In this document: one piece after another, positions 1 to 64,000 of the stretch
Layout: the number at the start of each line of letters is the position of its first letter
Numbering within the stretch: position 1 is the stretch's first letter
Origin: Oryzomonas sagensis
Lineage (GTDB): Bacteria > Desulfobacterota > Desulfuromonadia > Geobacterales > Pseudopelobacteraceae
Length of the DNA stretch: 64,000 nt
NCBI RefSeq assembly: GCF_008802355.1
Contig: NZ_VZRA01000001.1
Location: 504,980-568,979 of the forward strand
Reading direction: 5' to 3'
Program-made: the position numbers and the translations under genes
Notes under the pieces: generated by a model
The model's input: only the letters and a program-made list of their open reading frames with translations
What the model was told of the DNA's origin: nothing
The model's database searches: none

Positions 1-1037
1 AGGTGCGACGGGTCCTTCACGTCGGTGCCGTTAAAGGCGATGATCACGTCTCCCTGGCGAATGCCGGCCCTCTCCGCCGGGCTCCCCTTCATGATGTCGT
101 TGATCAGAGCCCCCTTGGTCTGCTTCAGGCCGAAGGACCTGGCCAGTTCTTCCGTGACCGGCTGGATCGTCACCCCCATCCAGCCGCGGCTCACATTCCC
201 CTTCCGGATGAGCTGGCTGAAGATCGGCTTGGCCATGTTCGCGGGGATGGCAAAACCGATGCCCTGGCCGGCGGCTACGATGGCGGTGTTGATGCCGATG
301 ACCTCGCCGTAGATGTTGAGCAGGGGGCCGCCTGAATTGCCCGGGTTGATGGATGCGTCGGTCTGAATGAAGTTCTCGTAGGTTTCGATGCCCACGTTGG
401 AGCGGCCGGTAGCCGAGATGACGCCGACCGTCATGGTCCGGTCCAGGCCGAAGGGGTTGCCGATGGCGATGGCCCACTGGCCGACCTCAAGCTTGTCCGA
501 ATCGCCCAGAACCGCGGTCGGCAGGTCCGTGGCGTTGATCTTGATCACGGCTATATCGGTCTTCTGGTCGCCGCCTACGACCTTCGCATCGTAGACTTTG
601 TCGTTGGAGAGCTTGACCTGGACCGTCTCGGCATCGCGCACCACATGGTCATTGGTCACGATGTAGCCGTCCTTGCTGATGATGAACCCCGAGCCAAGGC
701 TCTTGTCGCGGCGGTACTGGGGTTGCCCGTCCCCTCCGAAAAAGTCCTCGAAAAAGGGCGACATTTCAAAGAACGGCTGCATCATCTTCTTCTTGCTGAT
801 GGTGGATATGTTGACGACGCAGGGGGTGACCTTCTTGGCCACCGTGCTGAAGGCCTTCTGGGTGGAGAGGATGTCGGAGGGCACATCCTTGACCGGCGCC
901 TCCGCCTCGCCCGCCTTGCGTTTCGATTCGAGAAACAGGGGTGAATCGCTTTTGCCGCTGCAGGCCGCCAGGCCGCCGAGCAGCAGCGCGCAGATGACGG
1001 CGAACAGCAGTACATGGGAATAGGTTTTAAATTTCAT
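1..1037 (-). CDS. HtrA/DegP-family serine protease, lipoprotein (3' end outside window)
   Basis: Periplasmic trypsin-like protease/chaperone for misfolded envelope proteins. The frame opens at ATG 1037 and stays open to the left edge, so the C-terminus is missing. Residues 1-26 form a lipoprotein signal ending in the lipobox LAAC (Cys26). The catalytic triad is readable: His131 in TNDHVV, Asp161 in KTDIAV and Ser235 in GNSGGPL. A PDZ domain begins near the edge (AGIRQGDVIIAFNGTDV). Most HtrA proteins are soluble or have one membrane anchor, so a lipidated form is less usual. It reads away from the XRE regulator, giving a divergent 195-base gap. Family call is firm; which paralogue (degP, degQ or degS-like) cannot be told. 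Confidence 0.93.
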   Translation of the reverse strand, partial: MKFKTYSHVLLFAVICALLLGGLAACSGKSDSPLFLESKRKAGEAEAPVKDVPSDILSTQKAFSTVAKKVTPCVVNISTISKKKMMQPFFEMSPFFEDFFGGDGQPQYRRDKSLGSGFIISKDGYIVTNDHVVRDAETVQVKLSNDKVYDAKVVGGDQKTDIAVIKINATDLPTAVLGDSDKLEVGQWAIAIGNPFGLDRTMTVGVISATGRSNVGIETYENFIQTDASINPGNSGGPLLNIYGEVIGINTAIVAAGQGIGFAIPANMAKPIFSQLIRKGNVSRGWMGVTIQPVTEELARSFGLKQTKGALINDIMKGSPAERAGIRQGDVIIAFNGTDVKDPSH

Positions 1038-1156
1038 AGGGTTCTCGTATGCACTCCCCTCATTGGATTCGGCTCGGAAACTATTGATTCAAGTATAAGT
1101 CGGATGTCAACGGAATTCAAGGGCGGCAGGCGGGAACCGCCGCATGTTCTACCTGA

Positions 1157-1171
1157 TATAATAATGTTATT
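1157..1171 (+). promoter_or_regulatory. Candidate -10 box and small palindrome upstream of the XRE-cupin gene
   Basis: A perfect TATAAT lies at 1157-1162 and overlaps the palindrome AATAA-TG-TTATT at 1160-1171, about 60 bases before the regulator's start. XRE-cupin regulators often bind their own promoter, so an autoregulatory site is plausible. No convincing -35 box is visible. Confidence 0.35.
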
Positions 1172-1232
1172 GTAAACAGTATCCATTTTGTGTAAAAATA
1201 ATTTCATACACCCGAAACATTCGGAGGGGCAT

Positions 1233-1835
1233 ATGACCGACATCAAGGCGCAGATCAAAGAATTCCGCATCGGCCAGAAGATCAGGGGGCTCCGCCAGCA
1301 GAAGCGGTTGACCCTCCAGGAACTGTCCGACCTGACAACCCTTTCCAAGCCGCTCCTGTCGCAGATCGAGAACGAGCAGGTCGTTCCCCCTCTGGCAACG
1401 CTGCTCAAGATCGCCAAGGGGTTGAAGGTCGGCATCCATTTTTTCTTCGAGGACGAGAGCAACCGGCAGCGATACGTCATGACCAAACGGGAGGCGCTCC
1501 CGGGGTTCGAAGCGGTTCAGCGGCCGATCATCAACGACGTTTCACGCCCCTATGTCTACCATTCCCTGGCCCAGGGGATGCGGCACAAGCACATGGAACC
1601 GTTTTTGGTGGAGTTCGACGCCTGTTCCTGGGATGAGCGGCTTTTCTTCAAGCACGAGGGGGATGAGGAGTTTCTCTACATCGTCGCCGGGGAACTGGAT
1701 CTCCACTACAACAACGAGGTCATCCGCCTGCGCGCCGGCGACAGCATCTATTACGACTCCAGCCAGCCCCATGGCTGGGTTGCCGTGGGCGAAGAAAAGG
1801 CCAAGGCGGTGGCGGTGCTGTACACGAAGGATTGA
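1233..1835 (+). CDS. XRE-family transcriptional regulator with C-terminal cupin domain
   Basis: 200 residues. The N-terminal helix-turn-helix covers about residues 12-66 (IRGLRQQKRLTLQELSDLTT, then LLSQIENEQVVPPLATLLKI). A cupin barrel covers about 100-195, with HKHMEP, the FLYIVAGELDLHY strand pair and the DSIYYDSSQPHGW histidine region. This architecture is common for regulators that sense small molecules through the cupin pocket. I chose ATG 1233 because TCGGAGGGG precedes it at 1221-1229; an upstream in-frame ATG at 1188 lacks a ribosome site. The gene stands alone, with the HtrA gene diverging and the glycosyltransferase converging. The ligand and target genes cannot be inferred. Confidence 0.9.
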   Translation: MTDIKAQIKEFRIGQKIRGLRQQKRLTLQELSDLTTLSKPLLSQIENEQVVPPLATLLKIAKGLKVGIHFFFEDESNRQRYVMTKREALPGFEAVQRPIINDVSRPYVYHSLAQGMRHKHMEPFLVEFDACSWDERLFFKHEGDEEFLYIVAGELDLHYNNEVIRLRAGDSIYYDSSQPHGWVAVGEEKAKAVAVLYTKD

Positions 1836-1857
1836 TGCGGGTACGGAATGGGGGGCC

Positions 1858-3678
1858 TCAACGAGCGTTTCCCGCCGCTCCCTCGTCGTCAGCCGACCGC
1901 CCCTTCACGAACGCGCTCTGCGTACCCGGCGGCAACGCACCTCCTGCCGCGCTCCGGTTGCAGATCAGCATCTTTTTGCCCTTGGTCCCCAAGACGACGG
2001 GTGCGGGGACGAGCCGGGGGGCAATCCGCTCGTAGTCGGCCCGCTTGAGCAAAGCGGCAACCGGCTGCTCCCCCTGCCACAACCGCAGGAAATCGGTTTC
2101 CTCGACAAACCAGGCCGTCTGGTCCCCCTGCCTGCTCCCGAACTCCAACTCTCCCCTGCCTCCCACGACCACCACCCGCTTCCCGGCATAAAACGGCAAC
2201 GACTGTTCGTAACCGAATGAGGCCAGGCAGCCGCCATGGGAGGTGGCCTGCCGCCCCAGCAGGGCGAGCTCCTTCGAAGACTTTTTGAACTCGATCCCCT
2301 CAAGGAACAGTTGCAGCCCCATGGTCTCCAAAAAGTACGAACCGAGGCAGAGCCCGGCGAACAGGATCAGCAGGCTCCTTTTCCGGCCGGCCAGCCAGAC
2401 CGCCGCCCCCATGGACAATGCCAGGCAGGCGACGACAACGCCCCCCAGGGGCGACAGGAGGGGCGGTTTCGTCACCAGCGACCCGCCGGGGCGCACCAGG
2501 CCGGAACCGGTCAGAATCGGGGCAAGCTCCCGTACGTGCGGGTAGATAATGGCCAGCACGGCCATTACTGCCAAAAGCGTTCCCAGAATGGCCTTTTCCG
2601 GCCCAAACGTCTGCCGCTGTTCCTCCGCGTCCATCAGGTCGGAGAACATCTTTCCGGTCAGGAGGGCCAGGGCCGGAAACACGGGAAGGATATACGGGAT
2701 CAGCTTGGAGTGGGACGCGGAAAAGAAGAGGAAGATGAAGGCGGCCCAGAGGAGCAGGAACAGCAGACGCTCTCCGTTCCGGCTGCGCCGTTCGCCCCAG
2801 GCCCGCGCAATGGCCCGAGCGCCGTATAACGACCAGGGAAACATGGTCAGGAGCAGGATGGGGATAAAGAACCAGAACGGCTGATAACGGTCGTGGACCG
2901 TGGTGAGGAAACGTTCCAGGTGCTCGTGGATAAAGAAAAAACGGGCGAATGCCGGGTTGCGCGCCGAGACCAGCACGAACCAGGGGGCCGCCACTGCCAG
3001 GAAAAGCGCGCTGCCGCCGGGGAGGCGCATTTCCTTCAGCAGATGCCAGCGCCGGGTCGTTGCCAGGTAGAGGACGATGATGCCTGCGGGGAAGAGCAGC
3101 CCGACCAGCCCCTTGGCGAGCACGGCCAGGGCCGCGAAGAGGTACAGTGCATAGTAGTAGCGCCCTTTATGCCGTTCCTGGTCATCGGCGGCGATGATGA
3201 AGCAGCACAGGGCCGCCGACAGGCACACGGTCAACGTCATGTCGGTCAGATTGATGCGGGACTGGGCGATGAACCCGGTAGAGGTGCCCAGGATGAAGGC
3301 GGAGAGCAGCCCCTCGCGTCTGCCGAACAGTTTGCGGCCGGTATGATAGACCAGCAGCACGGTCAAAAGACCCGCCAGCGCACCGGCAAACCGGGCGGCG
3401 AATTCGTTCAGCCCGAAGAGTTTGAACGAAAGGGCGTTCAGCCAGTAGTGCAGGGGAGGCTTTTCGAAATACGCGACATAGTTGAGCATCGGGGTGACGA
3501 AATCGCCCCGCTCCAGCATCTCCCGGGGGACTTCCGCATAACGCCCCTCGTCCGGCTCGATCAACCCGGCATTGCCGAGGAAGAGAAAGAAGGCCCCCCC
3601 GAACAGGATCATCAGTATCAGTATGTCGCGCGGCGCCGGATAGTGGCGGGGGAAAAAATAGGCCTTGAGATCTTTCAT
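1858..3678 (-). CDS. ArnT/PMT-like glycosyltransferase, multi-pass membrane protein
   Basis: 606 residues in the GT-C fold superfamily that moves sugars from polyprenyl phosphate donors. The family hallmark is the acidic pair in the first periplasmic loop, here EPDEGRYAEVPREML around residues 41-55. It is followed by the FEKPPLHYWLNA segment typical of ArnT-like proteins and about ten to twelve hydrophobic helices up to residue 460. The last 130 residues form a soluble tail. The start is ATG 3678, giving MKDLKAYFF directly before the first helix, with AGGGATGG upstream. A longer reading to 3750 adds 24 residues of unlikely sequence. No lipid A or polymyxin-resistance genes are nearby, so the acceptor is unknown. 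Confidence 0.85.
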   Translation of the reverse strand: MKDLKAYFFPRHYPAPRDILILMILFGGAFFLFLGNAGLIEPDEGRYAEVPREMLERGDFVTPMLNYVAYFEKPPLHYWLNALSFKLFGLNEFAARFAGALAGLLTVLLVYHTGRKLFGRREGLLSAFILGTSTGFIAQSRINLTDMTLTVCLSAALCCFIIAADDQERHKGRYYYALYLFAALAVLAKGLVGLLFPAGIIVLYLATTRRWHLLKEMRLPGGSALFLAVAAPWFVLVSARNPAFARFFFIHEHLERFLTTVHDRYQPFWFFIPILLLTMFPWSLYGARAIARAWGERRSRNGERLLFLLLWAAFIFLFFSASHSKLIPYILPVFPALALLTGKMFSDLMDAEEQRQTFGPEKAILGTLLAVMAVLAIIYPHVRELAPILTGSGLVRPGGSLVTKPPLLSPLGGVVVACLALSMGAAVWLAGRKRSLLILFAGLCLGSYFLETMGLQLFLEGIEFKKSSKELALLGRQATSHGGCLASFGYEQSLPFYAGKRVVVVGGRGELEFGSRQGDQTAWFVEETDFLRLWQGEQPVAALLKRADYERIAPRLVPAPVVLGTKGKKMLICNRSAAGGALPPGTQSAFVKGRSADDEGAAGNAR

Positions 3679-3820
3679 GGCAACCATCCCTGGTACGGCA
3701 ACAGTGCCCGGCACTGACAAATTGCTGCACTGCAATCGCCTGCCGGACACTGTCGTTTTTTTCGCATTACTCTTTGTACCACACTTTTTTTAAACCGCAT
3801 GCTCGTCCGCTCTTCACCCG

Positions 3821-3861
3821 CACCGCACTGACGGCCGCAGTTCGACCTGTCAGGTGCGGTG
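3821..3861. repeat. Imperfect hairpin between the glycosyltransferase and the efflux operon
   Basis: CACCGCAC-TGAC pairs with GTCAGGTGCGGTG across a 16-base loop with one bulge. It lies 20 bases beyond the stop of the outer-membrane channel gene, where a terminator for the efflux operon would be expected. No T-run follows on the minus strand, so termination is uncertain. Confidence 0.35.
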
Positions 3862-3880
3862 GGGATGGGTAACGGCCTAT

Positions 3881-5311
3881 CTATATGCCCCCGCCGCCAA
3901 GCACCTTGTAGAGCGTCACCAGGTTCGTCAGCCGCGAAAGGCTGACACTGATCAGATTCTGCCGGGCCGCGTACTGGGAACGCTGGGAGTCCAGCACAAC
4001 CAGGTAACTATCGACCCCGTTGCGGTAACGCGCCTCGGACAGGTTGTAACTCACGGTAGTCGCCTCGACCAGCGACTGTTGGGCCGCCAACTGGTCGCCC
4101 AGGGTTCCGCGCTCCGCGAGGGCGTTGGCGACCTCTTGGAAAGCGGTCTGGATCGCCTTTTCATACTGGGCCACGTAGATCTGCCGGTCCACCTTGGCCA
4201 CGTTAAGATTGGCTCGGTTTGCCCCGCCATCGAAGATCGGCAGGGAGATCTGGGGAGCAAAAGCCCAGGCCGCCGAACCTGGCGCGAAGAGGTTGGCAAG
4301 CTGATCGCTGGTGGTGCCGGCAGAGGCGGTCAGGGAGATGCGCGGGAAAAAGGCGGCGCGGGCAGCCCCGATATTGGCGTTGGCCCCCTTGAGCAGGCTT
4401 TCGGCCTGGAGGATGTCGGGGCGGCGTTGCAGCACCTCCGACGGGAGCCCCGGACCGATCTCCTTCAGCATGGCCGTCGTGCCGAGCTTGGACGGGAGCA
4501 ACTCCGCCGGGACCGGGGAACCGACCAGCAGCGTCAGGCCGTTCTCGTCCTGGGCCACCTGGGAGGTGTATTTTGCCATGTCCGCCCGTGCCGTGTCGAC
4601 ACTGGTCTGGGCCTGGCGCAGGTCGAGTTCCGATGATGCCCCCAGCTCGTAACGGCGCTTGGTCAGGTCGTAGGAGGCCTGCTGGCTGGCAAGCGTATCC
4701 GTGACGAGTTGCAGGCGTTCCCGGTCCGCGGCAAGGGTCAGGTAACTGCTGGCGACCTGGGCCACCAGGGAGATCTGGCTGCTGATCCGTGCCTGTTCCG
4801 TGGCCAGGTATTGCTCCAGCGCCTGGTCCTTGAGACTCCGCACCCGTCCGAAGAAGTCCAGCTCATAGGAGCTGAAGCCCAGATTGGCGCTGTATGCGCG
4901 GGTAATAGAGGCATTTCCGCTGCTCGAGACGCTTGCCGGGTAGCGCTGGACCGTGCCGCTGCCGGTGGCGTTGACCGTCGGGAAGAGTTCGGCCCGCTGG
5001 ATCTGGTACATGGCCTGGTATTTCTCGATGGTGAGCGTGGCCACCCGCAGATCGCGATTATTGGCCAGCGCCAGCTCGATGACCTTCCTCAGGTTCTCGT
5101 CCTGGAAGAAATCCTTCCAAGGGATATCGGCAGCCGCCCGCTCGCCCGGTTTGGCCGCGCTGTTCTTGTAGGCCGGACCGCTCGGCCATGCGGTCGGGGC
5201 GGGAGATTCGGGACGCGTATAGGTGGGCGCCATGGTCGAGCAGCCGGCCAGGCAGACGAGCACCCCCAACGGGAGGCACAGGGATGTGGTTATGCGTTTG
5301 ATATCTCTCAT
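3881..5311 (-). CDS. RND efflux outer-membrane channel lipoprotein (OprM/NodT family)
   Basis: 476 residues, the normal length for this family. The protein forms a trimeric channel-tunnel that links the RND pump to the outside. The signal ends in the lipobox LAGC (Cys24), followed by the YTRPESPAP linker. The two TolC-like repeats are visible as alternating helical runs ([20 protein letters not shown] and later [20 protein letters not shown]). Its start lies one base after the pump gene's stop, and its ribosome site GGAGGTG sits inside the end of the pump gene, so the two are likely translationally coupled. Last gene of the three-gene efflux operon. Confidence 0.95.
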
Positions 5312-5312
5312 A

Positions 5313-8300
5313 TCAGTTCACCTCCGAAGGTTTGACGGCAACGTCCGGTTCTGCGGGGGGGAGCTGGTGGTTCTGCTTCTTCCCGAACAGGCGGGAAACC
5401 AGGACAAAGAAAAACGGAATAAAGATCAGGTCGATGAAGGTTGCCGAAAGAAGGCCGCCGGTGACGGCGGTGCCGATGGCGTTCTGGGCCCCGGCCCCCG
5501 CTCCCTTGGTAAGGGCCAGCGGCAAGGTACCGAAGAAGAACGCCAGCGACGTCATGAGGACCGGCCTGAGCCGGATCTTCACCGCCGCCAGGGTGGCCTC
5601 GACCAGTCCCAGCCCCTGATGCATCTCGCTCTTGATAAACTGGATGATCAGGATGGCGTTCTTCGTTGAAAGCCCCACGGTGGTGAGCAGGCCGATCTGG
5701 AGGTAGATATCGTTGGGGAGCACCCGCAGGGTAACCGCCGTAACCGCACCCACCAGGCCGAGCGGCAGCATCAACAGGTTGACGAACGGGATGGTCCAGC
5801 TCTCATACAACGCCGCCACGCTGAGAAACACCACGATCAGCGAGATGGCGTAGAGCGCCGGTGCCTGGGCACCCGCCTGCTTCTCCTCGTAGGAGAGACC
5901 GGTCCACTCATAGCCGATCCCCGGGGGCAATTGGGCGGCCATCTTCTCCATCTCGGCCATGGCTTCACCCGTACTTACCCCGGTTGCAGCCTGTCCCTGA
6001 ATCTCCACGGAGGAAATGCCGTTATACCGTTCCAGGCGTGGCGAGCCGTACTGCCAGCGAGCGGTGGCAAAGGACGAGAACGGCACCATGTCACCGTTTT
6101 TGTTGGTGACATACCAGGTGTTGATATCCTCAGGCACCATGCGGTACTTGGCATCGGACTGGAGATAGACCTTCTTGACCCGTCCGTTTTCAATGAAGTC
6201 GTTCACGTAGGAACTACCCCAGGCAGTGGCCAGGACACTGTTGACATCCGCCAGGGCAATCCCTTGGGCCCCGGCCCTCACGTCATCGATATCCAGCTTG
6301 AACTGGGGAGAGTCGTCCTGGCCGTTGGGGCGCACCGCCATCAGTTTCGGATTCTTCGCGGCCATGCCCAAAAGCTGGTTACGTGCCTCCATCAGTTTTT
6401 CGTGCCCAACCCCGCTACGGTCCTGGAGCATGAAGTCAAAACCGTTGGCCTGCCCCAGTTCAATTACCGCGGGGGGGGAAATGGCAAAAACCAGGCCGTC
6501 CTTGATCTTGGAGAAAGCCCCCATGGCTCGCGCGGCAATAGCCGGCGCCTTCAGCTCAGGGGACTGGCGAAGCTTCCAGTCCTTAAGCTTCACAAAGGCA
6601 AGGCCCATATTCTGGCCGCGACCGGCAAAGCTGATACCCGCCACCGTAACTACCGATTCCACGGTCTTTTGTTCCTGTTCATTAAAGTGCTTTTCCAGCT
6701 GATGTATGACCTGGATGGTCCGTTCTTCCGTAGCCCCTGCCGGCAACTGGATCTGGCAAATGAGAAATCCTTGGTCCTCATCCGGCAGGAACGCGGTTGG
6801 CAGACGGAGGAAGAGGAAGGCCATGCACGCGACGATGGCACCGTACACCATCAGATAGCGCAGCGGCTTGCCGAAGGAACGGCCGACGAGCCCCTCGTAC
6901 TGCTCCCTGCGGCGGTCAAACCAGTTGTTGAACAGATGGAAGGGCGTTTTGAACCAGCCCGATTCGCCTGGGACATGCCCCTTCGCCACCGGCTTGAGCA
7001 GGGTGGCGCAGAGGGCCGGGGTGAGGGTCATGGCCAGCACGACCGAGAGGATCATGGCGGAGACGATGGTAATGGAAAACTGGCGGTAGATGACGCCGGT
7101 GGAGCCGCCGAAAAAGGCCATGGGCGTAAAGACCGCCGTCAACACGGTGACGATCCCCCAAAGGGCGCCGGTGATCTGCCCCATGGACTTGATGGTCGCC
7201 TCCTTAGGAGGCAACCCCTCTTCGCTCATGATGCGTTCCACGTTCTCGACCACGACGATGGCGTCATCAACCAGGAGGCCGATGACAATGACCAGGGCGA
7301 ACATGGTGAGGGTGTTGATGGAGAACCCGCAGGCCGACAAGACCCCGAAGGTGCCCAGGAGCACCACCGGCACCGCGATGGTGGGGATCAGCGTCGCCCG
7401 GATGTTCTGCAGGAACACGAACATGATGATAAAGACCAGGAAGACCGCCTCAAACAAGGTCTTGACCACCTCTTCGATGGAGATCTTCACAAAGGGGGTG
7501 GTGTCGTAGGGGTACGCCACCTTGACGCCGGCAGGGAAGAACTTGGACAACTCCGTCATCTTCGCCTTGATCCTGGTGGCGGTATCCAGCGCGTTGGCGC
7601 CGGCAGCCAGCCTGATGGCCATCATCCCCACCGGTTTCCCTTTGTAGAAACCGTTGATATCATAGCTTTCCGTGCCGATCTTGCACTCGGCCACATCCTT
7701 CAGCTTGACCGTGGAGCCGTCGCTGTTGGTGCGCAGGATGATCTCCCCGAACTGCTCCGGCGTCTGGAGCAGGGTCCGGGCGGTGATGGTGGCGTTTAAT
7801 TGTTGTCCCTGCATAGCGGGGGTGCCGCCGAACTGACCGGCCGAGACCTGGGCGTTCTGGGCCGTGACCGCGTTGCTCACATCAGTGGAAGTCAGCTTGT
7901 AGTTGTTCAGCTTGGTCGGATTCAGCCAGATGCGCATGGCGTTCTGGGAACCGAACACCTGTAGCTCGCCCACCCCTTCGAGCCGGCTGACGATGTCCTG
8001 CACGTTGGCCACCAGGTAGTCGGTCAGGCCGAAGCGGTCCATGGAACCGTCTTCCGAGACGAGGCCAACCAATATCAGGTAGTTCTTTGTGGACTTCACC
8101 ACCGAAATCCCCTGTTTCTGCACGACCTGGGGCAATAGCGGGGTGGCCAGTTGCAGCTTGTTCTGTACCTGCACCTGGGCAATATTCGGGTCGGTCCCGG
8201 CCTTGAAGGTCAGGTTGATGGAGACGGAGCCGGCGGAATCGCTGGTGGACGCCATATAAATCAGGTTGTCGATGCCGTTGAGTTTCTGTTCGACGACCTG

Positions 8301-8486
8301 GGTAACCGTATCCTGCACCGTCTGGGCCGAGGCCCCCGGATACGTGGCGTTGATGGTGATCTGGGGCGGCGCAATCGGCGGATACTGGGAGACCGGCAAT
8401 GTCTTGATCGCCAGAAGACCCGCCAGCATGATCATGATGGCGATCACCCAGGCAAAGATCGGGCGATTGATGAAAAAACGAGGCAT
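5313..8486 (-). CDS. RND multidrug efflux pump, inner-membrane subunit (AcrB/MexB type, HAE1)
   Basis: 1057 residues, full length for a proton-driven HAE1 transporter. The N-terminus [17 protein letters not shown] is typical. The transmembrane proton relay is intact: adjacent aspartates in [13 protein letters not shown], and the lysine in [11 protein letters not shown] of the second half. Two large periplasmic loops follow the first helix of each half. The adaptor gene lies 12 bases upstream and the channel gene 1 base downstream. The TetR gene and a matching operator upstream indicate induced expression. Substrates cannot be predicted; HAE1 pumps usually export hydrophobic antibiotics, detergents or solvents. 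Confidence 0.97.
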
Positions 8487-8498
8487 GGAGGATCTCCT

Positions 8499-9710
8499 TT
8501 ATTTTTTTGCTGCGGCGGGCTGAGTTGCTGCGGCAGGAGAGGCCCCTGCGGCAGGCTGGCTGCCGAAGGGAACGGCCTTGACCGGCGTTCCCGGACGCGC
8601 CTTCTGCAACCCTTCCAGAATCACGCGGTCACCCGCCTTGAGGCCGTCGCTGACCAGCCAGTTCTCGCCGACGGTCCGGGCAACCTTGATGACCCGCTGC
8701 TCCACCTTTTCCTCCGCCCCTACCACCATGACCGTGGCTTCCCCCTTCTGGTTGCGGGTCACGCCGCGCTGCGGGACCAGGATGGCGTTCTCATTAACCC
8801 CCTCCTCCAGAATGGCGCGGACGAACATACCCGGCAACAGGGCCTGTTTCGGGTTCGGGAAGACCGCCCGCAGGGTCACGGAACCGGTGCTCTGGTCCAC
8901 GGTAACCTCGGAAAACTTCAGGGCGCCCGGCAACGGATAGGCGCTGCCGTCCTCCAATATCAGCTTGACCCGGGCCTGGGTTGCCGCATTGCTTTTCAGA
9001 ATGCCGCTGGCCAGGCTCTGCTTCAGACGCAGCAGTTCGGCGCTGGACTGGGTGACATCCACATACATGGAGCTCAACTGCTGGACGGTGGCCAGGGCCG
9101 TAGCCTGGTTTGCGGTCACCAACGCCCCGTCGGTCACGCTGGAGCGGCCGATCCGCCCGGAGATGGGGGCCGTTACCTTGGTATAGGCCAGATTGATGCG
9201 GGCGGTTTCCACCGCGGCCTTGGCGGAGGCCACATCGGCCTCGCCCTGCTTGAGCGCGGCGTAGGCGTCATCGTAGTCCTGCTGGCTGACCGCCTTGATC
9301 TTCACCAACTCCTTATAGCGCCCCGCTTTCAGCCGGACGCTCGCCAGACTGGCTTCCGCCCTGGCAAGCGCCGCCTTGGCGCTGGCGTAGGTCGCCTGAT
9401 AGGTTGCCGGATCAATCTGGTAGAGTACCTGGCCTGCCTTGACATCGCTTCCTTCGGTGAAAACCCGCTTCTGGATGATGCCGTTGACCTGGGGGCGGAC
9501 TTCGGCAATCAGGTGGGGCGAGGTACGTCCCGGCACTTCCGTCGTCAGGGCAACGCGCTGCGGCTGAATAACCACCACCCCCACTTCGGGGGGACCGGCC
9601 TTCGGCGCCGCTCCGTCGGCAGTCTGCTTTTTCCCGCAGCCCGTCAGCAGCAGCCCGCCAACAAATACCCCCATGAGGGTAATCAGCATGATTCTTACAT
9701 TGTTTTGCAT
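8499..9710 (-). CDS. RND efflux periplasmic adaptor lipoprotein (AcrA/MexA family)
   Basis: 403 residues. The signal peptide ends in the lipobox LLTGC (Cys25). A split lipoyl domain flanks an alpha-helical hairpin: VRPQVNGIIQKRVFTEGSDV before it and YTKVTAPISGRIGRSSVTDG after it. The hairpin itself runs through about residues 105-165, rich in Ala, Lys and Glu. A beta-barrel and membrane-proximal domain follow, then an Ala/Pro-rich tail. It joins the pump to the outer-membrane channel. This is the first gene of the pump operon; a TetR-type operator lies 150 bases upstream at 9860-9875. Confidence 0.96.
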   Translation of the reverse strand: MQNNVRIMLITLMGVFVGGLLLTGCGKKQTADGAAPKAGPPEVGVVVIQPQRVALTTEVPGRTSPHLIAEVRPQVNGIIQKRVFTEGSDVKAGQVLYQIDPATYQATYASAKAALARAEASLASVRLKAGRYKELVKIKAVSQQDYDDAYAALKQGEADVASAKAAVETARINLAYTKVTAPISGRIGRSSVTDGALVTANQATALATVQQLSSMYVDVTQSSAELLRLKQSLASGILKSNAATQARVKLILEDGSAYPLPGALKFSEVTVDQSTGSVTLRAVFPNPKQALLPGMFVRAILEEGVNENAILVPQRGVTRNQKGEATVMVVGAEEKVEQRVIKVARTVGENWLVSDGLKAGDRVILEGLQKARPGTPVKAVPFGSQPAAGASPAAATQPAAAKK

Positions 9711-9859
9711 GGAACACCTCTAAATTGAATAATTTCCGGCTCAACCACAGCGTTGAGGCGAATCGTGTTGTTACGTACCGAGAACGAGAGACGACTGCGG
9801 CATCTGAATGGGTACGTCATGAGTGGCAACCCTATTGGAATCACCTTAGAATTTATTTA

Positions 9860-9875
9860 GAATGAACACTCATTC
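9860..9875 (-). promoter_or_regulatory. TetR-type operator upstream of the efflux operon
   Basis: GAATGA-ACAC-TCATTC is a perfect 6-base inverted repeat with a 4-base spacer. It has the same core as the operator in front of the tetR gene at 10502-10537. On the minus strand it overlaps a possible promoter (TTGAAT, 16 bases, TAAATT) that would drive the adaptor gene, so repression by steric block is the natural reading. Confidence 0.75.
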
Positions 9876-9926
9876 AAAAAACGGTTCTAAAAAAACCGTA
9901 TCCGAAACCGCTCCCTCGTTATGCGG

Positions 9927-10496
9927 TTATCGCCGTACGGAATCCCAACTTGCCGCAACGACCTCCTCTATGAGAGGTTTGTCCAGGGTGATGAACCCGA
10001 GGATATGGTCCCGCATCACCGCGAGCAGCGGGCCAAACGCCAGGGAATCTATGACAAAAAACGGCAGATCCTTCAAGACCTGCTGGGCAACGCCCTGTTC
10101 GAACAGGTCGTTATACACCGTGCGCTTGCCCGGCTCACCCATGATTCTGTCCCTGCGAAAGGCCGTGCCGTACGGGGAGTTGTAAAATTGCTCCCCATAG
10201 CGGAAATCAAGGGGGTTGGCGATGAAGTAGGTGATGAGACGCGTTCCGAGATGGATGAACCGCTCCCTGATCGGTCCTGTTTCCGGATAGCCCTTGAGGA
10301 TGAAGGCCGATACCCGCTTCTCGATATCCCGGTAAAGCTCGTTGATGAGGATATCCTTGCTCTTGAAGTAGAGATAGATCGTACCGGCGCCGACCCCGGC
10401 CCGGTCGGCGATCAGGGAAACCGAAGCCCCATGGAAGCCGCACTCGGCGATAAGTTTACGTGCTGCATTAAAAATGTCGTCGCGCTTGCAGGACAT
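9927..10496 (-). CDS. TetR/AcrR-family repressor of the adjacent efflux operon
   Basis: 189 residues. The N-terminal helix-turn-helix is clear: IFNAARKLIAECGFHGASVS, then the recognition helix region GVGAGTIYLYFKSKDIL. The remaining 130 residues form the variable ligand pocket and dimer interface. The gene sits directly upstream of the adaptor, pump and channel genes on the same strand, and near-identical palindromes lie over both promoters. That supports local autoregulation and control of the efflux operon, with release by an unknown effector. The start ATG 10496 is preceded by AGGAG, which is itself part of the palindrome. Confidence 0.93.
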   Translation of the reverse strand: MSCKRDDIFNAARKLIAECGFHGASVSLIADRAGVGAGTIYLYFKSKDILINELYRDIEKRVSAFILKGYPETGPIRERFIHLGTRLITYFIANPLDFRYGEQFYNSPYGTAFRRDRIMGEPGKRTVYNDLFEQGVAQQVLKDLPFFVIDSLAFGPLLAVMRDHILGFITLDKPLIEEVVAASWDSVRR

Positions 10497-10501
10497 TTCT
10501 T

Positions 10502-10537
10502 CTCCTATTCTGAATGATCACTCATTCAGAATAGGAG
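10502..10537 (-). promoter_or_regulatory. Perfect 16-bp palindromic operator in front of tetR
   Basis: The arms CTCCTATTCTGAATGA (10502-10517) and TCATTCAGAATAGGAG (10522-10537) match at all 16 positions around the spacer TCAC. The inner GAATGA-N4-TCATTC core equals the second operator at 9860-9875. The palindrome covers the -10 box and the transcription start and reaches the ribosome site of tetR. Confidence 0.85.
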
Positions 10538-10556
10538 TCCGCGTCTTCTCTGTCAA
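10528..10556 (-). promoter_or_regulatory. Sigma-70 promoter of the tetR gene
   Basis: On the minus strand TTGACA (10551-10556) is followed after exactly 17 bases by TATTCT (10528-10533). The -10 box lies inside the operator palindrome, so repressor binding would exclude RNA polymerase. Confidence 0.75.
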
Positions 10557-10614
10557 GATTTTTTTGCACGCGACAAAAACAGTGGCACCAACCGGGGCGA
10601 CAAACCCCGGGGTG

Positions 10615-11883
10615 TCAGGGGGACGGGTCCCCCTTGCCGGTGGCAGAGATTGCATTCCGTAGCGCCCGGACCCTCTCCACGGCTGGCGGATGGGAATAAT
10701 AGAAAGCGGCATACCAGGGATGGGGGAACAGATTGGAGAGGTTCTCGACCGACAGCTTAACCAGGGCCGAGGCCAGATCCTGGGGGCGGCCGGTCAGGTC
10801 GGTGGCGAAGCGGTCCGCTTCCCGTTCGTGGCAACGGGAGCGCCACGCCGAAAACGGCGTCACGGGGAACAACACCAACGAGCCGATAAAGCCTAAGATG
10901 ACCATCCGGGACGGAAGGGAGAGGTCACCCTCAATCCCCAAGAGGCCGGGCAGGGCGGGCCAGGTGAGCAGTTTGAAACTGATCCAGGCCCCGCCAAGGG
11001 CCAGCAGTTCGGCGGTCACCAGCCGTTTCCAGATATGCCCCTTCTTCCAGTGGCCGATTTCGTGGGCCAGCACCGCCACGATCTCGCCGTGGGTCATCTG
11101 CTCGATGAGGGTATCGAACAGCACGATGCGCTTGACCTTGCCGATGCCGGTAAAGTAGGCATTGGAATGCTTGCTGCGCCGGGAGGCGTCCATCTGCATC
11201 ACCCGCCCCACTTTCAGGCCCGCCTTCCCCATCATGACGCGAATCTCCGCCTCCAGCCCCTCCTCCGTAACCGGCTCGAACTTGTTGAAAAGCGGCTCAA
11301 TCACATAGGGGGAGAGAAACATCATGAACAGGCTGAACAACGCCATGAAGGCCCACACCCAGATCCACCAGTGGCCGGGGCTCCATTGGATCAACCAGAA
11401 GGCCACGGCGACCAGGAAGGCCAGCAAGAGGGCTCCGATGGCCTGGGATTTGAAAAGATCCATGAGCCACAGCTTCGGCGTGGTCGTGTTGAAGCCGTAA
11501 CGGGCCTCGATGCGGAAGGTGCCGTACAGATCGAAGGGGAGGCCCAGCAGGGTCTGTATCCAGGCAAGGAGAAGGAAATAGATGATGGCCGAAGTGATGA
11601 CGCCCCCGCAGAGCCCCATGACAAACCGGTCATACACCACGACCAGCCCGCCGAACAGGAACAGGAGCAAAAGCCCATTGTCGAACAGCGACTCCCACAG
11701 CCCGAGCCGGCTGCTGTCCAGGGTATAGGCGGTGCTTGCGCGCAGTTTGTCCTCGTCGATGCTCCCCGCGAACTCCTCGGGCACGGCCGAGCCGTATTGC
11801 TTCAGGTGGCGCAGATTGATGTGGCGCAGCCAGTAGGTGAAAGCGGTGACCAGGGCAAACAGGATGAACAGGGCCAATTTCAT
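10615..11883 (-). CDS. M48-family (Ste24/CAAX protease-like) membrane metallopeptidase
   Basis: 422 residues, close to the size of eukaryotic Ste24. It is an integral membrane zinc protease. The active site HEIGH is at residues 274-278 and the third zinc ligand is Glu355 in HEREADRFA. About seven hydrophobic helices precede and follow the catalytic region. The DASRRSKHSNAYFTGIG segment before the active site is the conserved Ste24 motif. Bacteria lack prenylated CAAX proteins as a rule, so the likely role is membrane protein quality control. It stands alone between tetR and elbB. Confidence 0.94.
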   Translation of the reverse strand: MKLALFILFALVTAFTYWLRHINLRHLKQYGSAVPEEFAGSIDEDKLRASTAYTLDSSRLGLWESLFDNGLLLLFLFGGLVVVYDRFVMGLCGGVITSAIIYFLLLAWIQTLLGLPFDLYGTFRIEARYGFNTTTPKLWLMDLFKSQAIGALLLAFLVAVAFWLIQWSPGHWWIWVWAFMALFSLFMMFLSPYVIEPLFNKFEPVTEEGLEAEIRVMMGKAGLKVGRVMQMDASRRSKHSNAYFTGIGKVKRIVLFDTLIEQMTHGEIVAVLAHEIGHWKKGHIWKRLVTAELLALGGAWISFKLLTWPALPGLLGIEGDLSLPSRMVILGFIGSLVLFPVTPFSAWRSRCHEREADRFATDLTGRPQDLASALVKLSVENLSNLFPHPWYAAFYYSHPPAVERVRALRNAISATGKGDPSP

Positions 11884-12009
11884 CGTTCCTTTTCCTTCTT
11901 TCGTTTCTGGACCGCAAAGAAGGCACGGAGACTGCCCCGCGCCTTCTTTGCGTATGGTCGACCAGAGAGTTGACAGGTTCTTTCAAGGGGGGAGGACCAT
12001 ATCATATCG

Positions 12010-12663
12010 TCATAGCAATGCAATCACTTCCTTCACGCATTTGTCGATCCCCTCGTACGCCTCCGAGATACGGTGCGCCAGCATGTAGGCCGGAGTGGAC
12101 ACGATCTTGTTCGCGCGGTCCACGACGAATTCGGTGACCGGGCACTCCTGATGCCGGGCGCCGGTCTTTTCCATCTCGGCCGCCGTGCCCGCATCATTGC
12201 CGATGGTCAGGGTCGGCGCCCTGTCCTTGCCCAGCACCATCGCCACAACGGCCGGGGCGATGCAGATGGCGCCGATCGGTTTGCCGGCCGTCGCCATCTC
12301 CCGGAGCAGACGTGCCACCTCGGGATGAACCGTGGCGCCGGCCCCCTTGACGGCAAAATCGCAGAGGTTTTTCACCGCCCCGAATCCGCCGGGGAGGACG
12401 ACGGCGTCCAGATCGGCCGCTTGCACCTCACTGATATCACGGATATTACCGCGGGCAATGCGGGCGGCCTCGACCAGTGCGTTGCGCTTGTTCCCGGTTT
12501 CCTGCATGGTCAGATGGTTGGTCTCGGGGTAATCGGCATTGGGCGCCATGCAGACCGCCTCGGCTCCGTTCCGGTCGATCGCCAGGAGGGCAAAGACCGC
12601 CTCGTGAATCTCGCTGCCGTCGCGCACTCCGCACCCCGAAAGCACCACGCCGATCTTTTTCAT
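12010..12663 (-). CDS. elbB: ElbB, DJ-1/PfpI-like glyoxalase family protein
   Basis: 217 residues, the standard length. The family signature is clear: SGCGVRDGSEIHEAV near the start, MAPNADYPETNHLT, VLPGGFGAVKNLCDFA, and the nucleophile elbow GAICIAPAVVA with its cysteine. E. coli ElbB was linked to isoprenoid synthesis by genetics and later shown to have weak glyoxalase activity; its physiological substrate is uncertain. The gene stands alone, with 125 bases to the peptidase gene downstream. Confidence 0.95.
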   Translation of the reverse strand: MKKIGVVLSGCGVRDGSEIHEAVFALLAIDRNGAEAVCMAPNADYPETNHLTMQETGNKRNALVEAARIARGNIRDISEVQAADLDAVVLPGGFGAVKNLCDFAVKGAGATVHPEVARLLREMATAGKPIGAICIAPAVVAMVLGKDRAPTLTIGNDAGTAAEMEKTGARHQECPVTEFVVDRANKIVSTPAYMLAHRISEAYEGIDKCVKEVIALL

Positions 12664-12815
12664 AGTACGTCCTCCTTCGTGGTTATGGCTTCAATTGTCT
12701 TCTTAGGCGGCATTCGGCATATACGCCCGCACCGCGGCAGGGGAAAACACATCCTTATTACCCGGCGCACCGATTTGTGCGGAGGGCCGTGCCACCTTTG
12801 ATCATGATGAGAAGG

Positions 12816-14465
12816 TTATTGTGACACAACTTCGTCCGATGGCAAGGAACGGGGTTTCCGCCCCCATTCCAGCACCCCGAAGGCCAAAGCCATCACCCCG
12901 TAACCGGCGGCCAGATGCCAGACGATCGGAGCAGGGGGCGACAGGGGCGAAAACAGCGCCCCCGAAGCGAGCGGCGAATGGATCACCCCGCACAGGGAGC
13001 AGAGGGCGCAGGCCGTGAGGTAGAGGGCCGCCCGGCCCGGCCGATGGTCCAGGACATGGGAGAAGGTGGCGCCCCAGAGCAGCGACGTGACGATGAAACC
13101 GTTCCCCAGAAGGGTCGTGGCGGTATAGGTCGCCAGCAAATCCCCCGACAGGTCGGCGGCGCTCTTGCCCAGTCCGCCCAGCATCTGGCCGAATTGGATC
13201 GACACGAGGCAGGCGATTGCCGGAATGAAGGAGATGGCAATGGCCCGGTAATGGTTGTGGGGGGTTGCCTCAAAAGCCTGGGCGGTGATCTCGACCCCGA
13301 TGAAGATCAGGATCGGCGCCACCGCCGCCTCGGGCAGGAGGCTGACGAAGAACGAGAGGTAGCCCAGTATCCCCCCCAGGCCGATGAACAGGGCCGTGGC
13401 GATGGTGTACCCGGAGCGCCCCCCCATCTCCTTGTAGGCCGGGTGGCCGATATAGGGGCAGGACTGGATCACGCCGCCGCAGACGCCGGCCACGAGGGTG
13501 GCAACCCCTTCCACCAGGAGGACGTCGCGGGTGTTGTAGTCGTCACCGGCCACGGCCGCGCTCTCGGTGACATCGACACCGCCAACCACCGTAGCAAGGG
13601 CAAACGGGATCGCCAGCGGCAGATAAGCCAGGGCTTTCGTCAGGCCGGGCACAAATTCCAGGGTCGGCAACGGCAGATGAACGGAGAGCGCAAAAGGCCG
13701 GAAGACAGCGTGGCCCGTACCGGGCAGCAGGTCAAAGGCTGACAGCAGATAATAGGCCGCCGTGCCGAGCAGGATGCCCGCCAGTGCGCCCGGCATGCGC
13801 AGGGGCAGCCGGAAACGTGCCAGAAGCGAAATGAAAACGATCCCAAGGGAGAGGAAGCCGACCACGGGCGAGGCGAACAGCTTGAGGAACGGCAGATAGG
13901 CGATCAGGAGCAGCGCCACGGCAGCGATGCTCCCCAGCAGGCCGGCCCGGGGGATGGCACGGCGCAGGGCCGGTCCGCAAAAGGAGACGGCGATCTTGAA
14001 GATCCCCATCAGCACGATGACCCCCATGGCCACCTGCCAAGTGAAATGGGCATCCTTGCTCGCCAGGTAACAGGGGCCGATCACGCCGAAAGCCAGGCCA
14101 AAGGTGGAGGGGGTGTCCAACCCCAGGGGCATGGCGGTCACATCAGCCCGCCCCGTGCGCCTGGCCAGGCGCCAGGCCATCCAGGAGTACAGCAGGTCGC
14201 CCACCAAGACCCCCATGGCGCTGCCGGGCAGCATGCGGTAGAGCACGATTTCCCGCGGCATGCCGAAGGCGCCGGTCAGGATGGCGGCCATGATGACCAG
14301 GCCGGACATGTTGTCCAGCATCAGGCCGAAAAAGGCATTGACATCGCCAATGGCGAACAGGCGTTTTTTGTGCAACACCCCAGACACCTCGCACGATAAA
14401 GTTTCGCGCATCATTGCGGTTGCGGCCCACAGGTGACCTGAACAAACTCCGCAGGCCTGATCCAT
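12816..14465 (-). CDS. NCS2-like permease (xanthine/uracil family), unknown substrate
   Basis: 549 residues with about twelve to fourteen hydrophobic segments. The N-terminal FAIGDVNAFFGLMLDNMSGLV and the ESAAVAGDDYNTRDVLLVEG segment match the general NCS2 fold, in which the substrate site lies between crossed half-helices. The usual substrate loop with GxxxxTxxSR is replaced by QSCPYIGHPAYKEMGGRSGYT, so purine or pyrimidine specificity should not be assumed. The start could be ATG 14465 or ATG 14411 (MRETLSCEV); neither has a strong ribosome site. No metabolic genes nearby suggest a substrate. Confidence 0.7.
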   Translation of the reverse strand: MDQACGVCSGHLWAATAMMRETLSCEVSGVLHKKRLFAIGDVNAFFGLMLDNMSGLVIMAAILTGAFGMPREIVLYRMLPGSAMGVLVGDLLYSWMAWRLARRTGRADVTAMPLGLDTPSTFGLAFGVIGPCYLASKDAHFTWQVAMGVIVLMGIFKIAVSFCGPALRRAIPRAGLLGSIAAVALLLIAYLPFLKLFASPVVGFLSLGIVFISLLARFRLPLRMPGALAGILLGTAAYYLLSAFDLLPGTGHAVFRPFALSVHLPLPTLEFVPGLTKALAYLPLAIPFALATVVGGVDVTESAAVAGDDYNTRDVLLVEGVATLVAGVCGGVIQSCPYIGHPAYKEMGGRSGYTIATALFIGLGGILGYLSFFVSLLPEAAVAPILIFIGVEITAQAFEATPHNHYRAIAISFIPAIACLVSIQFGQMLGGLGKSAADLSGDLLATYTATTLLGNGFIVTSLLWGATFSHVLDHRPGRAALYLTACALCSLCGVIHSPLASGALFSPLSPPAPIVWHLAAGYGVMALAFGVLEWGRKPRSLPSDEVVSQ

Positions 14466-14496
14466 CGTGAAAAAGCGGACCTTACCTGGGTAGCGG

Positions 14497-14778
14497 TTAT
14501 CTTCTGATATTTAGCCGCCGCTCGTCCAACGGCAAATCCATCCGCGACAGATGAAGAAACCCCACGGCGATACCTGAGGTGCTGGCGTTGGACAATACTA
14601 CCTCGTGGACAAGAAGATTCTTTGCCCGGGGCAGCTCTTCGGGGGTGACGAGCCTCGTCTGCATGTCCGTCAGATCCCGCTCTATCCTCCGCATGAATAG
14701 CAACAATTTCCATTCATGGGCCGATAGATTCAATAGGGGTGGGTATTTTCGCCGGAATTTTTCATACGCCGATTCCAT
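14497..14778 (-). CDS. Small uncharacterised protein overlapping uppP
   Basis: 93 residues from ATG 14778 (MESAYEKFRRKYPPLL), charged and probably cytoplasmic, with no signal peptide or membrane segment. The first 17 bases overlap the 3' end of uppP in another frame, which suggests translational coupling. No family was recognised. In its favour are its codon pattern, the normal amino-acid mix with helical stretches (AHEWKLLLFMRRIERDLTDM) and the close junction. A longer start at 14793 adds five residues. Confidence 0.6.
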   Translation of the reverse strand: MESAYEKFRRKYPPLLNLSAHEWKLLLFMRRIERDLTDMQTRLVTPEELPRAKNLLVHEVVLSNASTSGIAVGFLHLSRMDLPLDERRLNIRR

Positions 14779-15631
14779 GGAAAATAAACACAACGAGCGA
14801 GGCGCCCAGGCAATAGTAGCCGAAGAAGTGCCAACGCCCTTTCTCCAACCAGTCGGAGAGCCAGCGCAGGGCCAGAAGTCCCGCGAGGAAGCTCGACATC
14901 ATCCCCACGACACCGGGGAGGAAGAGACCCATCAGATCCGCTCCCGATGTGGCGAGCTCATGCGCTTTGAGCAACCGCAGGATCTCGCGGGCGATGACGG
15001 GCGGGGTCAACACCACGGCCAGGGCAAAACTGAATTCCTCGGCCTTTACCCTGGCGACCCCCAGCAAGAGACCGACGGATATGGTCGCCCCGGAGCGGGA
15101 AAAGCCCCGGAACGGGAGACAGAGCCCCTGCACCATGCCAATCAGGATTGACTCTCCCGTCCCAATCTCGCGAGGCTTCACCGGGGGGGTTCCTCTCAGG
15201 CCGGCGATGATGATCAAAAGCCCTGCCGCGGCCAGGGCCGCCGAGATCAGGCCCAGATTACCGAACAACAGTTCGATCTCGGCATGCGGGACGTTGCCCA
15301 GGGCAAAACGTTCGATCAACGCCTTCAGCGCCAGCCCCACAGCTCCAGTCAAGATCGTGGCGAGTGTGATCAGCTTGAGGGATGCCATAAATTGCCGACG
15401 CGAGGCAAAGAACCCACTCTTCCAGGATTTCCAGAAATAGCAGATCACCGCAAACATGGTGCCGGTGTGGAGCATGACTAAAAGCAGCGTCATCTCCGGG
15501 GTGGTCGGGTCGAGTCCCATCAGCTTGGCAATCACAATGACATGGGCGGAACTGGACACGGGCAAGAGCTCGGCGGCCCCTTGAACTGCCGCAAGAATAA
15601 GGATATGGACTATGGTCATGGAGGGTGTCAC
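14762..15631 (-). CDS. uppP: Undecaprenyl-diphosphatase (UppP/BacA)
   Basis: 289 residues, the normal size. This integral membrane phosphatase recycles undecaprenyl pyrophosphate to the monophosphate carrier used for peptidoglycan and surface polysaccharides; loss raises bacitracin sensitivity. Both signature motifs are present: VQGAAELLPVSSSAH near residue 16 and PFRGFSRSGATIS in the second half, which holds the catalytic Arg and Ser. About eight membrane helices are visible. The downstream small gene overlaps its end by 17 bases. Confidence 0.95.
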   Translation of the reverse strand: MTPSMTIVHILILAAVQGAAELLPVSSSAHVIVIAKLMGLDPTTPEMTLLLVMLHTGTMFAVICYFWKSWKSGFFASRRQFMASLKLITLATILTGAVGLALKALIERFALGNVPHAEIELLFGNLGLISAALAAAGLLIIIAGLRGTPPVKPREIGTGESILIGMVQGLCLPFRGFSRSGATISVGLLLGVARVKAEEFSFALAVVLTPPVIAREILRLLKAHELATSGADLMGLFLPGVVGMMSSFLAGLLALRWLSDWLEKGRWHFFGYYCLGASLVVFIFHGIGV

Positions 15632-15949
15632 CTACCGATCGGTCGGGATATTGAAAAAACGGCGTCCGGAGTCCCCGGATAAGGCGAGACTAGCATAAAA
15701 AACATGACACTGCCAGATGGCAACGCCACGGGCAGTTCAAAACGTGAGGGCATGACGGCAATGGCCATTCATGGCAGTCTGACCGGTCTCTTGCCTGAAA
15801 ATGATTGCAATATCTCAAACCAATGGCAGAATGGGCCGTACTTGACGGCACCTCTACCAATACGGTCCGGGAATCCGCTCCTTCTATCTGCGGTTAACCG
15901 CGGTTTCCATGACCAGCAATCTCGGCAGTAATGAGGAATACCACTAGCC
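15632..15949. other. Divergent intergenic region, no gene seen
   Basis: 318 bases between uppP (leftward) and the damaged cupin gene (rightward). A short palindrome ACCGATCGGT lies just upstream of uppP. A 75-codon frame at 15704-15931 has neither a ribosome site nor a protein-like composition, so I do not call it. Confidence 0.5.
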
Positions 15950-16195
15950 ATGCACACCCACACCGCCCCTTATTGGACCGAACTGCTACAGCTCGCCCGC
16001 CATCCCGAGGGGGGATGGTTCCGCGAGACCTACCGCTCCGCCGAAAAGGTGGCCGGCTCCGGCGATTTTGCCCTGGTGGGGTGCACCGTGGCGCCCGGCT
16101 TCGATGTCAACGACTTCGAATCGGGGAATGAGCGCGACCTGGCCGAACTCTTCCCGCAGCACGAAGCGCTCATCGGGCGCTTGACCCGGGGCTAG
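15950..16195 (+). pseudogene. cupin_5 (DUF985) gene with in-frame loss of its central barrel
   Basis: Only 81 residues. The first 32 (PYWTELLQLARHPEGGWFRE, then TYRS) match the N-terminus of the cupin_5 family. From residue 41 the sequence jumps to the family's C-terminal signature FALVGCTVAPGFDVNDFE and ends FPQHEALIGRLTRG. Family members are about 150-170 residues, so roughly 90 residues holding the metal and sugar-binding barrel are missing without breaking the frame. A folded cupin is not possible, so I treat it as an internal-deletion remnant. Both ends remain well conserved, which points to a recent event, or to an assembly error. The next gene follows after 3 bases. Confidence 0.75.
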
Positions 16196-16198
16196 GCC

Positions 16199-16777
16199 AT
16201 GCCGCTGCCCCGCGATCAGGAGATCGCCTGCCAGCAGGTCCTGGTGGACGACGCGTCGGTCTTCTCCATCCAGTGGAGCGTCTTCCCGGCCACCCTTGCG
16301 GCGCCGCTCACGCCGGAGATACTCCTGGACCGCTATCTGGCCTACATCCGCCGATGCACCGCCACCGTCATCCGCCCCCACTGCTCGGCCTCGGGCATTC
16401 GGTTCCGCCTGTTCACCAGCCGCTGGAGCCTGATCAGCTTCCTCCCGCCGGTGGCAGAGCAACAGGCCGTCGTGCTGCGCATCTGCGGCGGCATGCTGGT
16501 GCAGCCGGGTCAAAACGAGCGGGGCGAACTGCGCTTCGGCGTCAAAGAGCTGCCGGACGGCGTCCGCGTCTCCCTGGAACTCTCCGAATATTGCCCCCTG
16601 CTCCTCGGCAGCCCCTCGCCCTCACCATTCCGCCGTCTGCTCTACCGCCTCTCCCAGGCGGCAGTTCACCGGCTGGTGACGGTTCGCTTCCTGGCGCGGC
16701 TCTATCGGGAACTGGCGGGACCGGGCGCCCGCGTTCGCGTGGTGGGTGTCAAGGTACGGGACGGACAGCCGGTGTAG
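16199..16777 (+). CDS. Uncharacterised protein downstream of the cupin remnant
   Basis: 192 residues, no signal peptide, no clear membrane helix and no motif I recognise. It is rich in Arg, Leu and Pro, with a beta-rich first half (QWSVFPATLAAPLTPEILLD, TSRWSLISFLPP) and an Arg-rich helical tail. It starts 3 bases after the cupin remnant ends, so the pair was probably co-transcribed. Codon use resembles the neighbours. Function unknown. Confidence 0.6.
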   Translation: MPLPRDQEIACQQVLVDDASVFSIQWSVFPATLAAPLTPEILLDRYLAYIRRCTATVIRPHCSASGIRFRLFTSRWSLISFLPPVAEQQAVVLRICGGMLVQPGQNERGELRFGVKELPDGVRVSLELSEYCPLLLGSPSPSPFRRLLYRLSQAAVHRLVTVRFLARLYRELAGPGARVRVVGVKVRDGQPV

Positions 16778-16995
16778 GTTCGCCGCCGCATCGGCCTCGC
16801 CCCTTGGGCCCGACCGAAAGCAGACCCACGGCCGGCCTGCCCCACGTGGTCAGAACCATCTGAATTTTATACAATTACCGGACCATGACCGGAGAAGACC
16901 GTCGTTTCGGGGTTTAGATTTTTGAATAAGCTCCGAAAGTATGTTAAAAGAATAAGACATCACTTATCACCCCTTCAGACAAGGAACAGGTTTCC

Positions 16996-19311
<2,316 letters not shown>

Positions 19312-19452
19312 GGGGTTGGTGAAAAACAGCCATCAGGCCTTCATCCTCGAATGCCCTTTTGTGCGGCGTAGCAAAGCTCACGCCTCCGCAGGGTTTGCCG
19401 AACGGGTGCGACGATCTGACTATTTTTGAACAACCCGCGTTTAAAAGGCACT

Positions 19453-20226
19453 ATGAATATTACCGTCATCGACAAGCTCATGCTGCGCTTCTTCGCCGAG
19501 CTCCAGGGGTGGTTCGCCCTGGCGGCCACGACCTTCGCACGCATGTTCCGCCGTCCCTATTATTACCGCGAATTCGCCGTGCAGTTCGATAAACTCGGTT
19601 TTTCCTCCCTGTTCATCTGTATGCTGACCGGCCTGTTCACCGGCATGGTCATGGCCCTGCAGGCCCTGGTGCAGCTCAAGCCCTTTGCCGCCACCAGCTA
19701 CGTGGGGGGCATGGTGGCGGTGACCATGATCAAGGAGTTGGGGCCGGTGCTGGCCTCCCTCATGGTGGCCGGCCGGGTCGGCTCCGCCATTACCGCGGAG
19801 TTGGGCACCATGGTGGTCACCGAGCAGGTTGACGCCATGCGGGTGGAGGGGACCGACATCGTCAAGCGGCTCGTGGCGCCGCGGCTGAAGGCCATGCTCC
19901 TGGCGCTGCCGCTCCTGACCGCGGTGGCCGACGCCGTCTCGCTCCTGGGTGGCTATATCATGGCCTCGGGCTACGGCATCAACCCCACCATGTACCTCAA
20001 GGGCATCCCTCAATTCATGGTCTTCCAGGACCTGATCGAGGGGTTGGTCAAACCGACCTTCTTCGGCTTCCTGATCGCCATGACCGGTTGCTACGTGGGG
20101 CTCAACACCCGCGGCGGCGCCGAGGGGGTGGGCAACTCGGCCAAACAGGCGGTGGTGGTTTCGTCGGTGCTGATCCTGATGTTCGATTTCTTCCTGACCA
20201 AGATCTTCGTGGTCTTCAGGGGATAG
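19453..20226 (+). CDS. mlaE: MlaE-family ABC transporter permease (phospholipid transport)
   Basis: 257 residues with five to six membrane helices. The diagnostic MlaE segment is present: KELGPVLASLMVAGRVGSAI, then AELGTMVVTEQVDAM and the charged RLVAPRLKAM turn. With MlaF and MlaD it forms the inner-membrane complex that moves phospholipids between inner and outer membrane. I chose ATG 19453 (MNITVIDKL); a TTG at 19426 would add nine residues. The preceding 141 bases hold no gene. The EVE gene follows after 7 bases. Confidence 0.9.
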   Translation: MNITVIDKLMLRFFAELQGWFALAATTFARMFRRPYYYREFAVQFDKLGFSSLFICMLTGLFTGMVMALQALVQLKPFAATSYVGGMVAVTMIKELGPVLASLMVAGRVGSAITAELGTMVVTEQVDAMRVEGTDIVKRLVAPRLKAMLLALPLLTAVADAVSLLGGYIMASGYGINPTMYLKGIPQFMVFQDLIEGLVKPTFFGFLIAMTGCYVGLNTRGGAEGVGNSAKQAVVVSSVLILMFDFFLTKIFVVFRG

Positions 20227-20233
20227 GATAACC

Positions 20234-20704
20234 ATGGCCTACTGGCTCTTCAAAACCGAACCGGGCTGTTTCTCCTTCGACGACCTGAAGGCCCGCCCGA
20301 ACATGACCGAACCGTGGGACGGGGTGCGCAACTACCAGGCGCGCAATTTCCTGCGGGACCGGATCAAGCCGGGCGACCGGGTGCTGTTCTACCACAGCAA
20401 TATCCCCGAGCCTGCCGTTGTCGGCATTGCCGAGGTGGTGCGGGGGGGATACCCCGATTCCACGGCCATGAACCCGGCGGGCGAGCATTTCGACCCCAAG
20501 GCGTCGCCGGAGAACCCGATCTGGTACATGGTGGACGTGCGCTATGGCGAGCCGCTGCCCCGGCCGGTCTCCCTCGAACAGATCAAGGGCAACCCCCTTC
20601 TGGCCGAAATGCCGCTGGTCAAGCGCAGCCGGCTCTCGGTCCTGCCGGTAACGGCCGATGAGTGGCGGATCATCCTGATCATGGGCGGAGCGGAACCCAA
20701 ATGA
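20234..20704 (+). CDS. EVE-domain protein
   Basis: 156 residues, a complete stand-alone EVE domain (MAYWLFKTEPGCFSFDDL, WDGVRNYQARNFLRD, GDRVLFYHSN, PENPIWYMVDVRY, and the end region MPLVKRSRLSVLPVT). EVE domains are relatives of PUA and YTH folds and are thought to bind modified bases in DNA or RNA. The gene lies inside the Mla operon, 7 bases after mlaE, and its stop overlaps the mlaF start as ATGA. The placement is odd: no lipid-transport role is known for the family. Confidence 0.92.
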   Translation: MAYWLFKTEPGCFSFDDLKARPNMTEPWDGVRNYQARNFLRDRIKPGDRVLFYHSNIPEPAVVGIAEVVRGGYPDSTAMNPAGEHFDPKASPENPIWYMVDVRYGEPLPRPVSLEQIKGNPLLAEMPLVKRSRLSVLPVTADEWRIILIMGGAEPK

Positions 20705-21453
20705 GCGGCAGCGATTCCATCCGCATGGAGAAACTGTCCTACTCGGTGGGGGGGCGGAAGATCCTGGAGGATTTCGACTTCTGCCTGGAGCGGGGGGTCA
20801 ACCGCACCATCCTGGGGGTAAGCGGCGCCGGCAAGACCACGATCCTCAAGCTGCTCCTGGGGCTGCTCCCCCCCCAATCGGGGCGGGTCTGCATCGGCGA
20901 CGTCTGCATCACCGGCCAACCGGAGTCAATCTTCAGCGAACAACGCAAGCGCATCGCCATCGTCTTCCAGGGAGGGGCGCTGTTCGATTCCATGACCGTG
21001 GGGGAGAACGTGGGCTACCGGCTGTTCGAGGAGGGGCGCCTCACCGAAGGGGAGATCGAACGGATCGTGCGGGAAAAGCTCTCCTTCGTGGGTGTGGAAG
21101 AGGCCGTGAACCTCTATCCCGCCGAACTGTCGGGCGGCATGAAGAAACGGGTCGCCATCGCCCGCGCCCTGGCGGCCAACCCGGATTTCATCTTCTTCGA
21201 CGAGCCGACCACCGGCCTCGACCCCATCGGTGTCTATAACATCTGCAACCTGATGCAGCGCCTGCAGGCCGAGGGGAAGACCACCCTCATGGTGACCCAC
21301 GACCTGGCCACAGCCTTCGCCACCTCGGAGCGCTTCACCTTCCTGCACCAGGCGCGGATGATCTTCGAGGGGACCGAGGCCCAGATGCGGGCCTGCACGA
21401 TCCCGGAGGTGCAGGAGTTCTTGCAGCCGACGCAAGAGTCGCTGTTTGTGTAA
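20701..21453 (+). CDS. mlaF: MlaF-family ABC transporter ATPase
   Basis: 250 residues with all ABC motifs: Walker A GVSGAGKTT, Q-loop VFQGGALFDSMTV, signature LSGGMKKRVAIARAL, Walker B FIFFDEPTTGLDP and the H-loop MVTHD. The GALFDSMTV and SGGMKKRV forms are typical of MlaF rather than of importer ATPases. It powers the MlaE permease from the cytoplasmic side. The start overlaps the EVE gene's stop by ATGA. A 177-base spacer separates it from mlaD. Confidence 0.93.
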   Translation: MSGSDSIRMEKLSYSVGGRKILEDFDFCLERGVNRTILGVSGAGKTTILKLLLGLLPPQSGRVCIGDVCITGQPESIFSEQRKRIAIVFQGGALFDSMTVGENVGYRLFEEGRLTEGEIERIVREKLSFVGVEEAVNLYPAELSGGMKKRVAIARALAANPDFIFFDEPTTGLDPIGVYNICNLMQRLQAEGKTTLMVTHDLATAFATSERFTFLHQARMIFEGTEAQMRACTIPEVQEFLQPTQESLFV

Positions 21454-21630
21454 ACACGCATTATTGCCACGGAGCCACGGAGGGATCACAGAGTTTTCGA
21501 GCAGATGAGCGCCGGAACGACGGCAGCGTTTTCCAGCTCATCTCAAGATTCACCACCCTGCGTTTTCTCAAAGATGTTCTCCGCGGCTCTGCGGCGGATT
21601 GTGATTTTAAACCGGAACAGGTGAAATTAT

Positions 21631-22713
21631 ATGGAACGGAGCAACAAGATAGGCTGGGCCCAGGTACGCGCCGGCGTGTTCATCTTCGTAGCGATGATAT
21701 GCGTTGCCGGCGGGGTGCTGCTCATGGGGCAGAAGACCAAGATGTTCGTCCCCAAGGGGAAATTGCAGGTGGTGATGGACGACGTGGCCGGCCTCAAGGA
21801 GGGCGCCCCGGTCTGGCTGGCCGGGGTGGACGTGGGGGTCGTGACCGATATCCGTTTCGCCGATCCCCAAAAGACCAACGAGGTGGATATCCGCCTGGAG
21901 ATCGATGACGAGGCCCTGAAAAAGATCGGCGCCGATTCGAAGATCACCATCAAGACCCGGGGGCTCATGGGGGAAAAATACGTGGACATCACCCCGTCGC
22001 AGTACTATTTCGAAAAACCGGTCGCCGTTCTGCGCGGCACACCGGTCGTGAAGCTGGACGACGTGGTGCAGAAAGCCGGCACCACCTTCGACCGCCTGAA
22101 CACGATCGTGGACAATATCACCCAGGGCAAGGGGACCTTGGGCAAGCTGACCACCGACGCCAGCCTCTACACCAACATCGTCAGCCTGACCGGCGAACTC
22201 CACGCGCTGGCGGTCACCATCAACCGCGGCGAGGGGACCCTGGGCAAGCTGAACCGCAACCCCGAGCCCTACAACAGGCTGGTCAGCATCCTCAACCGGG
22301 CCGACCAGACGCTCCGGGACATCCAGGAGTCCGACGGCACCATGAACAAGCTGATCTACGACAAGGCGCTCTACGACAAGCTGGTCACCCTGGCGCAAAA
22401 GAGCAATGATGCCGCCGACTATGTGCGGGAGCTGAACAAGAAGATCACCTCCAGGGACAGCACCCTCGGTCTTTTGATCAATGACCGGGAGTTCTACGAC
22501 AAGGGGCTGTCGCTGCTGACCCGGGCCGACAATTCGGTCAAGTCCATCGAGGAGGTTACCGCCAGGATCAAGAGCGGCGAGGGAACGGCCGGCAAGCTGG
22601 TGACCGACAAGGAGTTGTACGAACGCATGAACCACATGGTGGACAACCTGGACGCCCTGGTGAAGGATTTCAAGGAGCATCCCCGCAAATACATCAAATT
22701 CTCATTGTTTTAA
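21631..22713 (+). CDS. mlaD: MlaD/MCE-family lipid-binding protein with tandem C-terminal repeats
   Basis: 360 residues, longer than E. coli MlaD (about 180). One N-terminal membrane anchor (residues 14-32) precedes an MCE domain at about 38-120 (VVMDDVAGLKEGAPVWLAGV, VGVVTDIRF, GLMGEKYVDITP). The C-terminal half holds five variants of a repeat: KGTLGKLTTDASLY, EGTLGKLNRNPEPY, DGTMNKLIYDKALY, DSTLGLLINDREFY and EGTAGKLVTDKELY. These alternate with helices and probably build a long helical stalk spanning the periplasm. It delivers or accepts lipids for the MlaE-MlaF complex. Confidence 0.9.
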   Translation: MERSNKIGWAQVRAGVFIFVAMICVAGGVLLMGQKTKMFVPKGKLQVVMDDVAGLKEGAPVWLAGVDVGVVTDIRFADPQKTNEVDIRLEIDDEALKKIGADSKITIKTRGLMGEKYVDITPSQYYFEKPVAVLRGTPVVKLDDVVQKAGTTFDRLNTIVDNITQGKGTLGKLTTDASLYTNIVSLTGELHALAVTINRGEGTLGKLNRNPEPYNRLVSILNRADQTLRDIQESDGTMNKLIYDKALYDKLVTLAQKSNDAADYVRELNKKITSRDSTLGLLINDREFYDKGLSLLTRADNSVKSIEEVTARIKSGEGTAGKLVTDKELYERMNHMVDNLDALVKDFKEHPRKYIKFSLF

Positions 22714-22739
22714 ATCGCCCATCATCTTACCATGATAGA

Positions 22740-22777
22740 CACGGTGCCCGGCCTCCGATCAGGAGACCGGCACCGTG
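22740..22777. repeat. Strong hairpin between mlaD and the M16 peptidase genes
   Basis: CACGGTGCCCGGCCTCC pairs with GGAGACCGGCACCGTG around a GATCA loop, with one or two mismatches. No T-run follows, so it is not a standard terminator. It could slow decay of the mlaD transcript or attenuate read-through. Confidence 0.45.
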
Positions 22778-22810
22778 CCGGACGAAAAGAAAAACCAGAG
22801 GTGAAAACCT

Positions 22811-24298
22811 ATGAAACGGATGTGGTTGTTTCTCATAGCGCTCTGCCTGTGCTCAACCAGCCTCTTTGCCTCAGGGTTGGAAGACAAGGTCGTCGAGCAT
22901 ACCATGAAGAACGGCATGAAACTCCTGCTGGTGGAGCGCCATACCTCCCCGACCGTGGCGGCCTGGATCCGGTTCCGGGTGGGGAGCGTGGACGAGCGGA
23001 GCGACGAGCAGGGCATCGCCCACATGCTGGAACATATGCTCTTCAAGGGCACCACCACCCTGGGGACCAAGAACTATGCCGCGGAAAAGCCGCTTTTGGA
23101 CAAGATCGAACAGACCGCCCAGGCGATGATCGCGGAGAAGGCCAGGGGGGATAAGGGAGACAAGGCCAAGATAGCCGATCTGGAAAAACAGTTGGCGGCG
23201 CTGGAGGCGGAGGCGTCCCGGTATGTCATCAAGGATGAGTTCTTCGAACTGTACGCCAAGAACGGCGGCGTGGGGTACAACGCCTTCACCAGCCGCGACG
23301 GCACCACCTACCTGATCAACCTGCCGGCCAACAAGCTGGAGTTGTGGGCGGCCATCGAGTCCGACCGCATGCAGAACGCCGTGCTGCGGGAGTTCTATTC
23401 GGAGCGGGCCGTGGTGATGGAAGAACGCCGCCGTTCCACCGACGCCGACCCGGAGAACAAGCTGTGGGAGACCTTCGTCGCCTCCGGCTTCCTGGTCCAT
23501 CCCTACGCCCATCCCACCATCGGCTGGATGTCGGATATCGAGAACCTGACCCGCACCAAGGCCGAGCGCTTCTTCCACTCCTACTACGGCCCCCAGAGCG
23601 CCATCGTGGCCATCGTGGGGGACATCGACACCGAGGCGACCATCGCCCTGGTGGAACGCTATTTCGGCGCCATCAAGCCCGGGAAACTCCCGGCGCCGGT
23701 CACTGCCGAAGAACCGAAGCAGGAAGGGGAACGGCGCATCGAACTGGTGGCCGAGGCCGAGCCGACCATGATGGTCGGTTTCCACAAGCCGGCCATCAAC
23801 GCGGCCGACGACTACGTCTTCGACGTGATCAGCATGATCCTGGGCAACGGCCGGACCTCGCGCCTGTACCAGAAGCTGGTCATCGAAAAGCAGATCGCCA
23901 CGGAGGTGGGGGTCTTCGATGCCCCGGGCAGCCGCTATCCCAACCTCTTCCTCGTCAACGCCAACCCCCGCGCCCCCCATACCACCAGGGAGGTTGAGGA
24001 GGCCATCCTCCGTGAACTGGAACGGCTCAAGACCGAACCGGTCGCCGCGCGGGACCTGCAGCGCGTCCTCAACAAGATCGAATACGAAGATGCCCGCAGG
24101 ATGGGCACCAACGGCGGCCTGGCCCGCAACCTGACCGAGTACGAGGCGGTCGCCGGCACCTGGCGCTACATGACCGAATACCGCCGCAAGGTGGCGTCGG
24201 TCACCGCCGCCGATATCCAGCGGGTTGCCAGACAGTATTTCACCGAGGAGAACCGCATGGTTGGATTCCTCAGCAAAAAGGGGGGTGACGGCAAATGA
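22811..24298 (+). CDS. M16-family zinc peptidase, secreted (active subunit)
   Basis: 495 residues with a signal peptide (residues 1-20). The inverted zinc motif HMLEH is at 71-75 and the distal glutamate is in the expected downstream helix (YSERAVVMEERR). A charged insertion around residues 92-140 (ARGDKGDKAKIADLEKQLAA) probably forms a coiled coil. The second half is the inactive M16_C domain. Its partner gene overlaps by ATGA, so the two likely form a heterodimer like mitochondrial processing peptidase. Location is probably periplasmic. Confidence 0.93.
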   Translation: MKRMWLFLIALCLCSTSLFASGLEDKVVEHTMKNGMKLLLVERHTSPTVAAWIRFRVGSVDERSDEQGIAHMLEHMLFKGTTTLGTKNYAAEKPLLDKIEQTAQAMIAEKARGDKGDKAKIADLEKQLAALEAEASRYVIKDEFFELYAKNGGVGYNAFTSRDGTTYLINLPANKLELWAAIESDRMQNAVLREFYSERAVVMEERRRSTDADPENKLWETFVASGFLVHPYAHPTIGWMSDIENLTRTKAERFFHSYYGPQSAIVAIVGDIDTEATIALVERYFGAIKPGKLPAPVTAEEPKQEGERRIELVAEAEPTMMVGFHKPAINAADDYVFDVISMILGNGRTSRLYQKLVIEKQIATEVGVFDAPGSRYPNLFLVNANPRAPHTTREVEEAILRELERLKTEPVAARDLQRVLNKIEYEDARRMGTNGGLARNLTEYEAVAGTWRYMTEYRRKVASVTAADIQRVARQYFTEENRMVGFLSKKGGDGK

Positions 24299-25719
24299 AA
24301 CGACTGATCCTCTCCCTCGTGCTCCTTGTTACGGCATGGGCGGCTGTTGCCGCCGCCGACGGCGGAAAGGCCGATCCCCGCACCATGAGCTTCCCCGAGT
24401 TGCGCTTCGAGATCCCCACCGCCGAACGGGTGGTGCTGGAATGCGGCATGCCGGTCTATCTGCTGCGGGACACGGAATTGCCCATCATCAACATCACCGC
24501 CCTGGTCCGCACCGGATCGGTCTATGAGCCGGCTGCCAAAGCCGGCCTGGCGGCCCTGACCGGCAGCGTCATGCGCAGCGGCGGCGCCGGCGGACTCTCG
24601 CCGGAACAGATGGACGACGAACTGGAGTTCATGGCCTCGGCGGTGGAGAGCGGCATCGGCCCCGACATGGGCACGGTCTCCCTGACGTCGCTCACCAAGA
24701 ACTTCAGCCGGACCCTGCGCATCTTCGGCGATGTGCTGCTGCACCCCGACTTCAGCCAGAAGCGGGTCGATCTCGCCCGCAAGCACCTGATCGAAGGATT
24801 GCGGCGGCAGAACGACGACCCCAAGGAGATCGCCGGGCGGGAACTCAACCGGGCCATCTACGCCGGCCACCCCCTGGGCGCGGTTCCCACCTTTGCCTCG
24901 GCCAACGCCATTACGCGCCAGGACATGGTTGATTTCCACCGTCGCTTCTTCCGGCCGGACAGGGTGATCCTGGCGATATCGGGGGATTTCGACCGTGGGG
25001 CCCTGCTCAGGGAGTTGAACGCCGTTTTCGGCAAACCGGCCATTACCCCTCCGGCGGCGCTGCCGGATATTCCCCAGCCGAAGGCGGAATTCCGCCCCGA
25101 GGTGATCTACGGCAAAAAAGAGGTCAACCAGACCGTGATCCGCATGGGACACCTGGGGGTCACCAAGGACTCCCCCGACATCTACGCCCTGCGTATCATG
25201 GACTATATCCTGGGGGGGAGCTTCACCTCGCGCCTGACCATGGAGATCCGCACCAATCAGGGACTGGCCTACAACGTTGACAGCCGCTTCGACGTGGGTC
25301 GGCGCTTCACCGGCACCTTCATCGCCGAGACCGAGACCAAGGCCGGGTCCACCGGCAGGGCCGTCTCCCTGATGGAGGAGATCATCGCCGGCATGACCAG
25401 GGAGCCGGTGAGCGACCAGGAATTGAAGGCGGCCAAGGATTATATCATCAACTCCTTCATGTTCGGTTTCACCAGCCCCGCTTCCATCGTGACCCAACGG
25501 GCGCGACTGGAGTTCTACGGCTATGCTCCCGGCTACCTGGAAGGCTATCGGGACAACATCGCCCGGGTGACGAAGGAGGAGGTGCTGGCTGCCGCCCGAA
25601 GGCATCTGAGGCCCGAGGCGTTTAAACTGGTGGTGGTGGGCGACGCCGCCAAATTCGACAAACCGCTGACCGCCTTAGGCGCTGTCCGCGAACTGGATCT
25701 CAAACAACCTGAAAAGTAA
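24295..25719 (+). CDS. M16-family peptidase-like protein lacking the zinc motif
   Basis: 474 residues with a signal peptide (LVLLVTAWAAVAAA). It has the M16 fold, with VVLECGMPVYLLRDTELPII at the N-terminus and the C-terminal hallmark GGSFTSRLTMEIRTNQGLAY. Where an active subunit has HxxEH it reads AGLAALTGSVMRSGG, so no zinc can bind. The gene overlaps the active M16 gene by ATGA. A catalytic plus non-catalytic pair is a known arrangement in bacterial M16B peptidases; here the second subunit probably helps bind peptide. Confidence 0.92.
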   Translation: MKRLILSLVLLVTAWAAVAAADGGKADPRTMSFPELRFEIPTAERVVLECGMPVYLLRDTELPIINITALVRTGSVYEPAAKAGLAALTGSVMRSGGAGGLSPEQMDDELEFMASAVESGIGPDMGTVSLTSLTKNFSRTLRIFGDVLLHPDFSQKRVDLARKHLIEGLRRQNDDPKEIAGRELNRAIYAGHPLGAVPTFASANAITRQDMVDFHRRFFRPDRVILAISGDFDRGALLRELNAVFGKPAITPPAALPDIPQPKAEFRPEVIYGKKEVNQTVIRMGHLGVTKDSPDIYALRIMDYILGGSFTSRLTMEIRTNQGLAYNVDSRFDVGRRFTGTFIAETETKAGSTGRAVSLMEEIIAGMTREPVSDQELKAAKDYIINSFMFGFTSPASIVTQRARLEFYGYAPGYLEGYRDNIARVTKEEVLAAARRHLRPEAFKLVVVGDAAKFDKPLTALGAVRELDLKQPEK

Positions 25720-25733
25720 GGGGTAAGGGAATT

Positions 25734-26150
25734 ATGGCACTTCCTGAGTGGGATGAAAGCATGGCGCTGCATCTTCCCGCCGTCGACAGCCAGCACAAGC
25801 AGTTGCTCGGCTGGATCAAGGCGCTGGGCGACGCGGTGCAGAAGGGCGAGGGCGCCCGGATCATCGACGAGGTCCTGCAAAACCTGATCAACTACGTTCA
25901 CGAGCACTTCTCCGCCGAGGAGCGCCTGATGCTTGCCCATAACTTTCCCGGCTTTACGGGCCACCGCCAGGAACACGATTTTTTCGTTGCCAAGCTCAAG
26001 GATCTGCATACCGGCGTCACGAGCGGGGAGGAGTTGAGCGGCAAGACCCTGGATTTTCTGATCGATTGGACGATCTCCCACATCAAGGGCACCGACCAGA
26101 GATACGGCCGGTTTATCCGGGAAACCGCGGCAGGTTCCAAATTGGATTAA
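25734..26150 (+). CDS. Bacteriohemerythrin
   Basis: 138 residues. All di-iron ligands are in place: His21, His58, Glu62, His77, His81, His116 and Asp121, in the pattern HxxE and HxxxH with a final HxxxxD. Such single-domain proteins bind O2 reversibly and may store or deliver oxygen, or detoxify it, in microaerobic or anaerobic bacteria. It lies 14 bases after the M16 pair and may be co-transcribed with it. Confidence 0.95.
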   Translation: MALPEWDESMALHLPAVDSQHKQLLGWIKALGDAVQKGEGARIIDEVLQNLINYVHEHFSAEERLMLAHNFPGFTGHRQEHDFFVAKLKDLHTGVTSGEELSGKTLDFLIDWTISHIKGTDQRYGRFIRETAAGSKLD

Positions 26151-26217
26151 AGCTTTACCCCTACTCTGCCGATGTAGTTTAAAAGAGCAGAAGAGCACGT
26201 TTGCAGAGGAGGCCGCC

Positions 26218-26502
26218 ATGAAGATCGAAACCGGTGTTCAAGCCCTGGCCAAGCCGCAGAGAAAAGAGATAAAAGGTTCATCCGCGCAGAGGAGCGCCGA
26301 TGCCACATCGACACAGGATGAGGGGGACGCATTCAGCGTCGAGCTTTCATCGACCACCGCGAAGCTGCTGTCTGCCGCCCCTACTGAGGACACCATCCGT
26401 TGGGAGAAAGTCGCCTCCATCAGGGACCAGTTGGCGGCGGGCACCTACAGTATCAGCGGCAAGGATGTCGCGGCCAAGATGCTGAATGCCTTTACGGGCT
26501 GA
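26218..26502 (+). CDS. flgM: FlgM-like anti-sigma-28 factor
   Basis: 94 residues. The C-terminal half has the FlgM pattern (FSVELSSTTAKLLSA, then WEKVASIRDQLAAGTYSISG and KDVAAKMLNAFTG); the N-terminal half is polar and probably disordered, as usual. FlgM holds sigma-28 until the flagellar hook is complete. No flagellar genes are nearby, so it is an orphan copy. AGGAGG precedes the start, and a terminator follows directly. Confidence 0.78.
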   Translation: MKIETGVQALAKPQRKEIKGSSAQRSADATSTQDEGDAFSVELSSTTAKLLSAAPTEDTIRWEKVASIRDQLAAGTYSISGKDVAAKMLNAFTG

Positions 26503-26508
26503 AGAAGA

Positions 26509-26535
26509 AACCCCGCCGCTGCCGCCGGGGTTTTT
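26509..26535 (+). terminator. Rho-independent terminator after flgM
   Basis: AACCCCG pairs with CGGGGTT across a 10-base loop, followed by TTTTT. It also separates flgM from the converging pdxA gene. Confidence 0.8.
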
Positions 26536-26569
26536 CAGGTGAATAATTTCCCTCCACACTGCCTCCCCT

Positions 26570-27568
26570 TTATACACCCGCCATTCCCATGGCCATCCTG
26601 ATGGCCGCCAGCAGGCTCTTCTCCGAAGCCGTGCCGGTCCCTGCCAGACCATAGGCCGTGCCGTGGTCCACCGATGTGCGGATAATCGGCAATCCCAGCG
26701 TGACGTTGACCCCGTCGTCGAAATGGAGCATTTTGAGCGGTATCAGCCCCTGGTCATGGTACATGGCCACCACTCCGTCGTACAAACCCTGTTGAGCGAA
26801 ATGAAAAAGGGTATCCGCCGAAAGCGGCCCCTGGGCGTCGATCCCCTCGTGCTGCGCCGCTTCGATGGCCGGTGCGATTGCCAGTTCCTCCTCGTTGCCG
26901 AACATCCCACCCTCGCCGCAGTGCGGGTTGAGCGCCAGCACCGCCAGGCGCGGGGCGGATTTGCCGGTCAGGCGCCGGACCCCGTCCGCCGTGACCCGGA
27001 TCGTATTCAGCACCCGGTCCCTGGTGATCAGGCCGGGAACGGCACGAAGCGCCTCATGGATCGTCACCAGGCTGACCCGGAGCACATCGCCCGCCAGCAT
27101 CATCACATAATCGTCCACCCCGCACAGCTCGGCCAAAAGTTCGGTGTGCCCGTGGTACACATGGCCGGCGCGGTTCATGGCCTCCTTGTTGATGGGCGCC
27201 GTGACCATGGCCGCCACCCGGCCCGCCAGGCAGAGGCGGGCAGCCGTGCAGATATAGCTATGGACGGCATCGCCGGCAGCCAGCGTGGGCTTCCCGTACT
27301 GCATATCCCCTTCGGGCAGGCGGGAAACCGGCATTAACGCCACGGCGCCCTCCGGGACGTGGCGCGCCTCCTCGGGCGCAACGATTTCGACGGGTTTCAG
27401 CCGCGAACCGCAGACGTGCGCCGCCCGGTCAAGGGCACCCCTGTCGCCGACGACCAGGGGCGTGCACCCCGCGGCTACCTGGGGATTGCCCAACGCCTTG
27501 ACGATGATCTCCGGCCCGATGGCGCAGGGATCGCCCATGGTGATCGCTATCAGGGGTTTTTCAGACAT
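26570..27568 (-). CDS. pdxA: 4-hydroxythreonine-4-phosphate dehydrogenase (PdxA)
   Basis: 332 residues. PdxA makes the amino-ketone used with deoxyxylulose phosphate to form pyridoxine 5'-phosphate (vitamin B6). Conserved blocks are visible: ITMGDPCAIGPEIIVKAL, VTAPINKEAMNRAG, the metal site YHGHTELLAELCG, LNPHCGEGGMFGNEE, and AMYHDQGLIPLKML, RTSVDHGTAYGLAG near the end. It overlaps the end of cbiG by 8 bases and so is the last gene of a three-gene unit with cobalamin genes. Confidence 0.97.
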   Translation of the reverse strand: MSEKPLIAITMGDPCAIGPEIIVKALGNPQVAAGCTPLVVGDRGALDRAAHVCGSRLKPVEIVAPEEARHVPEGAVALMPVSRLPEGDMQYGKPTLAAGDAVHSYICTAARLCLAGRVAAMVTAPINKEAMNRAGHVYHGHTELLAELCGVDDYVMMLAGDVLRVSLVTIHEALRAVPGLITRDRVLNTIRVTADGVRRLTGKSAPRLAVLALNPHCGEGGMFGNEEELAIAPAIEAAQHEGIDAQGPLSADTLFHFAQQGLYDGVVAMYHDQGLIPLKMLHFDDGVNVTLGLPIIRTSVDHGTAYGLAGTGTASEKSLLAAIRMAMGMAGV

Positions 27569-28637
27569 GGGGCTCCTCTTCCTCGATCTCGGCCACCGCC
27601 AGGGTGACGTTCTCCGACTTGACCTTCTTCAGCAGCAATCTTCCGCCCCCCGAACCGAGTATGGCCGCCGGTTCCGCCACCCCCGAGGCGCCGATGGCCG
27701 CCATGGCATGGGACGACGGCGGCGACGGGGCGGCGACGGCATTCAATTCGTCGCTCCCGAAGAACGCCAGGGGAACGCCCAACCGCTCAGCAAAGGCGAT
27801 CAGCCCATCCTCGTCTCGCTTGACCGCTACCGTGGCCACCAGGCGCACGCTCTTGCGGGAGAGGAAGATGCGCTTGAGTTGAGCCGTAACGAAATCATCG
27901 ATATCGTCCACCGTCGTGCCGCGGTTGCAACCGATGCCCAACACCAGGTTGCTGGGGCGCAGGATCAGCAGGTTGTCGGGCTGGGTCTGGGGCGGAAGAT
28001 GACGATTGGTTACGAACAGGAATCCTTGGGCCGGGCTCTCCATGGCCTCGGCAAAGGTGTCGTGGAAGGAGGTCTTGCCCCGACCGCACAGCCAGCAGCG
28101 CGTCTTCCCCGTGGGATCGACGACGGCGATCTCCTCGCCGTCCAGGAGCAGCCGGTTGAGCACCTTGACCCGGCCGATGTCGTCGATCACCCACCCCTGC
28201 TCCTTGGCCAGGAGGTCAAAGGAGGGGAGACCATTGACATCGGTGGCGGTGGTGATGACCGGCCGCGCTCCGGTGATGAAGGCGCAGCGTTCGGCCAGTT
28301 CGTTGGCGCCGCCCAGATGGCCCGCAATGAGCGAGATGGCGAATTTGCCCGCATCGTCCATCACCACCACGGCCGGGTCGGTCTCCTTGGACTCCAGAAG
28401 CGGCGCGATCATGCGCACCACGATGCCGGCGGCCATGATGAAGACGAAACCGTCGTACCCCTTCCAGAGTGCGGCGGCCAGCGTCTTCAGGTCGGCAGGG
28501 TCGAAGAGGCGCCTGGCCGTTCCGGCCTGGCCGGCATAGCGGCTGGAAACATGCAGCTCCGCTTCGGGCAGCCCTCCCCGCAACCGCTGCCCCAACTGCG
28601 CCCCGTTACGGGTTATGGCGATCACGGCGACGCGCAT
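27561..28637 (-). CDS. cbiG: Cobalt-precorrin-5A hydrolase (CbiG)
   Basis: 358 residues. CbiG opens the lactone ring of cobalt-precorrin-5A and releases the C2 unit in the oxygen-independent cobalamin pathway. The N-terminal region GYDGFVFIMAAGIVVRMIAP and SLIAGHLGGANELAE and the C-terminal domain VLGIGCNRGTTVDDI are typical. It starts one base after the stop of cbiF and overlaps pdxA by 8 bases. Substrate flow fits: CbiF makes precorrin-5A, CbiG uses it. Confidence 0.95.
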   Translation of the reverse strand: MRVAVIAITRNGAQLGQRLRGGLPEAELHVSSRYAGQAGTARRLFDPADLKTLAAALWKGYDGFVFIMAAGIVVRMIAPLLESKETDPAVVVMDDAGKFAISLIAGHLGGANELAERCAFITGARPVITTATDVNGLPSFDLLAKEQGWVIDDIGRVKVLNRLLLDGEEIAVVDPTGKTRCWLCGRGKTSFHDTFAEAMESPAQGFLFVTNRHLPPQTQPDNLLILRPSNLVLGIGCNRGTTVDDIDDFVTAQLKRIFLSRKSVRLVATVAVKRDEDGLIAFAERLGVPLAFFGSDELNAVAAPSPPSSHAMAAIGASGVAEPAAILGSGGGRLLLKKVKSENVTLAVAEIEEEEPHV

Positions 28638-28638
28638 G

Positions 28639-29418
28639 TCACCCTATGGCGCCGCCGCGAAAACCGTGGGAGAAACCGTCGTCGTAGAGCAGCGAGCGGG
28701 CCGTGAGCCCTTCGCGGCGCGCCGCCAGCACATCGCCCACGATGATCAGGGCCTGGCGGTCGATGCCCGCCTCCCGGACCTTGGCGGCGATATCGGCCAG
28801 GGTCCCCTCGATGATCAACTCATCCTCCCAGGAGGCGCGGCAGACCACGGCGGCGGCGGTCTCCGGGGTGTAGGCGCCGGCCAGAAGCTCTTCCACCACC
28901 CGGTCGATCATGCCCACCGAGAGATAGATCACCAGCGTGGCGCCGATGCCGGCGATCCGGCTGAGGCGTTCCCGTTCCGGCACCGGCGTGCGCCCCTCCA
29001 TGCGGGTGAAGATCACCGACTGGGACACTTCCGGCAGGGTCAGTTCCTGTTTGAGGGCGGCGGCGGCGGCAAAGGCGCTGGTCACGCCGGGCACCACCCG
29101 GTACGCCACCCCCAGGCGGTCCAGAGCCTCCATCTGTTCCTGGATGGCGCCGTAGATCGATGGGTCGCCGGTATGAAGCCGCACCACGCTCTTGCCGGCC
29201 GAGACGGCTTCCATGACCACGGAGAGAACCTCGTCGAGGGTCATGCCGGCCGAATCGTACACATCCGCCGTGGCGGCATAACGACGGACCAGCTCCCGGT
29301 CCACCAGGCTGCCGGCATAGACGACCACATCGGCATGGCGCAAGAGCCGCGCGCCGCGGATAGTGATGAGGTCGGCGGCCCCCGGTCCCGCACCGACGAA
29401 TGAAACCTGTAGCGACAT
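28639..29418 (-). CDS. cbiF: Cobalt-precorrin-4 C11-methyltransferase (CbiF/CobM)
   Basis: 259 residues. The SAM-binding tetrapyrrole methylase fold is clear: VSFVGAGPGAADLITIRGA at the N-terminus, VYAGSLVD, then RLHTGDPSIYGAIQEQ and the GVTSAFAAAAAL loop. It methylates C11 of cobalt-precorrin-4. I chose ATG 29418 because GGAG precedes it by nine bases; a frame extending to 29601 has no coding character. First gene of the cbiF-cbiG-pdxA unit. I saw no cobalamin riboswitch in the 280 bases upstream. Confidence 0.95.
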   Translation of the reverse strand: MSLQVSFVGAGPGAADLITIRGARLLRHADVVVYAGSLVDRELVRRYAATADVYDSAGMTLDEVLSVVMEAVSAGKSVVRLHTGDPSIYGAIQEQMEALDRLGVAYRVVPGVTSAFAAAAALKQELTLPEVSQSVIFTRMEGRTPVPERERLSRIAGIGATLVIYLSVGMIDRVVEELLAGAYTPETAAAVVCRASWEDELIIEGTLADIAAKVREAGIDRQALIIVGDVLAARREGLTARSLLYDDGFSHGFRGGAIG

Positions 29419-29699
29419 GAGATGTTCTCCAGAAAATGCAACTCTATTGTAATAAAAACTAGTACGTTCTGTAATCCGAAAACGGCACCATGTCAAGGCC
29501 AGGCGGCTATTTAGCGGACGTCCAACGGCAACAGAACTGCGATATGGCGACACCCTGCGGCCAAAGCTCGTTTGCCAGTGCTTCGCCTGAAATAGTGACA
29601 ACTATTATCCTTGATTTGTTAGCACCTTATAATAGCTTCGCGAAAGCTCCATTTATTTGCCTCCAGCGGTCCACATATTGCAATTTAAATAAATTTTCT

Positions 29700-30425
29700 A
29701 TGAACCGGATTCAACCGGCGATAATTTACTGGCAGTGGACCATTGTGAAAATATATTTTTCTTGCGTCATCTCCATAATCATTTTTCTATGCCAGGGTGT
29801 CATGGTAGCTTACTGTGGGCCCAATGCCGGGACAGGCGTCAAAGGATCAAAACATGACCTGAATATGTTCACCTTGCAGGGGCAAGACCCGCAGGGACGA
29901 ATTTGTGTTTATTGCCATGTGCCGCATCATGCTGAAAAAGGAACGACACTGACTCCGCCACTCCTCTGGGCCGCAGCGGCCAATAAATCCTTTGCCCCCT
30001 ACGCAAGCGCCACGTTCGACGCGTTCATAGAAGATCTCACCATGGGGCCTACCAAAATATGTCTTTCTTGCCATGACGGAACCATTGCCAGCGATACCCA
30101 TCCGAATTTGAGATCCGACGCCTTTGGCGGCGCAGGCGTAGGCATGAGTAGCGACCTCAGCAATGACCACCCCATAGGCTTCGATTATCTGAAAATAGTT
30201 CAAAGCAAGCCGGATGACTATAAATCTCCCAATGCACTCTGGCACAACGGCAATGGAACCGTTACCGTTGCGAGCTGCCTATATCAAGGCAAGTATGTCA
30301 CCTGCGCCACCTGCCACGATATGCACAATACAAAAAATGTGGCAGACCCCGAAAACTCATATAATTACTTCATTTATTCGAGACAAAAGGACTCATCCCT
30401 CTGCCTGAGTTGCCACCTGAAATGA
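29700..30425 (+). CDS. Tetraheme c-type cytochrome, secreted
   Basis: 241 residues from ATG 29700; a GTG at 29745 would give a cleaner signal peptide (KIYFSCVISIIIFLCQG). Four CXXCH sites: CVYCH, CLSCH, CATCH and a C-terminal CLSCH three residues from the end. The segment SDLSNDHPIGFDY and the ends of the first two haem motifs (CHVPHHA, CLSCHDGTIA) match the tetraheme protein at 54896-55666 and the N-terminus of the 12-haem protein at 56079. The region is AT-richer than its neighbours. The AT-rich codon use, at a divergent locus away from the main cytochrome cluster, may mean transfer or a recent insertion. Likely periplasmic or extracellular electron carrier. Confidence 0.85.
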   Translation: MNRIQPAIIYWQWTIVKIYFSCVISIIIFLCQGVMVAYCGPNAGTGVKGSKHDLNMFTLQGQDPQGRICVYCHVPHHAEKGTTLTPPLLWAAAANKSFAPYASATFDAFIEDLTMGPTKICLSCHDGTIASDTHPNLRSDAFGGAGVGMSSDLSNDHPIGFDYLKIVQSKPDDYKSPNALWHNGNGTVTVASCLYQGKYVTCATCHDMHNTKNVADPENSYNYFIYSRQKDSSLCLSCHLK

Positions 30426-30436
30426 ATTATTTTGAG

Positions 30437-30464
30437 TTGACATTTCCACCGGCTCATATAAGAT
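30437..30464 (+). promoter_or_regulatory. Sigma-70 promoter of the short peptide ORF
   Basis: TTGACA (30437-30442) is followed after 16 bases by TAAGAT (30459-30464). Transcription would begin near 30471, 36 bases before the ATG of the 24-residue ORF. Confidence 0.6.
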
Positions 30465-30506
30465 TGATTCAGTCTTATTTTACAGCCACGAAAGGAGAAC
30501 CCGACC

Positions 30507-30581
30507 ATGTGGACTGCAAGATTCAGAATTCGTCCGGTATCCCACTGCAAAGAGGGTTGCCCTAGCCGGCCCGCTGCGTGA
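30507..30581 (+). CDS. 24-residue peptide ORF with its own promoter and terminator
   Basis: The ORF begins MWTARFRIRP and contains SHCKEGCPS, with two cysteines three residues apart. AAAGGAG lies nine bases before the ATG, an ideal ribosome site, with a promoter at 30437-30464 and an intrinsic terminator at 30600-30638. It therefore looks like a self-contained tiny gene, or a leader peptide of an attenuator in front of the MacA-like gene at 30721. No radical SAM or other peptide-modifying gene lies nearby. It is Arg- and Cys-rich and has no signal peptide. Function unknown. Confidence 0.55.
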   Translation: MWTARFRIRPVSHCKEGCPSRPAA

Positions 30582-30599
30582 TCCGCCGCGGGCGTTTCG

Positions 30600-30638
30600 A
30601 AAAAGCCCCCTGCCCTCTGGACAGGGGGCTTTTTTTTT
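30600..30638 (+). terminator. Strong Rho-independent terminator upstream of macA-like gene
   Basis: AAAAAGCCCCCTG pairs perfectly with CAGGGGGCTTTTT over a 9-base loop, and the run of Ts continues to 30638. It follows the 24-residue ORF and precedes the exporter operon, so it is either the end of the peptide gene or an attenuator. Confidence 0.9.
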
Positions 30639-30720
30639 GAAGGTAATCTGTTATGATGCCGGTTCGAGCAACAATGGCATTCCACTCCAGTTGGCTGTCT
30701 GCAAAGCGAAAGAGAACGGC

Positions 30721-31926
30721 ATGAAAAAATATCTCCTCATCCTGGCTGCCATCCTGCTCGCGGCCGGCACCGCAGCCGTCTTCTTTCTCAAACGCACGCC
30801 CGAGATCAGCTACAAAACCGCCAGGGTCGAGCGGGGGGCCATTATTGCCGCCGTGTCGGCCACCGGCAACCTGAGCGCCGTCATCACCGTCCAGGTCGGC
30901 ACCCAGGTCTCGGGCACCATTCAGAAGCTCTACGTCGATTACAACTCGCGGGTCAAAAAGGGGCAACCGATTGCCGAGATCGACCCGTCGCTCTTCAGGG
31001 CCGCGGTGGAGCAGGCCGCGGGAAATTACCGCAACGCCGAGGCCAACCTGATGAAGGCCAGGGTCACGCTGGCCGACGCGGAGCGGACCATGAAACGCAC
31101 CAAAAAGCTGCTGGCCGACGGCATCATCTCCCAAAGCGACTACGATGTGGCCGAAACCGCGTGGCAATCGGCCAAGACCGGCATCAAGGCGGCCGAGGGG
31201 AGCGTGGTCCAGACCCGCGGGGCGCTCATGCAGGCCCGCACCAACCTGAATTACTCGGTCATCCGCTCGCCCGTGGACGGCACCGTCATCTCCCGCGCGG
31301 TGGATGTGGGGCAGACCGTGGCGGCCTCCTTCCAGACCCCGACCCTCTTCACCATCGCCCAGGACCTGACCAAGATGCAGATCGAGGTCAGCGTGGACGA
31401 AGCCGACATCAGCCGCATTACCCTCGGCCAGCCCACCTCCTTTACGGTGGATTCCTACCCGGAACAGACCTTCAAGGGCAAGGTGGTCCAGATCCGCAGC
31501 GCCCCGATCATCACCCAGAACGTGGTCACCTACATCGTGGTGGTCAATGTGGACAACAGCGACTTGAAGCTCAAACCGGGCATGACCGCCAACGTATCCA
31601 TCGAGGTGGCCCGCAAGGACAACGTGCTCAAGCTCCCGCCGGCCGCCCTGCGCTTCAAGCCGAAGACAAGGGAGAGCGCGGCCAGGGACGCACGCCCCGC
31701 ACAGCCGGAAGCGGGTAAGGGCCAACGCCGGGATAAGGGGCAACGGGTCTACATCCTCAAGGAGAACAAACCGGTCCCCATCACGGTAAAGACCGGCATC
31801 TCCGACGCCGGCTCCATCGAGCTGACGGAAGGGGGGCTGAAGGAGGGGGATGCGGTCATCGTCGAACAGGTGGGCGGCGACGCCAAGAAGAAGAGCGGCG
31901 GCTCTCCCATGGGCCCGCGTTTCTAA
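30721..31926 (+). CDS. macA: MacA-like periplasmic adaptor of an ABC exporter
   Basis: 401 residues. One N-terminal membrane anchor (LLILAAILLAAGTAAVFFL) precedes a lipoyl half (VQVGTQVSGTIQKLYVDYNS), a helical hairpin (about residues 95-165) and the second lipoyl half (NYSVIRSPVDGTVISRAVDV). A barrel domain and a basic C-terminal extension follow. It works with the ATPase and permease encoded directly downstream. No outer-membrane channel gene is in this operon, so a shared TolC-like protein is needed. ATG 30721 was chosen over an in-frame ATG at 30637 that lies inside the terminator. Confidence 0.9.
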   Translation: MKKYLLILAAILLAAGTAAVFFLKRTPEISYKTARVERGAIIAAVSATGNLSAVITVQVGTQVSGTIQKLYVDYNSRVKKGQPIAEIDPSLFRAAVEQAAGNYRNAEANLMKARVTLADAERTMKRTKKLLADGIISQSDYDVAETAWQSAKTGIKAAEGSVVQTRGALMQARTNLNYSVIRSPVDGTVISRAVDVGQTVAASFQTPTLFTIAQDLTKMQIEVSVDEADISRITLGQPTSFTVDSYPEQTFKGKVVQIRSAPIITQNVVTYIVVVNVDNSDLKLKPGMTANVSIEVARKDNVLKLPPAALRFKPKTRESAARDARPAQPEAGKGQRRDKGQRVYILKENKPVPITVKTGISDAGSIELTEGGLKEGDAVIVEQVGGDAKKKSGGSPMGPRF

Positions 31927-31929
31927 ACC

Positions 31930-32619
31930 ATGGGCGAGGTCATCTCCCTCAAGGATATCCGCCGCGTGTTCACCATGGGCGACCAGCGATTCGAGGCATT
32001 GCGGGGCATTTCCTTCAACGTCGCCGCAGGTGAATTTGTGGCCATCATGGGCGCATCGGGCAGCGGCAAGTCCACCTGTATGAACATCCTGGGTTGCCTG
32101 GATCACCCCAGTTCGGGCACCTACCTGCTGGACGGCCTCGATGTGGCCGGCATAGACCTCAACCGGCTGGCCGGCATCCGCAACAGGAAGCTGGGCTTTG
32201 TCTTCCAGGGGTTCAACCTGCTGGCCCGTACCCCGGCGGTGGAGAACGTGGAACTCCCCCTGGTCTATGCCGGATTGTCCGCGAGGGAGCGCCGCGCAAT
32301 GGCGCTAACGGCCTTGGAGCAGGTCGGGCTGGGGGGCAAGGAGGGCAATCACCCCAGCCAGCTTTCCGGGGGGCAGCAACAGCGGGTGGCCATCGCCCGA
32401 GCCCTGGTCAACAACCCGGCGGTGATCCTGGCCGACGAACCGACCGGCAACCTGGACAGTTCGACCAGCGAGGAGATCATGGACCTGTTCACCGACCTGA
32501 ACAGGCGCGGCATCACCATCATCATGGTCACCCACGAGGCGGATGTGGCGGCCTATGCCGGACGCAGGATAACCTTCCGCGACGGGCAGATCATCGGGGA
32601 TACCGGGGCGAATCCGTAA
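31930..32619 (+). CDS. MacB/LolD-type ABC transporter ATPase
   Basis: 229 residues with complete motifs: Walker A GASGSGKST, Q-loop VFQGFNLLARTP, signature LSGGQQQRVAIARALVNNP, Walker B ILADEPTGNLDS and H-loop MVTHE. The ADEPTGNLD form is typical of the MacB/LolD/FtsE group. It begins 3 bases after the adaptor gene. Unlike E. coli MacB, where ATPase and permease are one chain, here they are separate genes. Confidence 0.95.
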   Translation: MGEVISLKDIRRVFTMGDQRFEALRGISFNVAAGEFVAIMGASGSGKSTCMNILGCLDHPSSGTYLLDGLDVAGIDLNRLAGIRNRKLGFVFQGFNLLARTPAVENVELPLVYAGLSARERRAMALTALEQVGLGGKEGNHPSQLSGGQQQRVAIARALVNNPAVILADEPTGNLDSSTSEEIMDLFTDLNRRGITIIMVTHEADVAAYAGRRITFRDGQIIGDTGANP

Positions 32620-32653
32620 AAAGTCCATCTGCTGCGTTACGCTCGTCACGTTC

Positions 32654-32674
32654 CCCGCAAGCAGAGCTTGCGGG
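32654..32674 (+). repeat. Perfect hairpin between exporter ATPase and permease genes
   Basis: CCCGCAAGC pairs with GCTTGCGGG over the loop AGA. It lies in a 107-base gap that interrupts an otherwise tight operon, and no T-run follows. It may tune the relative amount of permease transcript. Confidence 0.55.
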
Positions 32675-32726
32675 AGCTTTCTACGGACTCGTGGAGGGCA
32701 AGTTTTTTGAGATCGAGGGCTTATAC

Positions 32727-33953
32727 GTGGACCTCCTCCAAACCCTGAAAATAGCCCTGCGGGCCCTGCGCACCAACAAGCTGCGCTCGTTTCTGACCAT
32801 GCTGGGGATCATCATCGGCATCGCGGCCGTGATCGCCATGATGGCCGTGGGGGCCGGGGCACGCCACGTCATCTCCCAGCAGATCGCCAGCATCGGCAGC
32901 AACATCATACTGGTCATCCCCGGCTCCACCACCAGCGGCGGCATCCGCATCGGCAGCGGCGCCAGCCAGACCCTGACCAGCGACGACGCCAAGGCCATCA
33001 TGGCCGAGTGTCCCTCGGTGGAGACCGCCGCTCCCACGGTGCGCAGCACGGGCCAAGTGGTCTACGGCAACATGAACTGGTCCACCATCATCATGGGGAG
33101 CACGCCGGAGATGTTCGATATCCGCGAATGGCCGGTGACAAGCGGCCGCAGCCTTGTCCAGCAGGACGTGGACAGCGCCGCCAAGGTCTGTCTGCTGGGG
33201 CAGACCGTGGCGGAGAACCTGTTCGGCTCCACCGACCCGGTGGGCAAGATGGTGCGCATCAAGAAGGTCCCCTTCACCGTGGTCGGCCTCCTGGAGCGCA
33301 AGGGGCAATCCCCCCAGGGGACCGACCAGGACGATGTGATCTTCGTGCCGCTCCGCACGGCCCAGCGCAAACTGGTCGGCTCCCAGTTCCCCAACACCGT
33401 GGGGGCGGTCATGATAAAGGCCAAAAGCGAGGCCCTCCTGAGCAAGGCCGAAGACGAGGTCAATGACCTGCTCAAACAGCGGCACCGCATCACCGGCAGC
33501 AAGGAGCCGGATTTTTCCACCCGCAACCTCTCGGAGATCCTGGCCGTGGCCGAGCAATCCTCGAAGGCCATGTCCCTGCTGTTGGGCGCAGTCGCCTCCA
33601 TCTCCCTGCTCGTCGGCGGCATCGGCATCATGAACATCATGCTGGTGTCCGTTACCGAGCGGACCCGGGAGATCGGCATCCGCATGGCCATCGGCGCGCG
33701 CAAGAACGACATCCTCCTCCAGTTCATGACCGAGGCGGTGCTGCTGACCATGATCGGCGGCCTGATCGGCATCTGCCTGGGGGGGGCGGGGGCCATGGTC
33801 GTCTCCCGGATCCTGTCGTGGCCGACGCTTATCTCGGTCGAATCCGTCAGCGTCGCCTTCATCTTCTCCGGTGCGGTGGGCATCTTCTTCGGTTTCTACC
33901 CGGCCCGCAAGGCGGCCGGGCTCAGTCCCATCGACGCACTGCGCTACGAATGA
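32727..33953 (+). CDS. macB: MacB-like ABC exporter permease
   Basis: 408 residues with the MacB layout: one helix near residues 22-45 (FLTMLGIIIGIAAVIAMMAV), a large periplasmic domain of about 220 residues, then three helices in the FtsX-like domain (LLLGAVASISLLVGGIGIMN, the TERTREIGIRMAIGAR loop, and two more). Start: GTG 32727, with GAGGGC upstream. A much longer open frame exists upstream but is not coding. It probably exports a lipid, peptide or antibiotic with the adaptor; substrate unknown. Confidence 0.92.
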   Translation: MDLLQTLKIALRALRTNKLRSFLTMLGIIIGIAAVIAMMAVGAGARHVISQQIASIGSNIILVIPGSTTSGGIRIGSGASQTLTSDDAKAIMAECPSVETAAPTVRSTGQVVYGNMNWSTIIMGSTPEMFDIREWPVTSGRSLVQQDVDSAAKVCLLGQTVAENLFGSTDPVGKMVRIKKVPFTVVGLLERKGQSPQGTDQDDVIFVPLRTAQRKLVGSQFPNTVGAVMIKAKSEALLSKAEDEVNDLLKQRHRITGSKEPDFSTRNLSEILAVAEQSSKAMSLLLGAVASISLLVGGIGIMNIMLVSVTERTREIGIRMAIGARKNDILLQFMTEAVLLTMIGGLIGICLGGAGAMVVSRILSWPTLISVESVSVAFIFSGAVGIFFGFYPARKAAGLSPIDALRYE

Positions 33954-34037
33954 GGGCGTGAAACGTGAATGGATGAATCGTGAAAAAGCCTTTGCCACCC
34001 ACGTTTCGCCATTCACTATTCACAAAAAAAGGCACGC

Positions 34038-34784
34038 ATGGAACCAAGCATTTTCACGAATGATTTTCCGGTTCGCTACCATGACCTGGACAGTTGCGGC
34101 AATCTGCGGGTGGCGACCCTGCTCAACTACCTGCAGGACACGGCAGGGATGCATGCGGCCCTGCTGGGCGTCTCCCTGGCGGACCTGCACAAGCTGGGGC
34201 TGACCTGGGTGCTGTCACGCATCCATCTGCTGGTGGAACGCTATCCCCGCGCCGGGGAAACCGTGACGCTCCGAACCTGGCCCGCGACCCGCCAGGGGCT
34301 CTTCACCTGCCGCGAGTTCGAACTGTGCGACCGCCTTGGCGCCTGCGTGGCGCGGGCGACCACCTCGTGGGCGGTAATGAAGGTCGCCACCCGCCGCCCG
34401 GTCCGCCTGGACGGGAACCTCCCCCCCTATCCGCTGGTGTCCGGGCGGGCGGTCGACGACGACTTCGCGCCGTTGCCCCCCTTTCCCGAAGCCGCCACAA
34501 CAGAGATGGGGTTCCGGGTACTGCGCGGCGACCTGGACATGAACCACCACGTCAACAACACCATCTATGCGGGATGGGCGCTGGAAGCGGTGCCCGATGC
34601 CGTGGCGACGGGCTGCCTGACCGAACTGGAGATCGCCTTCCGGGCCGAGGTCCGGCACGGCGACAGCATTACGTCCCGCTGCGCCGTTACGGACACGGAG
34701 CCGACAACCTGCTGCCTGCACCAGATCGCAAGCCAGCGGGACGGCAAGGAACTGGCGCGCCTGCGCACCCGCTGGAAAAAATAA
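34038..34784 (+). CDS. Acyl-ACP thioesterase family protein (hotdog fold)
   Basis: 248 residues, two tandem hotdog domains as in the FatA/FatB-like bacterial family. The catalytic segment of the second domain is DLDMNHHVNNTIYAGWALEA; the first domain starts VRYHDLDSCGNLRVATLLNY. These enzymes release free fatty acids from acyl carrier protein. It lies 84 bases after the exporter permease and 19 bases before the HIT gene, so it may share a transcript with both. Confidence 0.9.
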   Translation: MEPSIFTNDFPVRYHDLDSCGNLRVATLLNYLQDTAGMHAALLGVSLADLHKLGLTWVLSRIHLLVERYPRAGETVTLRTWPATRQGLFTCREFELCDRLGACVARATTSWAVMKVATRRPVRLDGNLPPYPLVSGRAVDDDFAPLPPFPEAATTEMGFRVLRGDLDMNHHVNNTIYAGWALEAVPDAVATGCLTELEIAFRAEVRHGDSITSRCAVTDTEPTTCCLHQIASQRDGKELARLRTRWKK

Positions 34785-34803
34785 GAACATACCGGAGCTA
34801 TCC

Positions 34804-35223
34804 ATGACCCTATCACCATGCCCCATGTGCAGCCGTTGGGAGAGCGACGCCGATCTGCGCATCGCCGAACTCGAACACTCCTATGTCATCCTCAACCGCG
34901 ACCAGTTCTTCCCCGGTTACACGCTGCTGTTCAGCAAAACCCACGTTACCGAGCTGTTCCACCTTGATCGCCGGGTGCGGGGCGAGCTGATGGAAGAGAT
35001 CAGCCGGGTGGCCGAGGCGTTGTTCGCCACCTTCCGGCCCGACAAGATCAACTACGAACTCCTGGGCAACATGGTCCCCCATATGCACTGGCATCTGGTG
35101 CCCCGCTTCGCCTCGGAGCCGCTCTGGCCGCGCCCCATCTGGGCCGAGCCCCATGACGACGTGCTCCTGACGCCGGAAGCCTACCGCCAGGCCATCGAGC
35201 GGATCCGGGAGGCGCTGGCATGA
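34804..35223 (+). CDS. HIT-family nucleotide hydrolase/transferase
   Basis: 139 residues. The histidine triad is HMHWHLVPR near residue 93, with the second-strand signature CPMCSRWES at the start and FFPGYTLLFSKTHVTELFHL. HIT proteins hydrolyse nucleoside phosphoramidates or dinucleotides. The third histidine is followed by Leu-Val-Pro, as in many bacterial HIT proteins. Its stop overlaps the next gene by ATGA. Confidence 0.92.
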   Translation: MTLSPCPMCSRWESDADLRIAELEHSYVILNRDQFFPGYTLLFSKTHVTELFHLDRRVRGELMEEISRVAEALFATFRPDKINYELLGNMVPHMHWHLVPRFASEPLWPRPIWAEPHDDVLLTPEAYRQAIERIREALA

Positions 35224-36524
35224 TCCGGCCGTTTCTTCACACCCTGAGCAACGGCCTGCGGGTCGTATGCGTCGAGATGCCCCACCTGCATGCGGCCGAA
35301 CTGGCGATCTACGTCAAGGTTGGGGGGCGCAACGACCCGCCCGGCAGGGAGGGACTGTCCCACTTTCTGGAACACATCCTCTTCCGCGGCACGGCCGATT
35401 ATGCCTCGTCCCTTGCGATCGAGACCGCCTTCGAGGCGGTCGGCGGGGCTCCCAATGCCGCCACCGACGCCGAATCCACCTGCTACTATTCCCGCGTCCA
35501 CCCGGACCATGTGCGGCACGGCCTGGAAATCTTCGCCTCCATGCTGCTGCGGCCGCTTCTGGAGGGAATCGAGGTCGAACAGCGCATCATTGCGGAGGAG
35601 GCGCGGGAAGACCTGAACGAGCGGGGGGACGAGGTCAACCCCGACACCATCACCAGCCGCCTCCTCTGGCCGCGCCACCCCTTGGGCATGCCGACCATCG
35701 GCACCCTGGAGAGCATTGCCGCCATCGACCGGGCAGACCTGGCGGCGCACCTGCAACGCTACTATGTACCCACCTCCGCGGTGGTCGTGGTTGCCGGGCC
35801 GGTGCGCAGCCGTGAAGTCTTCGCCGCCGCCGGCGAGGTCTTCGGCGCCTGGGGCGGGGCGACAGCGCCGCCGACCCCCATGGTCACCAAGCGCAACACC
35901 ACCCCCCAGATCCGCTTCGTGCGCGACTCCGACAGCCAGGTAAATCTGCAGCTTTCCTTCCTGGGCTTTCCCCGCAACGACCGCCACTTCATGGCCGTTC
36001 GCCTCTTGCGCCGAATCCTGGCCGGCGGCGGCAGTTCGCGCCTGCACCTGCGGCTGCGGGAGGAGCTGGGGATCGTCTATTCCGTGGAGGGGGCCGTTGG
36101 GGCCTACGACGAGACCGGCTGCCTGACCTTCGACCTCTCCACCGCCCCCGCGAACCTGCCCCAGGCGATCGAGGTCACCCTGGACGAACTCCGGCGCATG
36201 GCGGACGCACCGATGACAACGGCAGAACTGGACCGGTTCCGCCAGTCCTACATCTTCGACCTGGAATACAGCCGCGACTCGGCGTACGAAATGGGGGTGC
36301 GCTACGGTTGGGGGGAACTGGTGGGGGTCAAGCGGAGCATCGAGGAGGACCAGGAAGAGGCGCGCCGCATCACGGCGGAGATGCTGCAGGAAACGGCCCG
36401 CGCCCTCTTTGCGCCGCAAAACCTGAACCTGGTGGTCGTTGGGCCCTACAAGACCGGCATGAAGAAAACGGCCCGGGGGTTGATCGAGCGCTACGCGGAA
36501 CGCTTTACGCCTCTTATCCCCTGA
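35220..36524 (+). CDS. M16-family zinc peptidase, cytoplasmic type
   Basis: 434 residues with no signal peptide. The zinc motif HFLEH is at 48-52 and the distal Glu is in EQRIIAEEAREDLNE. The C-terminal hallmark GGGSSRLHLRLREELGIVY is present. It resembles the PqqL/YmxG-type single-chain M16B peptidases. It overlaps the HIT gene by ATGA and ends with a strong terminator. It is the third M16 gene in the window, distinct from the secreted pair at 22.8-25.7 kb. Confidence 0.93.
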   Translation: MIRPFLHTLSNGLRVVCVEMPHLHAAELAIYVKVGGRNDPPGREGLSHFLEHILFRGTADYASSLAIETAFEAVGGAPNAATDAESTCYYSRVHPDHVRHGLEIFASMLLRPLLEGIEVEQRIIAEEAREDLNERGDEVNPDTITSRLLWPRHPLGMPTIGTLESIAAIDRADLAAHLQRYYVPTSAVVVVAGPVRSREVFAAAGEVFGAWGGATAPPTPMVTKRNTTPQIRFVRDSDSQVNLQLSFLGFPRNDRHFMAVRLLRRILAGGGSSRLHLRLREELGIVYSVEGAVGAYDETGCLTFDLSTAPANLPQAIEVTLDELRRMADAPMTTAELDRFRQSYIFDLEYSRDSAYEMGVRYGWGELVGVKRSIEEDQEEARRITAEMLQETARALFAPQNLNLVVVGPYKTGMKKTARGLIERYAERFTPLIP

Positions 36525-36561
36525 AGCTGCCGGAACGGAATCTGGCATTCATCAGACAGAA

Positions 36562-36602
36562 GAGAGCCGGGGCGACTATGCGCCCCGGCTCTCGGTCTTT
36601 TA
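36562..36602 (+). terminator. Strong terminator between converging genes
   Basis: GAGAGCCGGGGCG pairs perfectly with CGCCCCGGCTCTC over a 6-base loop, followed by GGTCTTTTATTT. It ends the M16 gene transcript and may also serve the converging lipoprotein gene that stops at 36614. Confidence 0.85.
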
Positions 36603-36613
36603 TTTCCTCAAGA

Positions 36614-37798
36614 TCATTTATGTACGCTTAACGTCACGCCGGTCACATCCGCTGTGTTGGCATCGACCAGCACGGTATTGGTCAGGCTAAAAGCCGATGC
36701 CAAGGGGGCGACGGTCCCCTGCGTAACGTCAAAGACCACCCTGATGATATCGCCAGCAACCAAGTTACCTGTACCTGCTGTGGCAAAGTTCAATTTGAGT
36801 GTGGCCGGGGTGGTTGTGGAGGTATAACTCCCGTTAAGCAACGACGACGTGCTCCCCGCCAGTGGGGTAAGAACGCCGTCCAGCGGTTCGCCGCTGGTAA
36901 TGGCGTGAGCGCGGACTTTGATCCCGGTGGGCAGATTGATTGTCGTTTGAATCGCCTTGACCGACGCAACGTTGGTTCCGCTCAAAGCAAGGGTCAATGT
37001 CATAGTGGTGGTGCCGATATTTTGCAGGCCGGTGTCGAAAACAGTTGTCACGCCGGTTTGATTATGGGTGGTATCGGCAAGGAATGCGCTAAGCGCGGTT
37101 GTTAGATTAGTGGTTGTCCCCGCTGACATGCCGGTGGTCAGACCGATTCCCTCAAGTAAAACGCCAAGTTGAGCCGATAGGTCTGTGGAAGAATTGGTTT
37201 TCATAAATTGCGAAATGGTCGCCAGGGCCAGGGCATAGTCCTTCTGTGCCTGGGTGGCTGCACTGAACGCGGTTGCCGTAGGAGCAACCGGCAATGTGGC
37301 AATGATGTCCATCTTGAACAGTTGCGATATCATGCTGTTGGCCGCATCGATATTTGTCTTGGTCAGCTTGTTGCCGGCGGTTTTCGCCAGCCTGAGGGCA
37401 AGTTCGGTCAGGGGGGTGACCGCAACGCTGAGGGGGCCGCCGGCAGCGTTCACGGCCGCACGCAAAGGGGCAGCTGCCGGAATGGTCATGGTGCTTGGGG
37501 ATGTGGCCTCGTCGGTGTAGCTGCCCCCGGTCACCTCGACGATCACCGGCCCGGTATAGGAGCCAATATCGATCTTGTAAATACCGTTGGCATCGGTTGT
37601 CCCGGTGCTGCCGAGTTGTTTTTTAACCTCGTTGGCACTGCTGTAGGCAGCAAACACCTTCACCGTGCCGCCCGAAATGATCCCGGCGGAGGCCACACCG
37701 CTGACGACGGTTGATGCGGAGTTGCCATAATCACCGCTGCCGCAGGCGGAAAGTGCGAGTACCATGCCAAGCAATACCAAACCTTTTATAACATTCAT
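36614..37798 (-). CDS. Secreted lipoprotein with Ig-like N-terminus, unknown function
   Basis: 394 residues. The signal ends in the lipobox LSAC (Cys19). The mature part is Thr/Ala/Ser-rich. Residues 30-95 resemble a carboxypeptidase-regulatory-like sandwich (GTVKVFAAYS, TTDANGIYKIDIG), the middle is helical (PLTELALRLAKTAGNKLT), and the end is beta-rich with a cohesin-like flavour (VVFDVTQGTVAPLASAFSLT). ATG 37798 is preceded by GGAGAGG. It lies just downstream of two larger secreted proteins and may be co-expressed. No catalytic motif seen. Confidence 0.8.
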   Translation of the reverse strand: MNVIKGLVLLGMVLALSACGSGDYGNSASTVVSGVASAGIISGGTVKVFAAYSSANEVKKQLGSTGTTDANGIYKIDIGSYTGPVIVEVTGGSYTDEATSPSTMTIPAAAPLRAAVNAAGGPLSVAVTPLTELALRLAKTAGNKLTKTNIDAANSMISQLFKMDIIATLPVAPTATAFSAATQAQKDYALALATISQFMKTNSSTDLSAQLGVLLEGIGLTTGMSAGTTTNLTTALSAFLADTTHNQTGVTTVFDTGLQNIGTTTMTLTLALSGTNVASVKAIQTTINLPTGIKVRAHAITSGEPLDGVLTPLAGSTSSLLNGSYTSTTTPATLKLNFATAGTGNLVAGDIIRVVFDVTQGTVAPLASAFSLTNTVLVDANTADVTGVTLSVHK

Positions 37799-37829
37799 AT
37801 TTACCTCTCCGTAATGGTTGTTTGCACGT

Positions 37830-40133
37830 TTACCAAGTAATTGTCCCAACGGCCCTCTCAAGAACCAAGAGAACATCGCGGATATCGATCACGCCATCCG
37901 GCGACGGCTTTTTGTTGCCGTCCAGAGGACCGACGTCGCAGTTGACCAATTGGGCAGCGGTCGGCGTGTCCAGGCCCAAGGAAAAACGCAGCACCTTTAT
38001 AGCATCGGCAACGGTCGGTGTCGAGGTACCATCCAGCGCACCCGTGGGGTACGCCCTGATCACGTTGCGCTGTACCGTGGCGGCGTTCAGCGCCAAGTCG
38101 GTAGCGGTAACGATAATCGGATACGTCTTGAAATCCGGTAACGGGATAAGCTGGCTGAAGCTGCCGTCGGCCGCGACCGCCGGGGTGTATGTCTGGCCAT
38201 TTGCCGAGATGCTGATCTGGGCGCTGGTAACGGCATCCGTGACCGTGCCGCTCAGGGTGATGCTTGAATTGCGGATCGTGACGTCCTGAGCCGGGCTGGT
38301 TATCTGTAGGGTGGGGGCGTTGGTATCCGAAGTAATGTTTCTCTGAACGGTGTGAACGCCCGTCACGGTATCTGTCGCGGTAATGAGAATGGTATTTGCC
38401 CCCGAGACGAGATTATTGACCGTATAGGTAAAATTATCCCCATTGAGCGTGGCCGTGCCATTTAAGACACCGTTGAGGGTAATGGTTACTGTCGTGGACT
38501 GGGGAGCGCCTACCGTTCCGACGATATCGACAAAGGTCTTGCTGGTGTAACTGCCGTCGGTCGGTTGGGTTATCGTCAGATCGGCCAGGGTCGGGTCCAA
38601 CGTAATGGTACGCGTATTGGTACTGGTGTTGCTGCCCGCGTCGGTTGCGGTGACGACAATGACATTCGCACCGGTTGACAATGTTATGGCGGTGCTGAAA
38701 TTGCCGCTGCCGTCGAAGGAAACGCTGATGGGCGTACCGCCATTGTCCGTGATGGTCAGGCCCGAAACGGCACTGCCTCCAGTGGCGGCGGTTACGGTGC
38801 CGCTGATGGTAAGCGTCAGATTCTTGGTGCTGGTGCCGTCCGGCAAGGTGTTGACCGTCAGGGTCGGGCCGTTGAAGACCGTCAGTGTGCCGTTCACCAG
38901 GGTAAAGGTGTAGTTGGATGCAGCCAGGGTTCCTGCGCCGATGGTGATGGGATAGGTTCCCACCGGGCTCGACTGGACGGCGGTGGTGGTAAGCGTCGGA
39001 GCGCCGCTCAGGACGGCAGCCGTTTCACTATTGACGAAGCCGCTGGGGGTGTAGGTCAGTGTCGGGTTTGCCGTGTTGATGAGCCTGCTCTTGTTGTCGG
39101 CGGTTATGGTCAGAGCAGCCTTGCCGACCGTCAGGGTCTGGGAGACGCTTGTTGCTGCGTTGACGGTGGCAGTGCCGGCCTGACTGGCGGTGATGGTGGA
39201 GGTTCCGACACCGACGATATGGATGTTACCGGCAACGATGGTGGCGACCGCCGCATTGGAACTGGCATAGCTGACCGCCAAGCCGGAACTGGCCGTGGCG
39301 CCGGGGCTGAAGTCGGCGGCCCCGTAGGTCTTGGCGGCAAGCGCGCCAAAGGTGATGGTCTGGTCCGCCTTGTTGACCGTCAGGGTCTGCTGGACGTTTG
39401 TGGCGGTACTGTACGTGGCATCGCCTCCCTGGCTGGCGGTGATGGTGGAGGTTCCGACACCGACGATATGGATGTTACCGGAGACGATGGTGGCAACGGA
39501 TGTATTGGAACTGGCATAGCTTACCGCCAGGCCGGAACTGGCCGTGGCACCGGGGCTGAAGTCGGCGGCCCCGTAGGTCTTGGCCGGAATTGTCGGGAAT
39601 GTGATGGTCTGCGCCAGAAGCGCCTTGGTCAAGGTTTCGTTGGTACCGGTGATATTCGGCGGCAAGATATCGCTTCCTTGTGCGTCAGTTGCCGACGGTG
39701 CATTTGTCAGGGTCAACGTCCCTGAGGCGCTTGCAGATACCGTAAAGGTAAGATTGGCAACGGTGCCGTCAGGAATAATGGCAGTTTGCGAAACAGGCAG
39801 CACGCCAAACCTGATGATGTTGTTCGTCGGTTTGCTGATGGTACTACTCGTTATGTCGGCGCCGACACTCGCGCCAAAACCTACGGCAACGGCCGATGCC
39901 CCGGCGGTTGCACTGACAAATGTCAACTGGGTGGGGTCGTAACCGATATCCATACCGACAGTGGCCAGCGTGTTGTTACTGTTGGAGAGCGTGATGGGCA
40001 CGGTAACGGTGCCACCTGCCGTATACGTAGTTGTAGCAGGAGGTCCTATGTCAAGTGCCGGTACAACAGCAAATGCAGGGGCAGCCATGATAACTTGCAA
40101 GAATAAAAAAAACACAATGGACTTAAATTTCAT
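37830..40133 (-). CDS. Secreted multi-domain protein: cohesin-like, Ig-like repeats, dockerin-like tail
   Basis: 767 residues with a signal peptide ending PAFA. Residues about 22-155 resemble a cohesin domain (TVTVPITLSNSNNTLATVGM, DIGYDPTQLTFVS, VANLTFTVSA). Two near-identical 83-residue repeats begin QTITF and contain KTYGAADFSPGATASSGLAV. Several Ig-like or MBG-like domains follow. The last 60 residues read as a dockerin type I duplicate (TPTVADAIKVLRFSLGLDT, then PDGVIDIRDVLLVLERAVG). ATG 40133 is preceded by GGAGGAAAT. Probably cell-surface or extracellular, with a structural or binding role. Confidence 0.8.
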   Translation of the reverse strand: MKFKSIVFFLFLQVIMAAPAFAVVPALDIGPPATTTYTAGGTVTVPITLSNSNNTLATVGMDIGYDPTQLTFVSATAGASAVAVGFGASVGADITSSTISKPTNNIIRFGVLPVSQTAIIPDGTVANLTFTVSASASGTLTLTNAPSATDAQGSDILPPNITGTNETLTKALLAQTITFPTIPAKTYGAADFSPGATASSGLAVSYASSNTSVATIVSGNIHIVGVGTSTITASQGGDATYSTATNVQQTLTVNKADQTITFGALAAKTYGAADFSPGATASSGLAVSYASSNAAVATIVAGNIHIVGVGTSTITASQAGTATVNAATSVSQTLTVGKAALTITADNKSRLINTANPTLTYTPSGFVNSETAAVLSGAPTLTTTAVQSSPVGTYPITIGAGTLAASNYTFTLVNGTLTVFNGPTLTVNTLPDGTSTKNLTLTISGTVTAATGGSAVSGLTITDNGGTPISVSFDGSGNFSTAITLSTGANVIVVTATDAGSNTSTNTRTITLDPTLADLTITQPTDGSYTSKTFVDIVGTVGAPQSTTVTITLNGVLNGTATLNGDNFTYTVNNLVSGANTILITATDTVTGVHTVQRNITSDTNAPTLQITSPAQDVTIRNSSITLSGTVTDAVTSAQISISANGQTYTPAVAADGSFSQLIPLPDFKTYPIIVTATDLALNAATVQRNVIRAYPTGALDGTSTPTVADAIKVLRFSLGLDTPTAAQLVNCDVGPLDGNKKPSPDGVIDIRDVLLVLERAVGTITW
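39100..39615 (-). repeat. Two tandem 249-bp coding repeats
   Basis: The two 83-residue units inside the cohesin/dockerin protein are nearly identical at the DNA level over long stretches (for example the TTCCGACACCGACGATATGG block occurs in both). They differ mainly at the ends. Such near-identity suggests recent duplication or gene conversion. It is a spot where assemblies may collapse or expand. Confidence 0.75.
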
Positions 40134-40189
40134 ATTTCCTCCAAAAGCGTCTATCACTCATCCGTATAACCGCCTATAACCTTCTAAAC

Positions 40190-42712
40190 TTACAGCCCAA
40201 AATACGAATTAATTGCCTTTCTGGCTTCCCCGAGCGAAACGGAGCCATTTTCGTCCAAATCAATGCATTGGGGCGGGCTCGATGGAGAAAAGTACTGATT
40301 GATGGCGGTTCTCGCTTCGCCTAACGTCACTTTCCCATCTCCGTTACAATCTCCCGGCCGGAAGACGATGTTGCGGAGAATAGCCGCCGTGCCGGTGCCG
40401 GTGGCGGTAACCGCAATAGTATATGTCTGGACGCTGCTCAAAGCTATCGTTTGCGTGAAAGCATTACCGGCGATGGCGGGGGTGTACGTCTGGGTGGTGA
40501 TGTAGGGGCCGCTCACGCTTATGCTTACACCGGTAACATCGCTGCTGACCGTTCCATTGAGGGTGATGTTCACCTTGGTTGTGGTGAAATCCTGAGTAAT
40601 CGTCTGGGCCGGATTGGTTACGCCGGCAGTAACGGCGAGACTCGGCTGGCTGCTGTTGTAGATGACCGTCCTCTTGGCGGTGCTGGTGCCGCTCGGCGTC
40701 GTTGCGACAATATCAACAGTATTCCCACCCGCTGTCAAGGGGATGTTGCTGAAACTATACGTTCCGCTGCCTGGGGCAGCGGACGTGGTGCTGGTTGTGG
40801 CATCAACGGCATTACGGACCGTTACCGTGACGTTGGTAGCGGTCGCATCAACGGTGCCGCTGACCGTAATGGCGGCCTGGTTCGTGGTGCTGACATCCGC
40901 AGGGGTGTCGACCGTCAAAAGCGGAGCAGAGGAACTGTACGTAATCGTGCGGGTGATCGTTGTCACGTTGTTGGCGTTGTCGGTGGCTACAATGGCGACG
41001 GTGTTTGCGCCGCTGTTCAGAACGACCGCCTTGCTAAAGAACCCACTGGCGGTAATCAAGGCCGGATCGACCGTCTGCCCCTTCACGGTCAAACTTTTAA
41101 GACCGCCGACATCGCTGACGATCCCGCTGACATTCAGCACCGGGTTGTTCGTGGTGGCCCCATCGAGCAGGGTGGAAACCGTAAGGGCGGGCGGTGTCGT
41201 ATCGACAACCAGCACGCTGGCCGAACAACTCGCCGTGGTGCCGCCGTTGGTGCCGGCGCACGTCCAACTCCAGGGCCCTGTGCCGGTTACCGATGAAGCC
41301 GTTCCGGTCGAGCAGAGGTTCGTGGTGGGGGCGACGGAGAAGCTGCCCCCATTGGCAGAGCCGCAGATCCCGTTAGACGGCAGTGTTATCGTCACGGTCT
41401 GCGGGCTCCCATAGACCGCCGACACCAGGTTGGTGGAGTCCTTTGCCCAGGGGTACAGGGTTATGACGCCACTATTGGAAGCGGTATAGCTGGTGGGAGC
41501 GGTTGCCGACCAACCACTGGCGGTGTAGAGTGGCGCCGTTGAGCTCTCGGTGATCAGATAGCCCGTGACACCGTTGGAACCGCTCGCGGTGAGGGTAATG
41601 CCCGTGAGCGTCGTTGAACTCGACGTGGCCGGCGCGCTGAAACCGGTGATCGCAGGCTTGACGTTCGATGCCAGGGCTGCGTTGATGCCGGATGTGGTTG
41701 AATTCGTGGCAACGGTTATGATATCCGCCGCACCGAGTGACGTTTGATTGTTGTAGTAATGCTTGTGTGTTGAGTCCGAATATACTTTATTGGCGTCATC
41801 AAACTGGACGACACATTGCCCGGCGGCGATACCACCGATTTTGTACGTCCCGTCCGCCAGTGTCTGCACCCCGGTAAAATTATCATAGAAATTTCCGCTT
41901 TTGTCTGAAGTTAAAAGATAGACCCAAATGCCGGCGATCCCCGTGCCGGTCAAATTGGTAACCTTTCCCGTTATCTGGCTACGAACAAGTAATGTGTTCG
42001 GGGCAAGAGTATTGATACCCGTACCTGCCCCGGCGGTGACGGTCCACGCAGAGGTTTGATCAAGATAATTGGCGCCGCTGAATTTGAGTTTGTAGGTTCC
42101 TGCGGGCACCAACCCCGCAATGAAGTTGCCGTTGGCATCCGTCACGACACTGGGAATGTTTGACAGCACCGCACCATTCTGATCGCAGACATTCACCTGA
42201 ACACCGGAAATAACTGCACTTGTGGCGTTGTCTATCACCTTGCCGGAGATGGTCCCCCAGGTGCCGAATTTGGCATCGATGCCGGAAGTCACAACGCCTG
42301 CCACAACCGCAACCGGATCGGCAGAAGCGGCCTGTGACGTCAATTTGTTCTTATAATAAATCTGTGCGTTTTCTCCCGCCGGCGCGGCAGGATTTGTGAA
42401 CATCACATAATAGGTCCCTGCGGCAAGGGCTGAACAGCTGCCGCCGTCGTTCGTGTACAGCGTGCTTGAATCATCATACGTATAGTTGCCGCTTGCATCC
42501 GTCAAGACATAGCAATTGGGGAACTGGGTCACCGATACCTGTATATTGGCTTTAGCCGTTCCGGCCAGATCGGTTGCGGTACCCTTGAATCCGATAGCTG
42601 CGAATGCGTCGGCGTATCCAGCAGCAATACAGAGCATCGTCATAACTATCGCACAGAATACCCGTGAAACTCTTTTCCGTATCAACATCTGCACAACACC
42701 ATGCTTCATCAT
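40190..42712 (-). CDS. Secreted multi-domain protein with Cna-B-like and Ig-like domains and dockerin-like tail
   Basis: 840 residues with a signal peptide (FCAIVMTMLCIAAGYADAFA). The N-terminal half has three carboxypeptidase-regulatory-like domains (GKVIDNATSAVISGVQVNVC, VTDANGNFIAGLVPAGTYKL and others). The middle has Ig-like domains, including SVTGTGPWSWTCAG. The C-terminus has two EF-hand-like repeats, DCNGDGKVTLGEARTAIN and DLDENGSVSLGEARKAIN, a dockerin-type pair. ATGATG at 42712 is preceded by AGGAGAG. It lies 56 bases upstream of the cohesin/dockerin gene, on the same strand. Confidence 0.82.
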   Translation of the reverse strand: MMKHGVVQMLIRKRVSRVFCAIVMTMLCIAAGYADAFAAIGFKGTATDLAGTAKANIQVSVTQFPNCYVLTDASGNYTYDDSSTLYTNDGGSCSALAAGTYYVMFTNPAAPAGENAQIYYKNKLTSQAASADPVAVVAGVVTSGIDAKFGTWGTISGKVIDNATSAVISGVQVNVCDQNGAVLSNIPSVVTDANGNFIAGLVPAGTYKLKFSGANYLDQTSAWTVTAGAGTGINTLAPNTLLVRSQITGKVTNLTGTGIAGIWVYLLTSDKSGNFYDNFTGVQTLADGTYKIGGIAAGQCVVQFDDANKVYSDSTHKHYYNNQTSLGAADIITVATNSTTSGINAALASNVKPAITGFSAPATSSSTTLTGITLTASGSNGVTGYLITESSTAPLYTASGWSATAPTSYTASNSGVITLYPWAKDSTNLVSAVYGSPQTVTITLPSNGICGSANGGSFSVAPTTNLCSTGTASSVTGTGPWSWTCAGTNGGTTASCSASVLVVDTTPPALTVSTLLDGATTNNPVLNVSGIVSDVGGLKSLTVKGQTVDPALITASGFFSKAVVLNSGANTVAIVATDNANNVTTITRTITYSSSAPLLTVDTPADVSTTNQAAITVSGTVDATATNVTVTVRNAVDATTSTTSAAPGSGTYSFSNIPLTAGGNTVDIVATTPSGTSTAKRTVIYNSSQPSLAVTAGVTNPAQTITQDFTTTKVNITLNGTVSSDVTGVSISVSGPYITTQTYTPAIAGNAFTQTIALSSVQTYTIAVTATGTGTAAILRNIVFRPGDCNGDGKVTLGEARTAINQYFSPSSPPQCIDLDENGSVSLGEARKAINSYFGL

Positions 42713-43079
42713 GCCGGACACTCTCCTTTTTCGTTCGAAGCAAAAATAACGGCCAACGGTCCCAATATCGCCAAAACCCTACTCAATATGGTTAAAAGGC
42801 TAACCTAACAAAAATTGTGAATTATTTCGAATAATTTGAATCTGCCCATCAGGGCTTATCCGCACGAACCGCCATACAAGGAATGCCCGGCCAATCGCGT
42901 GAGCAAATTCAGGCGTGAAATATTTTCATGCAAAAAAAGTACCTTGACGGAAAACCGGGACAACCCGAGCCAGACAGATTGAAGATAGTCATACCCACCA
43001 ATGCACAGAGCCCCGCAAGGTTACCTGCGAGGCTCTGTAATACATTTTACTGAAAATATTCCGGCCAGAAGAGCGCCGA
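42713..43079. other. Intergenic region, no gene seen
   Basis: About 365 bases between the dockerin-tailed protein and the chemoreceptor gene; AT-rich near the former. At 43003-43036 a hairpin (CAGAGCC pairing with GGCTCTG, inner AGG with CCT) lies where a terminator for the chemoreceptor gene would be expected, but no T-run follows on that strand. Confidence 0.5.
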
Positions 43080-45203
43080 CTAGGACTTGGACTTCCTGTC
43101 CAGCTTGATGACCGATTCGCACGGCGACAGGTAGCCGATGCGGATGCCGCCCCAATGCCGGCCGCCGATCATGAGCGGCCGCGACATGTCGTTGAGGATC
43201 TCGCCCGTATCGCGACGATAGGTTTGGAGCAGGAAACCATCGGTGTTCTGGGCGCAGCGGATGCCGGTACGGTCGTTGAAAATTCGCTTGGTGCGGTTAT
43301 TGCTCTTATCCGTCTCCGGGTCTCCGGTCAAAGGCTTCGTGTAGCGCAGGTTGTGGCACGGGCAATACCCGTTGCTGTCCACGCAGATGGCGTAAAAGAG
43401 CTTGCCGTCCTTGCCGACCGCTTTCTCCTGGAAAGAGGATATCACGCGGTCGAAAAAGGCATCGAATTTGGTCGTGTATTTTTGAGGGTTGGTATTGGGG
43501 ACCGGGACATGGTTTCTGTCGAACAGGGCCTCCATCGTGATCGTCCGGTCGCGCAACGCCGTCTCGATCGCAGCCAGCACCTCCCCTTCCATCTCGCGGA
43601 CATGGGATTTGACGGTATCGTGATAGTTGCCGACCGAAAATTTGCCCACCGTGCCGTAGATCTGCTCTATCAGATCCGAGAAGGTCCCAAAGGCCTCGTT
43701 GGTCGCCTGGGTCAATTCAAACGTCTCGTTCGCCGTGGCGGAAACGCTCTGGATATTTTCCGAAATCTCCTGGGTGGTGGTGCTCTGCTGTTCGGAAGCG
43801 GCCGCAATCTGCTCAATCATGGTATGCGATTCGACGGCATGGCTTTTTATGTTCTCAAGACGCTGCCGCGCCTCTTCAGCCTTGGTGAGACCGGTCTGGA
43901 CGAGGTCCGTTTCAGTAACGATCATGGCGGCTGCCTTCCGGCTGGCTTGCTGGATATTGGTCACAATCCGTTCGATCTCCCGGGTGGACCGGGTAGTCTT
44001 CTCGGCCAGCCCCTTCACCTCGCTGGCCACCACGGCGAACCCCTTCCCGGCGTCGCCGGCGCGGGCGGCCTCGATGGAGGCGTTCAACGCCAACAGGTTG
44101 GTCTGGTCGGCGATATCCTCGATCAGGACCACCATCTCGCCGATACTTGCCGATGAGGCCTCCAACTGGCGGATGGTCTCCAACGTACTGTTCACGCTCT
44201 CGCTGATCTGCCGCATGCAATTCCAGGTTTCCTCCACCACCACCATGCCGTCGCTCGCGGCAACATCGACATCCGACGAGAGCGTTGCCGCCCGGTGGGT
44301 GTTGCCGGCCACGTCGTTGATGGTCATGGTCATCTCTTCCGATGCCACCGCCACCGCCGAAGCCTGCTCCTTCTGATCCTGGCTCATCCTCAGGGTGCGG
44401 TCCGTGCCGAAGGAGAGCTCGCAGACGCCGCTGCCGATCATGCAGGCCTGCTGGTACAGGAGCGAGATGGTTTCGCGAATCTTCGTCGTCAGCCGGTTGA
44501 CCTCCGTACCCAGGTTCCCCAGTTCATCGTCGGAACGGACGCGCAGTACCTGGGTCAGATCCCCCTCGCCGCTGGCCATTTCGGCCAACTGCTCGTGCAA
44601 CTCCCTGACCTGGAGCACCAGCGTCCGGCTAAAAAAGAGGTACAGGGCCGCGAGGATCGCAAAGAAGAAGCAGAAGCCGACCACCGACAGCACGATTGTC
44701 AGCCGGAAGGCGCTTGCATACCCCTCTTCCAGGGAGGTGGTCAGCATCAATCCCCCCCGATGCCGGGCGGTGGCATCGTGGCAGCTATGGCAGCGCTGCT
44801 CGTTCTCCAGGGGCAACGCCAGGGTCAAAAGATGCCGGCCATCCTTCGTATCCAGACGTTCGACGTTCTTGCCCGCTTTTAAGGCCGCGCGAACTTCCTC
44901 GCTTGGCGCACCGTTGCCGCCCCACTCTTTGCCATCGCCGTTGAACAGCCGGATCTCCTGAATTCCACCCTTGGCTTTGATGTCCTTGACGTACGTATCG
45001 AAATTCTTCATATCGCCGATGGTCATCAGGTTGAGCAGGTCATGGCTCACCGTTGCCGCAATCTGGCGGGCATTGTGCTTTTCCAGGTCCATAGTGGCAC
45101 TGTATTCAAGGTAAATCGAAAGAACGCCCAGGCCGGCAAAACCGATACAGAGTATGCCGCCGATCATGGTCAGGATCTTGCGCGTCAATTTTGATTTGAA
45201 CAT
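43080..45203 (-). CDS. Methyl-accepting chemotaxis protein with haem c in its sensor domain
   Basis: 707 residues. Helix 1 is at about 10-31 and helix 2 at 168-192, enclosing a periplasmic sensor with one CXXCH site (CHSCH, 138-142). A HAMP domain follows (to about 248), then the signalling domain with its conserved tip ([20 protein letters not shown], then [20 protein letters not shown]). An extra cytoplasmic domain of about 140 residues ends the protein, with GYCPCHN and [12 protein letters not shown]. Haem c chemoreceptor sensors of this sort are known in Geobacter sulfurreducens (GSU0935 and GSU0582) and are thought to sense redox state or gases. Transcribed alone. Confidence 0.92.
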
Positions 45204-45272
45204 GGGAGCCTCTGGAATCAGGAAGGTATTTGGTAGCGTTTGCAGCGGATGGTTGCTAGCTAACTAGCCTGT

Positions 45273-45294
45273 TATACTAAATTTTTGTAGTATA
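45273..45294 (-). promoter_or_regulatory. AT-rich inverted repeat upstream of the chemoreceptor gene
   Basis: TATACTA and TAGTATA flank an 8-base AT spacer, 70 bases before the start codon. It could be an operator or part of the promoter; no partner regulator is evident. Confidence 0.4.
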
Positions 45295-45356
45295 CAGTAA
45301 AATAACGGCGAGTGCAAACAATATATTTAAACATCGTTCTGTTATTTCCCTTGGCC

Positions 45357-45390
45357 ACAAAAAAACCCGGAAGGTTTATCTTCCGGGTTT
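45357..45390 (-). terminator. Rho-independent terminator of the rplU-rpmA operon
   Basis: On the minus strand AAACCCGGAAG pairs perfectly with CTTCCGGGTTT and is followed by seven Ts. It lies 22 bases after the stop of rpmA, so this ribosomal-protein unit ends here. Confidence 0.92.
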
Positions 45391-45411
45391 TGAGAACTGA
45401 TTTAACGGCGC

Positions 45412-45666
45412 TTAGTTGGGATATACGGAAACCTTTTTCCGGTCCTTGCCCATACGCTCGAAGGTCACGATGCCGTCGATCAGAGCGAACAGCGTATAAT
45501 CCTTACCGCAGCCGACATTGTTGCCGGGGTGGATCTGGGTGCCGTGCTGACGATAGATGATATTGCCGGCCGTAACGGATTCGCCGCCGAACTTTTTGCA
45601 ACCAAGCCTCTGGCCGTCCGAATCCCTGCCGTTGCGTGAACTGCCTACACCTTTTTTATGTGCCAT
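45412..45666 (-). CDS. rpmA: 50S ribosomal protein L27
   Basis: 84 residues, standard length. The N-terminus [20 protein letters not shown] and the [18 protein letters not shown] block identify L27, which reaches the peptidyl transferase centre. It starts immediately as MAHKK, with no cleavable extension of the Firmicutes type. It follows rplU by 31 bases. In many bacteria obgE comes next; here a terminator does. Confidence 0.98.
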
Positions 45667-45697
45667 TTCCGTGTCTCCTGGGAAAAAATATCGTGTA

Positions 45698-46006
45698 TTA
45701 TGCGCTGATCTTTTCTATCTTGAGGACCGTGCGCTCCTGGCGATGGCCGCGAAGTTTGCGGGAATCCTTACGGCGTTTGGACTTGAACACGAGAATCTTC
45801 TTGTCCTTGCCCTGAGCCGCGATCTTGGCAGTTACCGTGGCGCCGGCAACCAGCGGAGCGCCAATGGCAATCTTTTCGCCGCCGACCATGAGAACCTCGG
45901 CAAATTCAATGCTGTCGCCGATGTTGCCATCAAGTTTTTCAACCTTGAGGAACTCACCTTCACTTACCTTATACTGCTTGCCGCCTGTCTTGATAACTGC
46001 GTACAT
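45698..46006 (-). CDS. rplU: 50S ribosomal protein L21
   Basis: 102 residues. [20 protein letters not shown] and the basic tail [20 protein letters not shown] identify L21, which binds 23S rRNA. First gene of a two-gene operon with rpmA, driven by a strong promoter at 46045-46073. Confidence 0.98.
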
Positions 46007-46044
46007 ATGTGGTCTCCATCTAATTCAATTTTGCAGAGTTTTGG

Positions 46045-46073
46045 ACTATAGGTGATGCCGCCCCACAAGTCAA
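46045..46073 (-). promoter_or_regulatory. Sigma-70 promoter of rplU-rpmA
   Basis: On the minus strand TTGACT (46068-46073) is followed after exactly 17 bases by TATAGT (46045-46050). Transcription would start near 46038, about 30 bases before the rplU ATG. Confidence 0.8.
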
Positions 46074-46276
46074 GTATTTTTTGCCCACGGATTTTCTATT
46101 TCGCGCATGATTCCACTTTTCCGTCGATTTCGCATATTCGGATATTTCCGCCGATGAAATAGAAACTTACGGCTTCCAAATCTGGCGGGAATAGTGTAAA
46201 AATAAATAGACGATCTTCCGTGCCTGATAGGCATATTGTTCGTTCGATCCAATTCAAATTGACAGGAGCCAGAAAA

Positions 46277-47047
46277 ATGAATGTTCGCTGCAATGCCTTT
46301 GCCGCCGGTTGCTCACTTGCCTTCGCCGTAGCCCTCCAATCCGGCTGTGCGACCGCCCCGAAAACAACCCCCGCCACGCCGCAGACCGCGCAACAGACCC
46401 AGCAGCAAACCGCTGCGCAGGAAGAGCAACCGCAAATTCTGGCCGGCAAGGTTGTCGAAACCATGAACAGCGGTGGTTATACGTACATCAACCTGGAAAG
46501 CAACGGCAAAAAGACCTGGGTGGCGGTCCCTCCCATGAAGGTTGAGGTCGGCCAGGAAGTAAAACTTTCCCCGGGCATGGAGATGGGCAAATTCACCAGC
46601 TCGACCCTGAAACGGACCTTCGACAGCATCATCTTCTCGTCGGGGCCGGTGGGAAATAGCGCCGTTCAAATGCAGGGGAACCTCCCGAAAGTCGACCCGA
46701 CCGCCAAACTCCCGGCGGGCCATCCGTCACTGGGCCAGATGCAGCAGAAACAGCAGATGCCGCAGGGACACCCGGCAATCGACGCCAAAGCGGCTGCCGC
46801 ACCCGCAGCTAACGCAGGCGCCGGGATCTCCGGCAAGGTCGTCGAAACCATGGACGGCGGCGGATACACCTATGTCAACGTGGAAAAAGACGGCAAAAAA
46901 ACCTGGGTCGCCATTCCTGTCACGCCCGTGACGGTAGGGTCGGAAATCGAACTCCAGCCCGGCGCGGTAATTTCCAACTTTTCCAGCAAAACCCTCAAGA
47001 GGACTTTTGACAGCGTCGTATTCTCGGGCGGAATCGTAACGAAGTAA
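46277..47047 (+). CDS. Lipoprotein with duplicated NrfJ-like domain
   Basis: 256 residues. The signal ends in the lipobox QSGC (about residue 24), followed by a Gln/Thr-rich linker. Two copies of an 75-residue domain follow, at about 55-130 and 183-256. Both read GKVVETM, GGYTYxN, GKKTWVAxP and STLKRTFDS or KTLKRTFDS, and end in FSSG or FSGG. A His/Gln/Ala-rich linker separates them. The GKVVETMxxGGYTY pattern recalls small periplasmic proteins annotated NrfJ in Geobacter; I am unsure of that link. ATG 46277 is preceded by GGAG. A terminator follows at 47082. Confidence 0.8.
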   Translation: MNVRCNAFAAGCSLAFAVALQSGCATAPKTTPATPQTAQQTQQQTAAQEEQPQILAGKVVETMNSGGYTYINLESNGKKTWVAVPPMKVEVGQEVKLSPGMEMGKFTSSTLKRTFDSIIFSSGPVGNSAVQMQGNLPKVDPTAKLPAGHPSLGQMQQKQQMPQGHPAIDAKAAAAPAANAGAGISGKVVETMDGGGYTYVNVEKDGKKTWVAIPVTPVTVGSEIELQPGAVISNFSSKTLKRTFDSVVFSGGIVTK

Positions 47048-47081
47048 TCCCCAACCCGAGACTCGTCTGTTCCCCACCAGG

Positions 47082-47123
47082 AAATGAGCACTTTTTTCGC
47101 CACGGCGGGAAAGTGCTCATTTT
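47082..47123 (+). terminator. Terminator after the duplicated-domain lipoprotein gene
   Basis: AAATGAGCACTTT pairs perfectly with AAAGTGCTCATTT across a 15-base loop, ending in a short T-run. It lies 35 bases after the stop codon. Confidence 0.75.
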
Positions 47124-47199
47124 CGAATGAAAACAAAATACACTCCGCGACGGTGCAGAGCGTTTCGATCCCCTGAAAGCGAAAGGTTGGACCCATTAC

Positions 47200-48456
47200 A
47201 TGCGTTGGATATACGGGCTGGTCGCTGTTTGTTTCATGATGCTGGCAGCAGGGTGCGGGAACCTGTCCCGGCCGATGGATTTCCACTTTGATACACAGAA
47301 TAACGTGGCCCAGAATGCGACCATAACGTCAAACACCATCACGATCCAGGGCAACCAGTTTGCGGCCGACATCACCATCGTCAACGGCACCTATTCCATC
47401 AGCGGGGGGGCCTATACCAGCGCCGCCGGGAAAATAGGGCTGAACCAGACGCTCACCATCCAGCAGACGTCCGCCGCCACGACCAACACCGCCACCGTCA
47501 CCACGGTCACGGTGGGCGGCTACACCACCACCTTCACCTCGGTCACGAACAGCGAGCTGTCGTTCCAGGCACAGACCGGCGTCGAGCTCAGTTCCACCAT
47601 TACGTCCAACACCCTCACCATCCCGTCCACCTGGTCTTCATCCGCCATCAGCATCGTTGGGGGAAATTATTCCATCGACGGCGGCGCATACACCAACGCA
47701 GACGGCACCATCGGACCGGGCCAGACCTTGGCGGTCCAGCACACCTCTTCCGCGAGCAATTCGACGACGACAACCACGACGGTGACCGTCGGCAGTCATA
47801 CCATAACCTTTACCTCCACGACCAAGGGCGTAACCTTGCCGAGCTTTTCCGCCGTGGTAGATGCCGAGCTCAACACACTGGTCGAATCGGCTCCGATTAC
47901 CTACCCCAGCACCCTTACCGCAGCGACCGTATCGATTCTCAACGGCCTGTTTGCCATCTCGACCGATACCAGCGGTACGGCATGGGGCAGCTTTACCAAT
48001 GGGACCGATACGGCAAACAACACCATTCAGCCGGGTCGATTGCTGAAGGTCAATCAGACCACTGCCAACAGTTACCTGGGCCAGACGGTCACGACCGTCA
48101 CCATTGGCGGCAGCAGCACGACCTTTATTACCACCACCAAGATCGGCGGCACGACCGATGCCACCGGCACGATCAAGTTCCTCAGTTTTCATCCGAGCAC
48201 GACGCTGTTCGATGCAACGACTACTTCGTTGAGTTTATATGCAAACTTGCAGAATAGCGGCAGCGCTTCCGCCGCTGCAACCGTTACCTGGCAAGCCAAG
48301 GATAGCAGTAACGCCGTGATCGCAAACGGCTCCTTCACAACCGCCAGCATCGCGCCTAACGGCGGGACGGTCACCTATACCTCTACGGGGACCAGTCTGC
48401 TCACGAGCCAATACCTTAAAATAGCTTCCTGGACTGTTTCGGTGGTGAAAAACTAG
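47200..48456 (+). CDS. Repeat-containing surface lipoprotein, unknown function
   Basis: 418 residues. The signal ends in the lipobox AAGC (about residue 19). Three repeats of about 85-100 residues follow, each with an opening like NATITSNTITIQG or STITSNTLTIPS, a central GTYSISGGAYTSAAGKIG or GNYSIDGGAYTNADGTIG, and an ending VTVGGYTTTFTS or VTVGSHTITFTS. The last 90 residues form a separate Ig-like domain (LSLYANLQNSGSASAAATV). Thr and Ser dominate. Such beta-sandwich repeats are common in bacterial surface and adhesion proteins. ATG 47200 sits after a purine-poor leader, so the start is not certain. Confidence 0.75.
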   Translation: MRWIYGLVAVCFMMLAAGCGNLSRPMDFHFDTQNNVAQNATITSNTITIQGNQFAADITIVNGTYSISGGAYTSAAGKIGLNQTLTIQQTSAATTNTATVTTVTVGGYTTTFTSVTNSELSFQAQTGVELSSTITSNTLTIPSTWSSSAISIVGGNYSIDGGAYTNADGTIGPGQTLAVQHTSSASNSTTTTTTVTVGSHTITFTSTTKGVTLPSFSAVVDAELNTLVESAPITYPSTLTAATVSILNGLFAISTDTSGTAWGSFTNGTDTANNTIQPGRLLKVNQTTANSYLGQTVTTVTIGGSSTTFITTTKIGGTTDATGTIKFLSFHPSTTLFDATTTSLSLYANLQNSGSASAAATVTWQAKDSSNAVIANGSFTTASIAPNGGTVTYTSTGTSLLTSQYLKIASWTVSVVKN

Positions 48457-48483
48457 GCGCTGATTCAGCGATCGGCTGGATAC

Positions 48484-48520
48484 AAAAAAAGCAGCGGGGC
48501 GGTCGCCCCCTGCTTTTTTT
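48484..48520 (+). terminator. Terminator after the repeat lipoprotein gene
   Basis: AAAAAAAGCAG and GGGGC pair with GCCCC and CTGCTTTTTTT over a short loop. The sequence is symmetric enough to act in both directions. Confidence 0.88.
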
Positions 48521-48640
48521 GTTAGCTCCCTTCCCCGGAAGCCCGTGCAAAAACGCTTGCATACCGACTCCACCCTCCCGTGACGGGAGCCCCACGGAGC
48601 CTGAAGGGGCTGGAGAGAAAACGGCGACATAAGGAATAAC

Positions 48641-48678
48641 AAAGCTCCCTCCTCCCTGGCGAGGGGGAAGGGAGCTTT
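48641..48678. repeat. GC-rich hairpin downstream of the small secreted protein gene
   Basis: AAAGCTCCCT pairs with AGGGAGCTTT and inner CCTCCC pairs with GAGGGGG. On the minus strand it lies about 95 bases beyond the stop of the gene at 48772. It has the look of an intergenic repeat element; I saw no second exact copy in the window. Confidence 0.5.
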
Positions 48679-48771
48679 GTGGACTTCTTACGACGCATCA
48701 TCGTATGCGCTCAACGGGCGCAGCCCGATTATGATCGTCGCCGGCTCGGTGCGGCCTGGGCGATTACCCTT

Positions 48772-49137
48772 CTATTCGGGATTATCCGAACCCGAAGTCG
48801 CCCGCGATCCCCGTGACGGACCGGCCGCCCGGCCTCCCCTGCCGCTGCGGGCGGCCTCTCTGGCTTCTTCCTGCTTTCTGCGTGCCTCGTCCTGCTGCTG
48901 CGTCGTTGCCGCGCCGTTACCCCCGGCTTGGGGGGCCGGTGCCGGTGCCTGCTGCTGCGGCCCGGGCTGCCCCGCAGCCTTGCTATCTGCCGGCTTGTCT
49001 GCGGCATCGCCCGTGTATTCGATAATGATCTGGGTATCGGTTTCGCGGATAGTCCCGTGGCCCGCCCCTGCCCGGACCTGGGCCGGAAGAGCGGCCATCA
49101 GCAGCGCCGGCAGGAGGTTTTTTGCCATCTTCAGCAT
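48772..49137 (-). CDS. Small secreted Ala/Pro/Gln-rich protein, unknown function
   Basis: 121 residues from ATG 49137 (GGGGG nine bases upstream). A signal peptide (KNLLPALLMAALPAQVRA) is followed by a short beta segment TIRETDTQIIIEYTGDA, then a low-complexity Pro/Gln/Ala stretch and an Arg/Gly-rich tail. The tail includes a helical QQQDEARRKQEEAREAARSG run. No family was recognised. Encoded just downstream of the large cytochrome cluster on the same strand, but separated from it by a terminator at 49340. Confidence 0.65.
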   Translation of the reverse strand: MLKMAKNLLPALLMAALPAQVRAGAGHGTIRETDTQIIIEYTGDAADKPADSKAAGQPGPQQQAPAPAPQAGGNGAATTQQQDEARRKQEEAREAARSGRGGRAAGPSRGSRATSGSDNPE

Positions 49138-49339
49138 AGCGCACATCCCCCTTTCCTCATCATGAACGTTCCCATCTTCTTTCCATGGCCGGCGGCAAAG
49201 CAGCCAACAACAGCCTTGCGTTTGTTCCTCCAGGCCGCCCTCACGTCTTGTTGCCCTACCCGGTAGTAATACCATTGTGCCGCCATTCGGCGCAATCGCA
49301 TTTTCTCCGCCGCCGACACCGCGAGGGCGGAGAAATCAT

Positions 49340-49369
49340 AAAAAAACCCCGCCTCTTTCGAGGCGGGGC
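49340..49369 (-). terminator. Rho-independent terminator at the end of the cytochrome cluster
   Basis: On the minus strand CCCCGCCTC pairs with GAGGCGGGG over a 4-base loop and is followed by seven Ts. It lies 40 bases after the stop of the 25-haem cytochrome and closes the eight-gene cluster. Confidence 0.93.
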
Positions 49370-49408
49370 AGCGGATTGCATTACATCAAAGCTTGCTACA
49401 CCTGAGCA

Positions 49409-52400
49409 CTACGGACGCTCAAATGTGTTCCATGCACCACTGGTACGGCTCCAGCCAAGGAGATAGACCATGGCTTCGGTGGTGCCGGAGGACAACGTGG
49501 TCAGGGTGCCGTCCGTGTAGGCAGCCGCACCCTTACCGAAGGTGAGGGTAACACCGTCGGCATTCAACTGGCCAGACGCAAGAGCCGTAGCGCCAGCCGA
49601 TTGGTTCATGACCCCATCATCGAGGAAGTCGATGGAGTCGTACAGCAACCGACGTGCATAGGAACGAGCATGCACATAGGCAGCCGGGTCGCGGCTCAGC
49701 AGGTTGATGTTGAAGGCGGCACCTTCAAGCTTCAGGGCCTGCGCCGCGGTCAGCGCACCACTACGAGTCCAGTCGGTGACAGCTTTGTTGCTATTGGCCG
49801 TGTCGTAGAAGTACGGGTAGCTTGCCGGGTTGTAGCTGATGCCGTATTTGCTCAGCAGCTGGTTCTTGGCAAGTGTCAGCGCAGCCTGGAACACCTCGGA
49901 CTGCGGCTCGATGAAGTGGGTGTTGAAGTTATCAATGGTGGTGATGTCATTCCCACCTTCCGACGTGTGGCACTGGTTGCAGACCTGGGTGATGGTAGCC
50001 TGGTCGATCTGCAGGCTATGACCCTTGGCACTGTTGCGCGGAGTCCCTGCGTTGGTGAAGCCCTGCATGTGGCAGGTGACGCACGGACCGTTGCTATCCA
50101 GGTTGCCGGCAACGAAGAAGGTCGGGTTATGGCTGTCGCCAATCATTGCTTTGGTACCCAGATTGCGGTGCGTACTGGTCAGGCCGCCTGCAAGGCCGTC
50201 GGGGGTACTGATCGCATCAGGTATCAAGGTTTTGCCGTACGTGCTTGTGCCGGCAGCCGCACTTGTCGAAGTGAAGTTGATGAAACCGGCTTTGGCATAC
50301 ATCAGGCCAGCTGCTGCCATGTAGTGCGAGTTCTGGAAGCTGGAGTTACCCATGCTCAGACCGTTGGTCTTCGCCGTAACCAGAGCGCCACCGGAAACAC
50401 GGCCACTGTGGCAGGAGATGCAGATGTTGGATTGGCCCACGTCCGGGAACTTGGCAGTGATGCGGGCTTTTACCGTCAGCGCGGTGGCCTTGTCAACCGT
50501 GCTGATGTTGTAGAACGTCTGTACGCCTACGCTCTTACCGTAGCTGGACCGGTTGGTGAACGCAAGCGGGCTGACCGCAACGGTGCGGAGAGCTGTCGTG
50601 GTGCTTCCGCTGACATCGGCAGTGTGGCAGGCCGAGCAAGCAAGAGGCGAGTTGAACTTCTGGCCGTCGTTGGCGCCGACAGTGGCGACGGTGACGTACT
50701 TGCTGTCGGCAAACTGAGCGAAGCCGGCAGCAGTGTGGCAGCGAACGCAGTCGCTGGCCGGGATGGTGGTCTGGAAGTTGGCGGCGGAGCCGGAGTTCCT
50801 CCAGTCGTGGCTTGCACCCGGAACCCAGGCGGCGCCGGAACGGTTGCCGTGGTCGGAATCAGCCCATGCGGCGAGAACGTCCGCATTGGTCTGGAAGGTC
50901 TGGGTGGTGGTTGCGCCAATGCCGTGCGGATCGAACTTGAAGTGGCACTGGGCGCAGACGTTGATGCCCTTACCGACGTAACCGACATAGGCGGCGGATA
51001 CGTTGTGGAAGGTTGCCGTCGTTGCGTTGGTGAAGTGGGCAACGCCGTCGAAGAGTTTGCTGTAGGCACCGGTATGGCAGGCGATGCAGGCAGCGCCGGC
51101 GCCGGTAGCGGAATACCCTTTGGCAAGCGAAGGCGTGCTCATGCTTGCGTAGGGGTGTGCCAGCCCGTTGACCGGGGTATGGCAGGTTGCGCAGTCAGGA
51201 CCATGGCCGTTTTGGAAATGGCCGCTGGCAGCATACTGAGTTGCGATGACATTACCGGAATACGGATCAACGGTTGAGTTGTGGCAAGCGGTGCAGTCGG
51301 CTGTTGCCGAACCGGCCCTGTTGCCGTCGCCGCCGATGATGTAGGCTTTTGCTGCGGATGCATCTGCAGCCGCTACGCCGGAACCGCTGACGGCGGAGCT
51401 GATGTTGGCGTACGATGCCGTACCGGCTTTGAGTGAGCCGTATTTCACGAGCTCGATGGAGTCGAAGACGAGCTGTTTAACGTAGCTCGGGTTGTGGATG
51501 TAGGATGCTGCGTCTGCAGACTGGCCGTTGAGGAGCTGCAGGTTGAAGAATGCACCGTAGACCCTGGCAAACAGGGCCTGATTGCCGGTCCAGACATACC
51601 CGCGGGCGATAGTGGTCGCCGTGGTTCTATTTGCTGCCGTTTTCTGCAGCGAGTAGGCTTGACCGGTCAGGGTCGAGGTGCTGGTTGCGGAAGACAGCAT
51701 CTTGAAGCCGGTGAAGTTGTTGGTGCTGGTCATCAAGCCGCCCAGTACCTTGAGGGACGATGCCAGTTCGGCTTTGGCCTGGTCGAGGTTGGCCTGACCG
51801 AAGTCGCTGGAGTGACATGCGGCGCATGCGGTGAAGCTGGTGATCTCCAGGCTGTGGCCTTCAGCCATGTGGCAACCAACGCACGGACCGTTGGCGGTGC
51901 CGGTGTTACCGGGGTTGGTAACGCCAATGTTGCTGTGGTTGTTCGCCGCTTCCGTGTAGGTCCTGCCGTCAGCGGTGTAGCGGTAGCCGACCTTCTGATC
52001 GACGATGGCCGACTGGTAGACACCGTGACCGGTCAGTGCGGAACCGGTGAAGCCGGTGCTGGTGAAGCCGCTGAATGTGGCAGCGAGGGCATTGATCATG
52101 GCCTCGCCGTTGGTCGCATTGGAGCGGCCGGCGTGACAGGAAACACAGACGTTGGACAGCTTGAGGTCGGAGTACATGACCGGAGTACCGGTTGCACCCT
52201 GAACACCGTTGAACCACTTGCCGGTGTTCTTGGTGGAGAAGTTGTAGAATGCCGGGTAGGCGCCTACGGCACGAACCGTAGCGGCGTTTTCAGGCATGGC
52301 CACGTTCTTCTCGCCGGAGACCGAACCCGGGGCGTCGTAGTGACAGGCGCGGCAGGTAATGACTTCGCCGGACACGTTGGTGTTGTTGGTGGCGGCAGAA

Positions 52401-54832
52401 GTCGCTGCTACCGTGTAGCCGGCCTCCTGGTAGCCCCAGGCGCGCAGGTCGTTGTACTTGCTGATGCCCAGAACCGAGCTCGTGTAGGAAACGAACTTCA
52501 CGAAGCCGGTGGTGGTGTGGCAACGCACGCAACCGTCGGTGTAGCTGTTGGACGGTTTGATGCTGGCGGAACTGAAACCTCTGTACTTGAAGTAGTTCTT
52601 GGCAGCCCAACGGCCAAAGCCCGGGTCGGCATGAGTGCTTTCGGCATACTCGGCGTTCCGGGTGTTGTCGTGGGAGTGGCAGTTGGAGCAGCTGTTGTAG
52701 GTTGTGACGTACTGGGAAGACGAGTTGTAGAATACATACCGGCTTCCGGTGTACCAGCCGGTGGTGGTGGAACCCACATTTTTGGCGGCAGTGCCCAGTT
52801 TCGAGTACTGGTTGCCGTAGCTGTGCGGCACTTTCATGGCGCCGGTGGCGTCATAGATGCCGTAGCCGCTGCCGGCTGCATGGCAGGTCTGGCAATCGGT
52901 CCCTTTCTTCACCAGTGCCTGGTCGGCAGCGCCAGCAACAGGAGCTGCACCGCTGTAGGTGAAGAATTTTGCGATTGTGGAGTGCGGGTTGTGGCAGCTT
53001 GTGCACTCGAGGGTTTCAAAGGTGTTGGTAAAGTGGGACGATTTGTGGAATGCCACGGTGGTGGGGCCGTGTTTGCCGCCGGTATGACATTCTTCGCACG
53101 TATTGGCCGAGTTCGTGGTCGGGTTGTGCGGATCATGGCAAGCGACGCAGGCGTCCTTACCGGGACGGTTGACTGCTTGAGTGTCTTTCTTTCTCATGTT
53201 GGTGGTGTAGCTGGCCAACGGGTTGAGATTGGGTTTGAAGTGACACCGGTAGGCGCAGGTGGTGAGGCCGTCGGGGGCTTCACTGGTCGTCCAGGATTCA
53301 TTGGGGTTGATCTGGCCTTCGGTAGCGGTACCGCCGTAAGGGGCGATCGCCGAGGCGCCGGTAAATTCAGGACCGTACTCGAACGAGTTGTTCCAGTGCG
53401 GGCTGGAGAAGAAGTCGACGGACGGCGTACCATGCTTGCCGTCGTTGACGTGGCAGTACAGACAGGTGTTGAAGGTGGAGACCACTCCATTGGCTACTTT
53501 GCCGGGGTGGCGAACCGTCGCGCCCGTCATGGTGTTGAACGTGCCGCCTGAGGTAGGTACCGAGGCTGCGGTCCATACGCCGATCGGGTTGACATTTGTA
53601 CCCTGCAGGTTGCCGGAGTGGCAGACCTGGCAGCCGGTGGCGTCTTTGTACTGGGGGTTGGAGAAGTTGGCCGTGACCAGGTTGGGATCGCCGGCGGGGT
53701 TGAAGTGGCACTGGGTGGCGCAGGTGTGCTGGCCGTGTGCCGTCGAGACGTTATTGTAGGCGTTGGTCCAGTGTTTGCTCGTATTGAAGTTCGACGGATA
53801 CATGCCCGGGTGGCTGCTGGTATCCACCTGGTGACAGTTGTTGCAGGAGTACACACTGGCTAAGCTGGAAGCGTTGAATCCGGCCATAGCATCGGGATTC
53901 CTGCCGTTGTGGCATGCGCTGCAGTAGTTGTTAACCGTGTTGGCAGACGACAACACGGTAATGGTAACCGGGGCGGCGACTTTGCTGCCATTCGTGGTCG
54001 TCACGGTAAGATTGGCAGTGTAGGTGCCTGCCACGGCAGGTACGGTAAAGGTGGCGGTCGGCGTGGCTGCCGAAGCCTGGGTTACCGTTACGGCCGCAGG
54101 ACCGGTGACGCTGAAGGCGTAGCCGGTGATGGCGGTGTCGTTTGTGGACGATGCACGGCCGTCAAGCTTTACGGTTGCACCTTGGGCTGCGGTAGTGGGG
54201 GCCGACAAGATGGCCGACGTTTTGTAGGAAGCCGAGTAGGTTGCCGTAATGGTCGGGCTGCTCTGCAATTCGGCAGCGGTCAAGGTAACCTTGCCCACGG
54301 CGCCGGGGGTAACGCCTCCGGTCATCGTGTTCGTGGCGGCATTACCATTGACCTTGATGCCGGTAACGATCGAAGTGGAGCCGGGATAAACGCTGATGAC
54401 CACCGTTGCGCTGCCGCCGATGCCCGTGAGGGCGGTCGAGAGGTTCGAGCTGAGCGACGGTGCGGTCTGCTGGATGAAAATGGTGCCGCCGGTCGACTGC
54501 GACGCGGTCACGGTGTACGAGGCCGCTGCCGCAAAGGTCACGGCCAGGTAGTGGGTGCCGCCGATCTGGGCGGGCAACTTGTTGCCCAGGGTAAAGGCAG
54601 CGCCGTCAAGCGTTGCGCTGGCGACAGTGCCCAGAACCGACGTGGCTACCGTTGCGCTGTTGTTGGCAGGGTAGGTGTAGTAAGTGCCGGAGCCCGCTGT
54701 TGTCAGACCGTTAGCGGTAACGGTATTAACACCTGTTTTGCCGCCACTGACCTTCACCTGCAGCGTATAGGCGCTGGCAAGTGCCGGTAGGAGCAGCAAC
54801 AAGGTGCATAAAATGAAGCTGATCTTTCTCAT
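49409..54832 (-). CDS. Very large multihaem c-type cytochrome, 25 candidate haem sites
   Basis: 1807 residues with a signal peptide (LCTLLLLLPALASA). The first 300 residues are beta-rich, Ig-like and haem-free. Then come 23 CXXCH motifs and two CX3CH motifs, CATQCH and CAYRCH, both followed by HF and a proline-rich stretch. The C-terminal two-thirds contain an internal duplication: a block starting CVRCHTTTGF and one starting CVRCHTAAGF carry five haem motifs each, in the same order. Both end in a helical region (YIHNPSYVKQLVFDSI; YVHARSYARRLLYDSI). No lipobox was seen. It is probably a surface or extracellular cytochrome. It is the last gene of the cluster, 63 bases after the tetraheme gene. 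Confidence 0.9.
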   Translation of the reverse strand: MRKISFILCTLLLLLPALASAYTLQVKVSGGKTGVNTVTANGLTTAGSGTYYTYPANNSATVATSVLGTVASATLDGAAFTLGNKLPAQIGGTHYLAVTFAAAASYTVTASQSTGGTIFIQQTAPSLSSNLSTALTGIGGSATVVISVYPGSTSIVTGIKVNGNAATNTMTGGVTPGAVGKVTLTAAELQSSPTITATYSASYKTSAILSAPTTAAQGATVKLDGRASSTNDTAITGYAFSVTGPAAVTVTQASAATPTATFTVPAVAGTYTANLTVTTTNGSKVAAPVTITVLSSANTVNNYCSACHNGRNPDAMAGFNASSLASVYSCNNCHQVDTSSHPGMYPSNFNTSKHWTNAYNNVSTAHGQHTCATQCHFNPAGDPNLVTANFSNPQYKDATGCQVCHSGNLQGTNVNPIGVWTAASVPTSGGTFNTMTGATVRHPGKVANGVVSTFNTCLYCHVNDGKHGTPSVDFFSSPHWNNSFEYGPEFTGASAIAPYGGTATEGQINPNESWTTSEAPDGLTTCAYRCHFKPNLNPLASYTTNMRKKDTQAVNRPGKDACVACHDPHNPTTNSANTCEECHTGGKHGPTTVAFHKSSHFTNTFETLECTSCHNPHSTIAKFFTYSGAAPVAGAADQALVKKGTDCQTCHAAGSGYGIYDATGAMKVPHSYGNQYSKLGTAAKNVGSTTTGWYTGSRYVFYNSSSQYVTTYNSCSNCHSHDNTRNAEYAESTHADPGFGRWAAKNYFKYRGFSSASIKPSNSYTDGCVRCHTTTGFVKFVSYTSSVLGISKYNDLRAWGYQEAGYTVAATSAATNNTNVSGEVITCRACHYDAPGSVSGEKNVAMPENAATVRAVGAYPAFYNFSTKNTGKWFNGVQGATGTPVMYSDLKLSNVCVSCHAGRSNATNGEAMINALAATFSGFTSTGFTGSALTGHGVYQSAIVDQKVGYRYTADGRTYTEAANNHSNIGVTNPGNTGTANGPCVGCHMAEGHSLEITSFTACAACHSSDFGQANLDQAKAELASSLKVLGGLMTSTNNFTGFKMLSSATSTSTLTGQAYSLQKTAANRTTATTIARGYVWTGNQALFARVYGAFFNLQLLNGQSADAASYIHNPSYVKQLVFDSIELVKYGSLKAGTASYANISSAVSGSGVAAADASAAKAYIIGGDGNRAGSATADCTACHNSTVDPYSGNVIATQYAASGHFQNGHGPDCATCHTPVNGLAHPYASMSTPSLAKGYSATGAGAACIACHTGAYSKLFDGVAHFTNATTATFHNVSAAYVGYVGKGINVCAQCHFKFDPHGIGATTTQTFQTNADVLAAWADSDHGNRSGAAWVPGASHDWRNSGSAANFQTTIPASDCVRCHTAAGFAQFADSKYVTVATVGANDGQKFNSPLACSACHTADVSGSTTTALRTVAVSPLAFTNRSSYGKSVGVQTFYNISTVDKATALTVKARITAKFPDVGQSNICISCHSGRVSGGALVTAKTNGLSMGNSSFQNSHYMAAAGLMYAKAGFINFTSTSAAAGTSTYGKTLIPDAISTPDGLAGGLTSTHRNLGTKAMIGDSHNPTFFVAGNLDSNGPCVTCHMQGFTNAGTPRNSAKGHSLQIDQATITQVCNQCHTSEGGNDITTIDNFNTHFIEPQSEVFQAALTLAKNQLLSKYGISYNPASYPYFYDTANSNKAVTDWTRSGALTAAQALKLEGAAFNINLLSRDPAAYVHARSYARRLLYDSIDFLDDGVMNQSAGATALASGQLNADGVTLTFGKGAAAYTDGTLTTLSSGTTEAMVYLLGWSRTSGAWNTFERP

Positions 54833-54895
54833 TCTTTTCTCCTTTGGGGATTCATTACCGTAGAAATGTCATAGTATTCACACTGCCCCGAAGTA

Positions 54896-55666
54896 TTACT
54901 TGATGTGGCAGGTCAGGCAGAGTGCTGAATCCTTCTGCGGAGCGAGAACCAGATAGTTCATGGTCTCTGCGCCCTGGAGGTTCTTCTTGTTGTGCACATC
55001 GTGGCAGGTTGCGCAGGTCATGATGCTGCCGTTGTAGAGGCGGTCAGCGACTTTAATGTTGGCTGGATTGTCGCGGTAGGTGAGGCCTTGGTCGGCCTTG
55101 CGGATATAGTTGTACTGGTCCGGGGTGGTGGCGGTGCCGGCCGTGGTGCAGATGTTGGAGTCGCCACAACCGGCGGCGATGGCCATGTAGTCGAAGCCGA
55201 CCGGATGGTCGTTGGACAGGTCTTTATTCACACCGACGCCGGGGCCGCCGAAGTTGTCGTTGGTCAGCATCGTGCCGGTGTTGGCGCTGCCGTAGTGCTG
55301 GTCGAGGGCGATGGAACCGTCGTGGCAGGTCATGCAGAGACGGGTCGGGCCGGCGGCGGCGTCACCGGTGCTGTACACGGTCGAATCAAAGGTAGCCGAT
55401 TGGTAAGCGACGAAGGTCTGCTGATCGTCCATGCGGGACCAGAGCGGGGCATAGGAGCTAGCCGCAGCCGGTTTGATAGCGTGGTGAGGGGTATGGCAGA
55501 ATGCGCAAACACGGTCGTTCCCGCCGATATCGGTGATATTGGCGGAAACGCGCATGTCATGCACCGAGTTAAGCACCCCCTGGCCGGCAGTGGCGGTCGG
55601 AGCAGAGTACGCTACAGCGGCGTTAAGCCCCACGATGGCTACTGCTGCTAAAATTCTCTTCTTCAT
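54896..55666 (-). CDS. Tetraheme c-type cytochrome, possible filament-type (OmcE-like) subunit
   Basis: 256 residues with a signal peptide (RILAAVAIVGLNAAVAYS, cleavage near SA-P). Four haem sites: CAFCH, CMTCH, CATCH and CLTCH, the last three residues from the C-terminus. Extra histidines follow most motifs (CHTPHHA, CHDVHN), suited to bis-His ligation. The size and haem spacing resemble small tetraheme cytochromes such as OmcE, which forms extracellular filaments in Geobacter; identity is an inference. ATG 55666 was chosen because GGAG lies nine bases upstream; ATG 55672 is too close to it. It is preceded by a 412-base gap, so it may have its own promoter. Confidence 0.9.
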   Translation of the reverse strand: MKKRILAAVAIVGLNAAVAYSAPTATAGQGVLNSVHDMRVSANITDIGGNDRVCAFCHTPHHAIKPAAASSYAPLWSRMDDQQTFVAYQSATFDSTVYSTGDAAAGPTRLCMTCHDGSIALDQHYGSANTGTMLTNDNFGGPGVGVNKDLSNDHPVGFDYMAIAAGCGDSNICTTAGTATTPDQYNYIRKADQGLTYRDNPANIKVADRLYNGSIMTCATCHDVHNKKNLQGAETMNYLVLAPQKDSALCLTCHIK

Positions 55667-56078
55667 GTACATGTTCTCCTTTTCTTGTGGTGTTACGACA
55701 ATTGAATCGAAGTACCCTGTGCAACGTGTGATAGCTGCTCTCCGTCATCGGCCTCCTTTCGGTAAATTGCTTGGAATGCCAGTCGTTCCAAGTGGTTAAG
55801 CTATCGAGCTTTTTTGTCCTCACTTCACGCAAGGAAAGTCGGGCATTCTCCAGGTGAGCAAGCATTGTGCCAACGCGATTATGCCGCCGGTGCCGAGCGG
55901 GACGACTCCCTGCCGAGCTCCTGAAATCAGCATTCCAGCCCTATCCAGGCGTTTGCCGGCATACCGCGCCTCCACCGGGCATGACCGGATATGTGCCGTT
56001 ATTTCACGGAAGGGTTGTTTTTTGGCGTTGCCCCTCCCTGCCGGGAGGGGCAACGCAACTCATTGAATGATTGAGGTA
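55667..56078. other. Long leader or intergenic region before the tetraheme gene
   Basis: About 410 bases that break an otherwise tight cluster. It holds a perfect 14-bp hairpin at 56025-56056, a smaller hairpin (CTTGGAA with TTCCAAG) near 55775-55800, and a 41-codon frame at 55623-55748. That frame opens behind AAAGGAGG and overlaps the tetraheme start in another frame. I saw no GEMM-type riboswitch signature. A separate promoter with a structured leader is likely. Confidence 0.5.
56025..56056. repeat. Perfect 14-bp hairpin after the 12-haem cytochrome gene
   Basis: GCGTTGCCCCTCCC pairs with GGGAGGGGCAACGC over TGCC, 23 bases after the stop of the 12-haem gene. On the minus strand it is followed by As, not Ts, so it is not a classical terminator. 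It may protect the upstream transcript's 3' end. Confidence 0.65.
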
Positions 56079-57881
56079 TTACGGAGAATAGGGATAGGGG
56101 TTGTAGCTGGCCGGGTTGGTGGTGGTAGTGTGGCAGGTGAGGCCGCTGGTGCCGGGACCGACGACAAAACAGGTCTTGGCGCCGGCATCGTAGGGCTGGT
56201 TGGGGGCTTGCGGCGTCGCCGCATAGCGCAAATCGAAGTTGATCAGGTGGAGCGAATTGGTGTCGGTAGTCAGCCCCGCCTTGTAGGGCACGCCGTGGGG
56301 GTCGTGGCAGGCGGAACAGGAGGCCTTGGTGTTGTTGCTGCTGAGCGGATTATGCAACCCCTGGACATGCGCCTTGTGCAGCTTGCCCAGATCGGTGGCC
56401 GTGTTCATCAGATAGGTTTCGTCGTGGCAACTGTAGCAGAGCGGGTAGGATGTGCCCTGGGCGGCCGAGAAGGTGTCCTGGTTGTCCAGACGCAGCAGGT
56501 GCGTGCCGGAACCGTGGGAGTCATGGCAGTCGTTGCAGTAGATCGAGGTTATGCCTTTGTTGAGCAGGCTGTTCCCGGTCCCGGTGCGCTGATGGGCGAT
56601 CGGGTGCCAGGACTTGGCGCTGCCCCAGTTGATGCGCTCACGTTCGTCCAGGGAACTGAACATGCGCGATACGGGGGGATATTCATTGAAGTTTCCGGCC
56701 AGGGCCGCATCGCCGGAGTGGCATTTGAGGCAGATCTCATATTCATAACTGGCGCCGGCCGTCGTGACGGCGCCGTTGATGGTGACCCCCCTCACCCCCG
56801 TAAGTACGCCGTTTACATTGGGCGCCGTGCTTGAGTTGAGCGGGGCGTTCTGCCAGAGGGTCTGGTGCGGGTTATGGCAATCGACGCAATGGACGTGTTT
56901 GCCGGGAGCGGTCAGCGGCAGGGTTTCCGCCTCGGTATGCGTGGTTCCGCCGCCGTCGTAGCCGCCGCCGCCGGCCGGGTTGTGAAAGCCGGCCGTGCGC
57001 ATGTCCAGATACGGAGCGCCGTTATCGTTGTTGTGGCACGAGGCATAACAGTTGGTATCCATGCTGGCGGTGCCGGAGGTGAGCTTCAGGAGATTCTCGC
57101 CCCGCTGGGCGCCATGGGGGGTGTGGCAGGAGATGCAGCCCTGCTGGGAGACGGCCGTCGCGACCGTCGCGCCGTACCTGGTCCCGCCGGTCTGGTGGGC
57201 GCTTCCCGACCAGCCGTTCTTGGTATGGCACACGGTGCAGAGGGCATCGGCCTGGGTGGCGGTATTGGTCACCAGGAAATTGCCGTACTGGTTATCGTGG
57301 GCGTTGTGGCAGGAACTGCATTCTACGTAGTTTGTGCCGTTACGCGACACCAGCTTGACGCGCGATACGGCGGCTATTGTGGCCGGATCCCGAAACTCGC
57401 CCGTCTTGAGGCCGTACTCCATGGAAATCGGATGGTCGTCGCGCAGGTCCTTGCCGAGCACCGTCGATTTTTGGGGAAAGGATGGCGGCGTCAGCACCCC
57501 GAGTTGCGCGGTGGTGCCGTGAGCAACGGGAGAGCCAAGGGCAATGGTGCCGTCATGGCAGCTCAGACAGAGGCGGGAGGCTCCCATCGGCTGTCCCGGC
57601 TTGGCGGAAATGGTGCTGGAAACATAAGTTATGTAGTCCTGCGCCGTATTTTCATCGCGGCTCCACAACGGCCCCGAATCGCTCGTATCGGTCAGCTTGG
57701 TCGCATGGTGGGGGGTATGGCAGAAGATGCAGACCCGCTCCTCGCTGGACTTTATCCTCCCCGGACCGCTGGACGACAGGTTGTGGGGCGACGTGAGGAT
57801 GCTGTCGGCGCCCGCGGGGAAGACCGGAGCCAGGAGGGAGCACAGGACGGACAGGGTCATGATTGCCGCAAGTCGATTCAT
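56079..57881 (-). CDS. Multihaem c-type cytochrome, about 12 haems, with tetraheme-like N-terminus
   Basis: 600 residues from ATG 57881, with a signal peptide (MTLSVLCSLLAPVFPAGADS). Ten CXXCH motifs, one CX3CH (CYASCH), and a CX11CH motif at the very end (CFVVGPGTSGLTCH). Residues about 27-230, with CIFCHTPHHA, CLSCHDGTIA, DLRDDHPISMEYG and CSSCHNAHD, match the stand-alone tetraheme proteins at 54896 and 29700. The rest carries paired motifs of the CxxCHxPH type. It starts 4 bases after the NHL gene ends, so the two are coupled. Periplasmic or outer-surface location cannot be decided. Confidence 0.9.
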   Translation of the reverse strand: MNRLAAIMTLSVLCSLLAPVFPAGADSILTSPHNLSSSGPGRIKSSEERVCIFCHTPHHATKLTDTSDSGPLWSRDENTAQDYITYVSSTISAKPGQPMGASRLCLSCHDGTIALGSPVAHGTTAQLGVLTPPSFPQKSTVLGKDLRDDHPISMEYGLKTGEFRDPATIAAVSRVKLVSRNGTNYVECSSCHNAHDNQYGNFLVTNTATQADALCTVCHTKNGWSGSAHQTGGTRYGATVATAVSQQGCISCHTPHGAQRGENLLKLTSGTASMDTNCYASCHNNDNGAPYLDMRTAGFHNPAGGGGYDGGGTTHTEAETLPLTAPGKHVHCVDCHNPHQTLWQNAPLNSSTAPNVNGVLTGVRGVTINGAVTTAGASYEYEICLKCHSGDAALAGNFNEYPPVSRMFSSLDERERINWGSAKSWHPIAHQRTGTGNSLLNKGITSIYCNDCHDSHGSGTHLLRLDNQDTFSAAQGTSYPLCYSCHDETYLMNTATDLGKLHKAHVQGLHNPLSSNNTKASCSACHDPHGVPYKAGLTTDTNSLHLINFDLRYAATPQAPNQPYDAGAKTCFVVGPGTSGLTCHTTTTNPASYNPYPYSP

Positions 57882-57885
57882 GGCG

Positions 57886-58935
57886 TTAGCGATCCTTCCC
57901 TTGGAGAGCTGTCGGGCGGACATGGCTGAATACCTGGATGCGCCGGTTATAGGTGTCGGCCACGTAGATCCGGTCGCTACGGTCGATAAAGACCCCCGAC
58001 GGCATCCAGAACTGGCCGGGGCCGTCCCCGGTCGCACCGAAGGCAAAGCGGTAGCGGCCGGCGGGGTCGAAGACCTGGACCGCATCGCGCAGGGAATCGG
58101 CGATATAGATATTCCCGCCGCTGTCCACCGCCACCCCCTTCGGTTTGACGAATTCACCGCCGGTATCGCCCGGTTGGCCGAAAGCCTTCTGGAAGACCCC
58201 CGCGGAGGAGAACAGTTGGATTCTGGCGTTCAGGGGGTCGGTGACATACAGCGTTCCCGCATTGTCGATGAATAAATCGGTGGGGTGGTTGAACTGTCCC
58301 GGAGCAGCGCCATGGCTACCGATGCGAAAACGCTCCTTGCCGTTCAGGTCCAGGACGACAACCTGATGCGCCGTGGTGTCGGTCACATAGAGCAAGCGAT
58401 TGTTCCGGTTGAAGGCGATGCCGGTCGGCCGTTCCAGAGAACCGGTAAAGGTTGTCAGGACGTTGCCTTTTACGTCGTAGCGATAGACCATCGCGCCCGC
58501 CGAGTCGGTGATGTAGATATTTTCATTGTCGTCGCCGGTAATGGCGATGGGGCTTTTGAAAAGCGGCGGCTCACCCGTGCCGATCAGCAGATACTTCATG
58601 CTTTGGCTGTCCATGAAATGGACGATGCCGTTGGCGTTATCGGCGATGAACAGCCGGCCCCGGTTATCCACGAAGATGCCGTAGGGGCGGCCGAGACGGA
58701 GGTCGCTTTCACCTACCACAAAATCGGCCAGGCGCCGCCAGAAACCCTTGCGTATGCCCGCATCCCGGTAGTCGCGGATCTCCTGGTTCCAAGTCACCTG
58801 GGCCTCGGCCGGTGACGGCGGCCATTGCAACGGCGCCGGCGGCGGCCCGGGGGTAGCGCAAGCCGTCAGCAGAAGCGCCAGCAAGGCGGAGGCCAGCAGG
58901 TTACGACAACGATTCGTGCGATTCCCGGTGTTCAC
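57886..58935 (-). CDS. NHL-repeat lipoprotein, six-bladed beta-propeller
   Basis: 349 residues from GTG 58935, with AGGTG just upstream. The signal ends in the lipobox LTAC (about residue 26) and a Pro-rich linker. Six NHL repeats are countable, each of the form RPYGIFVDNRGRLFIAD: at PIAITGDDNENIYITD, PTGIAFNRNNRLLYVTD, PTDLFIDNAGTLYVTD, PKGVAVDSGGNIYIAD and PSGVFIDRSDRIYVAD. That gives a closed propeller. It lies 19 bases after the beta-barrel gene and 4 before the 12-haem gene. Likely a scaffold that holds cytochromes at the outer membrane; no enzyme motif seen. Confidence 0.88.
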   Translation of the reverse strand: MNTGNRTNRCRNLLASALLALLLTACATPGPPPAPLQWPPSPAEAQVTWNQEIRDYRDAGIRKGFWRRLADFVVGESDLRLGRPYGIFVDNRGRLFIADNANGIVHFMDSQSMKYLLIGTGEPPLFKSPIAITGDDNENIYITDSAGAMVYRYDVKGNVLTTFTGSLERPTGIAFNRNNRLLYVTDTTAHQVVVLDLNGKERFRIGSHGAAPGQFNHPTDLFIDNAGTLYVTDPLNARIQLFSSAGVFQKAFGQPGDTGGEFVKPKGVAVDSGGNIYIADSLRDAVQVFDPAGRYRFAFGATGDGPGQFWMPSGVFIDRSDRIYVADTYNRRIQVFSHVRPTALQGKDR

Positions 58936-58954
58936 GGGGCACCTGGTCGGGGAA

Positions 58955-60901
58955 TCAGAAATAACGCGATAGTATAAGATGAATATGCTCATCATATGAA
59001 ATCCTTCCTGCTTCGCGGCGCGCTCCGAAGCCAGAAAGCAGTGAGAGGGCCAGCTTACCGGCGCTCCAGCGCAACGAGTTGCCAATCGTGAGGCGGTCAC
59101 TCTGCCTGGCTCCGCCGATGTTCTCATAATCGACATTGAGCGTCATCGCAGTCGTGGAGAAGAGCACCGCATTGTAGCCGGCTGAAACGCTGAACGTGTT
59201 TTCATCGGCACGCCGGGTCGTGCCGATTGCCTCATACCAGCGGTAGTTGTCGCGCAGCGAAAGTGTCAACGTCCCATCCCGCAGATAGCTGTTGTACCGC
59301 GCCATCGCTCTGGCCTCTTGGTGCTTGTCGGAATCGGAATCAAGGGTCTCATATTCCGAGGTCAGCGTGATGGCCCCCCATTTTACTTCGGCTCCGACCC
59401 GCGACATGCCTTGCGCCGTCAAACCGGCCAGGGAGGCCTGGCTGGAAACCCGATCCTCGCGGCTCTGGCTCACGTTACCGTAGAGCTGGAATGCGCCCTT
59501 GAAAAGCATGAGCGCGCCATCCACGCCATAGGCGGCCGTTGTGCTGTCGACACGCGAATCGACCTTGTAATCATAGCTGATCAGCAGGGTGTCCCCCTCC
59601 TTGATCGCGCCGGTCGAGACCGGGACGATTTCGGCCTGCGTCCCGGTCACGACCACCTGATAATCGGTGTTCAGGTCGTAGGGGGGCAGACGTTTCAAGG
59701 AATCGGCATTACGAACCGTAATGCTGGATTCAATCACATTCGGCTGGCCAAGATAGATGTGCCCACCGAAAACGACCGTATGGCTCTCGTTCAGAATATG
59801 CAGATGGTCGGTGTTTCCGAGCTGGCGCTTGATCGCTCCGAGCTGCTGGTAGCCGTTCAGGGTAAGCCGGCCCTCTTTCGGCAATTCCTTGACGTAACCG
59901 AAGGAATACCTCCCCTTCACTTCCTGTTCGTATCCGGTCGGATATTCATCTTTCCTGGCGTTGAGGTCGATCCGGGTCGTCAAACTCTTGAATAGCAGGT
60001 GCTGCAACCAGACGTCGGCGGCGTTATGCACCTGCGAACCGCCGTCACCTCCGCTGTTGAAGAACGAATAGGTTGCGCCGCTCCGCAGGGCCTTGCCCCA
60101 ATCCCAGAGCAGGTTTTCATTCAGGTCCAGGTTTCTGATGTAATTAATGCCGGTGGCCTCCGAGGCGGTCAGGCGGGTGGACAGCATCCTGTTCTTTCCC
60201 GCCTTCGTCCATTGCAGGTCATTGTTGAACCGTAGCTCGTAGCGTTTGTCGGTTCTGCTGGCCCCTTGCGTGGGGACGTACCTGTTGATAATGTCATATA
60301 TCTCCAACGAGCTCCGGCTGATGCCCAGGGTATGCTGGGTAGAAATGGAAACCTGGTCGGTATCGCTCTTCGAATCCACCACCAAGCCGGACGTTTCCGA
60401 GTTTCCCTTTGAGTAGCGGATCGTCGTGGGAAGTATGTCGTTTCGTAACGACCACTGCAGGTTATAGGCCGTGGTGGTTTGTTGGTAGGAATTGGCAAAT
60501 GGCTGCGCCACCTCGGTTATGGTCGAATCCAGGGCAAATGAAGCCGGCGCGACGGAACGCTCCAAAAGGACCCCGTTGATATGGTAAAAAAAACCCTCGC
60601 CGGTAAGGATTCCCGTTGACTGTGAGCTTGTGCCGGACTGCCTCTGGTCAAGTTCCAGCTTTAACGCAATCGAGCCTCGCAAAAGACTTGGTCTGATCAC
60701 GGCATACTGGAATTTATAGTTGTAATCCTCCGCCAGTTGATGCTGTTCTGTGGTGGTTGACTGCTGCTGCCCAAGAAACTTGTAGTCGATGTCAAGCCAT
60801 TGCTGGGGGGGCGTGAGCATGAGAAGCCCCACCCTTTCTGCCTGGGCGTCACCGATAACTAGCAACAGAAGCGCGCTTGCAAAAAAAATGATTTTCCGCA
60901 C
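58955..60901 (-). CDS. Outer-membrane beta-barrel protein, candidate porin of an electron conduit
   Basis: About 648 residues. The signal peptide (KIIFFASALLLLVIGDAQA) is followed by a chain of alternating amphipathic strands rich in Tyr, Ser, Thr and Asn with short turns, ending in LSRYF; a terminal Phe is typical of Bam-assembled barrels. No cysteine pairs for haem. I favour GTG 60901 (GGGAG seven bases upstream); ATG 60919 overlaps the upstream stop as ATGA and is also possible. Size fits the large barrels that sheath multihaem cytochromes in porin-cytochrome conduits. It sits between a 5-haem lipoprotein gene and an NHL lipoprotein gene. Confidence 0.82.
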   Translation of the reverse strand: MRKIIFFASALLLLVIGDAQAERVGLLMLTPPQQWLDIDYKFLGQQQSTTTEQHQLAEDYNYKFQYAVIRPSLLRGSIALKLELDQRQSGTSSQSTGILTGEGFFYHINGVLLERSVAPASFALDSTITEVAQPFANSYQQTTTAYNLQWSLRNDILPTTIRYSKGNSETSGLVVDSKSDTDQVSISTQHTLGISRSSLEIYDIINRYVPTQGASRTDKRYELRFNNDLQWTKAGKNRMLSTRLTASEATGINYIRNLDLNENLLWDWGKALRSGATYSFFNSGGDGGSQVHNAADVWLQHLLFKSLTTRIDLNARKDEYPTGYEQEVKGRYSFGYVKELPKEGRLTLNGYQQLGAIKRQLGNTDHLHILNESHTVVFGGHIYLGQPNVIESSITVRNADSLKRLPPYDLNTDYQVVVTGTQAEIVPVSTGAIKEGDTLLISYDYKVDSRVDSTTAAYGVDGALMLFKGAFQLYGNVSQSREDRVSSQASLAGLTAQGMSRVGAEVKWGAITLTSEYETLDSDSDKHQEARAMARYNSYLRDGTLTLSLRDNYRWYEAIGTTRRADENTFSVSAGYNAVLFSTTAMTLNVDYENIGGARQSDRLTIGNSLRWSAGKLALSLLSGFGARREAGRISYDEHIHLILSRYF

Positions 60902-60915
60902 ATCAACGCTCCCGG

Positions 60916-61500
60916 TCATCTCAGGAAATATTGTACATTCCCGTAATGGGGATCGTGACAGTTGATACAAATAAGATCGTGGCTGGCGGAATTCTCATGC
61001 AGGCCTGAAGCCTGCCTTTTTTCACGATGGCAGGCATTGCAGACTTGGCCTGCCGGAGATTTCAGCAGCGACGGATTTGACGAACTGTGCGGTTCGTGAC
61101 AGGCAAGACAGTCTCCCACCGCAATCGGTCCATGCACGAAGCTCCCTTTGACGAATCCGGTGTGACAGACAAAGCAGAGTTCATTTTTCGATTTGACGAC
61201 AAAGCCGCTTTCGGTTGTTTTGTCATGGCACCTGTCGCACTGTTTTTCATTGTAGGGTTTGTGCGACGAGGCCTTGCCAGCGGCATCGCCACGATTTGCC
61301 CCGCCGCTGGCAATGTCGGCGCGCAGTTTCGCCACAACGCTGCTGGCATACTCCCCGCAAAACTGTTCCGGAGGGGGCATGCTCGGAACACCGTCAAATA
61401 TGGTTGAAACTGCCTTATACCGGTCAATAGGACTGCACCCGGCAACAATCGCGATCAGGCACAGCGCCAGCACAACCCTCTGAAGCGGAAAACCCGGCAC
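60916..61500 (-). CDS. Pentaheme c-type cytochrome lipoprotein
   Basis: 194 residues from GTG 61500, placed just after the stop of the NHL gene (TGACGTG). The signal ends in the lipobox VAGC (about residue 23). Five CXXCH motifs: CDRCH, CFVCH, CLACH, CNACH and CINCH. The paired pattern CLACHEPHSSS and CINCHDPHYG is of the doubled-CXXCH type. Its small size and lipid anchor suit a haem wire or plug inside the beta-barrel encoded next, with which it overlaps or nearly overlaps. Confidence 0.88.
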   Translation of the reverse strand: MPGFPLQRVVLALCLIAIVAGCSPIDRYKAVSTIFDGVPSMPPPEQFCGEYASSVVAKLRADIASGGANRGDAAGKASSHKPYNEKQCDRCHDKTTESGFVVKSKNELCFVCHTGFVKGSFVHGPIAVGDCLACHEPHSSSNPSLLKSPAGQVCNACHREKRQASGLHENSASHDLICINCHDPHYGNVQYFLR

Positions 61501-61501
61501 G

Positions 61502-62650
61502 TCAGTCCGCTTTCCTGCCGGCGGCTTCCGGTGATGTTTCGGCGGCACCCTTGCGATGCCCAAAGCCGTAAACCGATATTTTGTCATTACCCATCTGATT
61601 GGTAACGAAAACCACTTGCTCCAGTACAAAGTCGGGAGCGGCAAATTGCTGGAAATAATCCAGATCTTCGTTGGTGACGGTTATGCCAGCCGGGAGATTC
61701 AGCGCTCCTGCCGGCAGGGGCGGATCGCCGAAAAACATCAGCAGCCGGTTATTTTCGTTAAAAAGTTGTACATTCTGGAACCCGCCGTCAACCACCCAGG
61801 TACGGTTCTTGTCGTCGACGGCAATCCCTTTGGGGCGGGTAAATTCGCCAAAGGCGTCACCAAGTTTGCCAAACGTGTTGATCAGATGGCCATCCTTGTC
61901 CAGGGTAACGACATTCCCGGCGCCGACATTGGTGACATGGATCAACCCCTTGCTGTCAACCGTCAGGTTTGTCGGCAAGGACAAAAACGGGGTGCCGTCG
62001 GTGTTTTTTTGAATACTTTTTTCAAACTGGCCGGTCTTACGGTCAAACACCTTGATATCATTCCCCTTTATATCAAGAACAAAGATCGAGGTATCATCCA
62101 CAGCCACATCGACCGGCTTCGTGAGATTTTCCTTGCCGATACTGCCGATGTAGTTGCCTGCGGCATCATAGCGCAAAATCTCCTGTCTGAGGGAATCCGC
62201 TACGAAGAGGCCCCCATCCTTATCCACCGCCAGGTTGATGGGTTTTTTCAGCCTGCCCAGGTTGGTGTTTCCCTTGAGGTAGTTAAATGTTTTGTTCTTG
62301 AAATCAACGATAATGACCGACGGCGGGCTTTGTGTATCGCAGATATACAGCTTGCCGCGGATATATTTGACGCCGTAGGGCCTGATGATCGGCTTGATCA
62401 AGTCTTTTTCGCTGGTTCCCGTGACCAGCAGGGTAAAGCCGCTTTTATCGGGTTCCACGTCGCGGGAACTATTTACCGATTTTAAAAACTGAACCCGTGG
62501 CTCACTTGGGGGCGGCGGAAAAAAGACCGGGCCCGCCTTTGGGGCAGGGGCCGTGGCACAGGCCGTCACGAGCAGTGCAACAAGCAGTGCCATAACGACG
62601 ATTTTCGCGCTCGAGACAACTCCGGCTACTTGGTTCCTTATTGGATTCAT
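61502..62650 (-). CDS. NHL-repeat lipoprotein, six-bladed beta-propeller (second copy)
   Basis: 382 residues from ATG 62650, with GGAGG eleven bases upstream. The signal ends in the lipobox VTAC, followed by a Pro-rich linker FFPPPPSEPR. Six NHL-like repeats: RPYGVKYIRGKLYICD, KPINLAVDKDGGLFVAD, KPVDVAVDDTSIFVLD, LPTNLTVDSKGLIHVTN, RPKGIAVDDKNRTWVVD and a last divergent one. It is related to the copy at 57886 in layout, but less than closely in sequence. The C-terminal tail is basic and Ala-rich. It lies between the 15-haem and 5-haem cytochrome genes. Confidence 0.88.
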   Translation of the reverse strand: MNPIRNQVAGVVSSAKIVVMALLVALLVTACATAPAPKAGPVFFPPPPSEPRVQFLKSVNSSRDVEPDKSGFTLLVTGTSEKDLIKPIIRPYGVKYIRGKLYICDTQSPPSVIIVDFKNKTFNYLKGNTNLGRLKKPINLAVDKDGGLFVADSLRQEILRYDAAGNYIGSIGKENLTKPVDVAVDDTSIFVLDIKGNDIKVFDRKTGQFEKSIQKNTDGTPFLSLPTNLTVDSKGLIHVTNVGAGNVVTLDKDGHLINTFGKLGDAFGEFTRPKGIAVDDKNRTWVVDGGFQNVQLFNENNRLLMFFGDPPLPAGALNLPAGITVTNEDLDYFQQFAAPDFVLEQVVFVTNQMGNDKISVYGFGHRKGAAETSPEAAGRKAD

Positions 62651-62669
62651 ACTATTGATTACCTCCATG

Positions 62670-64000
62670 TTATTTCTGGCCCTTTTCCTCTGATCGATAG
62701 TCTTCCGGTTTCTCCCGGTCATAGGCAAAGGGGCGATGGCATCCCGGCGAACAACTTCCTCCGGTCGGCGTGAGCATAAAGTTGATCGGAATCTTCCAAT
62801 CGCCGAATTGTACACCTTCCTTGCTGATCAACTTCTCCCCGGTGCTGGCGTGGGGTTCATGGCAGACGCGGCAGGTGCGCCCTTTGCGGTTGACGACGTG
62901 GACATAGTGCAGATTGCGATTCCCGTTGCGAAATTTGGTATAGATCGTGGTTTCCGGAAAGCGAAGCAGGTTCTTTTCGTGGCACGACAGGCATACGCCA
63001 TAGATGCCGTCCTTATAAGCGACATAGAGGTCCGACGGATAGCTTCCCTTGAGCAAACGGAAATTATCGCTTCCGTGGGGGTCGTGGCAGGCCCGGCATT
63101 CGCCCAGTTCCAGCGGCCCATGCAGATATTTCTTCCCCTCGATCTCCTTCTTGATGTTTTTGAGGGGCGGCTTGCCGAGTTTGTCCGTGGCGTGACATTC
63201 CAGGCAAACGCTCATATCATCCCCTGACAGAAGTCCTTTGGCCTTGGAAAAGTGGCTGGAATGACAGTTACCGCAGCCTCCCGTCTCCTGAAGGGGTTTA
63301 TGCACAAGTTTCATCCTCAGCTTTTTTTCAACCCCCGGATGGCAACTGATGCAGATATCCGGCATCTTTTTCTTGAGCAGTTGGCCGTTTTCACTGCTGT
63401 GCGGGGCGTGACAGGAGGTGCAGGGGCCTTTTTTGACCGGTGGGTGGATGAAAGGCGACTCCTGAAGTGTTTTCAAAAAATCGGCATGGCATTTGAGACA
63501 ACTTTCCCAGACCGGCCCCCTGAGAAGCTTCTTCTCATCCGATTCGTGGGGATTGTGGCACCGGCTGCAAGAACCGACAGCTACGGGGCCATGCCTGACT
63601 TTCTTCTTGAAATCAGCGGCATCGTGACATCCCATGCAGAGGGCGGTCTGATCGTCTCCCCCTTCCAGAAGGAAACGGCCGGCGCCGCCATGGGGCTTGT
63701 GGCAGTACGCACACTCCCCGTCCTTGACCGGGGGGTGCACATTCTTTTTCTTCCCGAAGGTATCGTGGCACTGGTAGCAGAGGGCGGCCCCCTGTGCAGT
63801 CATGGCAAAACTCTTGGCGCCCTTGAGCGGGTGGAGCGGATTGGTCTGTTTATGGCAGCCCGAGCAGTCCCCCTCCTTGACCGGCTCATGCATATTCTGT
63901 GTTCCGCCAATTGACGTATGGCACTCTGCGGTTTTACATGACACATCGGCAGCCTGGGCGACGCACGGAAATATCGCCGTCAGCAGGAGGAGGCCCACAG
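62670..64000 (-). CDS. Multihaem c-type cytochrome, 15 candidate haems (5' end outside window)
   Basis: At least 442 residues; the frame runs off the right edge within the signal peptide (LLLLTAIFPCVAQAAD), so the start codon is missing. Thirteen CXXCH motifs, plus CX4CH (CKTAECH) at the mature N-terminus and CX3CH (CSPGCH) near the C-terminus. Many come as the doubled motif CxxCHxPHxS (CHKPHGG, CHAPHSS, CHDPHGS, CHEPHAS), typical of DmsE/MtrA-like periplasmic haem wires. It is the first gene of the cluster in this window and ends 19 bases before the NHL gene. A periplasmic wire feeding the barrel is the likely role. Confidence 0.92.
   Translation of the reverse strand, partial: VGLLLLTAIFPCVAQAADVSCKTAECHTSIGGTQNMHEPVKEGDCSGCHKQTNPLHPLKGAKSFAMTAQGAALCYQCHDTFGKKKNVHPPVKDGECAYCHKPHGGAGRFLLEGGDDQTALCMGCHDAADFKKKVRHGPVAVGSCSRCHNPHESDEKKLLRGPVWESCLKCHADFLKTLQESPFIHPPVKKGPCTSCHAPHSSENGQLLKKKMPDICISCHPGVEKKLRMKLVHKPLQETGGCGNCHSSHFSKAKGLLSGDDMSVCLECHATDKLGKPPLKNIKKEIEGKKYLHGPLELGECRACHDPHGSDNFRLLKGSYPSDLYVAYKDGIYGVCLSCHEKNLLRFPETTIYTKFRNGNRNLHYVHVVNRKGRTCRVCHEPHASTGEKLISKEGVQFGDWKIPINFMLTPTGGSCSPGCHRPFAYDREKPEDYRSEEKGQK

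Follow-up and report, generated by a model that had tools for sequence, protein, structure and literature searches.

A conserved gene set of Geobacterales that appears to combine an outer-membrane electron feed-through with a nanowire building block

Known conduits and the layout of the cluster

Porin-cytochrome conduits are defined by three elements, namely a periplasmic cytochrome, a barrel, and a redox lipoprotein, as set out in the relevant passage of Otero 2018 (PMC6148476). A passage of Murali 2023 (PMC10553843) calls the link between extracellular cytochrome filaments and the inside of the cell poorly understood, and OmcE-type polymerisation, in an excerpt of PMC12307469, takes a ligand from the neighbouring subunit. 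The closest described gene sets are the omcE locus of Geobacter (OmcE, PDB 7tfs), MtrCAB (PDB 6r2q), Uet, and Oet, whose core comprises a propeller protein, a 16-haem cytochrome, a 26-haem cytochrome, and a peptidyl-prolyl isomerase in the section of Skennerton 2017 (PMC5539420) that deals with it. The cluster analyzed here, from a soil bacterium, probably encodes both an electron conduit of the outer membrane and a candidate filament that the conduit would feed. It lies at the right end of a 64 kb stretch of DNA, termed the window, and has the following features:

62670..64000, start near 64028, minus strand: MtrA-like cytochrome with 15 haems, assigned from its haem sites and MtrA profile match
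61502..62668, minus strand: NHL1, NHL-repeat lipoprotein (Pfam NHL, E 9e-10; lipobox VTAC by eye)
60916..61500, minus strand: MtrA-like 5-haem lipoprotein cytochrome (GTG start and lipobox VAGC, both by eye)
58955..60919, minus strand: outer-membrane beta-barrel with 28 strands predicted in the AlphaFold model; C-terminal end RYF
57886..58935, minus strand: NHL2, NHL-repeat lipoprotein (Pfam NHL, E 1.8e-28; lipobox LTAC and GTG start, both by eye)
56079..57881, minus strand: 12-haem cytochrome, with an OmcE-type tetrahaem module at the N-terminus and an 8-haem region fused behind it
56025..56056, minus strand: perfect 14-bp hairpin with a loop of 4, located 3' of the 12-haem stop and without a T run (z -6.05)
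54896..55672, minus strand: 4-haem OmcE-family cytochrome, a candidate filament subunit by homology to 7tfs
49409..54832, minus strand: giant cytochrome with 25 haems and a PKD-like domain at the N-terminus
49346..49369, minus strand: intrinsic terminator with a 10-bp stem and T run

The preliminary description of this DNA was accurate on the outline of the cluster. Eight minus-strand genes stand in an unbroken row from 49409 to ~64028, the first of them starting 28 bases beyond the window edge once the sequence is extended rightward, and they encode five multihaem cytochromes (15, 5, 12, 4, and 25 haem sites, 61 in sum), two NHL-repeat lipoproteins, and one beta-barrel. The terminator closing the row was also correctly recognized, with 8 GC pairs in its stem and its T run (49369-49346). 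The haem density, which had been called unusual, is not due to chance, because only one other ORF of at least 60 aa in the window contains two or more CXXCH motifs (29490-30425).

Junctions had been given as mostly under 65 bases, and with start codons picked by eye this is true of all that were measured but one. The 15-haem/NHL1 and NHL1/5-haem junctions are 1 base each, the 5-haem and barrel genes overlap in an ATGA, and the barrel/NHL2, NHL2/12-haem, and 4-haem/25-haem junctions span 19, 4, and 63 bases. The exception is the 406-base gap between the 12-haem and 4-haem genes, which contains the perfect hairpin, its core being found at a single place in the genome when both strands are searched. 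Given this long gap and its hairpin, the 4-haem and 25-haem pair may be off the shared transcript.

Both Oet and Uet resemble the cluster in composition. Oet as OetABI also has a porin, periplasmic and surface multihaem cytochromes, a propeller protein, and nearby filament cytochromes, in the portions of PMC10553843 and PMC5539420 that describe it. The 15-haem profile matches the 16- and 26-haem genes of three loci termed Oet-like by their make-up (L108, L121, L124), whereas the 25-haem protein matches Oet-like profiles at only 20.5 bits, and the barrel profile has no match in these three loci at E 1e-4. Identity with Oet, as published in those portions, is ruled out, since the eight proteins include no isomerase family and none with 26 haems. 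Uet, a possible identity for the cluster, likewise has an 11/12-haem cytochrome, a tetrahaem cytochrome, two NHL proteins, and a barrel; its description in passages of PMC10734462 includes trihaem cytochromes and an isomerase, both absent from the eight genes, and mentions neither a 15-haem nor a 5-haem partner. The ext and omcBC conduits share the three-element definition and differ in gene set, judged by the description in part of PMC6148476, which also presents a Geobacter sulfurreducens strain from which all five known conduits are missing. No description of this gene order was found in the portions of openly licensed papers that were consulted, and a text search of part of PMC9473688 gave no match.

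A six-gene block conserved in Geobacterales

The six-gene block of 15-haem cytochrome, NHL protein, 5-haem lipoprotein, barrel, NHL protein, and 12-haem cytochrome is a widespread, conserved cluster in Geobacterales, with linkage to a tetrahaem gene of the OmcE family and to a large cytochrome that varies. Conservation was counted across 53 further barrel loci in Geobacterales, all distinct (L047, which repeats L031 at the opposite end of that contig, was dropped). Unlinked barrels and cytochromes in relatives would, by the preliminary description, have spoken against the conduit, and from the barrel side they do not occur: with profiles made from the window sequences and those of at most 16 of these 53 loci, the 5-haem gene adjoins the barrel in 53/53, and NHL1 is found in 52, the 15-haem gene in 51, NHL2 in 51, and the 12-haem gene in 49. 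The OmcE-like 4-haem gene is present in 44/53, including L181, whose copy is cut. Absences are mostly contig ends. L046 has the core without the 12-haem and 4-haem genes, L040 is without NHL2 and the 12-haem gene, and the 4-haem gene of L033, L174, and L175 lies more than 4 kb past the 12-haem gene.

Viewed from the 15-haem side, the barrel is present in 35/41 close loci. Among the six without it, L057 and L088, each with 10 kb in view, have the 15-haem and 5-haem genes, and the other four are near contig ends. More distant 15-haem loci have a barrel in just 9/39. The 25-haem protein (23 CXXCH and 2 CX3CH sites) is not the defining part of the cluster but the most variable, and its position varies in relatives. 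The window genome carries a second cluster of the same kind.

Components of the predicted outer-membrane conduit

The three defining elements of a porin-cytochrome conduit each have a candidate in the cluster. The 15-haem protein has 13 CXXCH, one CX4CH, and one CX3CH site, all invariant in 15/15 aligned sequences, and its profile matches the MtrA chain 6r2q_A (E 3.6e-22; this chain bears an odd depositor name, and its partner 6r2q_B is titled 'Structure of the Mtr complex'). Because by eye it carries a Sec-type signal but lacks a lipobox, the 15-haem protein is predicted to be the periplasmic multihaem c-type cytochrome. The 5-haem protein also matches 6r2q_A (E 1.5e-12), and its by-eye lipobox suggests that it is the outer-membrane lipoprotein with redox cofactors. 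The model of the barrel, the predicted outer-membrane component, has 28 long strands (pLDDT 89.1, pTM 0.69) and contains a beta insert at residues ~365-445.

Similarity to MtrCAB is thus found by sequence in the 15-haem and 5-haem proteins, and a large barrel is common to both systems. The barrel sequence itself has no match to MtrB in a search of the PDB. In a Foldseek search with the barrel model, the top TM among the 50 matches listed (0.43/0.42) belongs to MtrB (6r2q_B), which ranks 42 by E, and 6r2q is missing from the 50 matches listed in a further search. The window adds NHL, 12-haem, 4-haem, and 25-haem proteins to what is seen in MtrCAB.

Filament-type modules and the proposed electron path

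The 4-haem protein shows homology to OmcE along its whole length (PDB 7tfs, E 5.3e-15 as a single sequence and 2.8e-37 as a profile). Its H36, H61, H154, and H225 are invariant in 27/27 sequences, occupy the same places in 7tfs, and are probably the distal haem ligands. The N-terminus of the 12-haem protein matches 7tfs over residues 9-218 (E 5.6e-23), and the four CXXCH of OmcE together with four further histidines are present both there and in the 4-haem protein. In the 12-haem module these are H30, H55, H147, and H192, kept in 46/46 rows. The complete protein has 10 CXXCH, one CX3CH, and one CX11CH site, with Cys/His kept in 98-100% of the 46 rows.

In a module tree read unrooted, with L165 left out since it did not match the pattern used, OmcE forms a clade (0.999), as do the 12-haem modules (0.973), including one piece of the split 12-haem gene of L031. 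A sister relation between these two is not claimed, as the split uniting them has just 0.617. The 4-haem gene is not omcE itself: a split with support 1.0 separates the type I/II 4-haem proteins from OmcE, and within the window genome OmcE matches best to a 12-haem protein, in its N-terminal module, with no OmcE ortholog found in a single search.

The omcE locus resembles the window in having an OmcE-family tetrahaem cytochrome, one or more NHL proteins, and a large barrel-like protein. Of 16 OmcE-ortholog loci chosen among the best of 30 listed, 15 are readable (L163 is cut by its contig), and beside omcE all 15 have genes for an 8-haem protein, an NHL protein, and a barrel-like protein of 711-806 aa, the last called by eye from a lack of haems, a signal-like start, and a final F. 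The 8-haem protein matches the 5-haem or 15-haem profile of the window, and 12 of these 15 readable loci encode a 10/11-haem protein related to the 15-haem protein. The omcE locus differs in lacking the 12-haem fusion, in gene order, in having resB/resC-like genes upstream (names by eye), and in that its tetrahaem protein, OmcE, and the window 4-haem protein are not orthologs; its barrels have a weak profile link to the window barrel (hhalign probability 46).

These data can also be read as a conduit alone, in which the 4-haem protein stays unpolymerized as a soluble or surface cytochrome and the 12-haem protein is a plain outer-face cytochrome. The separate 4-haem clade would fit, and no filament interface could be obtained from the poor AlphaFold model of the 4-haem protein (pLDDT 46.1). 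That reading is unlikely, however, as the 4-haem protein keeps the haem-ligand histidines of OmcE, its final CXXCH is at the chain end as in OmcE, and its two strong PDB matches are 9yuq and 7tfs.

For a conduit that feeds a filament, the following path is proposed. Electrons would be gathered in the periplasm by the 15-haem protein and carried through the 28-strand barrel by a haem wire formed by the 15-haem protein, the 5-haem lipoprotein, or both, like MtrA in MtrB, with the NHL lipoproteins bracing the complex. The 12-haem protein would sit at the outer face, its OmcE-type end serving as the first subunit onto which 4-haem proteins stack to form the filament, and the giant cytochrome would touch mineral, partner cell, or matrix. 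An electron conduit had already been suggested by the preliminary description, and conserved linkage, the barrel model, the MtrA matches, and the by-eye lipoboxes agree with it; the OmcE-type modules, the wide conservation, and the second copy had been overlooked. A more specific version, possible though doubtful, makes the 12-haem protein a dedicated nanowire socket. Fusion would lock an OmcE-type subunit to an 8-haem tail docking on the MtrA-type wire in the barrel, leaving one free face for 4-haem stacking. Cytochrome filaments in general would then plug into the six-gene block, the filament and tip cytochromes being interchangeable.

The current is assumed to run outward to Fe(III) or Mn(IV), because the relatives are metal reducers. 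Characterised Geobacterales respire metals, and the barrel is commoner in this order (45/141 at ≥100 bits) than in an even sample of the phylum (16/297). Both points weigh against a conduit that runs inward, with Fe(II), Fe(0), or a partner cell as electron source, although direction is not fixed by anything in the sequence. Such an inward current, improbable here, has been proposed for similar sets in excerpts of three papers: Oet for electron uptake in partners of methanotrophic archaea (PMC10553843), Uet for uptake in cathode oxidisers (PMC10734462), and, for iron oxidation, a locus of Geoalkalibacter that encodes an OmcE homolog plus two NHL proteins (PMC12016550). Least probable is a role of the barrel and the two NHL lipoproteins as a machine for export and assembly of filament cytochromes with no electron path, for although the beta insert is unusual and NHL and barrel-like genes accompany omcE in all 15 readable loci, an export pore would not need the five-haem protein that adjoins the barrel in 53/53 loci and that, in the window copy, has MtrA similarity and a lipobox.

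A block that brings together an MtrA-type conduit, the gene of a filament subunit, and a filament-type module fused to further haems is a concrete, testable candidate for the filament-cell link, and if the reading holds, the plugging of nanowires into the cell becomes directly testable. Relatives offer natural variants with swapped filament and tip proteins. The block occurs in genera with cultured strains, and Geomonas and Oryzomonas strains are among the records.

Organization of the cluster in Oryzomonas sagensis

The preliminary description of a porin-cytochrome electron conduit gave the gene content correctly: eight minus-strand genes encode cytochromes of 15, 5, 12, 4, and 25 haems (denoted 15h, 5h, 12h, 4h, and 25h), two NHL-repeat lipoproteins (NHL1 and NHL2), and an outer-membrane beta-barrel, and a strong terminator follows the last gene. 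In this 3.6 Mb genome, where the window spans G000:C1:504980-568979, 15h starts at about 64028, 28 bases beyond the window edge, and a gene of the same strand that looks comM-like by eye ends about 188 bases further upstream. The first six genes, 15h to 12h, are joined by gaps of 1–19 bases or by overlap, and a 406-base gap between 12h and 4h separates them from 4h and 25h. Within this gap, 3' of the 12h stop, lies a perfect 14-bp hairpin (56025–56056; z −6) that lacks a T run and whose core occurs at one place only in the genome. In some relatives, too, 12h is followed by a strong hairpin, in certain cases terminator-like; 16 of 45 beat their own shuffles. Given the long gap and hairpin against the tight junctions of the first six genes, the eight genes are more aptly described as a block of six followed by a unit of two (4h and 25h).

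One further multihaem gene is found in the window:

29490–30425, plus strand: OmcE-like tetrahaem gene, the second in the window and the sole other multihaem ORF there

Its protein is 46% identical to the 4-haem protein of the cluster and is placed near it in the tetrahaem module tree; no barrel or NHL genes of the cluster's families were found beside it. About 130 kb from the cluster, a region of the same contig (L002, L003, and L006; G000:C1:680000-699999) holds a 9-haem ORF and an 8-haem ORF, and short pieces of DNA there resemble the 25h gene at 70–73% identity.

Conservation and distribution

The barrel profile matches 50 of 141 Geobacterales genomes, 45 of them at 100 bits or more; the remaining five show short pieces only, restricted in four to the insert region of the barrel. 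Partners were counted on the same stretch and strand at each of the other distinct barrel loci that reach 100 bits, 53 in all (one duplicate left out). The 5h gene is present at all 53, NHL1 at 52, 15h and NHL2 at 51 each, 12h at 49, and an OmcE-like 4h at 44. Most missing partners are cut by contig ends, the genuine exceptions being L040 (without NHL2 and 12h) and L046 (without 12h and 4h).

Grouped by where 4h and 15h lie with respect to the barrel, the loci fall into three layouts; at nine loci no 4h gene is in view. Type I (26 loci) reads 15h-NHL1-5h-barrel-NHL2-12h-4h, type II (13 loci) 15h-4h-NHL1-5h-barrel-NHL2-12h, and type III (5 loci) 4h-NHL1-5h-barrel-NHL2-12h-15h. The window cluster is type I. 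In this type the 12h-to-4h gap is 302 to 4884 bases where measured, and 20 of the 26 loci carry a large cytochrome of at least 7 to at least 23 haems, lower bounds because some extend past the stretch. A seven-haem protein of 980–1267 aa occurs at 11 of the 13 type II loci. The same genome has a second complete cluster, of type II, on contig C4 (L041, G000:C4:150500-170499, 4154–17899), ending with a seven-haem protein of 1103 aa. In genome G004, a single 4.1 Mb contig (C1) bears a cluster near both ends (L031 and L047) with equal scores and the 12-haem gene split in both, which may reflect a circular assembly whose overlapping ends were left unmerged.

Of 297 genomes drawn from the phylum, the barrel profile matches 29, with 16 at 100 bits or more, including O. 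sagensis (counted by eye). Named genomes were scanned with the 15-haem profile, yielding 410 related stretches. Among the best 80 of these, the barrel is present at 60 bits or more in 44: in 35 of the 41 whose 15h is close and in 9 of the 39 whose 15h is distant. Barrel-bearing stretches come from Oryzomonas, Geomonas, Geotalea, Malonomonas, and Desulfuromusa, and diverged versions from Phycisphaerae, Acidobacteriota, and Nitrospirae. L057 and L088 have 15h and 5h, but a barrel was not found within 10 kb in view.

Candidate conduit proteins and tetrahaem modules

Matches to MtrA (6r2q_A) were obtained for 15h as a profile (E 3.6e-22) and for the 5-haem protein (E 1.5e-12). Both propeller proteins have Pfam NHL repeats, and lipoboxes by eye. 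The barrel protein matches no Pfam family at E 0.1. Its AlphaFold model, from an alignment of 34 sequences (pLDDT 89.1, pTM 0.69), has 28 long strands, counted by eye, and strands 17 and 18 are separated by a small beta insert. The MtrB barrel has 26 strands. If the strands are assumed to tilt by 38 degrees, the standard formula for barrels gives a radius of ~25 Å for 28 strands versus 23 Å for 26, so the modeled barrel plausibly has room for a haem wire. The insert (residues ~371–461) has a sub-cutoff match to an NCBIfam model of the phage tail tube (34.9 bits versus 60, E 1.1e-8), and genome searches also turned up further ORFs that match the insert alone.

As a single sequence, the 4-haem protein finds the OmcE nanowire subunit 7tfs (E 5.3e-15) and a second tetrahaem cytochrome, 9yuq (16 chains, E 5.5e-18); a profile of 27 sequences, the window's included, reaches 2.8e-37 and 1.1e-38, respectively. 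Besides the four CXXCH motifs, H36, H61, H154, and H225 are invariant in 27/27 and align with histidines of OmcE, and both chains stop three residues past the last haem cysteine. Residues 9–218 of the 12-haem protein match 7tfs (E 5.6e-23), forming an N-terminal module of the same kind whose four extra histidines are conserved in 46/46 rows. A FastTree tree of 111 modules (176 columns), with supports taken unrooted, contains four separate groups: OmcE (0.999), 12-haem modules (0.973), type III 4h (0.981), and type I/II 4h (1.0), the last including the window's protein. OmcE and the 12-haem modules join with a support of just 0.617.

Alongside the established parts, homologies, ligand conservation, and linkage of the cluster, a path for electrons can be proposed. 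A 15h in the periplasm would pass electrons to a barrel wire made by 5h and/or 15h, from which they may reach 12h and then stacked 4h and/or the giant cytochrome. The 12-haem fusion is an attractive candidate for the base of a filament. The cluster offers a specific, testable idea of how a nanowire plugs in to the cell.

OmcE loci and published systems

An OmcE query matches 94 of 141 genomes. In O. sagensis the best match falls on the N-terminal module of the 12-haem protein encoded by the C4 cluster, and by this one search the genome is therefore without an OmcE ortholog. Sixteen strong loci among the 30 listed were examined; one was too short, and 15 were readable (L158–L162 and L164–L173). 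At all 15, which belong to Geobacterales relatives, the neighbors of omcE include genes for an 8-haem protein, an NHL protein, and a barrel-like protein (711–806 aa with a final phenylalanine; barrel character by eye). Upstream are resB- and resC-like genes (by eye), and a 10/11-haem gene related to 15h occurs at 12 of the 15.

The phrases omcE operon, omcE locus, and omcE gene cluster are absent from the literature searched, which also gave no description of the present gene order. Among published systems, those closest to the cluster are Oet (PMC10553843, PMC5539420), Uet (PMC10734462), and a locus of Geoalkalibacter (PMC12016550). From the published lists of Oet and Uet, the window cluster differs in composition; the Geoalkalibacter locus is described as encoding two NHL proteins together with an OmcE homolog.
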